From Dyadobacter sp. 50-39 (lineage in GTDB: Bacteria > Bacteroidota > Bacteroidia > Cytophagales > Spirosomataceae): a stretch of DNA of 64,000 bases. The stretch lies in assembly GCA_001898145.1 (NCBI GenBank), contig MKSR01000024.1, forward strand, positions 78,497 to 142,496, given 5' to 3'. This document shows, one piece after another, positions 1-64,000 of the stretch; the first letter of the stretch is position 1, and every line of letters begins with the position of its first letter. The notes under the pieces are model-generated. The model had not been told where the DNA came from, did not search any database, and saw nothing but the letters and a program-made list of their open reading frames with translations. Both the position numbers and the translations under genes were made by a program.

Positions 1-6
1 CGAAAA

Positions 7-33
7 GGGGGCTGGAATCAACTTCCAGCCCCC
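7..33 (-). terminator. Hairpin terminator after the SSS symporter
   Basis: An 11-bp perfect stem (GGGGGCTGGAA paired with TTCCAGCCCCC) closes a 5-nt loop and is flanked by AAAA and TTTT, so it can work in both directions. It lies 25 bases past the stop codon of the minus-strand symporter gene. A gene entering from the left edge on the plus strand could share it. Confidence 0.85.
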
Positions 34-57
34 TTTTGCATTATATGGTCGGCTATC

Positions 58-1677
58 TCACCAGAAATGGCCGTACAGGTAAGAAATAATCGCAATTACC
101 ACGATAGCCCCGGTAACGAATGTCTTGTGCGGCATGAACATCGACGCGTCGATGGCAAGGCCTTTTTTCTCGTCAGGCATTACCAGCCCAAGTACGATCA
201 TCACCGCGACGCAGATCAGGAACACGAGACCCATACGGTCGAGGAACGGCACCTGGGTCCAGTCGGCAAACGGGAAGTAGTTGTTGTGCATCGCGAGTGC
301 GATCAGGAACCCGCCCACGATAGCGAACAACGCGCCCGCGGAGTTGGTACGTTTCCAGAAGAAGCCCATGATGAACGACGCAAAGATACCCGGCGACAGC
401 AATCCCGTCATTTCCTGAATGAACTGGAAACCCCCTTTTTTATCGATGCCCATGTAAGGGGAAACGATAATCGCGAGGATCATCGAGATCACCACCACAG
501 CGCGGCCAATGCGTACGAGCGTCTTCTCATCGGCATTCTTGCCAATATAGTTTTTAAAAATATCAAGCGTAAAAATCGTCGAAATACTGTTCGCTTTACC
601 CGCCAGGGATGCCACTACGGCAGCTGTCAGCGCGGCGAATGAAAGACCTTTCAAACCGGTCGGAAGCAGGTTCAGAAGTACGGGATAAGCTTTATCTGCA
701 TTAATAACCCCATCTTCCCCCAACATTTCCGCCTGGAACATGCCTTTGCTGTACAACGCGTAAGCTGCAATACCGGGCAATACCACGATCACCGGCATCA
801 ATAGTTTCAGGAACGCTGCGAAAAGGATACCATTACGGGCCGTTTTCAAATCCGCTCCCAATGCACGCTGGGTAATGTACTGGTTACAGCCCCAGTAGTT
901 CAGGTTCACGATCCACATACCGCCCAGCAACACCGCCAAACCGGGCAGCTGCATATAGAACGGGCTCGATTTAGGGAAAATCATATGGAAGTGATCGTCG
1001 TGGTTATCGCGCATTACCTTGAAGCCCTGTGCGATACCTTCAACCCCTGCATTATCCGACACCAGATTGATGGCCAGGTAAGTAGTAGCCAGACCGCCGA
1101 TTACGAGAAAGAATACCTGGATCACATCCGTAAACCCGATCACCTTCATCCCGCCGATTGTAATGATAATGGCGAAAGCGGCCAGTGCAATCATACAAAA
1201 CTGGAAATCAAGCCCCGAAATCCCCGAAACTGCCAGTGCTCCCAGGTACAGGATCGAGGTGAGGTTCACAAGAATATACAATGCCAGCCAGAACACCGCC
1301 ATGATTAAGCTTACCGACTGGTTATACCGCTGACTGAGGAATTGCGGCATCGTGTAAATCTTATTTTTGAGGTAAATGGGCATAAAAAAGACGGCTACTA
1401 TGATAAGTGTCGCCGCCGCCATCCACTCATAGGTGGAAATCCCGAGCCCCATTGAAAAACCGTTCCCCGACATGCCGATAAACTGCTCCGCCGAAATGTT
1501 CGACGCGATCAGCGACGCACCAATCGCCCACCAGGTTAGCGAGCCTTCTGCCAGGAAGAAGTCCTTGGTAGATTCAACCTTTGATTTTTTCCGCTGATAA
1601 ATCCAATAACCGTAACCGGAGACTACAATGAAGTAAAAGAAGAAGACGACATAATCCAGTGTTTGTAATTGTTGCAT
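58..1677 (-). CDS. Sodium:solute symporter (SSS/SLC5 family)
   Basis: Predicted inner-membrane carrier that couples Na+ entry to uptake of a sugar or similar small solute. The 539-residue protein is almost entirely hydrophobic helices (about 13-14 segments), the size expected for SGLT-type members. Near residues 55-65 it carries the family signature ASNISAEQFIG in the first core helix, and a glycine-rich core follows. It starts at an ATG at 1677 and ends just before a strong hairpin. It stands alone, with about 160 bases separating it from the next gene on the same strand. The exact substrate cannot be read from the sequence. Sugar (galactose/glucose-type) is most common for Bacteroidota members of this length, which is inference. 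Confidence 0.9.
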   Translation of the reverse strand: MQQLQTLDYVVFFFYFIVVSGYGYWIYQRKKSKVESTKDFFLAEGSLTWWAIGASLIASNISAEQFIGMSGNGFSMGLGISTYEWMAAATLIIVAVFFMPIYLKNKIYTMPQFLSQRYNQSVSLIMAVFWLALYILVNLTSILYLGALAVSGISGLDFQFCMIALAAFAIIITIGGMKVIGFTDVIQVFFLVIGGLATTYLAINLVSDNAGVEGIAQGFKVMRDNHDDHFHMIFPKSSPFYMQLPGLAVLLGGMWIVNLNYWGCNQYITQRALGADLKTARNGILFAAFLKLLMPVIVVLPGIAAYALYSKGMFQAEMLGEDGVINADKAYPVLLNLLPTGLKGLSFAALTAAVVASLAGKANSISTIFTLDIFKNYIGKNADEKTLVRIGRAVVVISMILAIIVSPYMGIDKKGGFQFIQEMTGLLSPGIFASFIMGFFWKRTNSAGALFAIVGGFLIALAMHNNYFPFADWTQVPFLDRMGLVFLICVAVMIVLGLVMPDEKKGLAIDASMFMPHKTFVTGAIVVIAIISYLYGHFW

Positions 1678-1838
1678 TTCAAATAGTAAATAAATGAATG
1701 GATAAGATTGATCAGCTTAGATTGAAACGTACATTATTTTACCAAAAAAGTACAAAATCGGAATGAGCACACCAATATTGGATCCTGTTTCAAAAAGGAG
1801 CGCATAAATATAGCCTGTAAGCACCTATTCGTAATGCT

Positions 1839-2681
1839 TTACTCTGATATTTTCTTTGAATCTTTAAAATGGTGGGGATTCATCGGACCGTACGCTTCCT
1901 CAAACGAAGTTCCACTTTGCATTTTCGTGATAAAGCGCTGCAAACCAGCTTCTCTGCGAAGCAAAAGCCAATACGACACCTCCATTCCGGCCGTCATGTA
2001 GGCGCTCATCACATGTCTTTGTCCGCCCCCGAAAAACTCCCGCATGGTCGAAATATCTTTCAGCAAAAGCAGGTCGCGGCCATTGCGCGTATAGTACCGC
2101 CATTCGTAGCGATAAGCGCGGTAACGATCACGCGGCGCAATTTCGCGCACGAACCGCCGGTCGAGCATTAATGCGAGGCCTTCGTTGAACCACTGCGGGA
2201 TATCATTCGTGGTGCGCCACCAGCCAATGCGTTTTAGCAATTCGATATGACTCATCTCATGGGCAATCACGTCGGTGTTCATTCCCTGCGCACTCAAAAT
2301 AACATAAGAGCTGCCCCAGGGCGTGCCGATACTGCACCCTGCCCCCTCGGTGCTGCTGCAATATTTCTGGTATTGCTGCTGGGTTTGGCAGATGATGATT
2401 TTGGGGTTCGATATTTTGCCGTTGTAGAAAGAATCTACCCGCGCCTCGGCTTGGGCGACGATGCCTTGCAGCTTTTTGTATTGAGTTGATTTGATATCAG
2501 GACTGAAATAGACCTTTTTATCACTTGATTGGAAATCGGAGAATGCGATGAGCTCGCAGTAGAATATCTGCGGGTAGAGGAAAAAGAGGCTACCCAACAG
2601 GATAATGAATCCGGTCAGAAAAAATCTGATGAGTTTCCGGCGTAGGTTCAAAAGGGATATTATTTTTTGCCACGAAGGCAC
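1839..2681 (-). CDS. Membrane-anchored HExxH metallopeptidase-like protein
   Basis: Probable zinc metallopeptidase of the gluzincin type facing the periplasm. An N-terminal hydrophobic helix (about residues 18-37) precedes a soluble domain with HEMSH at 141-145 and a WFNEGLA motif at 164-170, whose glutamate would be the third zinc ligand. This matches the peptidase-MA-like arrangement. Residues 100-120 hold three cysteines (YCSS..GAGC). The start is uncertain: the longest frame begins with GTG at 2681, inside the right end of the left arm of a 19-bp inverted repeat. A TTG at 2651 would give a cleaner anchor (NLRRKLIRFFLTG). The gene follows purH on the same strand, but the repeat lies between them. 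Substrate unknown. Confidence 0.75.
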   Translation of the reverse strand: MPSWQKIISLLNLRRKLIRFFLTGFIILLGSLFFLYPQIFYCELIAFSDFQSSDKKVYFSPDIKSTQYKKLQGIVAQAEARVDSFYNGKISNPKIIICQTQQQYQKYCSSTEGAGCSIGTPWGSSYVILSAQGMNTDVIAHEMSHIELLKRIGWWRTTNDIPQWFNEGLALMLDRRFVREIAPRDRYRAYRYEWRYYTRNGRDLLLLKDISTMREFFGGGQRHVMSAYMTAGMEVSYWLLLRREAGLQRFITKMQSGTSFEEAYGPMNPHHFKDSKKISE

Positions 2682-2716
2682 GAAGACATTCGTGTAACTT
2701 CGTGCCTTCGTGGCAA
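2667..2716. repeat. Perfect 19-bp inverted repeat between purH and the metallopeptidase gene
   Basis: Left arm 2667-2685 reads TTGCCACGAAGGCACGAAG. Right arm 2698-2716 is its exact reverse complement, and the loop is 12 nt. The arm core CTTCGTGCCTTCGTGG resembles the short intergenic repeat that occurs many times in varied bacterial genomes; that resemblance is from memory and needs a genome search. There is no T-run on the minus strand after the hairpin (it is followed by A residues), so it is not a textbook terminator. It contains the GTG proposed as start of the downstream gene. Confidence 0.85.
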
Positions 2717-2724
2717 TTTAATTC

Positions 2725-4260
2725 TTAATGCTTAAAGTGACGAACGCCGGTAGTGACCATCGCAAGCCCATTAGCGTTGCAATAATCCACCGAATCCTTG
2801 TCACGAATGGAACCGCCCGGCTGAACGACGGCAGTAATGCCCGCATGATGCGCGATCTCGACGCAGTCCGCAAATGGGAAGAATGCGTCCGAAGCCATCA
2901 CAGCACCATTCAGGTCGAAACCGAATGCTTTCGCCTTCTCGATCGCCTGGCGCAATGCGTCCACGCGCGAAGTCTGGCCGGTACCGCTCGCGAGCAACTG
3001 GTTCTCTTTCGCCAGCACGATGGTATTCGATTTGGTATGCTTGCACACTTTCAATGCAAATTCCAATGCGGTAACCTCGCCGGCAGTAGGTGCCTTTTCG
3101 GTAACCGTCGTAAACTGCGCCGCGACTTCTGTTGCAAGGTCCTTATCCTGCACCAAAACACCGTTCAGAATAGTTTTGAACATAATTTGCGGCAGCACCA
3201 CATTGTTACGCTTCAACAGGATGCGGTTCTTTTTCGATTTCAAAAGCGTCAATGCATCCTCGTCGTAAGCCGGCGCGATGAGGATTTCCATGAACAGCTT
3301 GTTCAGCTCCTCAGCCGTTGCCAGGTCTACTTTTGTATTAGTGATAACAACACCTCCGAATGCGGAAACAGGGTCACATGCCAGCGCATTGTCATATGCC
3401 TCTTTCGCGGTAGGCGCAGTGGCAATACCGCAGGCATTGGTATGCTTGATGATCGCGAAGGTAGGCTGTGCATCAGCGAACTCGTCGATCAGGCTCACAC
3501 ACGCATCCACGTCCACAAGGTTGTTATAGGAAAGCTCTTTTCCGTGCAGTTTGTCAAAAATGCCGTCGAGGTCGCCATAGTATTTCGCGCTCTGATGCGG
3601 GTTTTCGCCGTAACGAAGTGTTTGGGAAGCCAGGCTGGTGAAATCGAAAAGCTCCTTATCGGTGGTTTCTTTTCCGGATGTGAAGAAGCTGTTGATCGCG
3701 CCGTCGTAATGCGACGACACCCCGAACGCCAGACCAGCGTAGTAGCGGCGGTCTTCGATATCGGTGGCGCCTGCTTTGGCATTCAAAAGCTCCACCACTT
3801 CGGCATACTGGCTGCGGGAAGAGACGATCAATGTGTCTTTGAAATTCTTAGCCGTTGCGCGGATCAGGGAGATGCCGCCAATGTCTATCTTCTCGATAAT
3901 ATCCTCCTCGCTCGCGCCGGACGCCACCGTTTCCTCGAAAGGATAAAGGTCCACCACCACCATGTCGATAGCCGGGATGTTGTACTGCTCAGCCTGCGCT
4001 ACATCGCCCGCATCGTCGCGGCGGTACAGGATACCGCCCATAATGGCCGGGTGGAGCGTTTTAACACGCCCGCCGAAAATCGAAGGATAACCGGTCAGCT
4101 CTTCGGCAGCGGTTACGGGAATGTTGAGATTTTCAATGAAAGTCTGAGTTCCCCCGGTGGAGTACAGCTTTACGCCGTGGTTGTGCAGGAGGCGGACCAA
4201 AGGCTCAAGTCCGTCTTTGTAATAAACAGAAATAAGCGCGGATTGGATTTTTTTAGACAT
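2725..4260 (-). CDS. purH: Bifunctional AICAR transformylase/IMP cyclohydrolase
   Basis: Catalyses the last two steps of de novo IMP synthesis in the cytosol: formylation of AICAR with 10-formyl-THF, then ring closure to IMP. The 511 residues match the usual PurH length. The N-terminal MGS-like cyclohydrolase domain (about 1-150) has YSTGGT and GGRVKTLHP. The C-terminal transformylase domain has RYGENPHQ, the catalytic KHTNACG segment and the terminal DAFFPFAD and QPGGSIRD signatures. The C-terminus TGVRHFKH is typical. It starts at ATG 4260, divergent from the dehydrogenase gene at 4437. No other pur gene is nearby. Confidence 0.98.
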   Translation of the reverse strand: MSKKIQSALISVYYKDGLEPLVRLLHNHGVKLYSTGGTQTFIENLNIPVTAAEELTGYPSIFGGRVKTLHPAIMGGILYRRDDAGDVAQAEQYNIPAIDMVVVDLYPFEETVASGASEEDIIEKIDIGGISLIRATAKNFKDTLIVSSRSQYAEVVELLNAKAGATDIEDRRYYAGLAFGVSSHYDGAINSFFTSGKETTDKELFDFTSLASQTLRYGENPHQSAKYYGDLDGIFDKLHGKELSYNNLVDVDACVSLIDEFADAQPTFAIIKHTNACGIATAPTAKEAYDNALACDPVSAFGGVVITNTKVDLATAEELNKLFMEILIAPAYDEDALTLLKSKKNRILLKRNNVVLPQIMFKTILNGVLVQDKDLATEVAAQFTTVTEKAPTAGEVTALEFALKVCKHTKSNTIVLAKENQLLASGTGQTSRVDALRQAIEKAKAFGFDLNGAVMASDAFFPFADCVEIAHHAGITAVVQPGGSIRDKDSVDYCNANGLAMVTTGVRHFKH

Positions 4261-4436
4261 TGTGCAACGTTTGCTCTAAGATTACAAATGGGGGATTTTG
4301 CTTACATTCGGCATTTCGGCTCGTCCCATGTTGAAAAATAAACCGCAAAGATAGCCGAAAAATCAACGAAACCGGCAGCGGGACGAACGAAAATCAAACG
4401 TTATCATTCTGAAAACAAGTTTAAAAAGCGAAAACC

Positions 4437-5225
4437 ATGAACCTCGACCTGACCGGAAAAACAGCGCTTGTATGTGGAAGCACCCAGGGTATCGGACTTG
4501 CCTCCGCCGTTGAACTCGCCTTGCTGGGTGCAAACGTAACATTGGTGGCCCGTAACGAAGAAAAACTCCGCGAAGCCATCGAAGACCTCGACACTTCCCT
4601 CGGCCAGCTGCACCGGTACGTGGTGGCCGACTTCGCCGACCATGATGCCGTAAAATCCGCTATTGAAAATTACTTACGCCTCTGCCCTGAGGTTCATATC
4701 CTGGTCAACAACACCGGCGGCCCCGCGGGCGGCCCGATCATCGAAGCAGAGAGCGACCAATTCCTGAAAACCTTTCAAATGCACGTGATCAACAACCAGT
4801 TCCTCGCCCAGTCGGTGGTGCCGTCGATGAAAAAGGAAGGTTTTGGCCGCATTATCAATATTATCAGCACGTCCGTAAAGCAGCCGATCATCGGCCTCGG
4901 CGTATCCAACACCATCCGCGGCGCGGTAGCGAGCTGGGCCAAAACGCTTTCGCTGGAACTGGGGCAATATGGCATTACGGTCAACAATGTCCTCCCCGGC
5001 TACACTGAAACCGCCCGTCTGGATTCGGTTCTTGAAATGCGGAGTAAAAATCAGGGTAAAACGCAGGAACAGGTGGCCGACGAATTGAAAGCATTAATCC
5101 CCATCCGCAGGTTCAGCGAGGCCAAGGAGGTCGCTGCCGCAGTGGCATTTCTGGCAAGCCCGGCCGCGGGGAGTATCAGTGGCGTGAGCCTGGCAGTGGA
5201 CGGAGGCAGAACCGAAAGTTTGTAA
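4437..5225 (+). CDS. Divergent short-chain dehydrogenase lacking the YxxxK catalytic pair
   Basis: Rossmann-fold protein of the SDR superfamily, 262 residues. The nucleotide-binding turn CGSTQGIG is at about 13-20, NNTGGP replaces the usual NNAG, and a typical C-terminal substrate loop ends in a GGR segment. Where canonical members have Tyr-x-x-x-Lys, this protein reads SNTIR, so the tyrosine is serine and the lysine arginine. The upstream serine (STSVKQP) is retained. I recall a described subgroup of ketoacyl-reductase-like SDRs with an imperfect tetrad and the NNTGGP motif, and this protein appears to belong there. It may be a reductase with altered chemistry. It starts at ATG 4437 without a visible Shine-Dalgarno and is divergent from purH. 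Confidence 0.88.
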   Translation: MNLDLTGKTALVCGSTQGIGLASAVELALLGANVTLVARNEEKLREAIEDLDTSLGQLHRYVVADFADHDAVKSAIENYLRLCPEVHILVNNTGGPAGGPIIEAESDQFLKTFQMHVINNQFLAQSVVPSMKKEGFGRIINIISTSVKQPIIGLGVSNTIRGAVASWAKTLSLELGQYGITVNNVLPGYTETARLDSVLEMRSKNQGKTQEQVADELKALIPIRRFSEAKEVAAAVAFLASPAAGSISGVSLAVDGGRTESL

Positions 5226-5261
5226 CTATTCAGGAAGATTTAGTATTTAAGTATACTTTGA

Positions 5262-5269
5262 TATATTTG
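5262..5269 (+). promoter_or_regulatory. Bacteroidetes -7 box (TATATTTG)
   Basis: Exact match to TAnnTTTG, 17 bases before the ATG of the outer-membrane barrel gene at 5287. No clear TTTG -33 element is visible at 19-21 bases upstream, so only the -7 part is supported. Confidence 0.5.
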
Positions 5270-5286
5270 AAAACTAAATCTACTTT

Positions 5287-6585
5287 ATGGTCAGACTTTT
5301 GCTTGTTGCACTTATTGCGATTGTATCCCACAGCGCATTCTCCCAGTCAGATTCGGTATTCCTTAACCGAAATCCCAAACCCGTTATCGGGAAGGTTTTA
5401 ATCAACCACAAAAAAGCGAAAGTAAATGTAAAGGGATTGAAAGACAGTCCGGTGGCTTTTTCGTTTGATGAAATCCACAGAATCGGCCTGGGCAACGGCG
5501 GGGTTTACCTCAACGAAAGCCTGAAATCACAATCCCAGTTAATGCTGCTTCTTGTTGAAGGAAAGTATAGTCTGCTTTTTAGTGAAAAAGAGAAGCTGTT
5601 TTATGTCCGCAAAAACGACTCGTTACTGGTCATCTCGCAGGCACATTTTAAGCGCGCATTACCTCTGATTTTTGGAAAGCAACTGACGGAAGCCTACTAT
5701 ATCAAAACAAACAGCGGTCCCGAATATGCTGCGAAGTATTTGAAAAGGCTCACTTCCTATGCCAATGCCGAGAGCCATTCACAGGAGATCGTTCACGAAC
5801 AAACGATCGAACAATTCAAAATACGGTTGAGCGTAGGATTGTACGCGGGAGTTGGTTATAACCGGGCAGGATTCGACATCTCGACGGAGGGCCCGAACGG
5901 CGAGAACATTTACAAAAAAACCGGCTATGCTTCCGGGTATTCAATACCATTGGGACTGAGCCTGGATATTGCGCTGGCCAAAAGAATGAGCATCCGGTTT
6001 GACGTATTCAATAACAACGTCTCCTTCCACCAACCGAACGTCAGCGGCATCGGAACAGCAGAAATCGCTTTCCCGAACTACATCATTTATCCCGAGCTCT
6101 ACGATCGCAACCTTACCCTGTCCGAATTTTCGTACAAGAGCTACCAGCTCGACATTGCCGGCAGCTATACCCTGTTTCGGCCTGAAAGGAGCAAGATCAG
6201 GCCTTACATATTCGCCGGCCCGACGATTGCTCGTCTCCAAACTGCCGAAATGGGGCTCTCATCGGGGTTCCGTGAAACCAGGGAATCGCCCTATCGATAC
6301 ATAACAGGCTATATCGAACTCGACAGACCAGTCCATATGGTGGGGTTCAACGCGGGCCTTGGCGCCCAATATGACGTGAGCAAGAAATGGACGGTGCGGC
6401 TTGCAGCCAAATTTACAGGTGGTATTTATACCAAAATTTCCCATACCAGGCTGTCGTCAAAAGTTAAAAACGAAACTACCAAACCCAACGGCACGTGGGA
6501 TTTCAGGTACAACGTCTTTTCACACGCATACGATCAGTACCTCCGTAATTTCAGCCTAACCGGCGGTTTGTATTATAGATTGTGA
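5287..6585 (+). CDS. Outer-membrane beta-barrel protein of unknown function
   Basis: A 432-residue exported protein. The N-terminus is a clear signal peptide (hydrophobic core VALIAIVSHSAFS, cleavage after AFS). The first 170 residues form a soluble part with a short stretch resembling stress or nutrient-responsive envelope proteins of Bacteroidota, without a motif I can name. Residues from about 180 show alternating aromatic/polar strands (LSVGLYAGVGYN, IPLGLSLDIALA, GLYYRL at the end), as expected for a PorT/OmpA-like eight-stranded barrel ending in an aromatic-rich last strand. The stop overlaps the convergent propeller gene by 13 bases. A good -7 box lies just upstream. Confidence 0.8.
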   Translation: MVRLLLVALIAIVSHSAFSQSDSVFLNRNPKPVIGKVLINHKKAKVNVKGLKDSPVAFSFDEIHRIGLGNGGVYLNESLKSQSQLMLLLVEGKYSLLFSEKEKLFYVRKNDSLLVISQAHFKRALPLIFGKQLTEAYYIKTNSGPEYAAKYLKRLTSYANAESHSQEIVHEQTIEQFKIRLSVGLYAGVGYNRAGFDISTEGPNGENIYKKTGYASGYSIPLGLSLDIALAKRMSIRFDVFNNNVSFHQPNVSGIGTAEIAFPNYIIYPELYDRNLTLSEFSYKSYQLDIAGSYTLFRPERSKIRPYIFAGPTIARLQTAEMGLSSGFRETRESPYRYITGYIELDRPVHMVGFNAGLGAQYDVSKKWTVRLAAKFTGGIYTKISHTRLSSKVKNETTKPNGTWDFRYNVFSHAYDQYLRNFSLTGGLYYRL

Positions 6586-9500
6586 CGCTTGCCTCTGAGA
6601 CGGATCACCATCAGATCATTATCATTCCGCGCCACCACGATCGCTGTGCCGGATTTAAGCTTTAAAGGCTTTAACCGCTTCACCTGCCCGCGTACCTGCA
6701 AGCCGTTGAGCGGTTCGGGCGCGAAGTTGCACTGGCCTTTATTGATCAACACAGTGCCGTAATCGGCATCGTAGCGGCCCATTTGGATGTTGCAGTCATA
6801 AAAATTACCCATCAGCAGCACATCCGGAAGCGAGTCCCCGTTGGCATCGATAATCTGCGCGTCATAGAAGGGTGCCCATTGCGCGCGGCCGGGCAATGCT
6901 TGCACGGTGAAGTTGCCCTTGCCGTCATTCACCAGAATGGCATTCTGGAAATAGTCGGCCGTGAGTATCTCGGATTTTTCCAGTTTTTCGGCACCTACAA
7001 GATCTGCCAGGCTGGCTTTGGCAAACTCCGCCGCATAAATGTATTTTTTGCGGATTACCGGCATTTGCTTTTCCATTTCCAGCTTAGTGGGAAAAAGTGC
7101 TTCCCTGCCATTCAGATAGCTGGTCAGGATCGGCTCTTTGCGCCCGTTGCCGTCAAAATCATTGATATACATCTTCACCGGCTCCTTTTCGGATGCTTTT
7201 AACCGGCTGTTAAGTCCCAGATTACCCGCCAGAATGTCCAGATCGCCGTCACCGTCGAAGTCAAACGGCATCGCAAAATTCCACCAGCCTTTTCGGCTTG
7301 TAAGCATCTTCTTTTGGAATGCGTTTCCATTTCGTTCAAAAACACAAATCCCATCCCATTCGAGGGCAAGGACGATGTCGCTCCTGCCGTCTTTATTCAT
7401 ATCAGCCAGTCGCGCACTGCGCACATAGCCCACGGATGCGAGTTCGGGTGCATACCGGGCCGTGACATCGATGAACTTACCATTACCATCGTTTTGAAGC
7501 AGGTAGGACTGCGGTTTTTCACCATAATTAAGTGGAACGGCCCTTCCGCCGATAAATAAATCGGCAATGCCGTCGCCGGTAAAATCAAAGGGTACAATGC
7601 ATGAGGCGGTCACGAAAATGTTTGCAAATGCGTCCTCTTTCGGCGTCAGATTACCCCTTCCGTCATTCAGATAAATGCGTGGCTTCTGGTAAGGCGAGTG
7701 GTTGCTGAACTCATTCCCGCCTGTCGCCACCACGAGATCGGGGTGGCCGTCCTTATTCACATCGGCCCATTCGGCATCCACTTCTTCATAGGTACTGTCC
7801 CTGACCAATGCAGGTTGCGACATCTCGGTAAATTTCCCCCCGGCATTCTGCATGAATAAATGGCTGCGCAGCATTTTCGAAGAGCCTACAAAAATATCTT
7901 CCAGCCCGTCGTGATTAATATCCGCAATGGCCATCGCCGGGCCTTCGGCGGTTACCTCAAACGGGATCAGCGAATTGCGGTCGAACTCAATAAAGTTGTT
8001 CTCCTCGTGCCGCACTTTCAGGCCGAGCTTTTGTGCAATATCCTCGAATGCATAGGCTTTGCTTTCTTTACTTCGCTTGAATGCCTCGTAATCGAATACA
8101 GGTAGTCCATCCTTGTAAGTAATTGTTAATGAATCCTTCAAATCACCGGAACGCATTACCTGGTAGCGGTTATCCGGCCAGATCAGCACCATCGAATCGA
8201 TCTCCGCCTTCTTCCCGAACCCGATGTTCAATGGCACCTCCATGCTCGACTGAAAACCGCGCACCGGAAATTTCTCGTAGCTCAGCACATTATCTTTTTT
8301 AAACACCAGACATTTCGTCCCGATGGCATTCAGATTTCCCTTTTTACCTTTTAAATACAACCTCAAAAAGTCGTTTTGGGCCGCCTTGCCATTATTCAGG
8401 TTTTCATACACGAACGCCTTCTCGTTAATATTATTTGTCACGATATCCAGGTCCCCATCGTTGTCAAGATCCGCGTAAACAGCGCCGTTGGAATACGATA
8501 TCTGATCGTTTTTGATGTTTTTGGCTAAATCACTGAAAGAAAGTGCACCCTGGTTGCGGAAGAACTTGTTCGGCAGCTTGATTTCCGGCAGCTTATCAGC
8601 CAGGCCGGGGTCGTTCTCATCGAAATTTTTATCGCGGATCTTCTGCTGTACCACGTCACCGGACACGAATTTGATGTAATCGGTGTCGTTCATACGCTTC
8701 GGGATGCCGTTCGAAATGAAGAGATCCTTCAAACCATCATTGTCAAAATCCGTGAACAGCGCCGCCCACGACCAGTCCGTCGCGTGCATACCCGCGAACG
8801 CCCCAATCTCGCTGAATGTGCCATTTCCATTATTGAATTGCAGGTTATTCCGTGCAAACTGGTAGTTGTAACCCTGCCGGATCTTGTATTTGAAAATGCT
8901 GTAACTATCTTCCCCTTCCGATTTTTTCAGGATCTCGTAGTCGGAAGGAAGCATATCCAGCGAAACAATTTCCGGGAAAATATCATTGTTGAGGTCGCCA
9001 ATATCGACGCCCATTGAGAACTGACTGGTATGCATTAAGGCTGAGTCCGTTTGATCATTGAAACGCCCATTTCGCTGATTGATATACAGATAGTCGTTCT
9101 CGTGAAAATCGTTGCCAATGTACATATCCGGATAGCCGTCAAAATTGACGTCGCCAACGCCTAGCCCAAGCCCATACCCCAATGCGGAGCTGTGAATGCC
9201 CGCTTCTTTCGTGATTTCTACAAACTTGCCGTTTTCGTTTCGGAACAATTTGTCGCCCGCAAGCGGATGGACGGTGTCTTTAAAGAGGTCGCGCCGCCCG
9301 AACGTACCGTTCTGATGTACCGAATGGTTGAGCTGGAACATATCGAGGTCGCCATCCAGGTCGTAGTCGAAAAACAGCGCCTGCGTACCGAAAACAACCA
9401 GATCGAGCCCATATTCCTTTGATTTTTCCTCGTAAACCGGAATACCCTCCGGCGTGATGCGCTGGCATTCGAACAGCAGGTTATGGCCCTTCATGCTTTC

Positions 9501-9938
9501 AAAATTGCCTACCTGGCTAATGTAAATATCCAGCAGACCGTCCTGGTTGATATCCACGACAGAAACACCGTTAGACCACCCCTTATCCGCGGAAAAATTG
9601 GCCTTTTCCGTCACATCCTCAAATTTCAGGCCCGAGCGGTTCAGGTAAATGCGGTTAGGCACCTGGTTACCGGAGAAGCACAGGTCCACCAGGCCGTCGT
9701 TGTTCAGGTCGCCTGCACCGACGCCCCCTCCATTATAGAAGTACATATAATAGAAGATATTGAAATCCTTCGTCGGTTTAAGGGTGTTGGAAAAATCGAG
9801 GCCTGTGCGGTCGGCGGTGAGCAGCTGGAAATCATAATCGACCGGTTCTTCTTTGGCTCCGCAGGCGAAGGCAAGCACCGTCAATAGGATCATCCAACAC
9901 TTTTTCAGCAGGCTTTCAAATGAATTGAGATTCAGCAA
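6573..9938 (-). CDS. FG-GAP/VCBS beta-propeller lipoprotein with ASPIC/UnbV domain (copy 1)
   Basis: Large surface or periplasmic lipoprotein of 1,121 residues. The signal peptide ends in a lipobox (LAFAC, Cys about 26). It is followed by many FG-GAP/VCBS blades with DxDxDG-type calcium loops (DLNNDGLVD, DINQDGLLD, DYDLDGDLD and others). An ASPIC/UnbV domain sits in the middle (about 540-620, GTKCLVF and VRGFQSS), then a second set of blades. The start codon is TTG at 9938, 6 bases after the stop of the paralogue upstream, so the two are almost certainly cotranscribed and translationally coupled. No catalytic motif is visible. In Bacteroidota such proteins often accompany SusC/SusD pairs, which suggests polymer or ligand binding at the surface; that role is inference. 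Confidence 0.9.
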   Translation of the reverse strand: MLNLNSFESLLKKCWMILLTVLAFACGAKEEPVDYDFQLLTADRTGLDFSNTLKPTKDFNIFYYMYFYNGGGVGAGDLNNDGLVDLCFSGNQVPNRIYLNRSGLKFEDVTEKANFSADKGWSNGVSVVDINQDGLLDIYISQVGNFESMKGHNLLFECQRITPEGIPVYEEKSKEYGLDLVVFGTQALFFDYDLDGDLDMFQLNHSVHQNGTFGRRDLFKDTVHPLAGDKLFRNENGKFVEITKEAGIHSSALGYGLGLGVGDVNFDGYPDMYIGNDFHENDYLYINQRNGRFNDQTDSALMHTSQFSMGVDIGDLNNDIFPEIVSLDMLPSDYEILKKSEGEDSYSIFKYKIRQGYNYQFARNNLQFNNGNGTFSEIGAFAGMHATDWSWAALFTDFDNDGLKDLFISNGIPKRMNDTDYIKFVSGDVVQQKIRDKNFDENDPGLADKLPEIKLPNKFFRNQGALSFSDLAKNIKNDQISYSNGAVYADLDNDGDLDIVTNNINEKAFVYENLNNGKAAQNDFLRLYLKGKKGNLNAIGTKCLVFKKDNVLSYEKFPVRGFQSSMEVPLNIGFGKKAEIDSMVLIWPDNRYQVMRSGDLKDSLTITYKDGLPVFDYEAFKRSKESKAYAFEDIAQKLGLKVRHEENNFIEFDRNSLIPFEVTAEGPAMAIADINHDGLEDIFVGSSKMLRSHLFMQNAGGKFTEMSQPALVRDSTYEEVDAEWADVNKDGHPDLVVATGGNEFSNHSPYQKPRIYLNDGRGNLTPKEDAFANIFVTASCIVPFDFTGDGIADLFIGGRAVPLNYGEKPQSYLLQNDGNGKFIDVTARYAPELASVGYVRSARLADMNKDGRSDIVLALEWDGICVFERNGNAFQKKMLTSRKGWWNFAMPFDFDGDGDLDILAGNLGLNSRLKASEKEPVKMYINDFDGNGRKEPILTSYLNGREALFPTKLEMEKQMPVIRKKYIYAAEFAKASLADLVGAEKLEKSEILTADYFQNAILVNDGKGNFTVQALPGRAQWAPFYDAQIIDANGDSLPDVLLMGNFYDCNIQMGRYDADYGTVLINKGQCNFAPEPLNGLQVRGQVKRLKPLKLKSGTAIVVARNDNDLMVIRLRGKRHNL

Positions 9939-9944
9939 AACACA

Positions 9945-12900
9945 TTACAGTTTGTTGATTTTAAATAGAACCGGCGCGGCATCATTGACCAGATTGATCA
10001 GGTAAGGCTGCCCTGCAATGCTGATCGGGCTGATCTGCTTCACTTCGCCATCCAGCGCATAGCCACTCCGGACAGCCTGTAAAACCTCGAATTGCATATT
10101 CCCCTTGTTGATCAGCACATTGCCACGGCAGGCGTCGAGGCTACCGAGCTGCGGAATGAAATGCGTGAAATTACCGCCCACGATCAGGTCGGGTTTCCCG
10201 TCGTCGTTCACATCTTCGCTCTGGATCGCGTTGAGGCATGAGAACTGCGCCATGTAAGGCAATGCTACCACTTTGAACTGCCCTTTGCCATCATTCACCG
10301 CAACAGCCGATTGCAGGTATGATACCGATTTTTCGACCGCTGATTTCAGCAAATCTTCCGGAAAAAGGTCCTGCACGGTAAGCACCGCATATTCCGAATG
10401 CTTGATACTCTTCTTTTTCAGGAACGGGAACTGGGTGGTCATTTCACGTTTCAGCAGCACCGGCAGGTCTTTGGAATCGACGGTCTTGGAAATAACCTTC
10501 TCAATCGTCCCGTTCTTGTTGAAATCGTTGATCCAAATTTTCAGCGGCGAATCCGCATTCGCTTTGAGCGAAAAGTTTTCTCCTATGTTGCCCAAAACCA
10601 GATCCTGGTCACCGTCTCCATCGAAATCACCGGTTTTGAGCGAACCCCAGAAACCGGTATAGCCTTCCAGGCCGGTGGCGACCCTGGCAAACTTACCATC
10701 TGAAAATTTGAATGCCGCGGGCGCCATCCAGTCGCCTACTACCACCAGCTCTTTGATCCCATCGCCATCGATATCGGTCCACGAAGCGTCGCGCACCATG
10801 CCTACTTTGGCCAGTTCGGGCGCTATTGCTTTCGCCACTTCCTTGAATACCCCTTTGCCATCATTCTGATAAATGTAGCTGGACGGGCTCGAACCATATT
10901 CCCGCGGCACGCTCCGGCTACCGACGAACAGGTCAATATCGCCGTCGCGATCATAATCTTCCGCGACGATCACTGCGGTATTCATTGCATTTGGCGGCAA
11001 TGCGCGGTTATTGAGCGTAAAATTCCCCTTTCCGTCGTTCAGGTACAGACGTGTGGGCAGGTCGGGGCTTGTTACGAGGGTTTCGTTGCCGCCGCTTCCT
11101 ACCACAAGGTCGCGGTCACCATCTCCGTCGGCGTCGAAAAACAATGCGGCAGTATCCTCAAAGCCAGCCAGATCACTGAATGCTTTTTGCGGTGATTTCG
11201 CAAACTGGCCGCCTTTCTGGAAATACAATTGCCCGCCCTGGCCTTTGCCGCCACACACGTAAATATCATCCAGCCCGTCACCATTTACATCGCCGATGGC
11301 TGCCTTCGGGCCTTCCTGCGATAGCATAATGGGGATATTCCGCTCATTATAAAAGTCTTCGTATCTGTTTTCCTGGTGTGCACCCAGGCCCTTGGCAGGC
11401 ACGTTCGTCAGCATTTGCCCCTTCCGCGTTACCGGGCCAGGGTACAGGTCTTTCGCCTCATCCATGGAAAGCGTCAGCAGGCTGTCCACTTTTGCATTCT
11501 TTAAGGTCGTCACCTTGCTGGTCGGCCACAACACCCGCACCGAGTCGATGGTCGTGATTTTCCCTAATCCAATGGTTAGCGGATATTCCGTACTCGACTG
11601 AAAGCCGCGCGACGGGTTAACCTGCTTGCTGAACACCTGTCCGCCCGCGTAGACCTCCACTTTGGAACCGATGGCGCGGGTATTCATGCCACTTCCCTTC
11701 AAGCTGAATTTAATGTAGTGGTTCTTCTCCGGCCGTGCTTCCGACTTGTTCCGATACACAAAACAAGGCTCGTTCACATTGTTGACGATCAGGTCCAGGT
11801 CGCCGTCATTGTCCAGGTCACCGTAAGCCGCGCCGTTGGAGAACGAGGCCTTGCCGAAACCGAATTCCTTCGCTTTTTCCCTGAATTGCAGGTTTCCTTC
11901 ATTGTGAAAGAAATTGTTGGCGATGGGCGTCGACGGCATGCGGTCGATGATGTTTTGCATGTTCTGCTTTTCACCGGACATCACCATTTTCTGGGTCACC
12001 TCATTGGCAAAAAAGTCGATAAAATCCTGATCCAGAATATCATGGTATATACCATTGCACACGTAAATGTCCGTCTTGGAATCGTTGTCGGCATCAAAAA
12101 GCAGTGCACCCCAGCTCCAATCGCTCGCGGCCACGCCCGAGTAGTTGGCGATCTCGCTGAATGTCCCGTCCTGGTTGTTGAATTGCAGGCTGTTCTGCAT
12201 GTATTGGTTATAAAAACCCTTCTCCTTTTTCAGGTTGAAAAGGTAGTGGTTTTCGAAGGATGTGGTGGTTTTATACCGGTATTCGTCCCGCGGGAGCATG
12301 TCGGTCACGAACAGTTCGGGATAACCGTCGTTGTTGATATCCGCCAGGTCGGCCCCCATGGATGCCAGGCTAGTGTGCTTGATGCGCTTTTCCAGTTCTT
12401 CCGAAAAAGTGCCGTCCTTTTGGTTGATATAGAGGTAATCCTTCTCGTAAAAGTCGTTGCAAACGTAAATGTCGGGGTAAAGGTCGCCGTTGATATCGCC
12501 CACGGTGACCCCCAGCCCAAAACCGATCAGGCTGCCATAAATACCTGCCTCTTGACTCACATCCAGGAACTTGCCGCCGTCGTTACGGAACAGTTTCGCA
12601 CCGCCGCCTTTGAGAAAATCCTTCACCGGCCAGTCCTTGGCACGCAGGTTGCGGTCGTTGGCATAATTGAGTGTATTAACCGGGATAAAGCTGTTGTTCA
12701 GCACATAGCAGTCCAGGTCGCCATCCAGATCATAGTCCAGGAATGCTGCGTGGGTGGAGTAACCCGCCTCGTCGAGGCCATATTTTTTGGCCGATTCGGT
12801 GAAAGTGAGGTCGCCGTTGTTGATGTAAAGTGAATTGCCCTGCTTGTTCAAAAACTTCTGATAACCCGCATTGCATACGTATATATCGAGGAGGTTATCG

Positions 12901-13286
12901 CCGTTCACATCGGCCATGACCACTCCCGTGCTCCATTTCTCCGGCTCCCCTACACCCGCCTTGGCGGTAATGTCTTCAAACTTCCAGTTGCCTTTATTGA
13001 GGTACAGCTTATTTTCACCCATGTTGGCGGTGAAGTAGATGTCGGGCAGCCCATCGTTGTTGATATCGCCGATCGAGACGCCGCCGCCATTGTAAAAATT
13101 GCGGTAGTTGAATATGTTGATGTCTTCCCGGTCCTCGACCTTGTTAACGAAATTTATTCCCGTATCCGAAGCTTCCAGTGCCTGGAAAAGGCCGTCGGGC
13201 TGTTCATCGGATTTGTTGCAGGAAATGCATACCAGGAGAAAAAGCAGTGTAATCGCCTGATGTACCTTAAAAATTCTTGTGGTCAT
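9945..13286 (-). CDS. FG-GAP/VCBS beta-propeller lipoprotein with ASPIC/UnbV domain (copy 2)
   Basis: Paralogue of the gene directly downstream, with the same order of parts: lipoprotein signal peptide (LLVCISC), propeller blades with calcium-type loops (DINNDGLPD, DVNGDNLLD, DYDLDGDLD), a central ASPIC/UnbV domain (IGSKVEV, PSRGFQSS) and a second propeller. About 1,113 residues. I chose ATG 13286; a TTG at 13295 would add three residues and overlap the preceding stop codon by four bases. Length and domain order match copy 1 closely, pointing to tandem duplication followed by strong divergence. The paired propellers plus the upstream 194-residue lipoprotein form one transcription unit. Function unknown beyond likely extracellular binding. 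Confidence 0.9.
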   Translation of the reverse strand: MTTRIFKVHQAITLLFLLVCISCNKSDEQPDGLFQALEASDTGINFVNKVEDREDINIFNYRNFYNGGGVSIGDINNDGLPDIYFTANMGENKLYLNKGNWKFEDITAKAGVGEPEKWSTGVVMADVNGDNLLDIYVCNAGYQKFLNKQGNSLYINNGDLTFTESAKKYGLDEAGYSTHAAFLDYDLDGDLDCYVLNNSFIPVNTLNYANDRNLRAKDWPVKDFLKGGGAKLFRNDGGKFLDVSQEAGIYGSLIGFGLGVTVGDINGDLYPDIYVCNDFYEKDYLYINQKDGTFSEELEKRIKHTSLASMGADLADINNDGYPELFVTDMLPRDEYRYKTTTSFENHYLFNLKKEKGFYNQYMQNSLQFNNQDGTFSEIANYSGVAASDWSWGALLFDADNDSKTDIYVCNGIYHDILDQDFIDFFANEVTQKMVMSGEKQNMQNIIDRMPSTPIANNFFHNEGNLQFREKAKEFGFGKASFSNGAAYGDLDNDGDLDLIVNNVNEPCFVYRNKSEARPEKNHYIKFSLKGSGMNTRAIGSKVEVYAGGQVFSKQVNPSRGFQSSTEYPLTIGLGKITTIDSVRVLWPTSKVTTLKNAKVDSLLTLSMDEAKDLYPGPVTRKGQMLTNVPAKGLGAHQENRYEDFYNERNIPIMLSQEGPKAAIGDVNGDGLDDIYVCGGKGQGGQLYFQKGGQFAKSPQKAFSDLAGFEDTAALFFDADGDGDRDLVVGSGGNETLVTSPDLPTRLYLNDGKGNFTLNNRALPPNAMNTAVIVAEDYDRDGDIDLFVGSRSVPREYGSSPSSYIYQNDGKGVFKEVAKAIAPELAKVGMVRDASWTDIDGDGIKELVVVGDWMAPAAFKFSDGKFARVATGLEGYTGFWGSLKTGDFDGDGDQDLVLGNIGENFSLKANADSPLKIWINDFNKNGTIEKVISKTVDSKDLPVLLKREMTTQFPFLKKKSIKHSEYAVLTVQDLFPEDLLKSAVEKSVSYLQSAVAVNDGKGQFKVVALPYMAQFSCLNAIQSEDVNDDGKPDLIVGGNFTHFIPQLGSLDACRGNVLINKGNMQFEVLQAVRSGYALDGEVKQISPISIAGQPYLINLVNDAAPVLFKINKL

Positions 13287-13291
13287 TAGTT

Positions 13292-13876
13292 TCAATGCGT
13301 AGAACCAAATACTTCTTTTTCGCTCACGTCGCCGAAGCTCACCGCCGGCCTCTTACAAACCACGATACCTTCCAGCGGCGCCAGCTTATCGGGCGCATGG
13401 AAGTCGCTGTAAGGGCCAACCTCTCCTTTTATTTCAAAAATCACTTTTTCCCTGTCGAATGTAACAACCGAAATGCTACCCTTTGTCATCATGTAACCTT
13501 CCCCGATCAGCTTCTGCCTGTCGGCGAGCTTCCCGATTTTAAGGCTGGTAGCTCCCTTCCCTCCTGCTTCAACGGTTCCTATGAAGGGCTGCTTGCGGTA
13601 CCACTCGTCTTCGGCGAGGGTTATCATTGTCCGGCCGTCGAACTGGTCGATCAGTGTAAGGCTCAGCACATTGCTGGAAGCCAGCATCTGGCAGGTAAAA
13701 ACACTTTCACCGGGATAAAACGCCTTTCCGCCGATCGTCAGCATGACCTTCGCCTGGTTATCATGCAATGCGTCGAGGTATTTTTCTGCTGTGCGTTCCG
13801 CTGCATTATCTGAACCACACCCCAAACAAACAGTCACCAGCAAACATACCAGCGCCAAATTTCTTACAACTTTCAT
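13292..13876 (-). CDS. Small lipoprotein of unknown function
   Basis: A 194-residue protein with a lipoprotein signal peptide (LVCLLVTVCLGC, Cys about 20). After a polar linker it has an alpha segment (AERTAEKYLDALHDN) typical of small DUF4878-like or SnoaL-like lipoproteins, then mainly beta structure. I do not recognise the family with certainty. It lies between the SusD terminator and the propeller genes. Its stop codon comes 5 bases before the ATG I prefer for copy 2, in effect an overlap, so it should be the first gene of that three-gene unit. Confidence 0.75.
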   Translation of the reverse strand: MKVVRNLALVCLLVTVCLGCGSDNAAERTAEKYLDALHDNQAKVMLTIGGKAFYPGESVFTCQMLASSNVLSLTLIDQFDGRTMITLAEDEWYRKQPFIGTVEAGGKGATSLKIGKLADRQKLIGEGYMMTKGSISVVTFDREKVIFEIKGEVGPYSDFHAPDKLAPLEGIVVCKRPAVSFGDVSEKEVFGSTH

Positions 13877-13892
13877 TTAAACATTAAAAAAC

Positions 13893-13922
13893 AAAAATGC
13901 TCGATGGGTTTCGAGCATTTTT
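13893..13922 (-). terminator. Rho-independent terminator after SusD
   Basis: A 12-bp perfect stem AAAAATGCTCGA/TCGAGCATTTTT with a 6-nt loop. On the minus strand it is followed by GTTTTTT. It sits between the SusD stop and the lipoprotein start, so the SusC-SusD transcript is separated, at least partly, from the propeller genes. Confidence 0.85.
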
Positions 13923-13946
13923 GACCATACTAAACTAAGAATTTTA

Positions 13947-15437
13947 TCAATATCCCGGATTCTGAACGAGATTGGGGTTGGATACCAACGCCGACGAGGG
14001 AATCGGGTAAAGCACCGTATAGGCTTCTTTCACCGTTACACCTTCACCCGTGGTAAATTTACCAAACCGGATCTCGGTTGTTCTTTTAAATCCTTCCCAG
14101 TACAATTCACGACCAATTTCCGCAAACAGGCTTTCTTCGTTCAACGCCCCCAATGCGCTGGCGCCACGCGATGCACGCAATGTGTTGATCTGCGTTAACG
14201 CCGCTCCGGCATTTCCGCCTCTCAGCAATGCCTCGGCTTTCATCAGATAGGCCTCCGCATAACGCATCAGAATGTATTTTCCTGAGTTGGCCGGGTGGTA
14301 CTTGATCACACGGATACCCTTGTCAGTGGCAGCACCTGCCAAAGGCACGTCGCGCGTGAATTGCAGCGGCTTGCGGGTACGGGTATCGTTGATCGCCTCT
14401 CCCTTGTCATTGTATTGCTGGCCGATCAGGAAACCAAGACCGATACCTGAGTACTGTGAACCATCTTTCTTTGCCGGCTTTCCGATGCGGCTATCTTTCG
14501 ACTCAAATGTGTCGTAAAAATCAGCCAAAGTGGCGAAACCGTTCCAACCCGACGGATTCTGATCGTAGTGGAGCGTCATGAACCAGCGGTTTTGGGCTGT
14601 TCCTTCCAGTACGACAAAAATCGGCTCCGTTTTAGCAGCGGACGAGAATGCCGTGAAGTAATCCTTTTCGAGCGAGTAGCCATCCGCAGTAATCGCATCT
14701 ACGTACGCTACCGCTTTGTCCATATCTGCTTTGTCGAAAGTATATGGTCCTTCCGCTTTGGCGCTTTTGTAAACCCCTTTGTTCAGGTAAAGTTTCGCGA
14801 GCAGGAAGTTGGCCGCCGCTTTTGAAGCAACACCATTTGTTACCGAAGGTCCTGTTTTAGGAAGGTTAGGCAGCGCTTCTTCAAGGTCCTTCACGATGAA
14901 ATCGAAAGCTTCCGAGCGGGTGAAAACCTTGGGCAGGTCATCAGGCCCTTGGGTCACTTCCCGGAACGGTACCACGCCCCAGTAATCCATTACCCAAAAC
15001 ATGTTGTAGGCACGCAGGAATTGCGCTTCGGCTTTTTGCCTGGCGTTGGGGTCGGAAGCGATGATCTCGTTCGCACGGTAAGCACGCTGGTTCAATGCAT
15101 TCCAGGCACTGAGAATGTATGAGTGCGAAGCATCCCAAGTATGCTGATCGAGTGTCCGCCATACCCCGTTATCACCCCAGTCCACACCGCGGGTCGGCGG
15201 GATCATCTCTGCCGTCACGTGTTCGCCCAATGCGTAAATACCGGCCTGGTCGGAATAGGTAGAGAGGTCTTTGTAAGCCGATGCAAGTGCTTCCGGCACA
15301 TTCACCTTCACAAAACCCTCGGCCCCTACCTGGCCCACCACAGAATCCATTTCGTCGTTTACAAGGTCGGTACAGCCTGACATAAATGCCACGACCACCC
15401 CAGCCACCAACGATTTATATAAAATACCTTTTTTCAT
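13947..15437 (-). CDS. SusD/RagB family nutrient-binding lipoprotein
   Basis: Surface-exposed substrate-binding lipoprotein that acts as the lid of a SusC channel. It has 496 residues, a lipoprotein signal peptide ending in MSGC (Cys22), helical TPR-like repeats through the middle and the characteristic C-terminal segment around YAEAYLMKAEALLRGG and INTLRASRGA. It follows the SusC gene by 20 bases. The ligand is unknown. The absence of adjacent glycoside hydrolases argues against a standard polysaccharide locus, and peptides or other small molecules are possible. Confidence 0.95.
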   Translation of the reverse strand: MKKGILYKSLVAGVVVAFMSGCTDLVNDEMDSVVGQVGAEGFVKVNVPEALASAYKDLSTYSDQAGIYALGEHVTAEMIPPTRGVDWGDNGVWRTLDQHTWDASHSYILSAWNALNQRAYRANEIIASDPNARQKAEAQFLRAYNMFWVMDYWGVVPFREVTQGPDDLPKVFTRSEAFDFIVKDLEEALPNLPKTGPSVTNGVASKAAANFLLAKLYLNKGVYKSAKAEGPYTFDKADMDKAVAYVDAITADGYSLEKDYFTAFSSAAKTEPIFVVLEGTAQNRWFMTLHYDQNPSGWNGFATLADFYDTFESKDSRIGKPAKKDGSQYSGIGLGFLIGQQYNDKGEAINDTRTRKPLQFTRDVPLAGAATDKGIRVIKYHPANSGKYILMRYAEAYLMKAEALLRGGNAGAALTQINTLRASRGASALGALNEESLFAEIGRELYWEGFKRTTEIRFGKFTTGEGVTVKEAYTVLYPIPSSALVSNPNLVQNPGY

Positions 15438-15457
15438 TTTCGTAAGATTTGACTGAA

Positions 15458-18400
15458 TTAGAATGACACATTAACACCAATCGTCCACGTTCTCGCTCTC
15501 GGATAAGCAGTGTAGTCGATCCCGAATGACGGGATGCCTTCGATCTGCTTGTCTGTGTTCACTTCCGGATCCTGGCCTTTGTATTTGGTAATCGTCAGCA
15601 AGTTCTGGCCTGTGATGAACAGGCGTGCGCTGTTGACTACTTTGTTGGCCTTCAGAGGAACGCGGTAGCCGAGCGACAGGTTTTGTAATCTTACAAAGTT
15701 ACCTTTTTGCAGGAATCGCGTAGACACATCCGGCGCATTAAGCGCACCTTCACCATTACCGATCACATCCTTGGTTACGTTACGTCCGTTGTTGAACGAG
15801 CCTTGCGTAAAGAATGCGTTGGCTGTGTTGGAGTAAAGATAATTTCCGAACACCCCGTTGAAAAAGAAATTCAGGTCAAAATTCCCGTAGCGGAAATTGT
15901 TGGTCAAACCTGCATTGACTTTCGGCAGCGGGCTTTTTCCGTTAAGGAATTGCTGTACGTCACCGTTGGGATAAATGGAGTTTCCGTTTTCATCAAAACC
16001 ACCGAACTCGCGCAGGTACCATGCAAACAATGGCTGGCCCGCAGCCAGACGTTGCGCAAACGCGCCTGAAAGGCCTTGCCCGTTGATCTCGCCGGTATTA
16101 TAGGTACCTACAAGGTCTTTTACCATATTCTTGTTGTAAGATGCATTCACAAGCACCTCCCATGAGAATTTCTTTCCGTCGATCACTGCTCCGTTCAATG
16201 AAAGCTCGATACCACGGTTCTGAATGTCGGTATCCAAGTTGCGGTACACGAATGGGTTCGGTGCAGGCTGCGGCGCTACTACTTTGAAAAGCAGGTCACG
16301 GGTGCTTTTGTTGTAAAGATCAATGCTACCACCCAGGCGGCCTTTGAAGAATGAGAAGTCGATACCGAGGTTAGACGCTACCGTCGATTCCCATTTCAGA
16401 TCGGGGTTGTTGAACGCAACGGCGCTGATACCACCTCCTGAAATATTGGTACCTGTATCATTAATAGAATAATCACCATAACGGTCGCGACGATCGTATA
16501 CATTGTGCGGGATTGCCTGGTTACCAGTCAAACCGTAACCAATGCGAACGGACAGGTCGGTGAAAATATCTTTGGAAATGAAGTTTTCCTCTACCAGTTT
16601 CCATTTAAATGCTCCTGACGGGAAGTATCCATATTTATTGTTACCACCGAATTTCGAAGAACCATCCACGCGGAGTGTACCAGTGAACAGGTATTTTGAA
16701 TTAGTCCCGAAACCGAGATTCACCCGACCGAAATACGATTGCAGTTCATCCTTTACGAAGCTTGAATTCTGAATCACGGAACCCACGGAACCTACGGCAG
16801 TTTCGTCCTTCGGAGTGACGGTACCGGCAATACCGAGGTTGTTGATCATCAAATCCAGGTTGTTGGTACGGAAGCGGGTTGCTGTCACATTTTTTGTACC
16901 AATCTCGAAGCTTTGGTAAGAGTAACCCAGCAAGGCATTCAGTGATACATTACCAAATTCCTTTTCGTAGGTAAAGTAGTTTTCCCAGAGCTGGTTGTTC
17001 GTTTCCACATCACGGATGTAAGCGCGTCCGAGATCCCGGATACCAGTCACATAAAGATCTTTGGAATATGCCTGCTTGCGGGAAGCCATGGATTTATCAA
17101 AACCCAATACGGTCTTAAACTTCAATCCTTTAAAGATTTCCAGTTCCGCATTGATATTACCCAGTGCGCGGAGTGTATTGTTCCGGTCTTTCGAAAGGTT
17201 TACGAACGCCGCAGGGTTGGGTTCCGAATTGGTTACCTGATTGTAGGTACCATCGGCATTGAACACGGCGCGGGTCGGGTTGGCTTTCAGAATGCTACCC
17301 ATGAGATCCCCTTCGAAACCGATGTTTTCTGAAATAGGGACACCGGCATCGATCGTATTGGCGAAGTTCAGGTTGCTTCCGATGGTCAGTTTGTCATTGA
17401 TGAATTTTTTCTGACCATTAAACCCGATGCTGTACCGTTTCATACTGGATGTCTGCACGATACCTTCCTGATTCAGGTAACCCACTGAAAAGCGGTAGTT
17501 GCCCGAAGCGTCGCCTCCGCCGTAAGAGAGGTTGTGCTGGTGCGTCAGCGCCGTTCTGAACAGCACGTCCTGCCAGTCGGTATTGGCACCCTGGTCCTGG
17601 CCGCCCGCAGCACGGTATTCGGCTGCATTGAGCAGGTCGTATTTCTTGGTGATGTTGCTGATACCCAACGAGTAGCCGTAATCCAGTGATCCTTTGCCAC
17701 GGCCTCTTTTAGTTGTAATCAACACGACCCCGTTTGCACCCCTGGAACCGTAAATCGCTGTTGCGGAGGCATCTTTCAAAATGTCCATGCTCGCAATGTC
17801 GTCCGGGTTAAGGAAGTTCAACGGGTTTTTTGCAGGCTGACGGCCCACACCCTGGTTGTCGCCGCCGCTGGAAGTATTGTCGCCGCTCAATGGCACACCA
17901 TCGACAACGAACAACGGGTTGTTACCCCCCAAAACAGATGACGTACCCCGTATACGTACGTTAATCCCGCCACCCGGCTCACCGCTCGACTGGGTGATTT
18001 GCACCCCGGCCACGCGGCCTTGCATCAGCTGCTCGGGCGAGGACACGATACCTTTTTGAAAGTCTTTGGAGCCCAATGCCGAAACTGCACCGGTCGCATC
18101 CTTTTTCTTTACGGTACCGTAACCCACCACGACAACTTCTTCCAAAGCCCTGACGTCCTCTGAAAGCAGCACGTCTACAACCGATTTGTTGCCAACCGCC
18201 ACATCTTTGCTTTCGTAACCGATCGCGCTGAAAGTCAGTGTCGCATTGGCAGGGACGCTGATCTGGTAATTACCTTCCACATCGGAGTTGGTTCCTTTTG
18301 TGGTTCCTTTTACCGTAATGGTCACACCTGGAATACCACCGGTTTTAGCGTCGCTAACTTTACCGGTCACGTTGATTTCCTGTGCCAGCAACTGTCCGCT

Positions 18401-18529
18401 CGTCGCGCAGATCGCGATCAGCAAGGCCAAAATCCTGAATTTTAAAAGGGATGGTTTTGTCTTGGAGCGAGGGGCCCACGAGTCGGGCTGCTCATGCTGA
18501 CGAAGTACATGAAAGGATAAATTCATCAT
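15458..18529 (-). CDS. SusC/RagA family TonB-dependent outer-membrane transporter
   Basis: Outer-membrane import channel powered by TonB, 1,023 residues. A 30-residue polar extension precedes the hydrophobic signal (about 30-48, ending LLAQ), as seen in some Cytophagales members; a later start could be the true one. Next come a carboxypeptidase-regulatory-like domain (about 52-130), the SusC hallmark LEEVVVVGYG with the plug domain (GRVAGVQI, DASATAIYGSRGANGVVLITTK), and a long barrel ending in WTIGVNVSF. It pairs with SusD downstream. The upstream region to 18938 is shared with the divergent dehydrogenase gene. Confidence 0.95.
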   Translation of the reverse strand: MMNLSFHVLRQHEQPDSWAPRSKTKPSLLKFRILALLIAICATSGQLLAQEINVTGKVSDAKTGGIPGVTITVKGTTKGTNSDVEGNYQISVPANATLTFSAIGYESKDVAVGNKSVVDVLLSEDVRALEEVVVVGYGTVKKKDATGAVSALGSKDFQKGIVSSPEQLMQGRVAGVQITQSSGEPGGGINVRIRGTSSVLGGNNPLFVVDGVPLSGDNTSSGGDNQGVGRQPAKNPLNFLNPDDIASMDILKDASATAIYGSRGANGVVLITTKRGRGKGSLDYGYSLGISNITKKYDLLNAAEYRAAGGQDQGANTDWQDVLFRTALTHQHNLSYGGGDASGNYRFSVGYLNQEGIVQTSSMKRYSIGFNGQKKFINDKLTIGSNLNFANTIDAGVPISENIGFEGDLMGSILKANPTRAVFNADGTYNQVTNSEPNPAAFVNLSKDRNNTLRALGNINAELEIFKGLKFKTVLGFDKSMASRKQAYSKDLYVTGIRDLGRAYIRDVETNNQLWENYFTYEKEFGNVSLNALLGYSYQSFEIGTKNVTATRFRTNNLDLMINNLGIAGTVTPKDETAVGSVGSVIQNSSFVKDELQSYFGRVNLGFGTNSKYLFTGTLRVDGSSKFGGNNKYGYFPSGAFKWKLVEENFISKDIFTDLSVRIGYGLTGNQAIPHNVYDRRDRYGDYSINDTGTNISGGGISAVAFNNPDLKWESTVASNLGIDFSFFKGRLGGSIDLYNKSTRDLLFKVVAPQPAPNPFVYRNLDTDIQNRGIELSLNGAVIDGKKFSWEVLVNASYNKNMVKDLVGTYNTGEINGQGLSGAFAQRLAAGQPLFAWYLREFGGFDENGNSIYPNGDVQQFLNGKSPLPKVNAGLTNNFRYGNFDLNFFFNGVFGNYLYSNTANAFFTQGSFNNGRNVTKDVIGNGEGALNAPDVSTRFLQKGNFVRLQNLSLGYRVPLKANKVVNSARLFITGQNLLTITKYKGQDPEVNTDKQIEGIPSFGIDYTAYPRARTWTIGVNVSF

Positions 18530-18938
18530 AGGTTAGATATAATTAGGTCTGTAAGCGGTGATGTTGTATCATTTTGACATCCCTTCGACACTCCATTCCA
18601 AAAATGCGCCTGACGGCTCAAAAATGCATTTTTAATGAATTTTAGCGCGAAAAAATGTAAAATTCACACCACACCTTATACAAAATAATATAAAATAGCC
18701 GGATAATGCAATACACTCAAGCCACATATGTAGCCGAAAACTGATTAAATTTTCAAATAGCGGTTACATATCCATTTTAAGTCCAAATCCCATATTTGAG
18801 AAGTACAAATACAGGCACTTAGGCCACTTTTTTTAATACACATTTAACCCACCCGCCGCACTTCCCCAACTTTTTGCTGGACTTCCTTCCCGGTTGTGCG
18901 TAACTTTGAATCCGTTATTTTTCCCGTTAATTGCATTT
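18530..18938. other. Divergent intergenic region between SusC and the FAD/Fe-S dehydrogenase
   Basis: About 409 AT-rich bases with no credible gene. The only element I can support is the -7 box at 18901-18908 for the plus-strand gene. No exact TAnnTTTG match is present on the minus strand for the SusC promoter, which may depend on a sigma or anti-sigma system not visible here. Confidence 0.6.
18901..18908 (+). promoter_or_regulatory. Bacteroidetes -7 box (TAACTTTG)
   Basis: Exact TAnnTTTG match 30 bases before the ATG at 18939. A TTTG occurs at 18873-18876, but the 24-base spacing is longer than usual. The box lies inside the frame if translation began at TTG 18894, which supports the ATG as the real start. 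Confidence 0.5.
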
Positions 18939-21914
18939 ATGACATCCCTGTCTCCAGTATCAGATGCAGATCTGAGTTTGCTTGCACAACGCCTTGAGGG
19001 TGACCTCTTTTACGACAATACCATGCGGACGTTATATGCAACTGACGCGTCTGCCTACCGCGAAATGCCGCTGGCCGTATCGATCCCCAAATCGCACGGC
19101 GACCTGAAAACGCTCATTTCGTATGCTACGGAAAAGAAAGTTTCGCTTATTCCGCGCACTGCCGGCACCTCGCTGGCAGGCCAGGTAGTAGGTAACGGTA
19201 TAATAGTAGACGTTTCGAAAAATTTCAATCAAATACTTGAAATAAATGCTGAGGAACGCTGGGTACGCGTGCAGCCGGGGGTCGTGCGCGACGAGCTGAA
19301 TATGGCGCTCAAACCTTACGGACTATACTTCGGCCCGGAAACCTCCACCGCGAACCGCGCGATGATCGGCGGGATGGTCGGTAACAATTCCTGCGGGTCC
19401 AACTCGATCGTATATGGAAGCACGCGTGAGCACTTGCTGGAAGTAAAGGCTATTCTGGCCGACGGCAGCGATGTGGAATTCAAGAAGGTGAACAGCAACG
19501 ACCTGCAATCATTCCTCCAAAGTGCTCGGCAGAAAAACGGCAGCGCATCGCTGCTGGATAAGATATACCTAAAAACCGACGCCATCCTGAATTCACCCGA
19601 GAACCAGGCCGAGATCCGGAAAAACTTCCCGAAACCCTCGGTAGAGCGCCGCAATACGGGTTATGCCCTCGATATGCTGCTCAATATGGAGCCTTATACC
19701 ACAGGCACCGGTTCGGACAAGCCTTTCAATATGTGCAGCCTCATTGCGGGGTCGGAAGGTACGCTTTGCTTTCTGACGGAAATCAAGGTGAACCTGGTGC
19801 CGCTGCCGCCTAAGACACAGGGCCTCGTGTGCGTGCATTGCGACACCATCGACGAAGCATTGCGGGCAACCATCCTGACACTCAAATACGGCCCGCACGC
19901 CGTGGAGCTCATCGACGAGTACGTGCTCGAATGCGCTGCCACCAATGTGGAACAACGGAAAAATGCATTTTTCGTAAAGAATAAACCTGACGGCAAATTC
20001 CCGGCGATCCTCGTTGTCGATCTTTCGAGGGAAACCAAAGAGGAAGTGGAACTGCTGGCGGCAGAAATGGAAAAGGAGCTCAGAGAAGCCGGCATCGGTT
20101 TTCACTACCCGCTCTTGTTCGGGGACGATACCAAAAAGATATGGACGCTTCGCAAGGCAGGACTTGGGCTCCTGGGCAACATTCCCGGAGACGAAAAAGC
20201 CGTGGCGGTGATTGAAGACACGGCGATCGACGTCTACGACCAGCCGGAATACATCCGCGAGTTCAACGAGATCCTGAAAAAACACGGCATGTCGGCAGTG
20301 CATTATGCGCACGCAGGCTCCGGGGAACTGCATTTGCGGCCTATTATCAACCTCAAAACCAGTGAGGGGCACCGGCAGTTCAGGATGATCGCGGAGGAAA
20401 TTGCCGACCTGGTGAAAAAATATGACGGCTCACTTTCCGGCGAGCATGGCGACGGCCGCCTTCGCGGAGAGTTTATCCCGAAAATGGTGGGCCAGCACAA
20501 CTACCAGCTTTTCAAGGACATCAAAAAAACCTGGGACCCGAACAACATTTTCAATCCGGGCAAGATCGTGGATACGGCACCGATGGACACGTTCCTGCGT
20601 TACGAAGCCGATCAGAAAACGCCCCAATTTAAAACCAACTTCCGTTTCTACGACCAGGATATCCTGCAACATGCCGAGCAATGCAACGGCTCAGGCGACT
20701 GCCGGAAAACGCACCTGAGCGGCGGCACCATGTGCCCGAGCTTCATGGCGACGCGCAACGAAAAGGACACCACCCGCGCCCGGGCTAACATCCTGCGCGA
20801 AATGCTCACGCGCTCGCCCAAGGAAAACCGTTTCGACAACAAGGAGATCAAGGAAGTGTACGACCTCTGCCTCGCCTGCAAAGGCTGCAAGGGAGAATGC
20901 CCTTCCAATGTGGACGTTGCGAAACTGAAAATGGAGTTTTTGCAGCAATACCACGACGCCAACGGCATACCCGTACGCTCGTGGCTCATTGGTAACTTTT
21001 CCAAAATGACCGGCCTCGCCAGTTACGTTCCATGGGCTTACAACCTGATTTTCAAGAATGCGCCGCTCCGTAAAATCGCGAACACGGTCGTAGGCTTCCA
21101 CCCGGAGCGTACCATGCCGCTGCTGCACAGCACGACATTGAAAAAATGGTATGATCAGCGGAAGAAAAGCGCTCCGAAATCAGAGCGGAAAGTGTACCTT
21201 TTCTGCGACGAGTTTACCAATTATAACGATGTTGAAATTGGCAAAACGGCGATCCTCGCGTTGGAAAAGCTGGGTTATGAGGTGATTATCCCAAACCATG
21301 GACCTTCCGGCAGACCACAGCTTTCCAAAGGCTTGCTGAGAGATGCGAAGAAAATTGCGGAAGAAAATATCCGTCTGCTGAAAGACATTATCTCACACGA
21401 CACCCCGCTGGTGGGTATCGAACCATCGGCGATCCTGACGTTCCGCGACGAATATCCCGATCTGGTGAGTGATGAATGGGTGGAAGATACCAAGAAAGTC
21501 GCCCAGAATGCATTGCAGTTCGACGAGTTCATCGCCCGTGAAATCGAGTTGAAAAACATTTCAAAAAGCCAGTTTACCAAAGAAAAAAGGCTGATCAAGC
21601 TGCATGGACATTGCCAGCAGAAAGCCATTTCGAGCGTGATACCGACGAAAAAAATGCTATCGCTGCCTGAAAATTACACGGTACAGCTGATCCCGTCCGG
21701 ATGCTGCGGAATGGCGGGGTCATTCGGTTATGAAAAGGAGCATTTTGACATTTCGATGCAGATCGGCGAGCTGGTGTTGTTCCCTACCGTGCGTCAGCAA
21801 CCCGAAGAAGTGATTATCGCCGCACCGGGTACCAGCTGCCGGCACCAAATCCACGACGGTACCGGCCGGAAAGCATTGCATCCGGCGGAAATCCTCTGGA
21901 ATGCATTGGTTTAA
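18939..21914 (+). CDS. FAD-linked oxidase fused to Fe-S (GlcF-like) module, D-lactate dehydrogenase type
   Basis: Single-chain counterpart of GlcD plus GlcF: it oxidises a 2-hydroxy acid, most likely D-lactate, and passes electrons through iron-sulfur clusters to the quinone pool. About 991 residues from ATG 18939. Domains: FAD-binding PCMH type (GTSLAGQ, GNNSCGSNSIVYG), FAD-oxidase C-terminal domain (HAHAGSGELHLRP, SGEHGDG), a ferredoxin-like region with CNGSGDC and CLACKGCKGECPSN, and a CCG-type module (HGHCQQKA, SGCCGMAGSFGYE). The gene stands alone and ends in a strong terminator. Glycolate or another hydroxy acid cannot be excluded. Confidence 0.93.
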   Translation: MTSLSPVSDADLSLLAQRLEGDLFYDNTMRTLYATDASAYREMPLAVSIPKSHGDLKTLISYATEKKVSLIPRTAGTSLAGQVVGNGIIVDVSKNFNQILEINAEERWVRVQPGVVRDELNMALKPYGLYFGPETSTANRAMIGGMVGNNSCGSNSIVYGSTREHLLEVKAILADGSDVEFKKVNSNDLQSFLQSARQKNGSASLLDKIYLKTDAILNSPENQAEIRKNFPKPSVERRNTGYALDMLLNMEPYTTGTGSDKPFNMCSLIAGSEGTLCFLTEIKVNLVPLPPKTQGLVCVHCDTIDEALRATILTLKYGPHAVELIDEYVLECAATNVEQRKNAFFVKNKPDGKFPAILVVDLSRETKEEVELLAAEMEKELREAGIGFHYPLLFGDDTKKIWTLRKAGLGLLGNIPGDEKAVAVIEDTAIDVYDQPEYIREFNEILKKHGMSAVHYAHAGSGELHLRPIINLKTSEGHRQFRMIAEEIADLVKKYDGSLSGEHGDGRLRGEFIPKMVGQHNYQLFKDIKKTWDPNNIFNPGKIVDTAPMDTFLRYEADQKTPQFKTNFRFYDQDILQHAEQCNGSGDCRKTHLSGGTMCPSFMATRNEKDTTRARANILREMLTRSPKENRFDNKEIKEVYDLCLACKGCKGECPSNVDVAKLKMEFLQQYHDANGIPVRSWLIGNFSKMTGLASYVPWAYNLIFKNAPLRKIANTVVGFHPERTMPLLHSTTLKKWYDQRKKSAPKSERKVYLFCDEFTNYNDVEIGKTAILALEKLGYEVIIPNHGPSGRPQLSKGLLRDAKKIAEENIRLLKDIISHDTPLVGIEPSAILTFRDEYPDLVSDEWVEDTKKVAQNALQFDEFIAREIELKNISKSQFTKEKRLIKLHGHCQQKAISSVIPTKKMLSLPENYTVQLIPSGCCGMAGSFGYEKEHFDISMQIGELVLFPTVRQQPEEVIIAAPGTSCRHQIHDGTGRKALHPAEILWNALV

Positions 21915-21936
21915 ACCGGAAAGTCATACATGAGTC

Positions 21937-21971
21937 ATGGCCGGCAAATTCCTCTGCCGGCCATTTCTTTT
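21937..21971 (+). terminator. Rho-independent terminator after the FAD/Fe-S dehydrogenase
   Basis: A perfect 10-bp stem ATGGCCGGCA/TGCCGGCCAT with an 8-nt loop, followed by TTCTTTTT. It begins 22 bases after the stop of the plus-strand gene and ends at the stop of the convergent one. Confidence 0.9.
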
Positions 21972-22603
21972 TAATTCGAGATAAACGGCGCCTTGCGCAG
22001 CCAGGTATCATCCGTAAGCTGGTCGATCATGAAGCCGGCAATATCCGCCGCATCGATCTTCGCTCCGGGTGAATCAAATGCATTTACCTTCACCTCTGCC
22101 CGATTTCCATTGAATTCAATGTACGGCACCCGCACCATCGTCCACTCCGCATTGCTTTCGGCGAGGATCGAGTACGACTTTTGGCGATCGTTGTGAATGG
22201 CCGGAAATGTGGCCCGCATCCATTCCGTAGCTTTCGCAGTCTCCTCGCCCTTCCGGTCATCCGGCGTTTCGACATTCAATCCGGCCAGCACCACGTACCG
22301 CACAGGCCTCTCTCCGATGGCACCGAGGATATTGAGCGTTGCCTGACTTGCCACCAGCGGCTCGTCCTGCCGTTGCCCCGCTGTGCTGAGGACGGCATCA
22401 CAATCTTCCACGAGACTCCGTACCGCCTGCGGATTCAGGACATCGCCATGAACGATCTCGATCAACGGGTTATGAATGGTAAAATTCTCAGGATGCCTGA
22501 GCAGCAATTTAAGGGAGTAACCTTTTTCGATGAGCTGATTGACAAGATATTGACCAGTACGCCCTCCGCCGCCAATCACGGCTATTTTTTGTATTCTTTC
22601 CAT
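21971..22603 (-). CDS. NAD(P)-binding (NmrA/SDR-a5-like) oxidoreductase
   Basis: Atypical short-chain dehydrogenase fold protein of about 210 residues. The N-terminus VIGGGGRTGQYLV is the dinucleotide-binding turn; GDVLNPQAVRSLV and STAGQ match the NAD(P)H-binding family (PF13460 type). No YxxxK catalytic pair is present, in keeping with redox-sensing or anthrol-reductase-like members. I start it at ATG 22603; a TTG at 22642 would add 13 residues that do not look conserved. Convergent with the dehydrogenase gene. Specific substrate unknown. Confidence 0.85.
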   Translation of the reverse strand: MERIQKIAVIGGGGRTGQYLVNQLIEKGYSLKLLLRHPENFTIHNPLIEIVHGDVLNPQAVRSLVEDCDAVLSTAGQRQDEPLVASQATLNILGAIGERPVRYVVLAGLNVETPDDRKGEETAKATEWMRATFPAIHNDRQKSYSILAESNAEWTMVRVPYIEFNGNRAEVKVNAFDSPGAKIDAADIAGFMIDQLTDDTWLRKAPFISN

Positions 22604-22782
22604 TTCTCTCTGATAAAATTTTGGATGTAGCAAATTTCCCAAAGCCGTAGGCCCGGGATTTCACAGAAGAGCTATGCCCGATCCTGTGGTGAGGTTGTAT
22701 TTTATCAGGAGATTTTAATGAGGTAAAGATAATCCACCGGTGGAAAAAAATCTGATCACACCGGTCAAAATTTTCTCAGACC

Positions 22783-22814
22783 CGACTTTTTAGGAATCCA
22801 TTCCCAAAAAGTCG
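22783..22814. repeat. Hairpin just past the DUF5686 gene
   Basis: CGACTTTTT (22783-22791) pairs with AAAAAGTCG (22806-22814), and inside it GGAAT pairs with ATTCC across one mismatch. It starts 7 bases after the stop of the minus-strand gene. There is no U-run beyond it, so termination is possible but not certain. Confidence 0.55.
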
Positions 22815-22820
22815 AAAACT

Positions 22821-25586
22821 CTAATCCTTCCCCCAACCAATATTCATCGTCGTGCCAACCCTGAAAACGGTGTGTTTGTACTTGAAACCTTCGAAACTGT
22901 TGGCTACCTCCACACGCAGCGGGAAGCGGATGCCGATGTCCAGACCGTACCCGAGCTCGGCATAGTTGTCCGAATCGGGGGTGGCGAGGTAATGCAGGAA
23001 GAAATTTTCTTTTACTCCAAGAATACGGAACCAGGGGATCTGGGTCAGGAGAAACTGGCGAAGCTCGCTGAGAACGTGCGCTTCGAAAAAGCCCGCAGAG
23101 GTACTGTACTTGTAGTAGTCGAGCATGCGGAATGTACCGACGGGATCACCGAGCTGGAAAAAGAAACGGTTGCCCGCAAAATGCTGGTAATCGGGAAACT
23201 GCAGACTGTCACGCCGGAGGAACGAGCCGACGGCCAGTTTGTAGCGCAATTTACTGCGAATGCCGGTCTCGAAGCCGTGTTCGAAACCAATCCGCACGAA
23301 ATCGTAGTCTACATCGCTGCCGAATACACTGCGGATGCCTTTGCGGTAGCCGATGGAAAATTTAGGTGAATCGTCGTCATAGTAGGTTGTCTTGCCGTTT
23401 CGCGTACGGTATTTCTGCCACGGCTTGTACGAAGCAGCTACACCGACGGTCAATGCCTGGTGGCGCTGCATAGGCGGCGGCAATGCCATGGCATCCGTCC
23501 GGTTCTCTACATTATCGGGAATGTTGGAAGTAAACTCGCGACGCTTCCAGTCGATCCAGCGGTACCCCGAAGTCCTTTCGAGATTCGGCAATGCCGAACG
23601 ATCCGCGTATTCGATATTGGCTTTGATCTCAAAATGCTCGTTTTCCCGACTGTTTTTAAAATCAATCCGAAAAAAATCTTTCTGGTATTCCTTGATAAAA
23701 TTCTGCTCAAGAAACAGCGTCGTCAGTGTATTCAGCAGCGGGTGCATCGGGCTTTCTGCATTAAACTGGGCAATGCCCCGCCCGCCTGAGATACTAAGCA
23801 CATTACGCGCCCAACTATAATCACCCACGCCGGTCAGGAGTAACTTATTGCGCCCTAACGAGTAGCGTGTCAACCCTCCCACCGACCATTCGTGGCCCTT
23901 GCTGACCACCCCTGCCTTTTCCTCCGAGCCCATTGCTCGCTTACGCTCCCCGCCTGCATGCCTCAACTTCAACCCTGCTCCGTTCAGCACCAATCCTTCC
24001 ACAGTATTCACCTCCAAGCCGGGCAACGGGCCGATGTAATCCAGCCGATAGGGGCTTTCCTTCCCAAGGCGGAAATGATGCCCAACAAGCAAACCCCCGA
24101 AGTCAAACTTTGTTCCCTTCTTCGATTTCGTTGTGTCTCCGCTACTGGTTTTCAAACTGTCCTTCTGCTTTTCGGACCCTGCGTTCATCACCACCAGGCT
24201 GTCGAGCCGCGTATAACTTTTCACCTCCGCCACCGTAAGTGGCACCGTCCGCAGCGAATCCCAGAAGGCGGCACTCCGTTTGGTAGCCATCGAATCCACC
24301 TGCGTCGAATCCTCCCGGCTCATTTTTAGGTCGATATCCTCCCCTTTCTTTTCCTTTTCCCGAAGGTCCTGCTTTTCATACTCCTTCATCATTTTCCGGA
24401 GATTTTTGGCCGAGAACGCCTTCTGCCTGCTTACGACTTCCTCCATAGGCTGCGCCTTGATCTCGCGTCCGGTCAGCTGCACTTTTTTAGCTTCCTTGGC
24501 ATATTTCTTGTCGTCGATCACGACAATATCCGGTTTGAAAGTGGGGTTGATTCTGACGTTGGTAAACGACTGCGAAATCACGAAATCGGCTTTACCCTTG
24601 AAACCGTAGATGCCTCCCTGCACATGAAATTGCTGATTGACCGGCATCCATACGCCCTGTACGGGGCTGTAAACCTGCTTAATGTCCACCCGGAAGCCGG
24701 TATTGACCGTCTGCAAATCCAGGCTGTAAATACTCCATTCGCCTTCGATGATCTGGATCGTGCCACGATAAACGCCCTCGCCCCAGTTACGCGGCGTTAC
24801 TTTGATTTTGTTCACTTCGATACCATTCTCCCGGAAAGCGCCCATGTACTCAAATTTGTAATAGGCGAATGCGCGCGGCGAAAGCGGCGACACGGCTTTC
24901 ACGACCTCCGGCTGATAGAAGCTCGCGAGAAGGTACATATTCGGATCGGCCATATTCTTGTCCATGCTGCTCCGCGTGGCCACTACCCGCTGCTTGTACA
25001 CATTAGGCTGCCGAAACGTCACCTCTGATACCGTCTCATTCAGCATCGGAACACCTTTTTTAAAATTGGTTTCCTTCTCCATTTCCTTCAATTCCTTTTT
25101 GTAGAGGAACTCCATCGGTAAATCCAGGACCACAAACGACGATTTGGAATACACTTTTGCCGTGTAGGCATCCACTTGCAGAAAATGATAGCGGCTTTTG
25201 GCAATGGCGCTGCGCATAATGGTATATGCCGGATCCTCGTCCCTGGCGCCGATGCGTACTTCCCCGAGGCTGAGGGCCTGCTCTTCCATCGTGAGGTCGA
25301 ACGTCAGCATTTTATCCTCCACGGTGAAGCCCTTTTGTCCGGTTTTATAACCGAGGTATTGAAAAATCACCTCGTAGTACCCGGGTTTCAGGTCGAGCTG
25401 GTAACGGCCCTCCTCATTGGAAATGGTGCTGACCGAGGTGCCTCTGACGATAATGGCCGCAAATGGAAGCGGCTCCCCTTTTTTGGTTTTGATAATACCC
25501 CTGACGCCGCCGGATGGTGTTTGCGCGAGGGCTGCGAGGGAAATAGTTACAATCAGACAAAACGTGAGAAGGAACTGTTTGAGCAT
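22821..25586 (-). CDS. DUF5686 family outer-membrane protein with carboxypeptidase-like regulatory domain
   Basis: Exported protein of 921 residues, typical in length for this Bacteroidota family. The signal peptide (LTFCLIVTISLAALAQ) is followed by a carboxypeptidase-D regulatory-like beta-sandwich (about 28-105: GVRGIIKTKKGEPLPFAAI, then GYK). The DUF5686 region has a charged linker (about 370-440, rich in K/E/D), and a C-terminal half of beta strands likely forms an outer-membrane barrel, as in TonB-receptor-like proteins but without a plug. The function of the family is not established. Monocistronic, with a hairpin right after the stop. Confidence 0.88.
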   Translation of the reverse strand: MLKQFLLTFCLIVTISLAALAQTPSGGVRGIIKTKKGEPLPFAAIIVRGTSVSTISNEEGRYQLDLKPGYYEVIFQYLGYKTGQKGFTVEDKMLTFDLTMEEQALSLGEVRIGARDEDPAYTIMRSAIAKSRYHFLQVDAYTAKVYSKSSFVVLDLPMEFLYKKELKEMEKETNFKKGVPMLNETVSEVTFRQPNVYKQRVVATRSSMDKNMADPNMYLLASFYQPEVVKAVSPLSPRAFAYYKFEYMGAFRENGIEVNKIKVTPRNWGEGVYRGTIQIIEGEWSIYSLDLQTVNTGFRVDIKQVYSPVQGVWMPVNQQFHVQGGIYGFKGKADFVISQSFTNVRINPTFKPDIVVIDDKKYAKEAKKVQLTGREIKAQPMEEVVSRQKAFSAKNLRKMMKEYEKQDLREKEKKGEDIDLKMSREDSTQVDSMATKRSAAFWDSLRTVPLTVAEVKSYTRLDSLVVMNAGSEKQKDSLKTSSGDTTKSKKGTKFDFGGLLVGHHFRLGKESPYRLDYIGPLPGLEVNTVEGLVLNGAGLKLRHAGGERKRAMGSEEKAGVVSKGHEWSVGGLTRYSLGRNKLLLTGVGDYSWARNVLSISGGRGIAQFNAESPMHPLLNTLTTLFLEQNFIKEYQKDFFRIDFKNSRENEHFEIKANIEYADRSALPNLERTSGYRWIDWKRREFTSNIPDNVENRTDAMALPPPMQRHQALTVGVAASYKPWQKYRTRNGKTTYYDDDSPKFSIGYRKGIRSVFGSDVDYDFVRIGFEHGFETGIRSKLRYKLAVGSFLRRDSLQFPDYQHFAGNRFFFQLGDPVGTFRMLDYYKYSTSAGFFEAHVLSELRQFLLTQIPWFRILGVKENFFLHYLATPDSDNYAELGYGLDIGIRFPLRVEVANSFEGFKYKHTVFRVGTTMNIGWGKD

Positions 25587-25682
25587 AGGATTTTCAGCAA
25601 GTCGGATGGAAGTCTTCGTGTCTGCTAGATGCGTTTAAAGATAATCCGGTTGCTTTGAAAAGAAAATCCGCTCATCACATAG

Positions 25683-27593
25683 TTACAAATCCGAAAATTC
25701 CCAGGCGCTTTGGTAGGCATTCAGGCCCTCGGCATAGGCAATGAAATTTTCATAAAACGGTAATACCGAAAGCGTAGCGCTATCGCCGATCACAACCAGT
25801 TTCTTGCGTGCGCGGGTCATGGCCACGTTCATCCGGCGAATGTCGGCCAGAAAGCCGATCTGCCTTTCTGTATTGCTGCGCGTCATGCTGATGTACACCA
25901 CATCCCGCTCCTGCCCCTGGAAGCTGTCGATGGTATTAACGGCTATCTTATCCAGATAGGGTTTCAAATCAGGTGCGTGGGCGAGCTGATCTTTGAGAAT
26001 ATTGATTTGCTCCTTGTAAGGGGATATAATGGCGATGCTTGGAAACGCTTCCTGCTCGGGATTAACCGCTGCAAATTCCGCAGCGAGTTGGGACAAATGC
26101 TTGAAAAGAAATACAGCTTCTTCCGGGTTGGTGGAGCTGGTACCTTCCAGTTTTTCATCAAAACCGCATCCCGCCGTATCGATAAATGCCAGCGGCGGTT
26201 CGCCCGGGAATAACATCCTCCCCGCCACCGATTCGTGGGCTTTCAGTTTGCCATCATAAAAAACCCTGGAAGAATAGCCCATAATGGCCTCGTTCATCCG
26301 GTACTGCTCTTCCAGCAGCACCACCGACCCGGGGTGCAATGCCACGCATTTTTCGAGCAAAGTCGTGCTCAGCCCGCCCCTGGCAGCGTCATCGGATTTG
26401 ATCGTCGGTGGTAACTGCAGGTGATCGCCCGCGAAAACCACCTTCTCGGCTTTCAGGATCGGGATCCAACAGGCCGGCTCCAATGCCTGCCCGGCTTCAT
26501 CGATCACCACAGTGCGGTACTTCATATTACGGACCGTGAAATGGTTGGCACCTACGAGCGTGGCCGTCACGACCTGCGTTTTAGTAAGCAGGTCATCAAT
26601 AATATACTGCTCCATATTCGCGACCTCCTTCATAATACGGTGCGCCTCGTCGAACAGTGCTTTCCGCTGGTCGCGCTCGGCTTTCCCGAAATGGCGTTTG
26701 TATTTGTGCGCCATGTTCTTGTACTCGTTGGCCTGCTTTTTCAGGGTCTTAATGTCCTTTATACTCGCGTGGGCCGCCATTTTGCTATCCAGCGTCAAGG
26801 CTGTCAAACGCTCCGAGACGCGCACCGGGTTTCCGACGCGGAGTACATTCAACCCTTCCTCACTGAGTTTTTCACTCAGCAGGTCCACGGCGGTATTACT
26901 CGGCGCAACCACGAGAATCGGCCTGTTATCCTTTTTAACCAATGCCTTGATCGCCTGCACCAATGTCGTGGTCTTGCCCGTACCCGGAGGCCCGTGCACG
27001 GTCGCGAGCTCCTGCGCGGAAAGGATATTCTGCACGGCACGCTGCTGCGAAAGGTTCAACCTGGGAAGGGTAACAGGGTAAATGTCTTTATCGAATGAAG
27101 GCGCCTTTTCGCCGGTCAGCACCCTGATCAAGTGGCCCTCTTTCTCCGAAGAAGCGAGCGAATCCGCGGTTTTCAATGCCGACAGCATCTCGTCATAGCT
27201 GTTATCGTCGAAAAGCAGGTCGATACCCAGCTTCCCGTCCCGCGACCATTCGGGCAGTTCGTCGGTGCGCAAAGTAATTTTCAGCCGGTTGCCGCCCTGG
27301 TGCGAGATCACCCCTTCGACCCGGTCCTTTTTAGGCTCATGATTGCTGAACAAAACGGCAGGCATCCCAAACCGGAGCTGATGCGGCAAGTCCTGGTGCG
27401 TGGTGCGCTCCACCTCCACGGTGAGGTAATCGCCCCGGCTCATTTCCTGGCCCCGGATCGCGATCGGGTACCAGGCCAGTCCGCTGGCACGGCGTTCGGA
27501 AACGGAAGAACGTTCGATCAATCGCTGGTACGATTGCCTATCTTCTTCCCTTTCTATTTTGAGTAATTCGAGTAGTCTTTTAAAGTAATCCAT
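25683..27593 (-). CDS. Superfamily 1 (Upf1/IGHMBP2-like) DNA/RNA helicase
   Basis: ATP-dependent helicase of 636 residues in the AAA_11/AAA_12 group. Walker A is GPPGTGKTTTL, Walker B/motif II is VVIDEAGQALEP, motif III GDHLQLPPT, and the C-terminal RecA-like domain has TIDSFQGQERDVVYIS and RRMNVAMTRARKKLVVIGD. An N-terminal beta-rich region (1-150) and a lysine-rich helical insertion (about 290-335) match the 1B/stalk elements of IGHMBP2-like proteins. It follows an MFS exporter by 24 bases. Its role (DNA repair or RNA processing) cannot be told from context. Confidence 0.92.
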   Translation of the reverse strand: MDYFKRLLELLKIEREEDRQSYQRLIERSSVSERRASGLAWYPIAIRGQEMSRGDYLTVEVERTTHQDLPHQLRFGMPAVLFSNHEPKKDRVEGVISHQGGNRLKITLRTDELPEWSRDGKLGIDLLFDDNSYDEMLSALKTADSLASSEKEGHLIRVLTGEKAPSFDKDIYPVTLPRLNLSQQRAVQNILSAQELATVHGPPGTGKTTTLVQAIKALVKKDNRPILVVAPSNTAVDLLSEKLSEEGLNVLRVGNPVRVSERLTALTLDSKMAAHASIKDIKTLKKQANEYKNMAHKYKRHFGKAERDQRKALFDEAHRIMKEVANMEQYIIDDLLTKTQVVTATLVGANHFTVRNMKYRTVVIDEAGQALEPACWIPILKAEKVVFAGDHLQLPPTIKSDDAARGGLSTTLLEKCVALHPGSVVLLEEQYRMNEAIMGYSSRVFYDGKLKAHESVAGRMLFPGEPPLAFIDTAGCGFDEKLEGTSSTNPEEAVFLFKHLSQLAAEFAAVNPEQEAFPSIAIISPYKEQINILKDQLAHAPDLKPYLDKIAVNTIDSFQGQERDVVYISMTRSNTERQIGFLADIRRMNVAMTRARKKLVVIGDSATLSVLPFYENFIAYAEGLNAYQSAWEFSDL

Positions 27594-27617
27594 TCACAAA
27601 TTAAATAAACCGGCCGC

Positions 27618-28847
27618 TTAATGCATGACACTGGCATCCGCTCCCTGCTGTACTTCCACTTTCCCGGTGATAAACCGCCTGCCCATCACCAGCACAATCA
27701 GCGCCAGCGTAGCCGAGCCCGCCATAGCCGCCACCATGGGAATGACGGAAGGCTCTTCAAACAAGCTGATCGCAATGGAAATCAGCGTACCGGCCCCCAT
27801 CTGAAATGCACCCATCAACGCAGAAGCACTTCCCGCATTACGCGTGAACGGTGCCAGTGAAAGCGCGGCTGCATTGGGATAGGTGTAACCCACACAGCAG
27901 AGAAAAAGAAACAGGAATGCAAGCGTGGAAGTGAGCGTCAGCACGTCATTCAGCGCTGCTGCGAGGAAAGCAAGGCCGATTACAGCCTGGCATATCAGCG
28001 CCACATTCACAATCTGTTCGCTGGTAAACCGCCTTAGCATTAAAGTATTCACCTGCCCGGAACCAATAAAACCGACTGAAAGGAATGCAAAAATCCAGCC
28101 GTACACCTTGCCATCGATTTTGAATACCTCCATGAAAACAATGGGAGAACCGGATACGTAGGCGAACAAACCCGCAAATGCGACGGCCCCGGTAATGGAA
28201 TAAGTATAGAACTGCGGCACGCGGAGCACCTCGAGGAAGTTCGTGATAATGGGCTTCGGTTTCAGGGACAAGGTTTTGTCGGGCTTGTAGCTATCGGGCA
28301 GCCACAATGCGGTGGCAGCCAGAATGGCCACGCCCATCACGGTCAAAATCATAAACACGGCATGCCAGCCAAATGCGTCGGTCACATAACCGCCGACGGT
28401 CGGGGCGATCATCGGGGAAAAGCCTACCACGAGCAGCAACAGTGAAAACACCTTGGCATTTTCACTTACCGGGAATAGGTCACGGACCATCGCCACCGAA
28501 GCGACCGTCGCGGCGCAGCTGCCGACAGCCTGGATAATGCGTAACACGATCAGTTGCTCGACGCTCGTCGCCAGGGCGCATCCCGCGGAGGCCAGGATGT
28601 ACACCGCCAGGCCGATGAACAACGGCTTCTTACGGCCGAAACGGTCGAGCAGCGGGCCATAAAGCAGCTGGCCCAGCGAAATTCCGACGAAATATCCGGA
28701 CAAAGTCTGCGATACTTTTGCAGCGGTGGTATTGAGGTCGCGCGCGATGGCCGGAAACCCGGGCAGGTACATATCGATGGAAAATGGGCCAAGCGCAGTC
28801 AGGCTCCCCAGAATGAGGATCAGAAAAAAGTAAGTCTTTTTGGACAT
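27618..28847 (-). CDS. Bcr/CflA family multidrug MFS exporter
   Basis: Proton-driven 12-helix drug efflux pump of the inner membrane, 409 residues from ATG 28847. The motif-A loop (LYGPLLDRFGRKKPL) follows helix 2, and the TM1 segment ALGPFSIDMYLPGFP is the Bcr/CflA hallmark. A GTG/TTG-type extension to 28943 would add 32 residues without transmembrane character, so I prefer the ATG. It is likely cotranscribed with the helicase gene 24 bases downstream, an association without obvious functional meaning. Confidence 0.92.
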   Translation of the reverse strand: MSKKTYFFLILILGSLTALGPFSIDMYLPGFPAIARDLNTTAAKVSQTLSGYFVGISLGQLLYGPLLDRFGRKKPLFIGLAVYILASAGCALATSVEQLIVLRIIQAVGSCAATVASVAMVRDLFPVSENAKVFSLLLLVVGFSPMIAPTVGGYVTDAFGWHAVFMILTVMGVAILAATALWLPDSYKPDKTLSLKPKPIITNFLEVLRVPQFYTYSITGAVAFAGLFAYVSGSPIVFMEVFKIDGKVYGWIFAFLSVGFIGSGQVNTLMLRRFTSEQIVNVALICQAVIGLAFLAAALNDVLTLTSTLAFLFLFLCCVGYTYPNAAALSLAPFTRNAGSASALMGAFQMGAGTLISIAISLFEEPSVIPMVAAMAGSATLALIVLVMGRRFITGKVEVQQGADASVMH

Positions 28848-28921
28848 TGAAATTGTGGTGTGGAGAAATCCGGTAACTGGTCTAACACCGATTGTGCCGG
28901 GCGGGTTCGATGGCAGCACAC

Positions 28922-28950
28922 AAAAAAGGCCCCGGTTACGCACCGGAGCC
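28922..28950 (-). terminator. Rho-independent terminator after the small-gene pair
   Basis: On the minus strand GGCTCCGGT pairs with ACCGGGGCC (one C-A mismatch) around a 5-nt loop, and the stem is followed by six T. It ends transcription from the two small genes before the MFS exporter. Confidence 0.8.
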
Positions 28951-28981
28951 TGCTTCTATTTTCATGGCAACATACCTAAGA

Positions 28982-29176
28982 TCATGCTGCTACCCAATTG
29001 AGCCTCTTCTGTACCTCCTTTTCACTTTCACTGACCGCATAAGGCACCTTGTTCTTAAGGTGGATGATGCAGCCCTGCCCTTTTTTATTGGGAGTAATTT
29101 TAAGAACGTCTTCTTTATGGATGATAATGTTAATGAGCTTTTGCCCAAGCAATTTGAATGTACCCTTCTGTACCAT
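28982..29176 (-). CDS. Small protein of unknown function (64 aa), FlbD-like appearance
   Basis: Short protein starting at ATG 29176. Its layout is a beta-rich core with a hydrophobic KLINIIIHKEDVLKI stretch, a KNKVPYAVSES turn and a short C-terminal helix, similar to the small FlbD-like fold, but the similarity is structural guesswork. It lies 26 bases after another small gene and is followed by a good terminator, which supports that it is real and expressed. No catalytic motif. Confidence 0.6.
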   Translation of the reverse strand: MVQKGTFKLLGQKLINIIIHKEDVLKITPNKKGQGCIIHLKNKVPYAVSESEKEVQKRLNWVAA

Positions 29177-29202
29177 GTCCTTCTTGAATAAAAAATTAAT
29201 GC

Positions 29203-29415
29203 TTATGCAATTCCACTAATCGAACTTCCCGATTTCAGGTAGAGCAGGAAGTAATCCTTCGAAATAAGGAAATAGCCAAGGTCGGTCCGGTTACTCAATT
29301 GTAGAAAATCAGCCACTTCTCTTTGCGCTTCCGATTCAGATCTGGCACCTGTGACGGTAAGCACTGCGCCGGGTTTCAAGCTTTTCGCTGGGTTGTTACC
29401 TAGTGTCGCTACCAT
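29203..29415 (-). CDS. Small protein of unknown function (70 aa)
   Basis: I start it at ATG 29415 because the longer frame to 29583 has a proline/arginine-rich, non-protein-like N-terminus. The 70 residues hold a lysine-rich strand (LKPGAVLTVTGA), an acidic helix (SESEAQREVADFL) and a C-terminal DLGYFLISKDYFLLYLK strand pair. Soluble, no motif recognised. Same strand and spacing as the 64-residue gene, so the two form a pair divergent from the Ku gene. Confidence 0.6.
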   Translation of the reverse strand: MVATLGNNPAKSLKPGAVLTVTGARSESEAQREVADFLQLSNRTDLGYFLISKDYFLLYLKSGSSISGIA

Positions 29416-29782
29416 AGTATATCGATTTAAAGAGTTAGTCTTGTTGTGAAATTGTTTTCGGGAAGCACTATTTAAAAATACATGCCAGGTTCCCGGACAC
29501 AACGGACGTATAAGGATATTTCTGGGAGGCTTACGTGGTAACTTATTAGGAATATAGGGATACAAAATGTTGATTACAAGCACTTTGGAAATTTATTTAA
29601 AAAATTTACAGGAAATATTGAAATAGTGCCATCAATCGAATTGCGGTGTCCAATTTTGAGGAAGTATTATCAAAATGATGATGGGTAATCCGCGTGGGAC
29701 GATAGCCATTAATGCGCCCCTGTTCGCTCTCGCGCCGGAACGGCATGGATTTTGTCTGAAACGGTTATCAAACGACAACATT
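29416..29782. other. Divergent intergenic region before Ku
   Basis: About 367 bases, AT-rich in the middle, without a credible gene. An in-frame extension of Ku to 29675 exists but encodes residues outside the Ku fold. I see no exact TAnnTTTG box on either strand. Confidence 0.5.
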
Positions 29783-30556
29783 ATGAGAGCAATATGGTCC
29801 GGGGCGATCGGGTTCGGCCTCGTGAATATCCCCGTCAAACTTTTCAGTGCCGTCCAGGCGAGCGAGCTGGATCTCGACATGCTGGACAAAAAAGACCACG
29901 CCAACATCCATTTTCAGCGCGTAAACGCCAACACGGGCCGTGAAGTGAAATGGGAGAACATTGTACGCGGCTACAAGGTCGAAGACAATTATGTGGTACT
30001 GGATGAAACGGATTTTGAAAAGGCTAGTCCCGAAAAATCCAAGATTATAGAAATCGCGGAATTTGTGGAGGAAAAGGAGATCGATAGCATTTATTACGAA
30101 ACACCCTACTATCTCCAACCCGAAAAATCGGGCGCGAAACCATATGCGCTGCTCCGCGACGCATTGAAAAAGACCGGCAAATGCGGCCTCGGCACGTACG
30201 TGCTTCGCAACCGCGAAAGTCTGGTCCTCATCAAACCCCAGAACGACCTCCTGATCCTGAACAAGATCCGGTTTGCCGAAGAAATCCGCGACCCCGCAGA
30301 ACTGAATATCGCGGATGTAAAGATCAAGCCCGCGGAAATGAATATGGCCGTACAGCTGATAGAGCAGCTGACGACGGATTTCGATATTTCGAACTACAAG
30401 GATACTTATAATGAAAAGCTGCTGAAACTGATCATGGCGAAGGCCAAAGGCAAAAAACCGGCTGCTACTAAAATGAAAGTCGTGCATTCGAAAAGCCGCG
30501 ACCTGATGGCCCAGTTGAAGGAAAGTCTGTCTGCACCCAAAAGAAAAGCATCATGA
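29783..30556 (+). CDS. ku: Ku protein, non-homologous end joining
   Basis: Prokaryotic Ku homodimer subunit that threads onto double-strand DNA ends and recruits LigD. About 257 residues from ATG 29783; the start MRAIWSGAIGFGLVNIPVKL is diagnostic for the family. The core domain runs to about residue 225 and the lysine-rich C-terminus (AKGKKPAATK, APKRKAS) matches the DNA-binding tail of bacterial Ku. Its stop overlaps the next gene's start by four bases (ATGA), giving tight coupling to the LigD polymerase. Confidence 0.97.
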   Translation: MRAIWSGAIGFGLVNIPVKLFSAVQASELDLDMLDKKDHANIHFQRVNANTGREVKWENIVRGYKVEDNYVVLDETDFEKASPEKSKIIEIAEFVEEKEIDSIYYETPYYLQPEKSGAKPYALLRDALKKTGKCGLGTYVLRNRESLVLIKPQNDLLILNKIRFAEEIRDPAELNIADVKIKPAEMNMAVQLIEQLTTDFDISNYKDTYNEKLLKLIMAKAKGKKPAATKMKVVHSKSRDLMAQLKESLSAPKRKAS

Positions 30557-31452
30557 AAAAGAAAGCGGAAATTACCCACCCGGAGAAGGTTTACTGGCCG
30601 GACGAGCATATTACCAAAGGCGAACTGATCGACTATCACCGCAATATCGCGCCCTACATCCTGCCCTACATGAAAAACAGGCCGCTCTCGCTGCGCAGGC
30701 AGCCTAACGGGATCAAAGACGAAGGCTTTTTCCAGAAAGATGCCAGCGATTCGGTGCCGGAATGGATCAAAACTTTTGAAATACTGGCCGAGTCGACCGG
30801 GAAAATGGTGAACTACCATGTGGTAAACGATGTAGAAAGTCTCCTCTACATCGCCAATCTGGGATGCATTGAAATGAATCCCTGGAACTCGACCATCAAC
30901 AAACTCGACAATCCCGACTGGATTGTCATGGACATCGACCCGTCGGATAAAAACACCTTCGATGACGTCATCGATGTTGCATTGACGATCAAGCAAATCC
31001 TCGACGAAATGGAGGTGGAAGGATTCTGCAAAACCTCCGGCGCGAGCGGCATGCATGTATACATTCCTTTCGGCAAGAAATACGACTACGACCAGGCGCG
31101 CGACTTTGCGGAGTTACTCGCGCACATGGTTACCGAGCGCCTCCCCAAACTCACCACGTTGGAACGTTCGCTCTCGAAACGCAAAAAGAACCAGATCTAC
31201 GTCGACTATCTGCAAAACCGCATCGGGCAGACGCTCGCGTGTGCGTACAGTGCCCGCCCGAAGCCTGGCGCCACGGTTTCCACACCCCTCGATTGGGGCG
31301 AGGTGCAGCATGGCCTCAGCCCGAAAGACTTTACAATCAAAAACATCTTCGGGCGGCTGGAAAAGAAAGGAGACCTTTTCAAAGGCGTGCTGGGCAAGGG
31401 CATTAACCTCAATAAGGCATTGCAAAAGCTCTCGCCACCCGTGCAGGATTAG
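30553..31452 (+). CDS. Stand-alone LigD polymerase (primase-like) domain
   Basis: NHEJ polymerase of the archaeo-eukaryotic primase superfamily, which fills gaps at broken ends with nucleotides. The 299 residues cover only the Pol domain: THPEKVYWP near the N-terminus, catalytic aspartates in WIVMDIDPSD, the KTSGASGMHVYIP motif and YVDYLQN. No ATP-dependent ligase or 3'-phosphoesterase domain is attached, and none lies in this window. The ligase must be encoded elsewhere if the pathway is complete. Overlaps ku by four bases. Confidence 0.95.
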   Translation: MKKKAEITHPEKVYWPDEHITKGELIDYHRNIAPYILPYMKNRPLSLRRQPNGIKDEGFFQKDASDSVPEWIKTFEILAESTGKMVNYHVVNDVESLLYIANLGCIEMNPWNSTINKLDNPDWIVMDIDPSDKNTFDDVIDVALTIKQILDEMEVEGFCKTSGASGMHVYIPFGKKYDYDQARDFAELLAHMVTERLPKLTTLERSLSKRKKNQIYVDYLQNRIGQTLACAYSARPKPGATVSTPLDWGEVQHGLSPKDFTIKNIFGRLEKKGDLFKGVLGKGINLNKALQKLSPPVQD

Positions 31453-31505
31453 GAGATGATTTGAAGGTGTATTTACTTTAACCCTTCTAAACCAAAACCA
31501 ATACC

Positions 31506-32672
31506 ATGCGCCTAATCCCTACTCAAAAGAACATCGGCACGGCGTTGCTGATCGTGCTCCTCATTGCACCGTTGCTTTTCCTGAACAGCTGCTCATCCGA
31601 AAAGGACGGCGAAGGGGATGCGGATTCCACCAAAAGACCCGTCGTGATCGGCTACGTCGGCGGTTTCCACGGATTGCTCAATACCGGTAATATCGATGCC
31701 AAAATGCTCACGCACATCAATTATGCATTCATCGACATTAAAGATGGCAAGGCATTTCTGAGCAACGAAAAAACCGACACCACCAATTTCCGCCAGCTCA
31801 ACCTCCTGAAAGCCGATAATCCCGACCTGAAAATCCTGATCTCGATCGGCGGATGGGCGTGGAGCGAGCACTTTTCGGATGCCGTTCTGACGGACTCGTC
31901 GCGCAAGGTATTCGCAAAAAGCAGTGTGGAGATTATCAAAAAATACAATCTCGACGGCGTGGACATCGACTGGGAATACCCTGGTCTACCCGGTGAAGAA
32001 GGCAATGTCTACCGTCCGGAAGACAAGCAGAACTATACCGAAATGTTTCACGCGATCCGCAATGAGCTGGACCTGCTCGAAGAAGAAACCGGTAAGAAAA
32101 AGCTGCTGACCACCGCCGTGGCAGGCTGGGTGGAGTTCCTGAAAGCGACCGAAATGGACAAGGCGCAGCGCTACCTGGATTACGTGAACCTGATGACCTA
32201 CGACTTGTTCCAGGGGGACACCGCCGTGCACCACGCAAGCTTGTACCCTTCCAAAATCTACAAAACGGCCAAATCCGTGGATAATGCCGTAAAAGGCTTC
32301 CATGCAGCGGGAGTTCCGATGGAGAAACTGGTGGTAGGGCTTCCGTTCTATGGCCGGATGTTCACCGTGGCCAAGCTGGAAAAAGGACTTGGGCAAAAAC
32401 AGATCAAGCAGCAATACATCGATGGCTACTCCTACATCAAGGATAGCCTGGTCAATAAAAAAGGCTACAAGGAATACCGCGATACCGTGGCCAAGGCGCC
32501 CTACCTGCTCAATGCAGAAACCGGCGACGTACTGAGCTATGACGACGAGGAGTCGGTAAGGGAAAAGTGCAAATATGTGCTGGCCAACAAGCTCGCCGGC
32601 GTGATGTTTTGGGAATACGACTCCGACCCCAAGAAGTATCTGCTTAACGAGATTGATAAATCTTTAAAATAG
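31506..32672 (+). CDS. Glycoside hydrolase family 18 (chitinase-like) lipoprotein
   Basis: Secreted, lipid-anchored enzyme that would hydrolyse beta-1,4 links in chitin or related N-acetylglucosamine polymers by substrate-assisted catalysis. 388 residues; lipobox LNSC with Cys29. The TIM barrel shows HINYAFIDI, SIGGW and the catalytic DGVDIDWEYP with Glu157 as acid, plus MTYD and the terminal MFWEYDSD. No chitin-binding domain is attached. It ends 9 bases inside the convergent endonuclease V gene. No SusC/SusD pair is next to it. Confidence 0.95.
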   Translation: MRLIPTQKNIGTALLIVLLIAPLLFLNSCSSEKDGEGDADSTKRPVVIGYVGGFHGLLNTGNIDAKMLTHINYAFIDIKDGKAFLSNEKTDTTNFRQLNLLKADNPDLKILISIGGWAWSEHFSDAVLTDSSRKVFAKSSVEIIKKYNLDGVDIDWEYPGLPGEEGNVYRPEDKQNYTEMFHAIRNELDLLEEETGKKKLLTTAVAGWVEFLKATEMDKAQRYLDYVNLMTYDLFQGDTAVHHASLYPSKIYKTAKSVDNAVKGFHAAGVPMEKLVVGLPFYGRMFTVAKLEKGLGQKQIKQQYIDGYSYIKDSLVNKKGYKEYRDTVAKAPYLLNAETGDVLSYDDEESVREKCKYVLANKLAGVMFWEYDSDPKKYLLNEIDKSLK

Positions 32673-33404
32673 CTTCCAGCTATCCACTTCATGATACCCC
32701 TCGGCAAGCGCCCCGATCCGGAACCTGTTCACGTACTCATGTGCGTGGCGCGTGGGCTCCGGCAGGCGGTGCTTGCCGGTGCATTTCAGCGCGAAGGTGA
32801 GGCTGTCTTCCAGGCTCATCTTGTGGCCGGGAGAAATGAAGACCGGTTTGACATGATCTTTGGTCCTCACTGCGTAGCCGATCACCTCTCCCCTGTCGGT
32901 CACATAGCTGTATTCCCCTTTTAATTTGCCGGGCTCGTCGTATTGTCCGGCAAGCTTTTTCTTGGCACAACCCATTGTCACCGCCCCGGTAAGCACGCCG
33001 AAATGCGAAGCAATGCCCATCCTGCGGGCGTGCAGAATGCCGTTCCCATCAAACATGACCACATCCGGCTTCACCGGAAGCTGTTCATAGGCTTTCAAAA
33101 TGGCCGGAATCTCGCGAAATGCGAGGTAGCCGGGCACGTAAGGAAATATGGTGCTGCTTTTCACCAGCGAATAGGCCACGGGTTGTAGGTCGGGGTAGCT
33201 TAGTACCACCAGTCCGGCGTAAACGGTTTCACTATAAAGCGCCAGGGAAATATCCGCGCCTGCAATTGTTTTAATGTCGTTTGGGAAAGGTTCCAGGCTT
33301 AAATACCCGCGAAGCTGCTGCTGGATAAGCGTTGCTTCCGGGATCGTGAGCTGGTCGTAGTTGAGCTCCGGGGTGATGACCATCCGGTTCAATGAGTCTG
33401 GCAT
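32664..33404 (-). CDS. nfi: Endonuclease V (deoxyinosine 3'-endonuclease)
   Basis: DNA repair nuclease that nicks one nucleotide 3' of deoxyinosine. About 246 residues from ATG 33404; a later ATG at 33383 is also possible. Motifs: AGADIS (metal-binding Asp), REIPAILKAYE, FDGNGILHARRMGIASHFG and FISPGHKMSLEDSL, all matching the Nfi core. The frame upstream of 33404 adds residues that overlap no conserved region. Convergent with the GH18 gene and divergent from the following small membrane protein gene. Confidence 0.96.
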   Translation of the reverse strand: MPDSLNRMVITPELNYDQLTIPEATLIQQQLRGYLSLEPFPNDIKTIAGADISLALYSETVYAGLVVLSYPDLQPVAYSLVKSSTIFPYVPGYLAFREIPAILKAYEQLPVKPDVVMFDGNGILHARRMGIASHFGVLTGAVTMGCAKKKLAGQYDEPGKLKGEYSYVTDRGEVIGYAVRTKDHVKPVFISPGHKMSLEDSLTFALKCTGKHRLPEPTRHAHEYVNRFRIGALAEGYHEVDSWKLF

Positions 33405-33465
33405 GATATTTCGTGGTTGTATACGAAAGTTATTACCCTGATCAATCAAAAACTACGCCACCTTC

Positions 33466-33972
33466 ATGGAACAAACCTCCGTCAGACGCAAATGGGCCAA
33501 TTGGAAGTTCATTTCATTCGTTGTAATCCTCATTGCCATTTTTGTCAAATTTTATGTGCTGGACAGTCACGATGAGAATGCGCCCGTAACCGTGGCGCTG
33601 GACCTCCCGCAAGTCGCATTCCGAAGCCAGCAGGAAGTAGCCGCCGTGCTGGGTGAAGGCACGCTGGAAAGCTATTACAGCGACGAGCAGGCCGGTTGCG
33701 AGAAATGCCCCCGCGTGACCTACCGCGAGGGCAAGGTGGAAATTATCTATATCAACGACATTGCCGACCAGATCAGGCTGAACAAACTCTCCGACTACGA
33801 ATTTGAGGACCGCATTATCCTGGGACTGCTCAACCTGACGGAGAACATTGCGCCAAAAGTCGATGAGAAAGGCGTAAAAACCTGGGAGAATTACCAGAAA
33901 TATACCCAGATCTCTGCATTTTCGAAAAGCGGCGATGTGGACTATATTTTGATTAAAGCCAAGACCAAATAG
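33466..33972 (+). CDS. Membrane-anchored protein of unknown function
   Basis: A 168-residue protein with a positively charged N-terminus (RRKWANWK), one transmembrane helix (about 15-31, FISFVVILIAIFVKFYV) and an exported mixed alpha/beta domain with one cysteine pair (GCEKCP). The C-terminal part (SAFSKSGDVDYILIKAK) resembles small periplasmic domains of Bacteroidota without a named family. It starts at ATG 33466, 61 bases from the divergent nfi start. Monocistronic as far as visible. Confidence 0.8.
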   Translation: MEQTSVRRKWANWKFISFVVILIAIFVKFYVLDSHDENAPVTVALDLPQVAFRSQQEVAAVLGEGTLESYYSDEQAGCEKCPRVTYREGKVEIIYINDIADQIRLNKLSDYEFEDRIILGLLNLTENIAPKVDEKGVKTWENYQKYTQISAFSKSGDVDYILIKAKTK

Positions 33973-34199
33973 CTACGCTACCGAACACTTGCTCACACTG
34001 CTGAGCACTACTTACCGCAAACCGGAATATTGTACTTTTTAAATAAAAACCATCTCGTTAGCGTGTTGGGCCGTATTTGAATATTTCAATTCTAAAAAGT
34101 GCATAAAATCCTTTAAATCACTCATCACTAATAAAAACCATTCACATAGCCGTTTGATCACTCATTGAATAAATAGGTGGCCATTCATAAAATCCCATT

Positions 34200-34207
34200 T
34201 ATATTTG
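34200..34207 (+). promoter_or_regulatory. Bacteroidetes -7 box (TATATTTG)
   Basis: Exact TAnnTTTG match 45 bases before the ATG of the 73-residue exported protein at 34253. No clear -33 element. Confidence 0.5.
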
Positions 34208-34252
34208 CATCATCAAATAAGACAAAGACAAGAAAACAAAATAAATGGAGCT

Positions 34253-34474
34253 ATGAAAACTTTGATCACAACCCTCGTTAGCGTTATCGCATTGACCAGT
34301 TCAGTTGCATTTGCAGACGATAATAAGTCAACCACTACAATCAAGAACACGTTGCCGGCATCGACCCCGGTGGTAGAAACACCGGCACCACCGAAAGCGA
34401 CAAAAGTGAACCCATATAGTACACAAACGCCCGCTCAGAAAGCGGCCATCGTGGAGCTTAAAACGACAAAATAG
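34253..34474 (+). CDS. Small exported protein of unknown function (73 aa)
   Basis: Starts at ATG 34253 with a signal peptide (TLITTLVSVIALTSSVAFA, cleavage before DDN). The mature part is about 50 residues, rich in Thr, Pro, Ala and Lys, with a KVNPYSTQTPAQKAA segment, so it is probably disordered. It has its own -7 box and its own terminator, which argues for an abundant single-gene transcript. No family recognised. The longer frame from 34205 is not protein-like. Confidence 0.75.
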   Translation: MKTLITTLVSVIALTSSVAFADDNKSTTTIKNTLPASTPVVETPAPPKATKVNPYSTQTPAQKAAIVELKTTK

Positions 34475-34510
34475 GTTTTAGTAAAAATTGAAAGGTGAAA
34501 TTGAGATGTT

Positions 34511-34541
34511 AAAAAGGAGGGCGCTTGCTCCTCCTTTTTTT
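34511..34541 (+). terminator. Rho-independent terminator after the 73-aa gene
   Basis: A 10-bp stem AAAAAGGAGG/CCTCCTTTTT with a 9-nt loop and T-rich flanks. It is nearly symmetric, so it can also serve the convergent MFS gene ending at 34563. Confidence 0.9.
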
Positions 34542-34562
34542 ATGCCCATCCATTAAGGCAGA

Positions 34563-35855
34563 CTATGCAGCAGCAAGGGGTGCCCTGCTTTTGTCTGAGG
34601 AGCGGTACTTATCGAAGTAAATATTACTGGCCGCCAGCAGCAGGAGGCCCAAAACGAATTGCAGGTAAGAGAACTGCATCAGCACCCGCGACCAGCTCAG
34701 GTCCTTCATAAAAAACTCCTTGTAGAGCAGCAGCCCCACGCTGCCCATATAGCCGATACTCTCGCAGATGTACACGAAATACCCCGCATTGGCCTTTACG
34801 CGGTACAATGCGATCATTCGCTCGAAAACGACGGTTTGAAGCACCGTATAGGCCAAAAACAAACCAAGTCCCACCAGCAGCATCCAGTAAAAACCGCTGA
34901 TCACCGATTTTTCAAACAGCAGCGTCCCCACGCCGATCAGGATAACACCCCCGAAAAGGATCAGGTAGGCAAGCCGGAAACCGGTCAGATTATCCCGCAC
35001 GAACGCCAGTGCGCCGATAATGACCAGCACCACAATGCCGGTGATCATTTCGGTGGTGGTGAGCACGCTGCTCCCCCAATGCGAGTCGATCTCGTTCCAT
35101 ATCTCGATCGTGAAATTGTCGCGGAAGTCGCGCACGACCACCAGCGTGGCGTAAAAAATAACCAGGCAGGCGATGGGGAAGCCGAATTGCCGCATGACCT
35201 GCCGCTTATCCCCGCCCGTCATAGGCACACGTTCCGTGCGCAAGGCCACGTCCTCCGCGGTCGGTTTCGGGATCATGGCCAGCATCCATACGAACATCAG
35301 AAAAGGCGGCAGGAAAAGCAAACCCATCAAAAACGGCATCCAGAACTCCGTGATGCCGGGAAAAATAGCGTGAACTTCGATGTAAGTAGTTTTGAGAATA
35401 CCCGAGGCTACTACCACACTGATATTAAGGCCCATGGCCAGCATTTCCGTAAACCGGCGGCCTTCCAGGAAACTGAACACCACTCCGTACACCATCCCGA
35501 GCGGGAGGCCATTCATAAAAAGGAAAATAAAATTGTAAGGGTAAGGCACCAGCCCGAAGAAAAGCAGCGCCAGTTCTGCCAGCAAGATGAGCCCGATCAC
35601 CAGCCTGATCCGCGCATTGTGTTTCAGCTCCGAAATCACTTTGATCCCCGCGAACTTGGAGAGCGTGTAGCCCGCTACCTGTGAGATGATCAGGACCGCC
35701 TTGTAGCTTACCTCACCGAGTTCAAGCCCATGGTAAAGCCCTGCATTGAACGGCTTGCGAAAGGCGTACATGCAGAAATAAGTCCCGAAGGAAGCGACAA
35801 CAGCCCAAATGATGAAAAACGTATTCGATCGTGCGAGAGCTTCTTTCAGGCGCAT
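34563..35855 (-). CDS. DUF5690/MFS-type transporter at the end of the phosphonate-like operon
   Basis: Twelve-helix inner-membrane protein of 430 residues in the DUF5690 group of major-facilitator-like proteins. The first segment reads FGTYFCMYAFRKPFNAG, reminiscent of organophosphate antiporters such as GlpT/UhpT, where a YxFRK-type start is common; this similarity is by eye. It lies 19 bases after the class III PLP enzyme gene, as the last gene of a five-gene unit. I infer import of a phosphonate or related organophosphorus compound. A different solute cannot be excluded. Confidence 0.85.
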   Translation of the reverse strand: MRLKEALARSNTFFIIWAVVASFGTYFCMYAFRKPFNAGLYHGLELGEVSYKAVLIISQVAGYTLSKFAGIKVISELKHNARIRLVIGLILLAELALLFFGLVPYPYNFIFLFMNGLPLGMVYGVVFSFLEGRRFTEMLAMGLNISVVVASGILKTTYIEVHAIFPGITEFWMPFLMGLLFLPPFLMFVWMLAMIPKPTAEDVALRTERVPMTGGDKRQVMRQFGFPIACLVIFYATLVVVRDFRDNFTIEIWNEIDSHWGSSVLTTTEMITGIVVLVIIGALAFVRDNLTGFRLAYLILFGGVILIGVGTLLFEKSVISGFYWMLLVGLGLFLAYTVLQTVVFERMIALYRVKANAGYFVYICESIGYMGSVGLLLYKEFFMKDLSWSRVLMQFSYLQFVLGLLLLAASNIYFDKYRSSDKSRAPLAAA

Positions 35856-35874
35856 AAGGTCATTTTTTGCGTTT

Positions 35875-37233
35875 TTATACCAAAACCGAAGCCGTTTCGA
35901 TGGCCCGTTCCAAAATCTGCAATGCTTCCTTCAACTGTTCGCGGGTAATGATCAGGGGCGGCGAAAGCTGTACCACATTTCCCTGCGATACTTTGAAGCT
36001 CAAACCTTTTTTAAGGCATTCGTACATGACGGCTTCCGCCTCCTGCACCGCCTTCTCCTTCGTTTCGCGGTCCCTCACCAATTCCACACCCCACAAAAGC
36101 CCGATCCCCCGGACCTCGCCGATGAGCGGATATTTCACTTTCAGCTTTTCCAGTTCTTCACGCATAAAATGCGCGTCGGCATTCACCTTGCCGAGAAGGT
36201 CGTTTTGTTCGATAAATTCCAGCATAGCCAGCGCAGCGACGCTGCCGAGCGGGCTTTTCTCGTGGGTAAAATGCCCCAGCGACACGCTCTGCGCCACATT
36301 GTAGCGGTCACGTGCTACGATGGCGGCCATTGGCATTACACCACCGCCAAGCCCTTTGCCCAGGCATACAATATCCGGCTCGAGGCCATAATGCTCAAAT
36401 GCAAACATCCGGCCCGTGCGCCCGAATGCGATGGGGATCTCGTCGAGGATGAGCAGCACCCCATGTTTCGTACAAATTTCCCGTACGCGCGCCCAATAGG
36501 CCTGCGATGGGATCTGCACGTCGGTATTGCGGATGGTTTCGATGACAAACGCTCCGATATCACCCTCTTTTTCAATGACGTATTCAAGATAGTCGGCATA
36601 AGGCATATCGCCATTGCCTGCTGCGGCAAATGGCCCGCGGTAGGTCATAGGCGGCGGAATGCGCTCTACACCCGGCATCAGCGGGCCCATATCCTTCCTG
36701 AAATCGAGCTCCCCGCCTGCGGAAATGGCATCCAGCGAGGCGCCGTGAAAGGAATCCCACAGCGAGACGACCTTATGCTTTCCCGTGACAATGCGGGCGA
36801 GTTTCAAAGCCATGCTGATCGCCGACGTGCCCCCAGGCGCGAAAAGGACGCGGTTCAGGTCGCCGGGCATGAGACTGCCGAGTTTTTTGGCCAGCTCAAT
36901 GGCCGGAACATTGGTATACCTGCGTGGAGAAAACGGCAGAATATCCAGCTGCTCTTTCAGCTTTTCGATCACATATGGATGCCGGTAGCCCAGCTGGTGC
37001 ACATTATTGCCGTGAAAATCCATGTAACGCTTACCCTGCACATCGGTAAGGTAAATACCATCGCAGGAAGCGAGTACGTCCAGGCAGGGCGTCGACAGCG
37101 ACTGATGCAAAAAATATTCGGCGTCCTCGTGCAGGTAACCCGCGGTTTCGGGATCGCTCACGACAGCATACCAGTCCTGACGCGCGGATGATAAGTTAAT
37201 GTCGCCTTCCGTTCGGTTGTGTACAGCTGCCAT
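35875..37233 (-). CDS. pbfA: Class III PLP enzyme, probable (R)-1-hydroxy-2-aminoethylphosphonate ammonia-lyase
   Basis: Aminotransferase-fold PLP enzyme, 452 residues, ATG start at 37233. The PLP lysine is in LGKGLGGG (Lys293) and the ring-nitrogen aspartate in ILDEIP (Asp264). The N-terminal stretch (GDINLSS, FLHQSLSTPCLDVL, FHGNNVHQLGYRHP, LPFSPRRYTN, FAPGGTSAI) matches my recollection of PbfA, which removes ammonia from (R)-1-hydroxy-2-aminoethylphosphonate to give phosphonoacetaldehyde, and not ordinary ornithine or GABA transaminases. The neighbours fit: an aminophosphonate-oxidase-like flavoprotein and a phosphonatase-like HAD enzyme in the same operon. An ordinary aminophosphonate transaminase is the main alternative. 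Confidence 0.8.
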   Translation of the reverse strand: MAAVHNRTEGDINLSSARQDWYAVVSDPETAGYLHEDAEYFLHQSLSTPCLDVLASCDGIYLTDVQGKRYMDFHGNNVHQLGYRHPYVIEKLKEQLDILPFSPRRYTNVPAIELAKKLGSLMPGDLNRVLFAPGGTSAISMALKLARIVTGKHKVVSLWDSFHGASLDAISAGGELDFRKDMGPLMPGVERIPPPMTYRGPFAAAGNGDMPYADYLEYVIEKEGDIGAFVIETIRNTDVQIPSQAYWARVREICTKHGVLLILDEIPIAFGRTGRMFAFEHYGLEPDIVCLGKGLGGGVMPMAAIVARDRYNVAQSVSLGHFTHEKSPLGSVAALAMLEFIEQNDLLGKVNADAHFMREELEKLKVKYPLIGEVRGIGLLWGVELVRDRETKEKAVQEAEAVMYECLKKGLSFKVSQGNVVQLSPPLIITREQLKEALQILERAIETASVLV

Positions 37234-37269
37234 GCGCAGGGTTACAGGGTTTAAATGCGTTGAGCTAAT

Positions 37270-38232
37270 CTACGGTTTTTCGCCGAGCCATAGATTTTTA
37301 GGCTCGCTCATTCCATTGAAAACCGGCTTCACCGGCCGACCGATCCATGCGTAAGGCTGCTCTACTCCCAATGCGAATGCGATCGTCGAAGCCAGGTCAT
37401 AAGTATAAACCTGCTGCCGGATCAGATAACCTTTCTTCACACCGGCGCCATAAAACACCCCGGCTATTTCTGCCTCCTGCGGAGTAGCCCCGCCGTGGCC
37501 TTTACCGACGCCGCCATGATCGGCCCAGAGGATAACCAGCGTCTTATCGGCGATACCGGCATCTTTGATAGCTGTCAGAATCTTCCCGATCAGGGAATCC
37601 GCCTTCGCAACCGATTGGTAATATTGCACCGTGCCGTGTCCGTCGTGATGCCCCACGTGGTCGACGTGGTCGAAATGCACGAAACCCAGTACCGGCTTTT
37701 TCTTTTTGATATATTGAATAAAATCTGTGGCGGTAGAATCCTCCGTTGAAAAATGCTTGTCGTAGTTCACCGCATTCTTCTGGAACAATCTTCCGAATCC
37801 GCCCCAATGGTACACGGCACCGATCTCCGCTTTGGGTTTTGCTTTATGTAGAATACTGAAAATGGTTGGGAAGCGCCCGTCCGCTTCCTGCGCGATGGGC
37901 GGGAGCGTGTGCTTGTCCAGTTCCCAATCGTTGTTGATAATCCCGTGCTGCTCGGGGCCTGCGCCCATGATCATCGACGCCCAGTTCTGGCTGCTTGCCG
38001 AGGTAAGCACCGTACGCACGTTCCATTTGACGGCCCCATTGGCCACCATCCGGTCGATATTCGGCGTTTCGGCTTTCCGGATACCGTCGGGACTTAGCCC
38101 GTCGACGCCGATCACAATCACATGTTCGATACCGGCCGGTTGCTCAGCGGTGCCGGTTTGCCGGGAAGGGGCATGAAATGCGGCCAGCGTAAGCGAAACG
38201 GCCGCCAGCGCGCAGGAAACTTTTGCAAGCAT
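37270..38232 (-). CDS. Secreted alkaline-phosphatase-superfamily phosphodiesterase/phosphonohydrolase
   Basis: Periplasmic or secreted metalloenzyme of the NPP/AP superfamily, 320 residues, with an N-terminal signal peptide (AAVSLTLAAFHA). Two-metal ligands are all present: Asp44 (IGVDGLSPDG), a nucleophile serine near 78-81 (SASSQNW, followed by GPEQHGI), Asp191 and His195 (DHVGH), Asp238/His239 (ADHG) and His246 (GHGG). It sits 36 bases upstream of the PbfA-like gene and 11 bases after the flavoprotein. In this context I infer hydrolysis of a phosphonate ester or diester outside the cytoplasm, releasing an aminophosphonate for import. It could also be a general phosphodiesterase, or a phosphonoacetate-hydrolase relative. 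Confidence 0.85.
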   Translation of the reverse strand: MLAKVSCALAAVSLTLAAFHAPSRQTGTAEQPAGIEHVIVIGVDGLSPDGIRKAETPNIDRMVANGAVKWNVRTVLTSASSQNWASMIMGAGPEQHGIINNDWELDKHTLPPIAQEADGRFPTIFSILHKAKPKAEIGAVYHWGGFGRLFQKNAVNYDKHFSTEDSTATDFIQYIKKKKPVLGFVHFDHVDHVGHHDGHGTVQYYQSVAKADSLIGKILTAIKDAGIADKTLVILWADHGGVGKGHGGATPQEAEIAGVFYGAGVKKGYLIRQQVYTYDLASTIAFALGVEQPYAWIGRPVKPVFNGMSEPKNLWLGEKP

Positions 38233-38243
38233 ATATCAAAAAT

Positions 38244-39371
38244 TTAAGATCGGTAAGTTCCGCCAACTACTTCGTCGCAAAGACCGAACGAGAGGGTCAT
38301 GCCGTTTCCACCCAGGCCGTTGATGATCGTTACACCACTCTCAGGCCTCATCACAATCTCCGTCGCCCCATTGGTCATTTTAGGATAGATCCCGTGCCAG
38401 CTCTGGAACACTTTGGGCGATTTGAGTTGTGCGAATGTGCCCAGGTAGTCGAGGATCATCTTATTGATAAACTCCCGATCGAAAGGATCGAAAGTAAGCG
38501 CGTACTCATGCGAATCGCCCACCGTGATCTCTCCCAGGCCGTTCTGAGAAGCCATTACATGAATGCCCCATTTCAGGTATTCGGCATAATCGCGTTCATA
38601 TCTTGCTTTCAGGCCCGGCAGTGACGCCGCCGCCCTGAACCCGTGGTAATGGATGAATGACAATCCGCCGCACAATGCCGGCCCGATGCGCCAATCGTCG
38701 GGCTGCGCTTCGAGGCGCATCATCTGCAACTTGCATTTGGTCAATGGCGCCGCAGCGAACTGCTCAGGATAAAGTGTTTCAAAATCCTGTCCGCTGCAAA
38801 CGAAAATCTCGTCCGCCGACCAGCTTTTTTCACCCGAAAACACCGTGGGATATTCCACTTTTGAAATAGCCGTATTCCAGATGAATGTCACATCCAATGC
38901 CGCCGTCAGGTAACCCGGGATAGCCGCAATGGCCTCTCGCGGATCGACGATCATTTCATCTGCGGAATACAGCGACCCCAACAGTCCGTCCGGATTCACC
39001 GCAGGCGATTTCGCCAGCGTTTCCTCGGCATTCAAAAAACTCACAGGCCGGTACGGGCTCACCTCCACAAACTGCTGGATCACTTCCAGCTCGTCCTGAT
39101 GGTAGGCCATATGCAAACTTCCCGCTTCCTGTGACCAGCATTTCGCACCCGCCAACACTTCCTTCCAGATACTTTTGGCGTGCAATGCCCTTTCATACAA
39201 CGCGCCTTCCGGCTGTCCGATGGGCCATACCATCCCGAAATTACGGATGGATGCACCTACCGCCTGTGTAGAACGTTCGATCACCGTTACTTTATAACCT
39301 CTTGTGGCCAAAGCCCTTGCCGTTGCCAACCCCACTATCCCAGCGCCAATGACAATCGCAGATTTACCCAT
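38244..39371 (-). CDS. FAD-dependent aminophosphonate oxidase-like protein (TIGR03364 type)
   Basis: DAO-family flavoenzyme, 375 residues from ATG 39371 (a TTG three codons upstream is less likely). The FAD-binding turn is GAGIVGLATA (Gly9-x-Gly11-x-x-Gly14), followed by SIRNFGMVWPIGQP, a block I associate with TIGR03364, the oxidoreductases found next to phosphonatase-like genes. The C-terminal FAD closure reads NGLGGNGMTLSFG. Likely role: oxidative deamination of an aminophosphonate such as 2-aminoethylphosphonate, its N-methyl form or its 1-hydroxy form (compare PbfC/PbfD). It lies 30 bases after the HAD gene. The exact substrate is open. Confidence 0.88.
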   Translation of the reverse strand: MGKSAIVIGAGIVGLATARALATRGYKVTVIERSTQAVGASIRNFGMVWPIGQPEGALYERALHAKSIWKEVLAGAKCWSQEAGSLHMAYHQDELEVIQQFVEVSPYRPVSFLNAEETLAKSPAVNPDGLLGSLYSADEMIVDPREAIAAIPGYLTAALDVTFIWNTAISKVEYPTVFSGEKSWSADEIFVCSGQDFETLYPEQFAAAPLTKCKLQMMRLEAQPDDWRIGPALCGGLSFIHYHGFRAAASLPGLKARYERDYAEYLKWGIHVMASQNGLGEITVGDSHEYALTFDPFDREFINKMILDYLGTFAQLKSPKVFQSWHGIYPKMTNGATEIVMRPESGVTIINGLGGNGMTLSFGLCDEVVGGTYRS

Positions 39372-39401
39372 GCTTTTCAATCCGATATGAATGTGAACGA
39401 A

Positions 39402-40106
39402 TTAACCTTTTACCGCCATTTCATGGCCCGCAGCGATAATGCCGCGCACCTCCGCAATGTCGTCGATGACGTGCGTGGGCTTGTACGGCAACAGCGCCTC
39501 GCGTGTAAACGCGCCGGTGGTAATCCCGATCACATATTTGCACCCTGCATTGAGCCCCTCATTGATATCAACCTCGGTATCACCCACTTTGGCAATACGA
39601 TCAGCAGATTCCACGCCCAGCTCAGCCATGATTTTACGGATCATATCCGGATAAGGCCGCCCGAACGGAACTTCGTCACTCGCTACGAGGCAGTCTATTT
39701 TATTTTCCCAGCCCAGCCTGCTTATGATGACGTCGGCAATGTCGCGCGAGAAACCGGTATTCAGCGCGATTTTAATCCCTTCTTCCCGGAGCGCGCTAAA
39801 AGTTTCTTCCACGTGCGGCAGCGGCGCTATCTCCGTAGTCGTCTGATAAAATTCGATCATCCCATTCACAAAATGCGTGTGGATCGCTTCCACAAGCGCA
39901 TTAGTTATCTTCGACTTATCGGACTCACGTACTTCAAGCATCATTTTAATCGCCAAAGGCTTTTCGTAACCCATCAGCGGGTTGATGTTCTCAATCGCGA
40001 TCTCGTACCCCTGCGACAGCATCGCTTGCTGAAACGCAATCCCTACAAAATTTTTATCCCTGACAGTCGTACCTGCCATATCGAAAACTACCAGTTCTAT
40101 CGACAT
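39402..40106 (-). CDS. Phosphonatase-like HAD hydrolase (PhnX-like, TIGR03351 type)
   Basis: Haloacid dehalogenase enzyme of 234 residues from ATG 40106, with the phosphonatase version of motif I: DMAGTT (nucleophile Asp9, alanine in place of the usual second aspartate). Arg150 in FGRPYPD replaces the common motif III lysine, as in PhnX. The cap has LMGYEK, so Lys49 sits where PhnX has its Schiff-base lysine (MGxxK). Motif IV is GDTEVD. Expected chemistry: hydrolysis of the C-P bond of phosphonoacetaldehyde or a close analogue to an aldehyde and phosphate. First gene of the operon; a candidate promoter lies about 230 bases upstream. Confidence 0.88.
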   Translation of the reverse strand: MSIELVVFDMAGTTVRDKNFVGIAFQQAMLSQGYEIAIENINPLMGYEKPLAIKMMLEVRESDKSKITNALVEAIHTHFVNGMIEFYQTTTEIAPLPHVEETFSALREEGIKIALNTGFSRDIADVIISRLGWENKIDCLVASDEVPFGRPYPDMIRKIMAELGVESADRIAKVGDTEVDINEGLNAGCKYVIGITTGAFTREALLPYKPTHVIDDIAEVRGIIAAGHEMAVKG

Positions 40107-40412
40107 CTCACTTGGTATAATTGGTGAACTAATACTGAACTTCTCTATAAGCACTCCCGGCATTCCGGCAGCACGGGCTCAAACCAAAGAAAGTTTAGTA
40201 AAATTTAACTATGCACTTTTTCATTCCTGCACCTTGCATTGGTTTACAGCCGAAAAATACAGTAAAATACACACGCCTGCAAGAAAAAGTTAAGCAATAT
40301 TAAAAATTTGGCACACTAAAACTGTGATCACTGCAAAACTAGTAAACCATAACCAGTCACAGGTTAAGCAAATGTTAATTAATATTTAACAAGAAGATTT
40401 AACAAAACAGCG
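40107..40412. other. Leader of the phosphonate-like operon, AT-rich, with two similar 17-bp sites
   Basis: A 306-base region without a gene. It contains GTTTAGTAAAATTTAAC (40193-40209) and GTTAATTAATATTTAAC (40374-40390), both of the form GTTWA-N7-TTAAC, and a minus-strand -7 box at 40334-40341. The two sites are candidates for regulator binding; the AT-rich context means chance cannot be excluded. Confidence 0.35.
40334..40341 (-). promoter_or_regulatory. Bacteroidetes -7 box (TAGTTTTG on minus strand)
   Basis: Exact TAnnTTTG match on the minus strand between the regulator and the HAD gene, about 228 bases before the first ATG. A CAAA (TTTG on the minus strand) lies 27 bases upstream, too far for a standard -33 element. 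Confidence 0.35.
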
Positions 40413-40991
40413 CTACTGCGCCTCGTTGAAGAAGTAGATAACCAGCAGCAAAGCCTCGCTGCATTCGTGGCATTTGAGGTTATGAAGCTCATTGGCGTCA
40501 AAAAACATCGAGTCGCCCTGGTTGAGGATGTACTTATTTTTTCCGACGGTGTATTCAACCCCTCCGGAAAGCACATATTTGAATTCAAATGCATTGGTGC
40601 GGACCATCGGCCGCTTCGCATCCTTTTCGAGCCGCAGCAGTACGACATCTATATGGTTATCCTTGAATTGCTTGCTGAATATGCGCTGGTAAAAATAACC
40701 CTTGGCATTTTCCTTCGTAAACGGCTGGTACTCCTCTTTCCGCCGGACAAGCACGTTTTCGCCCGGAGCCGTTGATATAATATCCTTGAAAAACACATTT
40801 AGGTCAATATCCAATGCCTTGATCAGCCCCAGCATAACCGGTAAAGAGGGAATCGTACGACTGTTTTCGATCTGGGACACAAGACTTTTGGTCACGCCAG
40901 CCTCATCGGCAATCTCCTGAAGGGTAACCCCTTTGCTTTTTCTGACTTCTTTTAACTTGTTGCTGATCTGGAAAAGAATGTCCTCCTGCAT
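40413..40991 (-). CDS. XRE-cupin transcriptional regulator
   Basis: Regulator of 192 residues: an N-terminal XRE helix-turn-helix (LQEIADEAGVTKSLVSQIEN, about 24-43) joined to a C-terminal cupin (about 120-185, GDSMFFDANELHNLKC). Proteins with this layout sense a small molecule or metal in the cupin and control adjacent catabolic genes. It lies upstream of the phosphonate-like operon on the same strand, separated by 306 bases. Local regulation of that operon is a reasonable inference. Two 17-bp sites between them could be its operators. Confidence 0.9.
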   Translation of the reverse strand: MQEDILFQISNKLKEVRKSKGVTLQEIADEAGVTKSLVSQIENSRTIPSLPVMLGLIKALDIDLNVFFKDIISTAPGENVLVRRKEEYQPFTKENAKGYFYQRIFSKQFKDNHIDVVLLRLEKDAKRPMVRTNAFEFKYVLSGGVEYTVGKNKYILNQGDSMFFDANELHNLKCHECSEALLLVIYFFNEAQ

Positions 40992-41057
40992 AGCGCTGAG
41001 CGTGATTACCGGTTACGTCCGTTGAATAATAGGCACAAATTAAACCCTAATTTTGGT

Positions 41058-41096
41058 CTAAAAATAGAAAATCTCCCGGTTGCGGCCGCCGGGAGA
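41058..41096 (-). terminator. Rho-independent terminator after the ICL/PEPM-family gene
   Basis: Perfect 8-bp stem TCTCCCGG/CCGGGAGA with a 9-nt loop, followed on the minus strand by TTTTCTATTTTT. It closes the two-gene unit ending at 41129. Confidence 0.85.
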
Positions 41097-41128
41097 CTTC
41101 ATTAGTATACAAAAAAATCATCTTTCGG

Positions 41129-41953
41129 TCACATAAGCAGCGCGGTAACCGGCCGGTGGCTCAGGGTTTCCTTTACATTTCTGAGTAATGCCTCCATCGA
41201 CAGCAACGTAGCCCGGTGTACGTTGGGCCCGAAGCTCACCCGCGCCACACCCAGCTTTTGCAGCACATCCAGATCGGGCGCATCGCTTTTGGCCAGAATG
41301 TTCACCGGCACTTTCAATGCATTTACCAGCGTCTTGATCGCCTCTTGTTCCGTTACGAAAATCGGGTAAATAGCGTCGGCACCCGCCTCTACATACGCAC
41401 GCCCCCGCTCTATCGCCAGCGCAAGCTTCTGGTCCGAGGGCAAATCGGACTTTACCAGGAAAGTATCCGTGCGGGCATTCACGAACAGCCGGGCATTTTC
41501 ACGGTCGGCCACACGCCCGATCAGTTTCAGTTTCTCCACCTGCTCGCTCATCGGCACCAATTCGCGGGTAAGGACGTCGGTATCTTCGATATTGATGCCC
41601 GCCACACCGACGGCGATCAGTCGGCGGATGTTGGATTTCAATACCTCATTATCGGCTGCGTAACCCGCTTCGATATCGACAGAAACCGGCACATTGACCG
41701 ATTTGACGATCTGCCCGACAATGGCCAGCAGCAGATCGAACGGGATCCTTTCGCCATCCTCGTAGCCGTGCGCGCGGGCAATGGCCGCACTGGCGGTGGC
41801 AACGGCCGGATAACCCAGGCTTTCGAGCAGCACCGCACCAGCTGCGTCCCAAATATTGGGCAAAACAAGCATTTTACCGCTATGATGCAGCTTTTTGAGC
41901 AAGTCAGCCTTCTCCGACTGTGAGCTCATCTGGATAGCACGACTGTTAAACAT
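41129..41953 (-). CDS. Isocitrate lyase/PEP mutase superfamily enzyme
   Basis: TIM-barrel lyase or carboxylase-type enzyme. From ATG 41953 it has 274 residues; another ATG at 41929 would shorten it by eight. Signature parts: LPNIWDAAGA, SVDIEAGYA (metal-binding aspartate), GINIEDTD and VNARTDTFL. The lid loop lacks the KKCGH of isocitrate lyase and the EDKxFPK of PEP mutase, so the substrate is unknown. Oxaloacetate decarboxylase or carboxyPEP-mutase-like activities are possible. The start overlaps the stop of the AhpD-like gene by 8 bases, so the two are translated together. Confidence 0.88.
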   Translation of the reverse strand: MFNSRAIQMSSQSEKADLLKKLHHSGKMLVLPNIWDAAGAVLLESLGYPAVATASAAIARAHGYEDGERIPFDLLLAIVGQIVKSVNVPVSVDIEAGYAADNEVLKSNIRRLIAVGVAGINIEDTDVLTRELVPMSEQVEKLKLIGRVADRENARLFVNARTDTFLVKSDLPSDQKLALAIERGRAYVEAGADAIYPIFVTEQEAIKTLVNALKVPVNILAKSDAPDLDVLQKLGVARVSFGPNVHRATLLSMEALLRNVKETLSHRPVTALLM

Positions 41954-42416
41954 GACGCTCAACGGCATGGGCAGCCGGAGCATTGACGGCCACCTGGTCG
42001 GTAATCATAATACGGTTCCAGGCGCTGATCGCCACGACGCCCATCACCACAGCCTTGGTATACTCCTCGCCCAGCAGCTCCACGGCGTGGTTATACACTG
42101 CGTCGGTTACGCCTCCCCGGTGGATGAGCGTTACCTGCTCTGTAAGGGCCAAAATGGATTTCTCCTCTTCCGTGTAAATATTTGCCTCGCGCCAGGCGCT
42201 CAACATATATATATGCTGCTCGCTCATGCCGAGCTCGCGGGCCTGCCGTGCGTGCATATCCAGGCAAAACCCGCATCCGTTGATCTGGGAAGCGCGGATT
42301 TTGATCAGCTTGTAATGCATTTTGTCCAGGCCGGTCGAAGCCACATACTTTTCAATTTCCCGCACAGCCGCAAAGGCTTGGGGGGTTAGTTCACTGGTTG
42401 GTTTTCGGTGGGACAT
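41946..42416 (-). CDS. Carboxymuconolactone decarboxylase/AhpD-like protein
   Basis: Alkylhydroperoxidase-like protein of 156 residues. The reactive Cys pair is in NGCGFCLDMH (CxxC followed by H), the hallmark of AhpD-core proteins that reduce peroxides or peroxiredoxin partners. Helical throughout. It is the first gene of a pair with the ICL/PEPM enzyme and diverges from an AraC regulator. A minus-strand TAAATTTG box lies 29 bases upstream of the ATG. In related bacteria such genes are often induced through adjacent AraC regulators. Confidence 0.92.
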   Translation of the reverse strand: MSHRKPTSELTPQAFAAVREIEKYVASTGLDKMHYKLIKIRASQINGCGFCLDMHARQARELGMSEQHIYMLSAWREANIYTEEEKSILALTEQVTLIHRGGVTDAVYNHAVELLGEEYTKAVVMGVVAISAWNRIMITDQVAVNAPAAHAVERHV

Positions 42417-42444
42417 AGCTAATATGAAATGAGTGAAATCAGAT

Positions 42445-42452
42445 CAAATTTA
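42445..42452 (-). promoter_or_regulatory. Bacteroidetes -7 box (TAAATTTG on minus strand)
   Basis: Exact TAnnTTTG match 28 bases upstream of the AhpD-like ATG at 42416, in the region shared with the divergent AraC gene. Confidence 0.5.
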
Positions 42453-42612
42453 CATCCGCTTCGGACTACCCGTGTGATCCATTTAAGCACATTTCCAATA
42501 GTCCACTCACTGTGAAAAGGAAGGGCCGCTTCGAAATTAAAAAGTGATTAATCAGGCCCTTTCCGAAACTTTCCCAGACCATTCTGCTATTTGAATTTTA
42601 TAATATTGCACT

Positions 42613-43521
42613 ATGAGCCATACCGAATCCATCCAGGAGTTTTACCGTCGTCTGCCGCAGGCAAACCCGGCGGATTTGTCGCTGAACAATGCCGGCATAG
42701 GACATTTCAATGTGTTTGAAAGAAACTCGTGCTACAAAAAAACCCCTTACAGCCGCCGCGACTTTTATAAAGTGTCCTTCATCATCGGCACCGGCCGCCT
42801 GCATTATGCCGACAAATGGATTGAAATCGATCGGCCTGCATTGCTTTTTTCGAATCCTATGGTGCCTTATTCCTGGGAAGCCATCTCGGAATCGCAGCTG
42901 GGCTGGTTTACATTATTCACCGAAACCTTCGTGCATCCGGCGGAGCGTAAGGATTTTTTACAAGATTCGCCGCTATTCAAAATCGGTGCAAACCCGGTCT
43001 ATTTCGTGAATGAGCAGCAACAGAAGGAACTCTCGATGCTATTTCGGAAAATGATGACCGAGATCGAGTCGGACTATCCGCATAAATACGGCATGCTGCG
43101 CAACTACCTGCATCTGATCATCCATGAAGCGATGAAAATGCAGCCTGCGGAAACGTTCGAACGGCAAACGAATGCGTCGGCGCGGATCACCTCGCTATTC
43201 ATGGAACTGCTCGAAAGGCAATTTCCGATTGACACGCCCGAGAACGCATTGCGCCTGAAAACGGCCAATGATTATGCACAAAGTCTTTCGGTGCATGCCA
43301 ACCATTTGAACCGTTCGGTGAAGGAGATTACCGGAAAAACCACGACCGAACACATTTCGGCCCGCATTACCAAGGAAGCACAGGCGCTGCTCAACCACAC
43401 CAACTGGAATGTGTCCGAGATCGCTTACAGCCTGGGTTTTGAATATCCCGCCTATTTCAATATTTTCTTCAAAAAGCAGACCGGCCTCACACCCGGAAAC
43501 GTGCGCACCAGGGCTGTGTGA
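42613..43521 (+). CDS. AraC family transcriptional regulator
   Basis: A 302-residue regulator with an N-terminal cupin-like ligand domain (about 20-150, DFYKVSFIIGTGRL, IEIDRPALLFSNP) and a C-terminal double helix-turn-helix (about 205-300) ending in WNVSEIAYSLGFEYPAYFNIFFKKQTGLTP, which is the second AraC helix-turn-helix. It is divergent from the AhpD-like/ICL-PEPM pair and probably controls it. ATG start at 42613 without a clear -7 box; the nearest match has one mismatch. Confidence 0.93.
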   Translation: MSHTESIQEFYRRLPQANPADLSLNNAGIGHFNVFERNSCYKKTPYSRRDFYKVSFIIGTGRLHYADKWIEIDRPALLFSNPMVPYSWEAISESQLGWFTLFTETFVHPAERKDFLQDSPLFKIGANPVYFVNEQQQKELSMLFRKMMTEIESDYPHKYGMLRNYLHLIIHEAMKMQPAETFERQTNASARITSLFMELLERQFPIDTPENALRLKTANDYAQSLSVHANHLNRSVKEITGKTTTEHISARITKEAQALLNHTNWNVSEIAYSLGFEYPAYFNIFFKKQTGLTPGNVRTRAV

Positions 43522-43538
43522 TTTTTATAAACATCCGC

Positions 43539-43566
43539 CCGGCCCCGCCGCAATGGCGAGGGCCGG
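43539..43566. repeat. GC-rich hairpin between convergent genes
   Basis: CCGGCCC pairs with GGGCCGG, extended by CGCC/GGCG across a one-base bulge. It lies between the AraC stop and the stop of the minus-strand 122-residue gene. There is no T-run on the plus side, so it may be a bidirectional terminator of weak type or simply structure. Confidence 0.4.
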
Positions 43567-43589
43567 CAGCCGACACCTTATTCCTGAAA

Positions 43590-43958
43590 TCAGATGGTCT
43601 TCAGGGACGGATCATAGAACGTCCTCCAAAGCGCCACGGCTTCCCCCACTGTTTCGGGAGGCGAAGCCAGGTAGTTCTTAATTTTTGCCAGGTTCTCGGA
43701 ATGAACGTCTTTGACCGCGTATTTAACGAGGTTAACCAGCAGCTTATCGATCTCCGAGGTATCGTTACGCCAGTTTTTGCTATACTTCGCAAACCACTCT
43801 TCGTTCAGAAAAACTACGCCCGAGTACCTGTACACATCCGAAAACCCGAACGCATCGATTACGATCGGCTCGGTGGGCCATTCTGCATCCAATTCCTTGT
43901 CACTGTACCGCTCGCGGCCATCGCCGAGGAGGGCGATAAATCTGTATGTTTTTACCAT
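43590..43958 (-). CDS. Protein of unknown function (122 aa)
   Basis: Soluble protein starting at ATG 43958. N-terminal beta segments (KTYRFIALLGDGRERYS) lead to a mixed region and a helical C-terminal half (EIDKLLVNLVKYAVKDVHSEN). No signal peptide and no motif I can name. It is convergent with the AraC gene and divergent from the following unknown gene. Composition is ordinary for the region, so I take it as real. Confidence 0.65.
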   Translation of the reverse strand: MVKTYRFIALLGDGRERYSDKELDAEWPTEPIVIDAFGFSDVYRYSGVVFLNEEWFAKYSKNWRNDTSEIDKLLVNLVKYAVKDVHSENLAKIKNYLASPPETVGEAVALWRTFYDPSLKTI

Positions 43959-44112
43959 GGTGAAGATTATTTCCGCTCAATATATTCCGTCGGATTTACT
44001 GCTACAAATGATTTTGTAAAAATTGTTCCTGCCTGTCCTGCGCTCACTGGAAATGATTGTACCAATAGGATTGTTACCTAATTTTACGCCAATACCAAGG
44101 AATAGTTACTTC

Positions 44113-44619
44113 ATGATCCGAATCTCCCAACTTCCGCTGATCCAAAACCCCGGGCAATTTTACGCTTCCGAACATATCCTGCTCGTGGATGTGCTGCTGG
44201 TAGGCGACGCGCCGCGGCAAATGCGGGAATATATCAAAAACACCCACGGAGGATTTATTTACGACAAGAAAACGTACATCCCCATCACGCTTACGGGGAC
44301 GCCCGAAAGCCTGCTAGGCAATGCCGGCAAGCCGATCGTTTTCAAGTTCGACCGCGGCTTTGAGAACCATTACCACTTCGACGGCGACCTGAAAGCATTG
44401 ATCTGGCATAAAAAACTATACAACATTTCGGGCCTCATTAACCAACCGTCCGTCCAGTTCGAGCGCGAAGAGGCATTCATCATCGAGCGATACCTGGCCG
44501 GCCACCGCGAATATACCGCCGCGCCGGAAACGGAAGAAAAACTTCTGACCCTTCCGGCACAAAACCCCTCCATCGGCCTGAAAGCAATGAAAGGGCTCCG
44601 GCCTGTAAGGAAGGGTTAG
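44113..44619 (+). CDS. Protein of unknown function (168 aa)
   Basis: I start it at ATG 44113; the frame extends to 44023 but that part is not protein-like. The product is soluble and acidic/basic balanced, with a central HGGFIYDKKTYIPITLTG region, FKFDRGFENHYHF and a basic C-terminus (MKGLRPVRKG). I do not recognise the family. A hairpin at 44614-44640 overlaps its stop codon. The unknown gene on its left diverges from it. Confidence 0.65.
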   Translation: MIRISQLPLIQNPGQFYASEHILLVDVLLVGDAPRQMREYIKNTHGGFIYDKKTYIPITLTGTPESLLGNAGKPIVFKFDRGFENHYHFDGDLKALIWHKKLYNISGLINQPSVQFEREEAFIIERYLAGHREYTAAPETEEKLLTLPAQNPSIGLKAMKGLRPVRKG

Positions 44620-44640
44620 GGATCGAAACGATCTCTAACC
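44614..44640. terminator. Hairpin between convergent genes at 44619/44651
   Basis: GGTTAG/CTAACC and GATCG/CGATC pair around an AAA loop with one G-T pair between. It starts inside the stop codon of the plus-strand gene. No strong T-run follows, so confidence as a terminator is moderate. Confidence 0.5.
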
Positions 44641-44650
44641 GCATCACCTT

Positions 44651-45403
44651 TTAAAGCACATTTTTCCTGATCGATTTGCCCCAGAACTCGCCTAGCACGG
44701 CAACGCCTTCCACGTTGGGGTGCAGGTAGAATACGCCCTGCTGGCCGTTTTCCGGCTTGAAGAGTTTGAGATGATGCTTTTTGAAATACCTGAAAGCTTT
44801 GGTATCGCCTTTGAAGACGCGGCCCGGCTCGGTGGTCTTGTATTCGCTGATAAGCGCGTCGAGCTCGGGAACGTATGTTTGCAGCCGTTCTAGCCCCTCC
44901 GCGAGGTATTTGGAGCGGTTGTAGGTATTGGTGCTGTACCAAATCGGGTGGTGAATGATCACCTTGCTACCTGGGTACCGTTTCAGGAGCTCCGAGACGA
45001 TCGTTTGTACATTCTTTTTGTAGTTTTCTTTTGAAACCGGCGATCCGTTGGGACCTTCGATGGCGCTGTCGTTGGTGCCTAGCTTCATCGAAAACAGTAG
45101 CTGATGATCTTTTTGTAGGTACAGGCTATCGGCAGCGGTGGTGGCGAGCGTGAAGTATTTGCCCGTCCCCGGAAGCCAGTCGACGGTGGTGGAGCCGCTA
45201 CGGCCGACGTTGGCAAACAAAACATCATCGACACCCTTCTGTGCTTTCAGGTAGTTGACTGCATGCGTCGGCGGCGGGAAACCGTTGTCGCCGCCCTTGC
45301 CTTGGGTAATGCTGTTGCCAATGAAGACAATGCTCAGTCTGGCCTGGGAAAATACGTTGAGTGAAATCAGCAGAAATGCAGCAACCAGTGTTTGGATTTT
45401 CAT
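44651..45403 (-). CDS. Secreted SGNH/GDSL hydrolase
   Basis: Exported esterase-type hydrolase, 250 residues. Signal peptide VAAFLLISLNVFS, then block I VFIGNSITQG (nucleophile Ser), block II glycine in ANVGRSGST, block III KLGTND and the block V histidine in YLHPNVEG. Such enzymes remove acyl or acetyl groups from carbohydrates or lipids. It lies 85 bases after the McrBC-like pair on the same strand, with no evident functional link. Substrate unknown. Confidence 0.9.
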   Translation of the reverse strand: MKIQTLVAAFLLISLNVFSQARLSIVFIGNSITQGKGGDNGFPPPTHAVNYLKAQKGVDDVLFANVGRSGSTTVDWLPGTGKYFTLATTAADSLYLQKDHQLLFSMKLGTNDSAIEGPNGSPVSKENYKKNVQTIVSELLKRYPGSKVIIHHPIWYSTNTYNRSKYLAEGLERLQTYVPELDALISEYKTTEPGRVFKGDTKAFRYFKKHHLKLFKPENGQQGVFYLHPNVEGVAVLGEFWGKSIRKNVL

Positions 45404-45488
45404 CGGATATGGGGAATTGGAGCAGTAAACATTTTCAGATAATGTTTAAGAAAAGACCAATGCCGCAAATACTACCGAAAAAAGCCCG

Positions 45489-47750
45489 TCATTTTACCAA
45501 CACTTTCATCAACTCCGTCAGACTGACCGAAAATGGTAGTCCCGAGGCGCGATTGGCGCGGTAACCCGAGAGTTTGGTCACGTCCCAGCGCATACCCGCG
45601 AACTCCGGTTCGACTTCCGGATCAGTGCCGTACACGAGATAAAACTCACGCGAAGGGTCGGGATATCCTTTGTCCGCCAAATCCTGCTTTGAGAACAGCC
45701 TTGGAGATTTGGTATGGATCTTAAACAGCATTCCGGATGTCGTTTGAGATGGCCCGTGCAGCAGCAGATAGCGCGCATTCACTTCGGCCACGCCCAGCGA
45801 AAGCGATCCACTTCGCGCCCCGGTGCGGAAGTTATAGAGGTTGTTTTGCCGGATCCAGTTCAGATGCCGGTCGTTTTTGTAGTAGCCTACCAGCACGAAA
45901 GTCTGGTCAGGAATAAGGTCACGGTTTTTGCCAAATGCTTCCGGCAGTAACTCGCGCATTCCGTCCGGCGGCCGGTTGCTATAAATGTCAAAACTCCGGA
46001 AAGCCATCTTTTCACGCTGCGAAGCCCTGTTCTGGAAATGTGCGACGACATCCGTCAGAAACCGTTTTAACTCGTCACGGCCGCTGTCCGTTTCAGACGG
46101 CCGGATAGCGAATGCACCCAGGCCGGGGATCAACTCGTGGAATCCTCTTCGTTTGTACGCTTTGCCAGCTGGGCCGGGATACAACACATAAGCACCCGCG
46201 GATCGCCGGATCGCATCTTTGTAGCTGTGCATTTTCAAAAGATCGTCCCGCTGATAACCGGCTTCGCTCTGGGGCGAATGCACAGCCTCCTGCTCCCCGA
46301 ACACCCCGGCCACCGATTCGACTTTGTATTTGGCATCGAAATGGATATGCACGATCAGTTCCTCGGTTTCGGCCTGCATTTGGGACACGCCAGCCGGCCA
46401 AACCGATAGTGTAAAATCCGGCCGCATGCCCGTAGTCCAACTGCCTGCCTGCGGGTAATCGCTCTGACCGGAAAACGACCTATTGAAACTAAATTCCACA
46501 TTTAATTTCCTCGAACCCGTGTCGAAAACGCCGCTCACCGGAAGATGGCGTCCTTGTTTAAGTTGAAGGCCCAGTCCATTCCGGTTAGGTTTGACGAGAT
46601 CACCGATATGCGCCGGTTCAATGAAAAACACACTTTTTACGATATCCAGGAGTTCGAAAAACAGCCAGTATTCGTACAGTACGGCCACATCCTTCTTTCC
46701 TGCACGATACACATCGTCGCCACCGCGCCACACCAGTCGCGCGGCCAGGTCGAACATCAGCCACGCGCGCAGGATTTGCTTATAACCTTCCCTCCGTACC
46801 ATGCCCTGGCCATTGAATGCAAGGCGTGACGGCTTTCCTACTTCCTTGAAAAGCGGGGCAGAAAGCATCTGGTTCAATTGATTTTCCAGCAATGCAGCCT
46901 CTTGATGCAACCGGCTTAGCGCGGGTGCAAGGCCCTTGATGTGTGTAACAAAACCCGCGAAAACCTCCAAAGCGTGCTTCAAAAACCGGTTTTCCGGCGT
47001 ATCGGCGGAATCCTTTTTGGATATCACAGTCATTCGCGAAGGCACCGACGAGAGCCGCTTCTTCAGAGCGTGGCCATCGGGAAGTACCACCCGGTTACCG
47101 CGCCGGACGAGTTGCGCCATTGTGTTCCTGCCAGCCTTACCGCCATTTCGAATATCCTTTTCAGCGCCTTCTCCTGCCCATTTCACAATCGGGTTGCGGA
47201 TCACCTTCTGAAACGCTATTTCGAAATCGCGTTTAGTAAGCACCGCATTCACAAATGCGAACCGCTGATACAGGGTTCGCGGATCGGTCAGGTAGTCGGG
47301 GATAAAAGGATGGGTGACAGGCGCGCTATGCTGAAACAGCAGATCGGTACAGCGCTCGGTAATGCCTTCCAGCATCAGTCGATAGTCCGTCCGATATCCG
47401 GCTTTCTTCGAGCGGATTTCAACTTTGATTTCCCCGCAAGAAACCCCGTCCGATAGTCGCAGCACATCGATTGTCAATGTTCCCACATACACATTCGGCG
47501 TCAGCCTGCCCATCGTCGGGTTAATGCGGGAGGGAATCACAGCTGGCGAGGGAGCGAGCAGGTAATCCCCGGAAACCTCATATTCGTAGAAGCAGCCCTC
47601 CATGAGCTGTACGCGTGCCTCGCCGTGCTCGAATGCCTCCCATTCGTCGAGTTCAAAAATCGTCGGCACGTCCCGCTCCTCCGCAATGATGCGTACGGAC
47701 ACAGTGCCCGAGGCCGTCCCGGCGGTTAGCAGCAGCTCATTCCCTACCAT
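45489..47750 (-). CDS. McrC-like nuclease subunit (DUF2357/DUF524) with an extra C-terminal domain
   Basis: Predicted effector nuclease of a McrBC-type type IV restriction system, 753 residues. The N-terminal part (about 1-330) is DUF2357-like. A PD-(D/E)xK core (DUF524-like) follows, with Glu360 (LYEYWLFFEL), Asp445 (MRPDFTL) and FDAKYK at 471-476, plus the YKDAIRRSAGAYVLYPG block typical of the family. From about 612 to 753 there is an additional domain (DQTFVLVGYY, NWIRQNNLYNF, ARYLLLHG, LFKIHTKSPRLFS) whose layout recalls EVE/PUA-like modified-base readers. ATG at 47750 overlaps the McrB-like stop by one base. Confidence 0.88.
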   Translation of the reverse strand: MVGNELLLTAGTASGTVSVRIIAEERDVPTIFELDEWEAFEHGEARVQLMEGCFYEYEVSGDYLLAPSPAVIPSRINPTMGRLTPNVYVGTLTIDVLRLSDGVSCGEIKVEIRSKKAGYRTDYRLMLEGITERCTDLLFQHSAPVTHPFIPDYLTDPRTLYQRFAFVNAVLTKRDFEIAFQKVIRNPIVKWAGEGAEKDIRNGGKAGRNTMAQLVRRGNRVVLPDGHALKKRLSSVPSRMTVISKKDSADTPENRFLKHALEVFAGFVTHIKGLAPALSRLHQEAALLENQLNQMLSAPLFKEVGKPSRLAFNGQGMVRREGYKQILRAWLMFDLAARLVWRGGDDVYRAGKKDVAVLYEYWLFFELLDIVKSVFFIEPAHIGDLVKPNRNGLGLQLKQGRHLPVSGVFDTGSRKLNVEFSFNRSFSGQSDYPQAGSWTTGMRPDFTLSVWPAGVSQMQAETEELIVHIHFDAKYKVESVAGVFGEQEAVHSPQSEAGYQRDDLLKMHSYKDAIRRSAGAYVLYPGPAGKAYKRRGFHELIPGLGAFAIRPSETDSGRDELKRFLTDVVAHFQNRASQREKMAFRSFDIYSNRPPDGMRELLPEAFGKNRDLIPDQTFVLVGYYKNDRHLNWIRQNNLYNFRTGARSGSLSLGVAEVNARYLLLHGPSQTTSGMLFKIHTKSPRLFSKQDLADKGYPDPSREFYLVYGTDPEVEPEFAGMRWDVTKLSGYRANRASGLPFSVSLTELMKVLVK

Positions 47751-49318
47751 CAGGCTTCGGCGTAACTGGCAAAGCCATGGTCGATCAGATTCCGGTAAAT
47801 GCGGCTGATTTTATCCAATGCCGCCGGATAATGTGCCATCTGCGGGCCGGAAAGGTCCTTTTTGTTGGCGAGATAGTCTTCGAGCAGGTCCGGATCAGCC
47901 AGGCAGCGCCTTCCCAGCGCTTTCAGGACCGGTTCCAGCTTCCGGCGCGAGCCGTATATTTTAGGCAGGAGTTTTTGCATCAGCGCGGCGTCCATCACTT
48001 TTTGCAGGGGCCATTTGGCGCCAAGCTGATGGATCACCGAGGCGAAACGCAAAATCTCCGCAGCGCTCCGGTAACCGAATTCCGCTCCCGCCGGTTTTAG
48101 TATCTCAAATAACGCAAGCAGTTCATCGCCAAGCGCTTCCCGGACCGGGCTGTCGGGTGGAATACTGCGTGCCATATCCGCAAATGCCTCCGCAGCATCG
48201 GCGCCGGCGGCCGCCAGCTTTTGGGTAGCAGCCCTGCTTTCCGATTGCAGAAATGTCCGCATTTCCTCGCTGGAAATACTGAATTCGATCACATTCGCCC
48301 TGTCGAGCACCTTGGGACTGAACATATAGGTAGTCTCGTCGATATTGACAGTCCCAATAATGAAAAGATTGGAAGGCACACGCACACGTGCCGGCACGTC
48401 GCCAGCAGTTCCGTTGTGCAGCCTTATCGGCTCCCCCGATTCCATAGCACTCAGAAAATCCGCAAAATACCTTTCAACGTGACTGAGGTTCATCTCATCG
48501 AGAATGAGAAAGTACGGTTTGCCGGCGTTAGCTTCGGCGGCAACGAGCAAGTCCACGACGCCGCTTTCCGGCTTTATGTACTGGCCCGGTTCAAGGGCAT
48601 TGGGGAAACCCAGGAGTGGTTCACGGTTGGTCCAGTCGGCCCCGACCGGCACCAGACAAACCTGCTCTTCCGTTTCAGATATCCATTGCGCGAATGCCTG
48701 TGCGAGCCGTGTTTTTCCCGCACCCGAAAGCCCTGTCAGGATCACAAACGGCTTTGCGATGAGTGCCGCAACGAAGCGGAGTACCAGATCCGCGTCGATT
48801 TGCAAGCCACAAGCCGTTGCTTTTTCATAAAATGCGAGGTAGTTGAAGCGCCGGTCCTCCGAAGATCCGCCGCTTGCCAGCGTGGCACTGTAAATGACGA
48901 GCATTTCGTTTAAATCCGCTTCAATCTGCCCTTTTTCAAGATCTCTTGCTTCATAAACCCGGAAAACAAAGGAACCACCGTACTTCGCCGGCTTACCCAG
49001 TCCCTGCATTTTGAAATAGCTATCGATGGTTTCCGCATCCGGCTGGCGCCACGGAATTTCGGGAGGCAGCGTTTCGCTTATGCCAAATGCCAGGATCAGC
49101 AGCTGCTGGTTTTTATAAAAAAGATAGAATGGGTAAATGCCGCTGCTGATCTGCTGGCCGGGAGCCAGCAACGCAATCCACGGCACCCGGGCGGGATTGC
49201 CCTTTCCAAAACTGATTTTGACTTTCAGCCCTTCCAGCTCATTCGCAAAATGGGCGGTTTTGAGGTTTTCGGTCTGGCATTGGGCCAGAAACCGCGTAAG
49301 CTCTTCGAAAAATTCCAT
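47750..49318 (-). CDS. McrB-like AAA+ GTPase/ATPase with DUF3578-type N-terminal domain
   Basis: Motor subunit of a McrBC-like type IV restriction system, 522 residues. The N-terminal domain (about 30-145, SFGKGNPARVPWIALL then GIYPFYLFY) matches the DUF3578/MrcB_N type, described as a reader of modified cytosine. The AAA+ core has Walker A TGLSGAGKTRLA (196-204), Walker B FLILDEMN (270-277) and the McrB-type GTVNIDETTYMFSPKVLDRA sensor/arginine region (322-341). It is the first gene of the pair; a TAAATTTG -7 box lies about 87 bases upstream. It should drive the nuclease encoded downstream when modified foreign DNA is found. Confidence 0.9.
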   Translation of the reverse strand: MEFFEELTRFLAQCQTENLKTAHFANELEGLKVKISFGKGNPARVPWIALLAPGQQISSGIYPFYLFYKNQQLLILAFGISETLPPEIPWRQPDAETIDSYFKMQGLGKPAKYGGSFVFRVYEARDLEKGQIEADLNEMLVIYSATLASGGSSEDRRFNYLAFYEKATACGLQIDADLVLRFVAALIAKPFVILTGLSGAGKTRLAQAFAQWISETEEQVCLVPVGADWTNREPLLGFPNALEPGQYIKPESGVVDLLVAAEANAGKPYFLILDEMNLSHVERYFADFLSAMESGEPIRLHNGTAGDVPARVRVPSNLFIIGTVNIDETTYMFSPKVLDRANVIEFSISSEEMRTFLQSESRAATQKLAAAGADAAEAFADMARSIPPDSPVREALGDELLALFEILKPAGAEFGYRSAAEILRFASVIHQLGAKWPLQKVMDAALMQKLLPKIYGSRRKLEPVLKALGRRCLADPDLLEDYLANKKDLSGPQMAHYPAALDKISRIYRNLIDHGFASYAEA

Positions 49319-49404
49319 GCAATAGTGTGTTGGAGATCAAGCATTCACTGGGCTTAAAGATGAATGATATTTTACTCTCTCCCAAGCAAAACCACCCGCT
49401 GCGT

Positions 49405-49412
49405 CAAATTTA
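49405..49412 (-). promoter_or_regulatory. Bacteroidetes -7 box (TAAATTTG on minus strand)
   Basis: Exact TAnnTTTG match 86 bases upstream of the McrB-like ATG at 49318, just before the end of the DUF2905 gene that reads the same way. Confidence 0.45.
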
Positions 49413-49449
49413 TAACCTTGGTTATTAAGCGGATAGAGAAACGGCGGCA

Positions 49450-49677
49450 CTAATGCATGAATTTCCGGAAGAGCCAGATCAGCAGATTGAGCAACCCACT
49501 GAGAAGCAACATCGTTGTGATTGGAAAGTAAAATCTGAAATTTTCCTTTTCAACCCGAATGTCACCCGGCAGTCGGCCCAGCCAATGCAGTTTATCGCTA
49601 AGGAAATAGACTATCACCCCTGCCAGCACTACCAGCAAGCCAATGATAATCAGATATTTGCCGGCAGCCTGAGACAT
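49450..49677 (-). CDS. DUF2905 family membrane protein
   Basis: A 75-residue inner-membrane protein with two transmembrane helices (KYLIIIGLLVVLAGVIVYFL and TTMLLLSGLLNLLIWLF) separated by the family motif LGRLPGDIRVEKENFRFYFP. Function unknown. ATG at 49677 overlaps the stop of the DinB-like gene by one base, so it is the last gene of the YfhO-DinB-DUF2905 unit. Confidence 0.93.
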   Translation of the reverse strand: MSQAAGKYLIIIGLLVVLAGVIVYFLSDKLHWLGRLPGDIRVEKENFRFYFPITTMLLLSGLLNLLIWLFRKFMH

Positions 49678-50204
49678 TATTCCAGATTACCCAAAGCGAG
49701 GTCGATGTGCGCCAAATGATGTCTTACGTGCCATACCGACATGGCGAGTGCCTGCTTCTGGTCGAACCAAAGCTTGCGCAAAGGATGGTAGTACTTTCTG
49801 GCGAGTTGCTCTTCATTCAAGGTACTTGCCAGGTAGGCGTAACGCGCGTGCGTACCCTCGAAAATGCCTAAGGAGGTTTGGACAGGCACGTGCAGCGAAT
49901 CGGGCATGGCGGCCCAGGCATTCATATCGACAAGTGTCAACTCGTTGTAATCCGGCTCGCTGATCGCCTTTTTCATGCGCAGATAATGCACAAATTGCAG
50001 ATCGGCTACGTGATGGACGATCTGCCGGAGGTTCCAGCTGCCTTCCCGGTAAGTTTTGAGTAAATCCTCATCCGAAAGGTGTTCGAGGCGCTTGCGGTAC
50101 TCGGCGGGGATTTCGGCGATGATGCGTATGAATTCACGGATTTCCTCGTCGGAATAAGTGTCTTTCAGGGCAATGGGCCCTATGGGGTAACGGCGGTCGG
50201 TCAT
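49677..50204 (-). CDS. DinB/YfiT-like metal-dependent transferase
   Basis: Four-helix-bundle protein of the DinB superfamily, 175 residues. YREGSWNLRQIVHHVADLQ carries the first metal-binding histidine, and VWHVRHHLAHIDLALG the C-terminal pair, the pattern of YfiT/BstA-type proteins. In Firmicutes relatives these transfer bacillithiol; in Bacteroidota the thiol partner is not established. Its start overlaps the stop of the YfhO-like gene by four bases (ATGA). Confidence 0.92.
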   Translation of the reverse strand: MTDRRYPIGPIALKDTYSDEEIREFIRIIAEIPAEYRKRLEHLSDEDLLKTYREGSWNLRQIVHHVADLQFVHYLRMKKAISEPDYNELTLVDMNAWAAMPDSLHVPVQTSLGIFEGTHARYAYLASTLNEEQLARKYYHPLRKLWFDQKQALAMSVWHVRHHLAHIDLALGNLE

Positions 50205-52684
50205 ACGTTTTTCTTTCTTTTGGATTCAACAAACAGCGCCCCTGCCACCAGTCCTACCAGCAGCAAAGAGCTCACCAGGTCGATTTTCTTGCCCGTCGCA
50301 ACCGAAACCGGCTCGAAACGGAATTTGATCGTGTGCTTGCCCGCAGGTACCCGCAGCGCACGCAGCACGTAGTTTGCGCGCAGCATATCGGCCGGCTTAT
50401 CGTCAATCGTTACCTGCCATTCGTCACGGACATTATAGTATATTTCCGAGAATACCGCGAGTCCGTCCCCATTGGAATTCGTTTCGTAAACCAGCTCATC
50501 GGGTTTGTATGAAATGAGGCTGATCTTAGCTGTGGAATCGGTGCCTATTTTGAAATTACCCAGCTTTGCAGCGAAACGCTGATCGATCACCGCTTCTTCG
50601 CGCAGGTTCGTCGTACGCAGCGCCGCCATTTCAGCATCCGCATTCGGAACGATCTTGTAGGATTTGACAAACCATGCGTGTCCGTAAGCCTGCGGGTTGG
50701 GCTGCGCCACTTTATTTCCCTGCTGGTCAGGGGTAATGAAGTATTTCGCATTCAGCATGTTCAGGACCTCCATATTCGGCTTCTCGGTAAAAAACGAATT
50801 TTCGAAAAGCTCCTGGTAACGTCGCATTTTGGCAGCGTGGTAACCACCGAGTGATTTATGGAAATAGGATGCCTGCGCGCTGTTGAACGGGCCACCCTGC
50901 GAAGCGACGTCATAGACCCTGTAATCCGGATCGGTGTCACGCAGGATCTGTTCATCGGCGGGAGACGGTGTGGTGACCCCCTGTGCTACGTAAGCGCTCA
51001 CAAAATCCTCGCTATTGAGGTATCTTTTATCAACCCCAAACAAATCAAAAATGACCAGTACGAGCAATGCGCTGTAAAACACCAGCGATTTGAGCTTGTC
51101 CTGCACATAAAACCACACCAGTCCGGCAGCCAGTGCAATGAATATCAACCCGCGGATCGCATCGCTTTTCAACAGGCCCTCGCGGTCCTGCACAATCGCA
51201 TTCATGATCAGCTGGCCGAATTCGGGATTTTGCTGCCCTACCTGCTGTACGAACATGGCATCATTCGCCCCTTTAAAGCTGAAAAACAGGCCGGGCAGTA
51301 ATGCCATAATGAGCATTAAACCACCGGTTATCCCTGCCGAGATCAGGAACGGCCTCTGGAAATCTTTCGCGGTAATCTTCTTCTGTACGAGCGTTGAAAT
51401 GGCCATTACGCCTACAAGTACCATGAGCAACTGGGCGAGCGAGATCACCATTGTCATCGCCCGGAATTTGTTGAACATTGGGAAATAGTCGAAAAACAGG
51501 TAATTGATCCCCGACAAGCTCTTCCCGAGCGCCCAGATCACATACAGCACAATCACGCCGGCTGCCCAATATTTCAATGGATTTTTAACAATAAACAGCC
51601 CCAGTACGAACAGGAAAAATACGATGGCGCCGATGTAGTTGGGGCCACCCATGATCGGCTGATCGCCCCAGTAAAGCGGCAGTTGCTGTACGAAACTCTG
51701 CGCATTGGCAGCATCAATGCCCCGGCTGGTCAGCGTTTTATAGGTTTCTGAGGAAGTGGAAAGCGGCCCGTAAGAAGCGCCGCCGTAAGCGTTCGGGATC
51801 ACCAGCGTGAGCAGCTCGCCCACGCCGTAGCTGTATGTAAATGCATATTCTTTATCCAGCCCGGAGCCTTTTTTGGAACCTGCATCTTTACCCGTTGCCG
51901 TCAGCTCCGACTTCCCGCGAATGGTCTCCTTGGTATAATCGTACGCATTCCAAAGCCGGGTGGTGTGCGTTCCAACCGCCACTACCGCCGCCAGTGCAAG
52001 CCCGCCGAGTACCAGTACCAGATCTTTGGCAAGGCCCTTTTTGATCATGGCAACGCTTTCCATAATCACCAGTATCACAATGCCGATACCCAGGTAATAG
52101 GTGATCTGCACGTGGTTGGCGTACAATTCCAGCGAAAGAAACAGGGCTGTAAGGGCAGCGCCCGCCAGCCAGTTGCGGCGAAACGCGAGTATCACACCCG
52201 CCAGTACACCCGGAGCGTACATGATCGCGATCACCTGCGAAATGTGCCCTGCTTCCAGGTTAATGACGTTAAAACACGAAAATGAGAACGCAACGGCGCC
52301 TATCGCAGCCAGCCAGCCGCCGGCCCCGAGGACAAGGAACAGCACATAGGCGCTCACCATGCCGATCAGGAAATAGTTGGCCGGTGCGGGAAGAAGTTTG
52401 TTCACCCCCTGCCCGATTTTCGTCGAAATGCTGGTAGGGTAGTCGGCCGCAACGAGGTATGACGGCATCCCGCCGAACATGCTGTTGGTCCACCACGACC
52501 ATTCTCCGCTCTGCTTGTTGTAATTCAATACCTCCCTGGCTGCTCCCTGTGCCTGGATCTCGTCGGTGGCGCTGAGCTTCTTGCCTTGCAGCACCGGTGA
52601 AACGTAAGCGACGGACAGGATCATGAAGCCGATGACAGCTACCAGGTGAGGCCAGAGACGTTGCCAGGAGAACAGATTTTTCAT
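50201..52684 (-). CDS. YfhO-like large membrane protein
   Basis: Inner-membrane protein of 827 residues with about 12 hydrophobic helices in the first 570 residues and a soluble C-terminal domain (about 600-800), ending in a last transmembrane segment (LVSSLLLVGLVAGALFVE). The start MKNLFSWQRLWPHLVAVIGFM and the GGMPSYLVAAD region fit the YfhO group, implicated in glycosylation of cell-wall or membrane glycolipids in Firmicutes. In Bacteroidota the acceptor is unknown. First gene of a three-gene coupled unit. Confidence 0.85.
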   Translation of the reverse strand: MKNLFSWQRLWPHLVAVIGFMILSVAYVSPVLQGKKLSATDEIQAQGAAREVLNYNKQSGEWSWWTNSMFGGMPSYLVAADYPTSISTKIGQGVNKLLPAPANYFLIGMVSAYVLFLVLGAGGWLAAIGAVAFSFSCFNVINLEAGHISQVIAIMYAPGVLAGVILAFRRNWLAGAALTALFLSLELYANHVQITYYLGIGIVILVIMESVAMIKKGLAKDLVLVLGGLALAAVVAVGTHTTRLWNAYDYTKETIRGKSELTATGKDAGSKKGSGLDKEYAFTYSYGVGELLTLVIPNAYGGASYGPLSTSSETYKTLTSRGIDAANAQSFVQQLPLYWGDQPIMGGPNYIGAIVFFLFVLGLFIVKNPLKYWAAGVIVLYVIWALGKSLSGINYLFFDYFPMFNKFRAMTMVISLAQLLMVLVGVMAISTLVQKKITAKDFQRPFLISAGITGGLMLIMALLPGLFFSFKGANDAMFVQQVGQQNPEFGQLIMNAIVQDREGLLKSDAIRGLIFIALAAGLVWFYVQDKLKSLVFYSALLVLVIFDLFGVDKRYLNSEDFVSAYVAQGVTTPSPADEQILRDTDPDYRVYDVASQGGPFNSAQASYFHKSLGGYHAAKMRRYQELFENSFFTEKPNMEVLNMLNAKYFITPDQQGNKVAQPNPQAYGHAWFVKSYKIVPNADAEMAALRTTNLREEAVIDQRFAAKLGNFKIGTDSTAKISLISYKPDELVYETNSNGDGLAVFSEIYYNVRDEWQVTIDDKPADMLRANYVLRALRVPAGKHTIKFRFEPVSVATGKKIDLVSSLLLVGLVAGALFVESKRKKNV

Positions 52685-53006
52685 TTTGGTAATATTAAGC
52701 TACGGGTTGATTTCGGATAAAGGCGGTACCGCACACGGTCCGCCCTGAATATGACTTTTCAAACAGTAATAGTAGCAACGAACACCGGTTGAGGGATATT
52801 AAATTTCCATTAACCGGCGCAAATATAGGAGTATTGGTATATGTTTGAGATGATGAAAACGATTCTTGTTCCGGCATTTTTTTAACATAATTAAGAATCA
52901 AGGCATCTATTTTAAGAAAATACCGGATAAATTTGCGGAAATTGCACCTTTAAGGTTCAAATTGGAGCTGTACATAGAAAGAATAGAAGTAACCCGAAAT
53001 TATTAA
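52685..53006. other. Divergent intergenic region between YfhO-like gene and pfkA
   Basis: 322 AT-rich bases without a gene. The supported element is the -7 box at 52928-52935 for pfkA, which implies a 5' leader of about 65 bases. No comparable box is visible for the minus-strand gene. Confidence 0.55.
52928..52935 (+). promoter_or_regulatory. Bacteroidetes -7 box (TAAATTTG)
   Basis: Exact TAnnTTTG match 71 bases before the pfkA ATG. No -33 TTTG at the usual distance. Confidence 0.5.
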
Positions 53007-53981
53007 ATGAAACGAATTGGAGTTTTTACCTCAGGAGGAGATGCCCCTGGTATGAACGCCTGCATCCGGGCGGTAGTACGCGGAGCATGCTACCATGGTA
53101 TTGAAGTATTTGGAATCAGAAGAGGATATAGCGGAATGATCGCCGGAGATGTCTACAAGATGGAATCTCAGTCGGTCAGCAATATAGTTCAAAGAGGAGG
53201 TACGATCCTCAAATCGGCAAGAAGCAAGGAATTTATGACCCCCGAAGGCCGCAAGAAGGCATATGACAACTTGCAGTCACTCGGAATAGAAGGACTCATC
53301 GCCATCGGCGGTAATGGTACTTTCACCGGCGCAATGATCTTTGGCAACGAATATGGCATTCCTACCGTAGGTGCTCCTGGAACGATCGACAACGACTTGT
53401 ACGGAACCGACTACACCATCGGGTTCGACACGGCGGTGAATACTGCACTGGACGCGATCGACCGTATCCGCGACACCGCCAGCTCTCACGACCGTATCTT
53501 CTTCATCGAAGTAATGGGCCGCGACTCGGGTTACATTGCCATCCAGTCGGGTATTGCCGGCGGTGCGGAACTGGTGATGGTGCCCGAAGTACTAACCCCG
53601 ATTTCTCAGGTCGTGGAAACCCTTAAACAGGGATGGAGCCGTTCGAAATCATCTTCCATCATCATTGTAGCGGAAGGCGACGAAGAGGGCAGTGCGCAGG
53701 AAGTTGCAGATAAGATCAAGGTTCAGGTGGACGAAAACGCGGATATCCGTGTAACCACACTCGGCCACACCCAACGCGGAGGAACACCGTCTGCATACGA
53801 CCGCATCCTGGCAAGCCGCCTGGGATTGGGCGCATTGGAAGGCCTTATCGCAGGACAAAAGAACGTAATGGCCGGTATCATCAACAACGAGTTGGTTTAC
53901 ACACCTTTTGAAGACACGATCAGACTTCCGAAGCCTATCAACGAAGATTTGTTGAGAATGGTGAAGATCCTGAGTGTATAA
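53007..53981 (+). CDS. pfkA: 6-phosphofructokinase
   Basis: Phosphorylates fructose 6-phosphate to fructose 1,6-bisphosphate in glycolysis. 324 residues, the size of bacterial ATP-PFK. Motifs: FTSGGDAPGMNA, RRGYSGMI, APGTIDNDLYGTDYTIGFDTA (catalytic TIDND), VMGRDSGYIA and LGHTQRGGTPSAYDR. Glycine follows in GGNG where ATP enzymes have glycine and pyrophosphate enzymes aspartate, supporting ATP use. The preceding residue is Asn instead of the Asp of E. coli PfkA (GGDG). Own promoter; convergent with the YdcF gene, 12 bases apart. Confidence 0.97.
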   Translation: MKRIGVFTSGGDAPGMNACIRAVVRGACYHGIEVFGIRRGYSGMIAGDVYKMESQSVSNIVQRGGTILKSARSKEFMTPEGRKKAYDNLQSLGIEGLIAIGGNGTFTGAMIFGNEYGIPTVGAPGTIDNDLYGTDYTIGFDTAVNTALDAIDRIRDTASSHDRIFFIEVMGRDSGYIAIQSGIAGGAELVMVPEVLTPISQVVETLKQGWSRSKSSSIIIVAEGDEEGSAQEVADKIKVQVDENADIRVTTLGHTQRGGTPSAYDRILASRLGLGALEGLIAGQKNVMAGIINNELVYTPFEDTIRLPKPINEDLLRMVKILSV

Positions 53982-53993
53982 TCCAGGCAACGT

Positions 53994-54764
53994 TTAGCAG
54001 TAACCCACTGCCTTGTAGGCAACATAGCCTACAATCTCATGCCACAGGAGGCAAAAGGATGCGAAGGCATCCGGGTCCGGTATCAGTTTTTGAATGACAA
54101 ACCGGTTATAACCCCCACGAAAGTCGGCCGGGAATGGGTCTGTTTTGATTCCCGCTTTTTCGAAACACCCGGCCGACCGGCGCATGTGATATGCGGAGGT
54201 GATCAGCAGGTATTTCCCGCCCGGAAACATGCTTTTCAGTATCTGTGCCGAGAAGACGGCATTCTCCCGTGTGTTTCGTGCCCTTTCTTCGAATAAGATA
54301 TCCCTGGCCGGCACTCCCCAGCTGACCAGCAGCGAAGCGGCTTCCCGCGTCTCACCGCGTTTTCTGGCCATCTGCATTTCCCCACTCGTTCCGGTGATCA
54401 ATATTTTGCGGATCTTCCCGTGCTTGTAGAGCAGATAGGTTTGCAGGATCCGGTCGCCCTGGTTACCCATCAATGGATGGTCCTGCCTTGGAGTGCTGGT
54501 GGTAATAAGCCCACCCGAAAGCATAATTCCTACATCATAAGTCCCCCTTACTTCCGACAGGTTGATGAATTTGTGTTCCCACGCATTGAGCGCCTTCATC
54601 ACCAGGTACCAGTTGGATGCCAGGAATAACAGTACTACCACCGACCCCACCGCCAGCTTACGTCTCCGGTCGCTTTTAGTGAAAAAAGCATAGATAAGTA
54701 TGAAAAACACAATGCTCAACGGCATTATGATAAAGTCGATCGCTTTGGATAGAAAATAAAACAT
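53994..54764 (-). CDS. YdcF/ElyC-like DUF218 membrane protein
   Basis: Inner-membrane protein of 256 residues, two N-terminal transmembrane helices (about 10-28 and 36-54) and a periplasmic DUF218 domain (YDVGIMLSGGL, ITGTSGEMQMARKRGETREA, ERARNTRENAVFS, ITSAYHMRRS). DUF218 proteins such as ElyC act in envelope integrity or O-antigen/ECA precursor steps. Divergent from the TlpA-like gene with a 9-bp inverted repeat in the shared gap. Confidence 0.92.
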   Translation of the reverse strand: MFYFLSKAIDFIIMPLSIVFFILIYAFFTKSDRRRKLAVGSVVVLLFLASNWYLVMKALNAWEHKFINLSEVRGTYDVGIMLSGGLITTSTPRQDHPLMGNQGDRILQTYLLYKHGKIRKILITGTSGEMQMARKRGETREAASLLVSWGVPARDILFEERARNTRENAVFSAQILKSMFPGGKYLLITSAYHMRRSAGCFEKAGIKTDPFPADFRGGYNRFVIQKLIPDPDAFASFCLLWHEIVGYVAYKAVGYC

Positions 54765-54792
54765 TTGAATAACAACCCTGCTGATGTTAGCG

Positions 54793-54821
54793 TTTTGAAG
54801 TTAATTTTACAGACTTCAAAA
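54793..54821. promoter_or_regulatory. Perfect 9-bp inverted repeat in the YdcF/TlpA divergent promoter region
   Basis: TTTTGAAGT (54793-54801) and ACTTCAAAA (54813-54821) with an 11-nt spacer. The position, between two divergent starts, suits an operator, but no cognate regulator is visible nearby. Confidence 0.35.
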
Positions 54822-54869
54822 TTTGAAATAATCCAATAAACAGCTTTAAAGCAAACTTTCCATAGCCTG

Positions 54870-56276
54870 ATGAGAGATTATACCCGCACATACCTATTAT
54901 CAGTACTGGCCGTCTTCGCCTTTTTTTCCTCCGCCTACTCCCAGGCTTATCGCATTGAGGCAACGATCAGGGGAATGGCCGACTCGTCGTTCGTCATCGG
55001 GCATTACAACCGGAATGCTTCGCAGTTTGTACCCAAAGACACTGCCAAGGCCGATGCAAACGGGAAAGTCGTTTTCGAAGGGAAAACGCCACTGCCCGGC
55101 GGCTTGTATGTGATTCTCCTCCCAGGAAACCAGAAAATGATCGAGCTGATCTATTCCGGCAAGGAAAATAACATCTCACTTGAAGCCGACACCGCCGACG
55201 TCAATACTTCCATTAAAATAACCAACTCCAAAGAAAACGAGCTTTTCTATGGTTATCGTAAAGAATTAGCCAAAGGCAGCAAGGAAATCGAAGCGCTGAG
55301 CAAACAGTCGACACCCGACGCGCAGGCGCGTATCCGGGCCATCCAGGACGGGTTTGGCACTTACCGCAAGAAACTGCTTTCCGAGAATGGGGGAAGTTTC
55401 ACCTCTCAGCTGCTCAGAATGTCGGCCGACCCGGAAATACCTGCGGCACCGAAGTTAGCCAACGGCAAGACCGATTCGATGTGGGTCTTCAACTATTACA
55501 AGACGCATTACTGGGACGCATTCGACTTCTCGGATCCCCGCATTGTCAATACCCCGTTTTACGAACCCAAATTGGAACGGTACCTGAAAAATCTGGTGGT
55601 TCAGACACCCGATTCTATCATCAAGGACGCGGATCTGATGGTGAAAAAAGTGTCGCCCAATCAAGACCTAAAATCCTGGACGGTGTATTACATTACTAAT
55701 CAGTATGAAAACCCGAAAACAGTAGGTACCGAAGCTGTCTGGGTGTATATGGCCAACAAATATTATCTCTCCGGTGAAATGGGCGTTTCCGACGAGGTTA
55801 AAAAGCGCATTGCCGACAAGGTAGCCACGATGAAAGACCTCCTGGTGAACAAGACTTTTCCGCCGTTGACGTTGACAGATCCGGCCGGCAAGAAAGTAAG
55901 CGTGCAAGCCATCGACGCTAATTATACCGTGCTTTTCTTCTACGCGCCCACCTGCGGACACTGCAAGGAAGCTTCCCCGGTCCTGAAAGCATTTTACGAC
56001 AAGAACAAAGCGAACGGCATCAAGGTGATGGCCATTTCAACCGAGCATAATATCGAGGAATGGAAGGCATTTGTGAAGACCTACCATTTGGAAGAACTGA
56101 TCAATGGCTACGATGCCCTGAACCAGATCGACTTCAACCGTAAATTCGACGTGGTAACGACGCCTACGATCTACATTCTGGATAAAAACAAGAAGATCAT
56201 CGCCCGCAAAATGCCGGTAGAGCAACTCGACGACTTTTTGAACTACTACCAAAACAAAATGGCCAGAAAACTCTGA
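54870..56276 (+). CDS. Periplasmic TlpA-like thioredoxin-fold protein with DUF4369-type N-terminal domain
   Basis: Exported thiol-disulfide protein of 468 residues. Signal peptide SVLAVFAFFSSAYS; N-terminal beta domain (about 28-130) of the DUF4369 type; a helical middle region; and a C-terminal TlpA/AhpC-TSA thioredoxin domain (about 325-465) with redox motif FFYAPTCGHCKEAS and the cis-proline in VVTTPTIYIL. The CGHC pair matches PDI-like oxidising or reducing partners. Likely envelope disulfide exchange in Bacteroidota. ATG at 54870. Confidence 0.92.
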   Translation: MRDYTRTYLLSVLAVFAFFSSAYSQAYRIEATIRGMADSSFVIGHYNRNASQFVPKDTAKADANGKVVFEGKTPLPGGLYVILLPGNQKMIELIYSGKENNISLEADTADVNTSIKITNSKENELFYGYRKELAKGSKEIEALSKQSTPDAQARIRAIQDGFGTYRKKLLSENGGSFTSQLLRMSADPEIPAAPKLANGKTDSMWVFNYYKTHYWDAFDFSDPRIVNTPFYEPKLERYLKNLVVQTPDSIIKDADLMVKKVSPNQDLKSWTVYYITNQYENPKTVGTEAVWVYMANKYYLSGEMGVSDEVKKRIADKVATMKDLLVNKTFPPLTLTDPAGKKVSVQAIDANYTVLFFYAPTCGHCKEASPVLKAFYDKNKANGIKVMAISTEHNIEEWKAFVKTYHLEELINGYDALNQIDFNRKFDVVTTPTIYILDKNKKIIARKMPVEQLDDFLNYYQNKMARKL

Positions 56277-56311
56277 CCATTTCGCTACCAGCTGTATTAA
56301 AATTCTCTTTT

Positions 56312-57415
56312 TTAAAGAAATGCTACGCAAATGGGCAGCTTCACGGCAATGCTTTCGTGCTTGAACGTGAATTTGCCCGTTTCTGCGTCCACGTGGTACA
56401 CGACTAGATTGTCCGATGCCTGGTTCGCGACGATCAGGTATTTGCCTGTGGGGTCAATGTTGAAATCGCGGGGAGTAGCGATCGATTTCGTCTGCTGATC
56501 GACCATTTCCAACTCACCATTACCCAGTATTTTGAATGCGGTAATGGAATTGTGCCCACGGTTTGAAACATACACGTACTTCCCATTGGGATGTAAGTGG
56601 ATCGCCGCACTGGTGTTGGTCGGGCCTGAATAGTCCGCAGGGATGGTCGGATACGTCTTAATGCCCTTGATTACCCCTTTTTTATCGATTGAGCAAGCCG
56701 TTACGGTCGCGTCGAGCTCGTTGAGCAGAAACAGCCGCTTTCCTGCGGGGTGAATGACCAAATGGCGTGGGCCGGCTCCGGCTTTGCCTGAGAAGAACGG
56801 CTGAGCTGCATTTGGTATCAATTTACCGGCATCGGCATCGACGCTGTAATTCATGATTTTATCGCTGCCAAGATCCGTCACATACACATATTTGCCATCC
56901 GGGCCTGCCGTCGCGAAATGCGCGTGTGCTTTCTCCTGCCGCTTCGAATTAGGCCCGCTCCCGGTGTATTGCTCTTTGTAAACCGGTGCGCTCAGTTTTC
57001 CCTCGGTTCCGATGTTGTATGCAGAAAAACTTCCTCCGCCGTAGTTGGACACGAAGGCCATTTTACCGGTAGGGTGTACCGAAACGTGGCAGGGGCCCAT
57101 GCCCTCCGAAGGTTCGCTGTTCAGGAATGTCAGTTTACGGTCGGCACCGATCGCATAGGCCGACACTTTATTATCCGACCCGATCGCGTACAGATTCCGC
57201 TTGTCGGGTGAAATGGCCACATAGCCCGGTGCGACGGATTTGTTGATCGTGTCGATCAGCGTGATCTGGCCTGAAGAGAGGTTCAACTCACAGCGGGTAA
57301 TGGACGAATTGGCCCCTTTATCCTGCGTACCGACGTAAAAAGTAATGTTCCTGTCCTGTGCGAAGGCCTTTAAACCCGCCGAAAGCAATGCAATGGATAA
57401 CAGCAGTTTTTTCAT
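56312..57415 (-). CDS. Secreted lactonase-family (YbhE-like) seven-bladed beta-propeller
   Basis: A 367-residue lactonase-family protein (PF10282). The signal peptide LLLSIALLSAGLKAFA sends it to the periplasm, so a role as cytosolic 6-phosphogluconolactonase is unlikely even though the fold is the same. Typical blades: YVGTQDKGANSSI, GPCHVSVHPTGKMAFVSNYGGGS, GPRHLVIHPAGKRLFLLNEL, TPRDFNIDPTGKYLIVANQ. Convergent with the TlpA-like gene and separated from copA by 166 bases. The substrate may be an extracellular lactone or it may be a binding propeller. Confidence 0.9.
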   Translation of the reverse strand: MKKLLLSIALLSAGLKAFAQDRNITFYVGTQDKGANSSITRCELNLSSGQITLIDTINKSVAPGYVAISPDKRNLYAIGSDNKVSAYAIGADRKLTFLNSEPSEGMGPCHVSVHPTGKMAFVSNYGGGSFSAYNIGTEGKLSAPVYKEQYTGSGPNSKRQEKAHAHFATAGPDGKYVYVTDLGSDKIMNYSVDADAGKLIPNAAQPFFSGKAGAGPRHLVIHPAGKRLFLLNELDATVTACSIDKKGVIKGIKTYPTIPADYSGPTNTSAAIHLHPNGKYVYVSNRGHNSITAFKILGNGELEMVDQQTKSIATPRDFNIDPTGKYLIVANQASDNLVVYHVDAETGKFTFKHESIAVKLPICVAFL

Positions 57416-57553
57416 TGTTTGTATTTTAGATAAATCCCCTCAATGCTTGGGAAAGGGAGGCAAAAGGCTTTTTTACCTGGCAGGGCAGCCTGTTTCTGCG
57501 AATCTTGCAAGCCGCAGCCAGAATTGTGTAATGCGGCCGGCGGAGCTGGATTT

Positions 57554-57561
57554 TATTTTTG
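57554..57561 (+). promoter_or_regulatory. Bacteroidetes -7 box (TATTTTTG) upstream of copA
   Basis: Exact TAnnTTTG match 20 bases before the ATG at 57582. No standard -33 element; a metal-dependent activator could compensate, which is speculation. Confidence 0.5.
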
Positions 57562-57581
57562 TATACCAATTCTGAAAGACT

Positions 57582-59810
57582 ATGGATACGATGACAGATA
57601 TAAAAAAAGCAACACTCCCGGTCACCGGCATGTCGTGCGCCGCGTGTGCGGTGAGTGTGGAATCGATGTTGAGCCATACAAAAGGGATCACGAGCGCTGC
57701 GGTGAATTACGCCAACCAATCGGTGGCAGTATCCTACGACCCCGACCTGGTCGACATCCCCGAAATGGACCGGGTATTGCAAAGCATAGGCTACGGACTT
57801 ATCATCGAAGAAAATGAGGAAGATGCCATCGCCGAGCAGGAGAAAATCCAACAGGAGCATTACCAGAACCTGAAAAACAAGGCCACTTACACCGGTATAC
57901 TCACGGCGCCGGTCGTGGTGCTCGGCATGTTCCTGATGGATTGGAATTACGCCAATTACATTATGATGGCACTTACAGTCCCGGTACTGTTCATCTTCGG
58001 GCGCGACTTCTTTGTAAATGCCTGGAAGCAGGCGCAGCACGGCAAGGCGAATATGGACACGCTCGTGGCGCTCAGTACTGGCGTTGCCTTTCTTTTCAGC
58101 ACATTCAACACATTTTTCCCGCAATTCTGGCACGCACGCGGGCTGCATGCCCACGTGTATTTCGAAGCTGCGGCCGTGATCATCTTCTTCATTTTGCTGG
58201 GCAAACTCATGGAAGAACGCGCCAAGTCGAATACTTCCGATGCATTGAAGAAACTGATCGGTTTGCAGCCCAAAACGGTACGCGTGCACCGCGATGGTGC
58301 CGAAATGGAAATCCCTGCCCGCGAAGTGACCCTTGGGGACGAAGTGATTATCCGTTCCGGTGAAAAAATCCCCGTCGATGGCAAAGTGGCCAGCGGCAGC
58401 TCGTTCGTGGACGAAAGCCTCATGACCGGCGAGCCCATCCCGGCAGAAAAGAAACCCGGCGACCGTGTATTTGCCGGAACGGTCAACCAGACCGGCAGCT
58501 TCACCTTTATCGCCGAAAAAGTGGGGAAGCAGACAGTGCTGGCCCAGATCATCAAGACCGTGCAGGCTGCGCAAGGCAGCAAAGCGCCCGTACAGCGCCT
58601 TGCCGACCGGATCGCCGGCATATTCGTGCCGGTAGTGATCGGCATTGCCATTCTTACATTCGCCGCATGGATGCTGCTGGGGGGCGAAAATGCCATTACC
58701 CATGCCATGCTTGCGGCTGTGTCGGTGCTTGTTATCGCCTGTCCCTGTGCGCTCGGACTTGCGACGCCCACGGCCATGATGGTCGGGGTCGGCAAGGGCG
58801 CTGAAAACAATATCCTGATCCGCGACGCTGAAAGCCTGGAAAAGGCCTACCAGGTTGACGCCGTGATACTCGACAAAACCGGCACACTTACCGAAGGCCA
58901 TCCGCAGGTGACCGACTGGCAATGGATCAATGCGACCGGCGGCGGAGATCACCATATGGCAGCAATCAAAGTACTTGAAGCTCGCTCGGAGCACCCGCTT
59001 GCGCAGGCCATTGTGCAGTACATTGACACCGATGCAAAAGTGGAGGTATCGGATTTTCAATCGGTAACCGGCAGTGGTATACGCGGCATTGTAAATGGCC
59101 GACAATACATCATCGGCACATTCAAATACCTTCAAAGAGAACATATCCGCATCGCCGCCGAGCTGCAACCGGCCTATGAAGTGCTGACTGCCCAGGCCAA
59201 AACTGTCGTCGGTATCGCGATCGACGGACAGCATGCAGGGCTCGTTGCCATCGCCGACCAGCTCAAACCGACCTCCCGCGAGGCCGTCCAAAAACTGCAC
59301 GCACAAGGTATCGAGGTACATATGCTGACGGGTGACAACGCTCAAACGGCTGCGGTGGTTGCCTCACAAACCGGTATCGACAGTTATCAGGCCGAGGTAA
59401 AACCGGATGATAAGATGCAGTTTGTCAAAAAGTTACAGGCCGAAGGCAAGACGGTTGCCATGGTAGGCGACGGTATCAACGATTCGCAGGCCCTCGCACA
59501 GGCGGACGTGAGCGTAGCCATGGGCAAAGGCTCGGACATTGCTATGGACGTCGCGAAGATGACCCTCATTACCTCCGACCTCCTCGCATTGCCCAAGGCC
59601 CTGCAACTGTCCCGCAGAACCGTGGTGACGATCCGGCAGAATCTCTTCTGGGCATTTATTTACAATGTCATCGGCATACCCATCGCCGCCGGCATCCTCT
59701 ACCCCATCAACGGCTTCCTCCTCGACCCGATGATCGCCGGCGCAGCCATGGCCCTGAGTTCTGTTTCGGTGGTGATGAATAGTTTGAGGCTGAAAGGGGC
59801 CCGATTGTGA
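57582..59810 (+). CDS. copA: Copper-exporting P1B-type ATPase
   Basis: Pumps Cu+ out of the cytosol at the expense of ATP. 742 residues: one N-terminal metal-binding HMA domain with CAAC (Cys19, Cys22), transmembrane helices, the A-domain ([11 protein letters not shown]), the CPC ion-binding motif in [13 protein letters not shown], the phosphorylation site DKTGTLTEG and the hinge [10 protein letters not shown], with HP of the P1B group in SEHPLAQA. It is followed by a VapBC pair on the opposite strand, ending four bases away, and by further copper genes on the same strand. Confidence 0.97.
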
Positions 59811-59813
59811 GAG

Positions 59814-60209
59814 CTACCAGACAATCCTCACAACGTCCTGGCATTTACCAAACTTTTCGTCTAATGTGATAATGTCAAGCCCTTCATGCAACGCAGCAGC
59901 TATGAGCATCCTGTCAAAAGGATCTCGATGCATTGCATGAAAGGTGACATCTTGATAGGCCACTATATGAGCATGACATATCGGTAGAATCTGAAAATCC
60001 TCCGAAATCGTCTGATCAATAAATTCCGCAAGCGGGCGGGCGATCTGTAATTTATTGAGAGCTATCTTGATCGCCATCTCAAAGAAGGTAATGTCCGAGA
60101 CGAAAATCTGATTTGCGGGGTCTGCTATTTCAGTTTCGGCATACTTTGACAGCTTTTGATCATCTTCCAGAAACCATAGCAATGTGTGTGTATCCATTAG
60201 GTATCTCAT
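59814..60209 (-). CDS. VapC-like PIN-domain toxin
   Basis: Probable ribonuclease toxin, 131 residues from ATG 60209 (a TTG at 60218 is possible and would overlap the antitoxin stop). PIN motifs: LMDTHTLLWF (Asp6), the SDITFFEM acidic residue, DPFDRMLIAAAL and IITLDEKF. Belongs to the type II PIN group with DPFDR. Cognate antitoxin directly upstream. It lies inside the copper locus on the opposite strand. Confidence 0.92.
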   Translation of the reverse strand: MRYLMDTHTLLWFLEDDQKLSKYAETEIADPANQIFVSDITFFEMAIKIALNKLQIARPLAEFIDQTISEDFQILPICHAHIVAYQDVTFHAMHRDPFDRMLIAAALHEGLDIITLDEKFGKCQDVVRIVW

Positions 60210-60214
60210 CCCGG

Positions 60215-60409
60215 TCAATCGTCCAACTCCAATGAGTCATTAAAATCATCTGACATCCATATTTCTCCTTTCATTGAACCCGGTTTACGTGCCTTCAAAG
60301 GCACCTTCGGTTCGTCCAAAACAGTTACCATCACCCTAGCCTGTGAGACGGGCAACAGTTCTTCGAGAATTACCCTGCCATCCTTATAAATACCTTTAAC
60401 TGTGCGCAT
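60215..60409 (-). CDS. Antitoxin of a PIN-domain toxin-antitoxin pair
   Basis: A 64-residue antitoxin. N-terminal beta strands KGIYKDGRVILEELLP resemble AF2212/DUF104-type antitoxins; the C-terminal GSMKGEIWMSDDFNDSLE is the kind of toxin-binding tail seen with PIN toxins. It sits directly upstream of the toxin on the same strand, as in most type II modules. DNA-binding family not certain. Confidence 0.85.
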   Translation of the reverse strand: MRTVKGIYKDGRVILEELLPVSQARVMVTVLDEPKVPLKARKPGSMKGEIWMSDDFNDSLELDD

Positions 60410-60644
60410 AATAGTCTAGTTTACTAAGTTGTAAGTTAATAAAAATGCCCCCGATCTTCAATGCATTTATTGTAATACGGACGATGCTTTCAATGGTAAC
60501 AGATTTGATCAACATTTTTTTCAACCCAAAAACTCTGCAACGCCATCCCACAATTCTGTAATATCCGGCAGCTGATTGCGTGCGATATTTGTAACACAAT
60601 TTAACACATAGCATACCCGCCGGGAGCGGGAGATTTTTATAACC

Positions 60645-60854
60645 ATGGAAACCTTGCAATTCAAAACCAATATCAAATGCGGCGGATGTGTCGCCACGGT
60701 TACCCCATTCCTGAATGGAGATGAAAATGTCGAAAACTGGACGGTCGACCTGGAAAGTGCGGATCGCATATTGAAAGTGGAGACCAGTCATTCGCCCGAA
60801 GAAATTCAGCAGCTGATCAAAAAGGCGGGATATGCAGCCGAAAAAATCGCCTGA
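60645..60854 (+). CDS. Heavy-metal-associated (HMA) domain protein, copper chaperone-like
   Basis: A 69-residue ferredoxin-like HMA protein. The metal site is IKCGGC (Cys12 and Cys15), with VTPFL and a VDLESADRILKVETSH middle region. It probably carries Cu+ to CopA or senses it. ATG at 60645; a small 5-bp hairpin with a T-run (60616-60637) lies just before it and might act as an attenuator. Separated from copA by the VapBC-like pair. Confidence 0.88.
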   Translation: METLQFKTNIKCGGCVATVTPFLNGDENVENWTVDLESADRILKVETSHSPEEIQQLIKKAGYAAEKIA

Positions 60855-60861
60855 TAATTAG

Positions 60862-60869
60862 TACTTTTG
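60862..60869 (+). promoter_or_regulatory. Bacteroidetes -7 box (TACTTTTG)
   Basis: Exact TAnnTTTG match between the HMA gene stop and the HYC_CC_PP gene ATG, 57 bases before the latter. It suggests a separate transcript. Confidence 0.4.
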
Positions 60870-60926
60870 GCCCGGAATGTGAATTTCGGGTCAATCCAAC
60901 AGCCCGGAACTTTTGACAACATCGAA

Positions 60927-61391
60927 ATGAAAAACAAACTGCATCGATCGATCACCCTCCTGATGGCCTTTCTGGTCCTGCTTAGCAGCACCGGATTTGT
61001 GCTGACGGAACGCCAGTGCGTGATGATGGGTGGCAAGACGATGCAGGTTGTTAAAAAATCCAGTGAAAATTCCTGTAAGCCCAAAACCGTTTCCGCATGC
61101 TGTGCCAAAAGTGCGGCGCTGAAAATGGCCAAAGGGACATTCTTCAAAAAAACAGCCTGCTGCAAGGAAAGCCAGAAGCTCGAAAAACTGAATGTGGCTT
61201 CGGTTGACTCGCAACTACACGCGAAACTGCTCAAATCGGTAGCCGCTGCGGTTACCTGGTCGGTCACACGCTACCAGTTTATCCGGGCCGAGTGGGTCAT
61301 CCAAGCCCAATCTATTTCCAACGACATATCTTTCTCGTCCCGGCTTCATGGGAGGAGTATGCTCATATTTATCCAGTCGTTCCTGATCTGA
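60927..61391 (+). CDS. HYC_CC_PP family cysteine-rich envelope protein
   Basis: Exported or membrane-linked protein of 154 residues from ATG 60927; the frame from 60867 is less protein-like. A hydrophobic segment (SITLLMAFLVLLSSTGF) precedes a cysteine-rich region with RQCVMMGG, SACCAK and TACCK, typical of the HYC_CC_PP family that accompanies copper TonB receptors and CopA in Bacteroidota. The vicinal CC pairs suggest Cu(I) binding in the envelope. Biochemical role not established. Confidence 0.85.
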   Translation: MKNKLHRSITLLMAFLVLLSSTGFVLTERQCVMMGGKTMQVVKKSSENSCKPKTVSACCAKSAALKMAKGTFFKKTACCKESQKLEKLNVASVDSQLHAKLLKSVAAAVTWSVTRYQFIRAEWVIQAQSISNDISFSSRLHGRSMLIFIQSFLI

Positions 61392-61484
61392 TATCATTGA
61401 ATAACAGCCATTTAATGCCAAACCGACCGCATTACGCCACAGGTTTCAGCAATAAATCTCTTATTCCAATGAATCCATGAAATC

Positions 61485-63710
61485 ATGAACAAATACCTTC
61501 TGGGAGGGCTGCTTTTACTGATATCCTCCTGCATTTATGCCCAACGTATAACCGGGTCGGTGAACGAACAGGAAGCGCTGACCAAAAATCTGAAACCCAT
61601 CACCGGCGCCAATGTGTACTGGGCCGGTACTACGCAAGCCACTGCCACGGACGAGAACGGGCGGTTCAGCATTCCGCGATCGGCCCAATCGGCCCTGCTC
61701 GTGGTGAGCTTCGTCGGCTTCCGGAATGATACCGTCAAAATCGGCCAGGAAAGTGAATTGCAGGTGGTACTGCAAAACGATCAGACACTCGACGAAGTGA
61801 CCGTGCGGGCCGGCAACACGTCCATCGACCGCCTTTCTCCCCATCAAACAGAAATCATCACCACCCGCGCCCTGGCGAAGGCCGCATGCTGCAACCTTTC
61901 TGAAAGTTTCGAAACCAATGCATCCGTTTCGGTTTCTTACAGCGATGCGGTAACAGGCTCGAAGCAGATCCAGATGCTCGGTCTGAATGGCACTTACATT
62001 CAAACCAATGTCGAAAATATCCCCTCCATTCGCGGTTTGGCATCGACCTTTGGGCTCAATTTCGTGCCCGGCACGTGGATCCAGTCGATCGATGTCGGCA
62101 AAGGCGCCGGATCGGTGGTGAATGGCTATGAGTCCATGACCGGGCAAATCAATGTGGAACTTCAAAAGCCGGATACGCAGGAAAAATTGTATCTGAATAC
62201 TTATGTCAACAATTTCGGCCGCGGGGAAGTGAACCTGAACCTGGCGCACCAGCTCAACAAGAAATGGAGTACCGGCCTGCTAACGCATGCCAGCACGCTG
62301 CGCAACCGCATCGACAAGAACGGCGACGGCTTTCTCGACCTGCCGCTTTACACCCAATACAATGCCATCAACCGCTGGAAATACCAGGACGATAAATGGA
62401 TGGCGCAGTTTGGTGTGAAGGCGCTCTTTGAAGATCGCCTGGGCGGGCAGAAAAATTTCGAACGTGCAATGAAAGGTACTACCCAAGCCTACGGTTTCGG
62501 GGCGAAGGTGAACCGCTACGAGTTTTTCTCCAAAATTGCGCGGTTGTTTCCCGAGCAGCCCTACAAAGGCCTGGGCCTTATTTTAAACGCCTCGGTCCAT
62601 GACTCGAAATCCTATTTCGGGCTTAATAACTATGATGGTACGCAGAAAACGCTGTATGGAAACCTGATCTACCAATCGATCATCGGGAATACCAATCATT
62701 CCTATAAAACAGGGATCAGCTACCTACTCGATAATTACGATGAGCTTTATAAGGATATCCGTCTGAAACGGAATGAATCGGTGCCCGGTGCCTTCTTTGA
62801 ATACACCTATAATTACCTCGACAAGTTTGTAATGGTAGCTGGCGGGCGTGTCGATTTTCATAACCTTTACGGTACCCAATGGACGCCTCGCCTGCATTTG
62901 AAATATAACCTTACCGACCAGACGACCTTGCGTGCCTCCGCCGGCCGCGGTTTCCGGGTCGCTAACCCGCTGGCCGAGTATTACGGAAATCTGGTCAGCT
63001 CCCGCAATGTGCTGTTCCGCGAGGCGATACGGCCGGAAGTATCGTGGAATTACGGTGCCAGCTTGACGCAGGAATTTAAGATCGGGGAAATGAACGGGAA
63101 TTTCATTATGGATTTTTACCGCACCGATTTCGAAAACCAGCTGGTGGCCGATATGGAAGATCCCCGGTACATCCGCTTCTATAACCTCGAAGGAAAGGCC
63201 TTTGCCAACAGCTTCCAGGCCGAAGCAAACCTGACACCCATCAAACGCCTCGAACTGAAACTGGCTTACCGCCTCTTCGATGTGAAACAGACGATCCGCA
63301 ACGTGTACGACGCAAATACCTTACAGCCCCGGATGATGGTGAGCCGCGACAGAGTGCTTTTTAATGCCGGGTATGCGCTCCCCTACGACAAATGGAAGTT
63401 CGATGCGACGGTGCAATGGAACGGAAAACGCCGGCTGCCCTACATGGGGCACATTCCCGACCATCACGTGCCAACAGACCTGACTTCCACCTGGGCGCCG
63501 TCATTCTACAATTTCAATGCACAAATCACCCGAACTTTCCCGAAATGGGATATTTACCTCGGCGGCGAAAACCTGGCTAACTTCCGTCAGAAAAACCCGA
63601 TCATGGGCGCCAGCGAGCCGTTCGGGCAGCATTTCGATGCCGGCATGGCCTGGGGACCGGTAATCGGGCGAATGATTTATGCGGGAATGCGTTATAAGAT
63701 TATCCGATAA
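61485..63710 (+). CDS. TonB-dependent receptor of the copper locus
   Basis: Outer-membrane TonB receptor of 741 residues. Signal peptide LLLLISSCIYAQ, carboxypeptidase regulatory-like domain (about 22-105), plug with the ALAKAACCNLSESF segment and SYSDAVTGSKQIQMLGL, then a barrel ending in GMRYKIIR. The vicinal CC in the plug is what I associate with copper-linked TonB receptors of this phylum. The direct neighbours (HYC_CC_PP, HMA, CopA) support a role in copper handling; whether it imports copper or a copper chelate is open. Confidence 0.92.
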   Translation: MNKYLLGGLLLLISSCIYAQRITGSVNEQEALTKNLKPITGANVYWAGTTQATATDENGRFSIPRSAQSALLVVSFVGFRNDTVKIGQESELQVVLQNDQTLDEVTVRAGNTSIDRLSPHQTEIITTRALAKAACCNLSESFETNASVSVSYSDAVTGSKQIQMLGLNGTYIQTNVENIPSIRGLASTFGLNFVPGTWIQSIDVGKGAGSVVNGYESMTGQINVELQKPDTQEKLYLNTYVNNFGRGEVNLNLAHQLNKKWSTGLLTHASTLRNRIDKNGDGFLDLPLYTQYNAINRWKYQDDKWMAQFGVKALFEDRLGGQKNFERAMKGTTQAYGFGAKVNRYEFFSKIARLFPEQPYKGLGLILNASVHDSKSYFGLNNYDGTQKTLYGNLIYQSIIGNTNHSYKTGISYLLDNYDELYKDIRLKRNESVPGAFFEYTYNYLDKFVMVAGGRVDFHNLYGTQWTPRLHLKYNLTDQTTLRASAGRGFRVANPLAEYYGNLVSSRNVLFREAIRPEVSWNYGASLTQEFKIGEMNGNFIMDFYRTDFENQLVADMEDPRYIRFYNLEGKAFANSFQAEANLTPIKRLELKLAYRLFDVKQTIRNVYDANTLQPRMMVSRDRVLFNAGYALPYDKWKFDATVQWNGKRRLPYMGHIPDHHVPTDLTSTWAPSFYNFNAQITRTFPKWDIYLGGENLANFRQKNPIMGASEPFGQHFDAGMAWGPVIGRMIYAGMRYKIIR

Positions 63711-63718
63711 TTTTTATT

Positions 63719-63922
63719 ATGAAATTATATATCAAAAATATGGTTTGCGACCGCTGCAAGCGGGTGGTGCGGGAGGAACTGAACGGGCTGGGGATCGACT
63801 TGAATTTTATCGAACTCGGGGAAGTTGAAACGGTAGCCGAAGTAAATGCCGATAAGTTGCAGCAGGTGAAAGCGGTACTGGAAGCAAAGGGTGCATTACA
63901 TATTGTCGTTTGGGTGTCTTAA
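63719..63922 (+). CDS. Orphan HMA-like domain resembling the N-terminus of a copper AraC regulator
   Basis: A 67-residue protein, ATG 63719, starting MKLYIKNMVCDRCKRVV (Cys-x-x-Cys) and LGEVET. I recall this N-terminus from Bacteroidota AraC-type regulators of about 190 residues in copper loci, in which an HMA-like domain precedes the DNA-binding part. Here the frame stops after IVVWVS, and no AraC part is visible in the next 78 bases in any frame, so it is a stand-alone version or a truncated regulator. It lies 8 bases after the TonB receptor stop. Confidence 0.7.
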   Translation: MKLYIKNMVCDRCKRVVREELNGLGIDLNFIELGEVETVAEVNADKLQQVKAVLEAKGALHIVVWVS

Positions 63923-63954
63923 CTTAGGGATTTTCCAGCACATATCCATCAGCC

Positions 63955-64000
63955 ATGACCAAAGAGGAATATATAGCGTTAGCAATCCAAAAATATGACG
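63955..64000 (+). CDS. Partial CDS cut by the window end
   Basis: An ATG at 63955 opens a frame encoding MTKEEYIALAIQKYD before the window ends. Fifteen residues are too few to name a function. Sequence beyond 64000 would tell whether it is a new gene or part of a mobile element. Confidence 0.4.
   Translation, partial: MTKEEYIALAIQKYD

Follow-up and report, generated by a model that had tools for sequence, protein, structure and literature searches.

A candidate aminophosphonate scavenging operon in Dyadobacter joining a phosphodiesterase and a DUF5690 carrier to C-P cleavage enzymes

Bacteria are believed to make most of their phosphonates for the decoration of glycans and lipids on the cell surface (PMC6697681), and the literature cited here holds no description of bacteria freeing ester-bound phosphonates ahead of C-P cleavage. 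Does the locus examined here, from the Dyadobacter-like genome of a soil bacterium, encode such a route? An earlier note on 64,000 nucleotides of this DNA (the whole stretch analysed, here termed the window) proposed that an aminophosphonate is released outside the cell, imported and then cleaved at its C-P bond, a sequence of events that is supported by our analysis and whose first two steps we infer. The five-gene unit is real and its layout is as that note had it: all five ORFs lie on the minus strand, separated by gaps of 21, 11, 36 and 19 bases, and encode in turn a HAD protein, a FAD-dependent oxidoreductase, an alkaline-phosphatase-superfamily (AP) hydrolase, a PLP enzyme and an MFS-type carrier. 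Taken with the regulator gene upstream, we consider that they probably form an aminophosphonate scavenging operon, the steps of which are argued below.

The first gene (39402–40163, minus strand) encodes a protein resembling the phosphonoacetaldehyde hydrolase PhnX, its two best-scoring families being the phosphonatase ones, TIGR03351 (199.5 bits, cut-off 218.9) and TIGR01422 (phosphonatase PhnX; 129.7 bits, cut-off 220); a relative from Leeuwenhoekiella barely clears the former at 219.3 bits. Genome-wide, the next HAD protein reaches 46.9 bits against the phosphonatase model, compared with 129.1 for that of the window, and no second phosphonatase-like HAD comes near the model. The best sequence match in the PDB is phosphonoacetaldehyde hydrolase 1rql (E 6.7e-24). 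Residues D28, K68, T136, R169, D195 and D199 are kept in all 72 aligned HAD proteins, and we take these to be the nucleophilic aspartate with its DxAGT motif, the cap lysine, a threonine, an arginine and the two metal-site aspartates, while the position equivalent to the PhnX cap residue His56 is Ala in the window protein (A 61, V 10 and G 1 among the 72). The earlier label of PhnX-like thus stands as to closest families and most catalytic residues, but at neither family's cut-off. Translation probably begins at the internal ATG at 40106 (MSIEL) and not at 40163; a relative in another Dyadobacter locus (L087), an ORF of 705 bases, starts at the equivalent place.

The second gene (38244–39380, minus strand, TTG start) encodes a FAD-dependent oxidoreductase, putatively of the PbfD group and not of PbfB or PbfC, whose proposed assignment to TIGR03364 is borne out by a score of 427.9 bits (cut-off 285.1), the only match above cut-off in the genome; PbfD1 of A. 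baumannii carries the same annotation (2023 paper). The PLP enzyme, encoded by the fourth gene (35875–37233, minus strand), scores 742.7 bits against NF049939 (cut-off 525), well over the cut-off for PbfA, the (R)-HAEP ammonia-lyase family, and is predicted to have that activity; its PLP lysine (Lys293, K293) is kept in 21 of 21 aligned enzymes. Although its top score, 798.8, is to a model named ‘aspartate aminotransferase family’, that model accepts confirmed PbfA relatives as well, and the next transaminase models reach about 305 bits at most, in keeping with the original reading of a PbfA-like enzyme and not an ordinary transaminase. The product of PbfA is phosphonoacetaldehyde.

PbfA acts on R-HAEP (PMC8154272, PMC12366243), and PbfC and PbfD enzymes convert N-methyl-AEP to phosphonoacetaldehyde, PbfD2 also producing it from AEP (PMC10590968); phnX clusters without phnW are likewise already known (PMC10590968). 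Genome-wide searches found no PhnW above cut-off and no PhnJ, in agreement with the claim that PhnW and C-P lyase are missing here, and from these results together with the enzyme families the C-P chemistry is therefore a known variant. As in the PbfD2-PhnX pathway (PMC10590968), a PbfD-group FAD oxidase would feed phosphonoacetaldehyde to a phosphonatase without PhnW, and PbfD has been noted in the FCB group, which includes Bacteroidota (PMC10590968). The Dyadobacter unit differs from that pathway in also encoding PbfA, together with a phosphodiesterase and a DUF5690 carrier, and in having a PhnX-like HAD enzyme that reaches neither cut-off. Described PbfA clusters likewise combine PbfA with genes for C-P cleavage (PMC8154272), and pbfA with phnX has been noted in other phyla (PMC12366243); however, the clusters in Figure 2 of PMC8154272 contain phnW, whereas the Dyadobacter unit has no phnW and a linked ester hydrolase.

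Two parts of the unit look new: a phosphodiesterase within an aminophosphonate unit, and a DUF5690 carrier beside aminophosphonate genes. The former, encoded by the third gene (37270–38232, minus strand), is an NPP-type enzyme of the alkaline phosphatase superfamily (PF01663, 101.6 bits, cut-off 23), with the NPP XacNPP as its best Foldseek match (rows 1–5). D44, S86, D191, H195, D238, H239 and H246 are kept in all 22 hydrolases aligned, and among these the six putative metal ligands of a two-metal set are conserved throughout. The nucleophile of NPPs is Thr, and at the aligned position all 22 proteins have serine instead (Ser86). The earlier description of a secreted AP-superfamily hydrolase is upheld as to superfamily and NPP type; as for secretion, the N-terminus is hydrophobic and without a lipobox, and the protein is probably exported.

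What would such an enzyme act on? Its distribution follows PbfA: the hydrolase is present in 17 of 20 PbfA-like loci against 4 of 103 others (p 2e-14), and across 395 genomes PbfA (15 genomes) and the hydrolase (16) occur together in 11, where 0.6 would be expected. PA14 and chitobiase-type C-terminal domains are found in 10 of the 22 hydrolases scanned, the window protein being without the PA14 part, and some related loci hold SusC/SusD. Together, the linkage to PbfA, these domains and the SusC/SusD neighbours suggest that the aminophosphonate is gathered from glycans or lipids to which it is esterified, with a phosphonate ester as the putative substrate.

NPP-type enzymes act on many diesters, and the cytosolic route could operate as proposed while the hydrolase has the different task of supplying phosphate, as a general phosphodiesterase or phosphatase, and frees no aminophosphonate. 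Its nearest folds are NPPs and sulfatases, with phosphonate monoester hydrolase 2vqr appearing at row 45 of the Foldseek matches, and other phosphoesterase families (Metallophos, PhoD, purple acid phosphatase and PF04185) recur in related loci; yet a general enzyme would have little reason to track PbfA as closely as this one does, and we regard the idea as rather unlikely, though it deserves to be taken seriously. Of similar standing is the suggestion that the hydrolase does free aminophosphonates, but from lipids such as sphingophosphonolipids in the manner of NPP6/NPP7, and not from glycans. Among the 50 Foldseek matches listed, identity is highest (21%) for ENPP6, a phosphodiesterase of choline headgroups; of the related loci examined, two (L051 and L056) contain a PF04185 phosphoesterase; and HAEP has been reported in membrane lipids of a predatory bacterium (PMC8154272). 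Against this, the PA14 and chitobiase-type domains, the SusC/SusD neighbours and an alpha-L-fucosidase in one related locus (L095) all point to glycans, so that lipids as the source in place of glycans also seem somewhat improbable. Whether from glycans or lipids, the likeliest group freed would be (R)-1-hydroxy-2-aminoethylphosphonate (R-HAEP), because the hydrolase tracks PbfA.

The last gene (34563–35855, minus strand) encodes the DUF5690 carrier, with 12 long predicted helices and a PF18943 score (481.3 bits, cut-off 25) that confirms the family named at the outset. The earlier note under-read this protein, the component that several distinct aminophosphonate routes have in common. Its AlphaFold model (pLDDT 92.4) has as best Foldseek match in the PDB SLC37A4, an organophosphate:phosphate transporter, at 17% identity; sialin and GLUT1 follow with scores almost as high. 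Arginines R33 and R242 are conserved in 126 of 126 aligned carriers and sit at helix ends, in TM1 and TM7 respectively; in GlpT, the phosphate-binding arginines are R45 (TM1) and R269 (TM7). In an alignment with OPA that covers TM1, the segment paired with the OPA RK motif includes R33. Searches of DUF5690 against NCBIfam, the OPA model TIGR00881 included, gave no match at E 1e-3, nor did a DUF5690 profile search against PDB sequences. An hhalign comparison with 19 OPA-like proteins reached E 0.033 (probability 1.5%), a weak test because only two of the 19 pass the TIGR00881 cut-off; with FucP the value was E 0.18, where the positive control of OPA against FucP gave 99.4%. We do not claim OPA-family membership for DUF5690.

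In a survey of 123 non-redundant DUF5690 loci, at least one aminophosphonate enzyme is present in 106 (within 2.5 kb in 104), and in an evenly drawn subsample of 44, 32 hold such an enzyme and 12 have none. Over the 123 loci the counts are FAD 78, HAD 71, PhnW 21, PbfA-like 20, PhnY 17 and PhnA 16, such that PhnW, PhnY/PhnA, FAD-oxidase/PhnX-like and PbfA routes all adjoin the carrier, and SusC with SusD occurs in 39. When regions of the same genomes are compared, FAD and HAD are each found in 23 of 46 DUF5690 regions against 0 of 40 control regions, the controls holding no aminophosphonate enzymes; differences for the hydrolase alone (4/46 against 0/40, p 0.08) and for PhnA and PhnY (2/46 each, p 0.28) are not significant. 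PbfA and DUF5690 occur together in 12 of the 395 genomes, with 1.6 expected.

A carrier of this kind could instead export a product (phosphate, an acetaldehyde-derived acid or methylamine) or import an unrelated solute. Phosphonate enzymes are absent from 17 of the 123 loci, seven of which form one clade, and no sequence link joins DUF5690 to a known carrier; in six of the 12 genomes with a phosphonate-free copy, neither TIGR03364 nor PhnW is found at E 1e-50, and some of the carriers without phosphonate neighbours may move other solutes. However, the adjoining routes differ in their enzymes and some of their products, the aminophosphonate substrate being common to all, and the fold rank and the TM1/TM7 arginines resemble organophosphate:phosphate carriers, which makes another cargo for the family improbable. 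DUF5690 would thus be an aminophosphonate carrier, perhaps exchanging phosphate. It can be compared with AepP, the 2-aminoethylphosphonate permease of Pseudomonas putida BIRD-1 and a GlpT relative (PMC8316502), also reported in one Bacteroidetes species, Kriegella aquimaris (PMC8316502). Both are single-protein MFS carriers encoded with aminophosphonate genes, but DUF5690 has no NCBIfam match, and its putative kinship is argued from fold rank and a TM1 motif.

Of nine Dyadobacter loci found, eight (L086–L092 and L096) keep the order HAD-FAD-AP-PLP-MFS, which answers the earlier call for a check of gene order and is a recurrence of more than chance; the ninth, in D. bucti (L115), is arranged differently. 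PEP-mutase-family and CMD genes upstream (41129–42416) were rejected as members of the unit as they vary among Dyadobacter, PEP-mutase matches above 100 bits being present in four of the eight loci and a weaker one in L096. That these genes came together by chance or hitch-hiking and share no joint function, as the variable flanking genes and the D. bucti arrangement might hint, is scarcely credible given the identical order in eight loci, the strong co-occurrence across 395 genomes and the absence of FAD and HAD from the 40 control regions.

The XRE-cupin regulator had been placed upstream of the unit, and a gene with HTH_3 and Cupin_2 domains above cut-off does lie there (40413–40991, minus strand), as it does in seven of the eight like-ordered loci, with no match in L091. 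Operator-like repeats (40124–40390, minus strand) comprise a 21-mer at 40370–40390 and degenerate copies at 40285–40305, 40189–40209 and 40124–40140. The 21-mer is exact in seven of the eight Dyadobacter loci and has two mismatches in L091; at up to five mismatches it occurs in the 64 kb window only between 40189 and 40390. In other genera, copies with up to four mismatches were no commoner than in controls (2 of 118 loci versus 2 of 40). These repeats upstream of the HAD gene are putative sites of the XRE-cupin protein.

In the probable operon, an exported NPP-type phosphodiesterase would cleave aminophosphonate esters, probably those of glycans or lipids, on the outer side of the inner membrane, and DUF5690 would import the freed aminophosphonate, perhaps while phosphate is exchanged for it. 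Cytosolic PbfA would convert R-HAEP to phosphonoacetaldehyde and the FAD enzyme would do so with N-methyl-AEP and perhaps AEP; the PhnX-like enzyme would then cleave phosphonoacetaldehyde to acetaldehyde and phosphate, with the XRE-cupin protein regulating the unit at the repeats.

A wider proposal, which we offer tentatively and hold to be somewhat short of an even chance, is that the DUF5690 proteins form a new carrier family for aminophosphonates, which probably work as aminophosphonate:phosphate exchangers, and that in Bacteroidota they are the hub of loci for phosphonate use organised along the lines of polysaccharide utilisation loci. At the outer membrane, capture would fall to SusC/SusD; phosphodiesterases bearing carbohydrate-type domains would strip (hydroxy)aminoethylphosphonate from phosphonoglycans (e.g. 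of soil amoebae); import would run in exchange for phosphate released inside; and the cytosolic C-P cleavage modules would be interchangeable. Like polysaccharide utilisation loci, some related DUF5690 loci place SusC/SusD and hydrolases beside phosphonate enzymes; the window unit differs, with no SusC-sized ORF at 30000–46000 and hence no SusC/SusD pair beside it, and across related loci at least one glycoside hydrolase, the alpha-L-fucosidase of L095, is present. If the reading set out here is right, it would assign a role to carriers so far uncharacterised as a family, explain aminophosphonate uptake by many Bacteroidota through a single membrane protein, and name a candidate enzyme for the release of ester-bound phosphonates in soil and sea.

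The five-gene unit proposed in the earlier note holds as described. The open reading frames lie on the minus strand, separated by successive gaps of 21, 11, 36 and 19 bases, and encode, in order, a HAD hydrolase, an FAD oxidoreductase, an alkaline-phosphatase (AP)-superfamily hydrolase, a class-III PLP enzyme and the DUF5690 membrane protein, with an XRE-cupin gene upstream of the HAD gene on the same strand. For the HAD gene, 40106 is a more probable start than 40163. The source genome is close to Dyadobacter: identity between its DUF5690 carrier and Dyadobacter proteins reaches 92%. PEP-mutase-family and CMD genes are found at 41129-42416 and 42613-43521 of the window, with an AraC-type regulator beyond; as a PEP-mutase is above threshold upstream of the operon in just four of eight Dyadobacter loci, they are probably a separate unit.

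There is a strong case that the unit breaks down aminophosphonates. The PLP enzyme proved to be PbfA-like, as suspected from the sequence (742.7 bits against a model cut-off of 525), and the FAD enzyme belongs to the TIGR03364 family (427.9 bits against 285.1). For the HAD protein, previously likened to the phosphonatase PhnX, the two top-scoring models are indeed both phosphonatase models, although it falls below both cut-offs (199.5 versus 218.9 and 129.7 versus 220). Among PDB sequences, phosphonoacetaldehyde hydrolases are its closest relatives (E 6.7e-24). Conservation across 72 of 72 HADs covers the nucleophile Asp and the cap Lys together with one Thr, one Arg and two Asp residues of the active site, but the position matching PhnX His56 is occupied by Ala (61 proteins), Val (10) or Gly (1). 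Searching the whole genome revealed no HAD closer to the phosphonatase model (129.1 bits for the window's protein, 46.9 for the runner-up), no PhnW over cut-off (top score 38.6 versus 400.8 bits) and no PhnJ.

In published work, (R)-1-hydroxy-2-aminoethylphosphonate (R-HAEP) is a substrate of PbfA (PMC8154272; PMC12366243), the N-methyl derivative of 2-aminoethylphosphonate (AEP) is oxidised to phosphonoacetaldehyde by PbfC and PbfD enzymes, one PbfD2 also taking AEP (PMC10590968), phnX clusters without phnW are reported and PbfD is mentioned in the FCB group (PMC10590968), and pbfA occurs together with phnX beyond Proteobacteria (PMC12366243). The cytosolic C-P chemistry of the unit is therefore already known. 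The words 'Bacteroid', 'MFS' and 'alkaline phosphatase' never occur in PMC10590968. In the open-licence literature searched, DUF5690 is not named and no paper combines SusD, phosphonate and aminoethylphosphonate; the earlier division into known and new parts stands to the extent that the C-P route is known and the carrier family and its linked ester hydrolase are undescribed there, a scope that leaves novelty unproven.

The gene order HAD-FAD-AP-PbfA-DUF5690 on one strand is conserved in eight of nine Dyadobacter loci among the best 80 of at least 595 DUF5690 loci in titled genome contigs; the ninth, from D. bucti (L115), reads SusC-SusD-hydrolase-FAD-DUF5690-HAD. An XRE gene lies upstream in seven of the eight like-ordered loci, the exception being L091. 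When the stretch between the XRE and HAD genes was aligned for the window and seven Dyadobacter loci, mean identity was 57%, and a 21-mer with GTTAA/TTAAC arms was invariant. Of all eight like-ordered loci, seven carry an exact copy of this 21-mer and L091 one that differs at two positions, and all its copies at up to five mismatches in the 64 kb window fall between 40189 and 40390. Judged from sequence, these repeats are likely candidate sites for the XRE-cupin protein.

The wider association of the carrier was surveyed in 395 genomes drawn evenly from the phylum, 42 of which contain DUF5690 over cut-off. These gave 46 regions (leaving out the window's own copy and two below-cut-off matches), which, added to the 80 titled loci, made 126 and, minus three duplicates, 123 loci. 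Neighbouring enzymes were called by phmmer at fixed score thresholds and named from representatives scored against curated models (PhnW 479.9 against a cut-off of 400.8, PhnA 497.2 against 407.6, PhnY 678.6 against 635.7, TIGR03364 440.7 against 285.1, PbfA 686.4 and 726 against 525); six more PbfA loci of the sample also passed the PbfA model. At least one aminophosphonate enzyme is present in 106 of the 123 loci, in 104 of them within 2.5 kb of the carrier, with 74 of 79 titled loci, a biased sample because they are nearest to the window, versus 32 of 44 evenly drawn ones. The counts are FAD 78, HAD 71, XRE 65, PhnW 21, hydrolase 21, PbfA-like 20, PhnY 17 and PhnA 16, with FAD and HAD within 2.5 kb in 71 and 61 loci and beyond 5 kb in two each. 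In 40 equal-sized control regions from 34 of the same genomes, none of these eight was matched, versus FAD 23, HAD 23, XRE 20, PhnW 8, PbfA-like 6, hydrolase 4, PhnA 2 and PhnY 2 in the 46 DUF5690 regions; singly, PhnA (p 0.28), PhnY (p 0.28) and the hydrolase (p 0.08) are not significant.

The routes encoded comprise FAD oxidase with a PhnX-like enzyme (41 loci), the same with an HD oxygenase (13), FAD oxidase with PbfA and a PhnX-like enzyme (11), FAD oxidase with PhnY/PhnA (8), PhnW alone (8), PhnW with PhnY/PhnA (5) and rarer mixes. Oxygenases of the Phn-HD (TIGR03276) type occur in 17 of the 123 loci (L051, L043, L113 and others) and in 0 of 40 controls; one of four checked exceeds the family cut-off. 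Second class-III PLP enzymes under the PbfA cut-off lie near PbfA at L047 (4436-5839) and adjoin the hydrolase in two sampled genomes (G119:C237, G336:C128), and possibly act on another aminophosphonate. A pair of proteins related to each other is encoded at L123 (11357-12619), where a Pfam search gave no match, and L054 (5384-6694), where a metallo-beta-lactamase match is sub-threshold (20.3 versus 22.7 bits). Outside Bacteroidota, the Caulobacter vibrioides control genome has DUF5690 over cut-off.

Against the reading of DUF5690 as an aminophosphonate carrier, none of the phosphonate enzymes was found in the remaining 17 loci, of which L106 and L142 are on short stretches, L122 and L124 carry the hydrolase with SusC/SusD, and seven (L044, L060, L064, L067, L068, L069, L073), each enzyme-less over the stretch retrieved, form one clade. 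Among 12 sample genomes with an enzyme-less copy, five have TIGR03364 over cut-off, one of them also PhnW, and another has a weaker PhnW match only; at E 1e-50 the other six yielded no match to either protein. The substrate of DUF5690 may have changed in these loci.

The hydrolase tracks PbfA, being present in 17 of 20 PbfA-like loci versus 4 of 103 others. An independent search of the 395 genomes found it in at least 16, PbfA over cut-off in at least 15 and both in at least 11 (0.6 expected), all lower bounds since few candidates were scored per genome. Foldseek places NPP phosphodiesterases closest (XacNPP in rows 1-5), followed by sulfatases too, with a phosphonate monoester hydrolase at row 45. 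Positions aligned to what we take to be the NPP metal ligands and nucleophile are conserved in all 22 hydrolases scanned (the window's, 17 close and four distant relatives), the nucleophile being Ser versus Thr in NPPs. PA14 and chitobiase-type C-terminal domains occur in 10 of the 22, including Dyadobacter L086, and are absent from the hydrolases of the window, L087, L088, L089 and L096. A simple lipobox pattern is matched at nine of the 22 N-termini, two too early to trust, and not at the window's. Next to PbfA in G352:C1, G258:C117 and G215:C84 lie reading frames of 822-838 aa that match the hydrolase twice in tandem. A sugar phosphonate monoester chemically resembles a phosphate diester, which makes enzymes of the NPP type sound candidates for freeing the phosphonate; that the hydrolase would do so is a reading of moderate confidence.

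SusD-type proteins occur in 45 of the 123 loci, 43 of them with a phosphonate enzyme and 17 with an AP-type or purple-acid-type hydrolase, and SusC and SusD together in 39. Against same-genome controls, SusD was found in 16 of 46 regions versus 0 of 40 and SusC in 13 versus 1; as the queries were taken from such loci, the comparison shows recurrence of one kind there, not enrichment of SusC/SusD in general. Leeuwenhoekiella L154 reads SusD-hydrolase-PbfA-purple-acid-type phosphatase-second AP-type hydrolase-DUF5690-HAD, with an FAD match overlapping the end of the carrier and, judged by eye only, a SusC-like end at the edge of the locus; Pfam gave no match for a similar piece at L165. Ten loci picked by eye, from which no rate can be claimed, included an alpha-L-fucosidase (L095), a PhoD-type phosphatase (L085), metallophosphoesterases (L078, L115) and PF04185 phosphoesterases (L051, L056).

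The carrier itself gave a confident structure model (pLDDT 92.4) with twelve long helices. The glucose-6-phosphate:phosphate carrier SLC37A4 is the top Foldseek row and fills eight of the first 13 (16-19% identity), with sialin and GLUT1 almost equal and GlpT at row 49. R33 (TM1) and R242 (TM7) are conserved in 126 of 126 carriers, and a weak profile alignment (E 0.033, probability 1.5%) sets its FRKPF segment close to an RKNF motif in one organophosphate:phosphate antiporter (OPA) protein. An OPA-like aminophosphonate carrier has precedent, since AepP, a 2AEP permease demonstrated with mutants, is related to GlpT (PMC8316502). The reading of DUF5690 as an aminophosphonate carrier is a good one: the common element across its linked routes is an aminophosphonate needing import, which DUF5690 would provide, perhaps coupled to the outward movement of phosphate freed by C-P cleavage.
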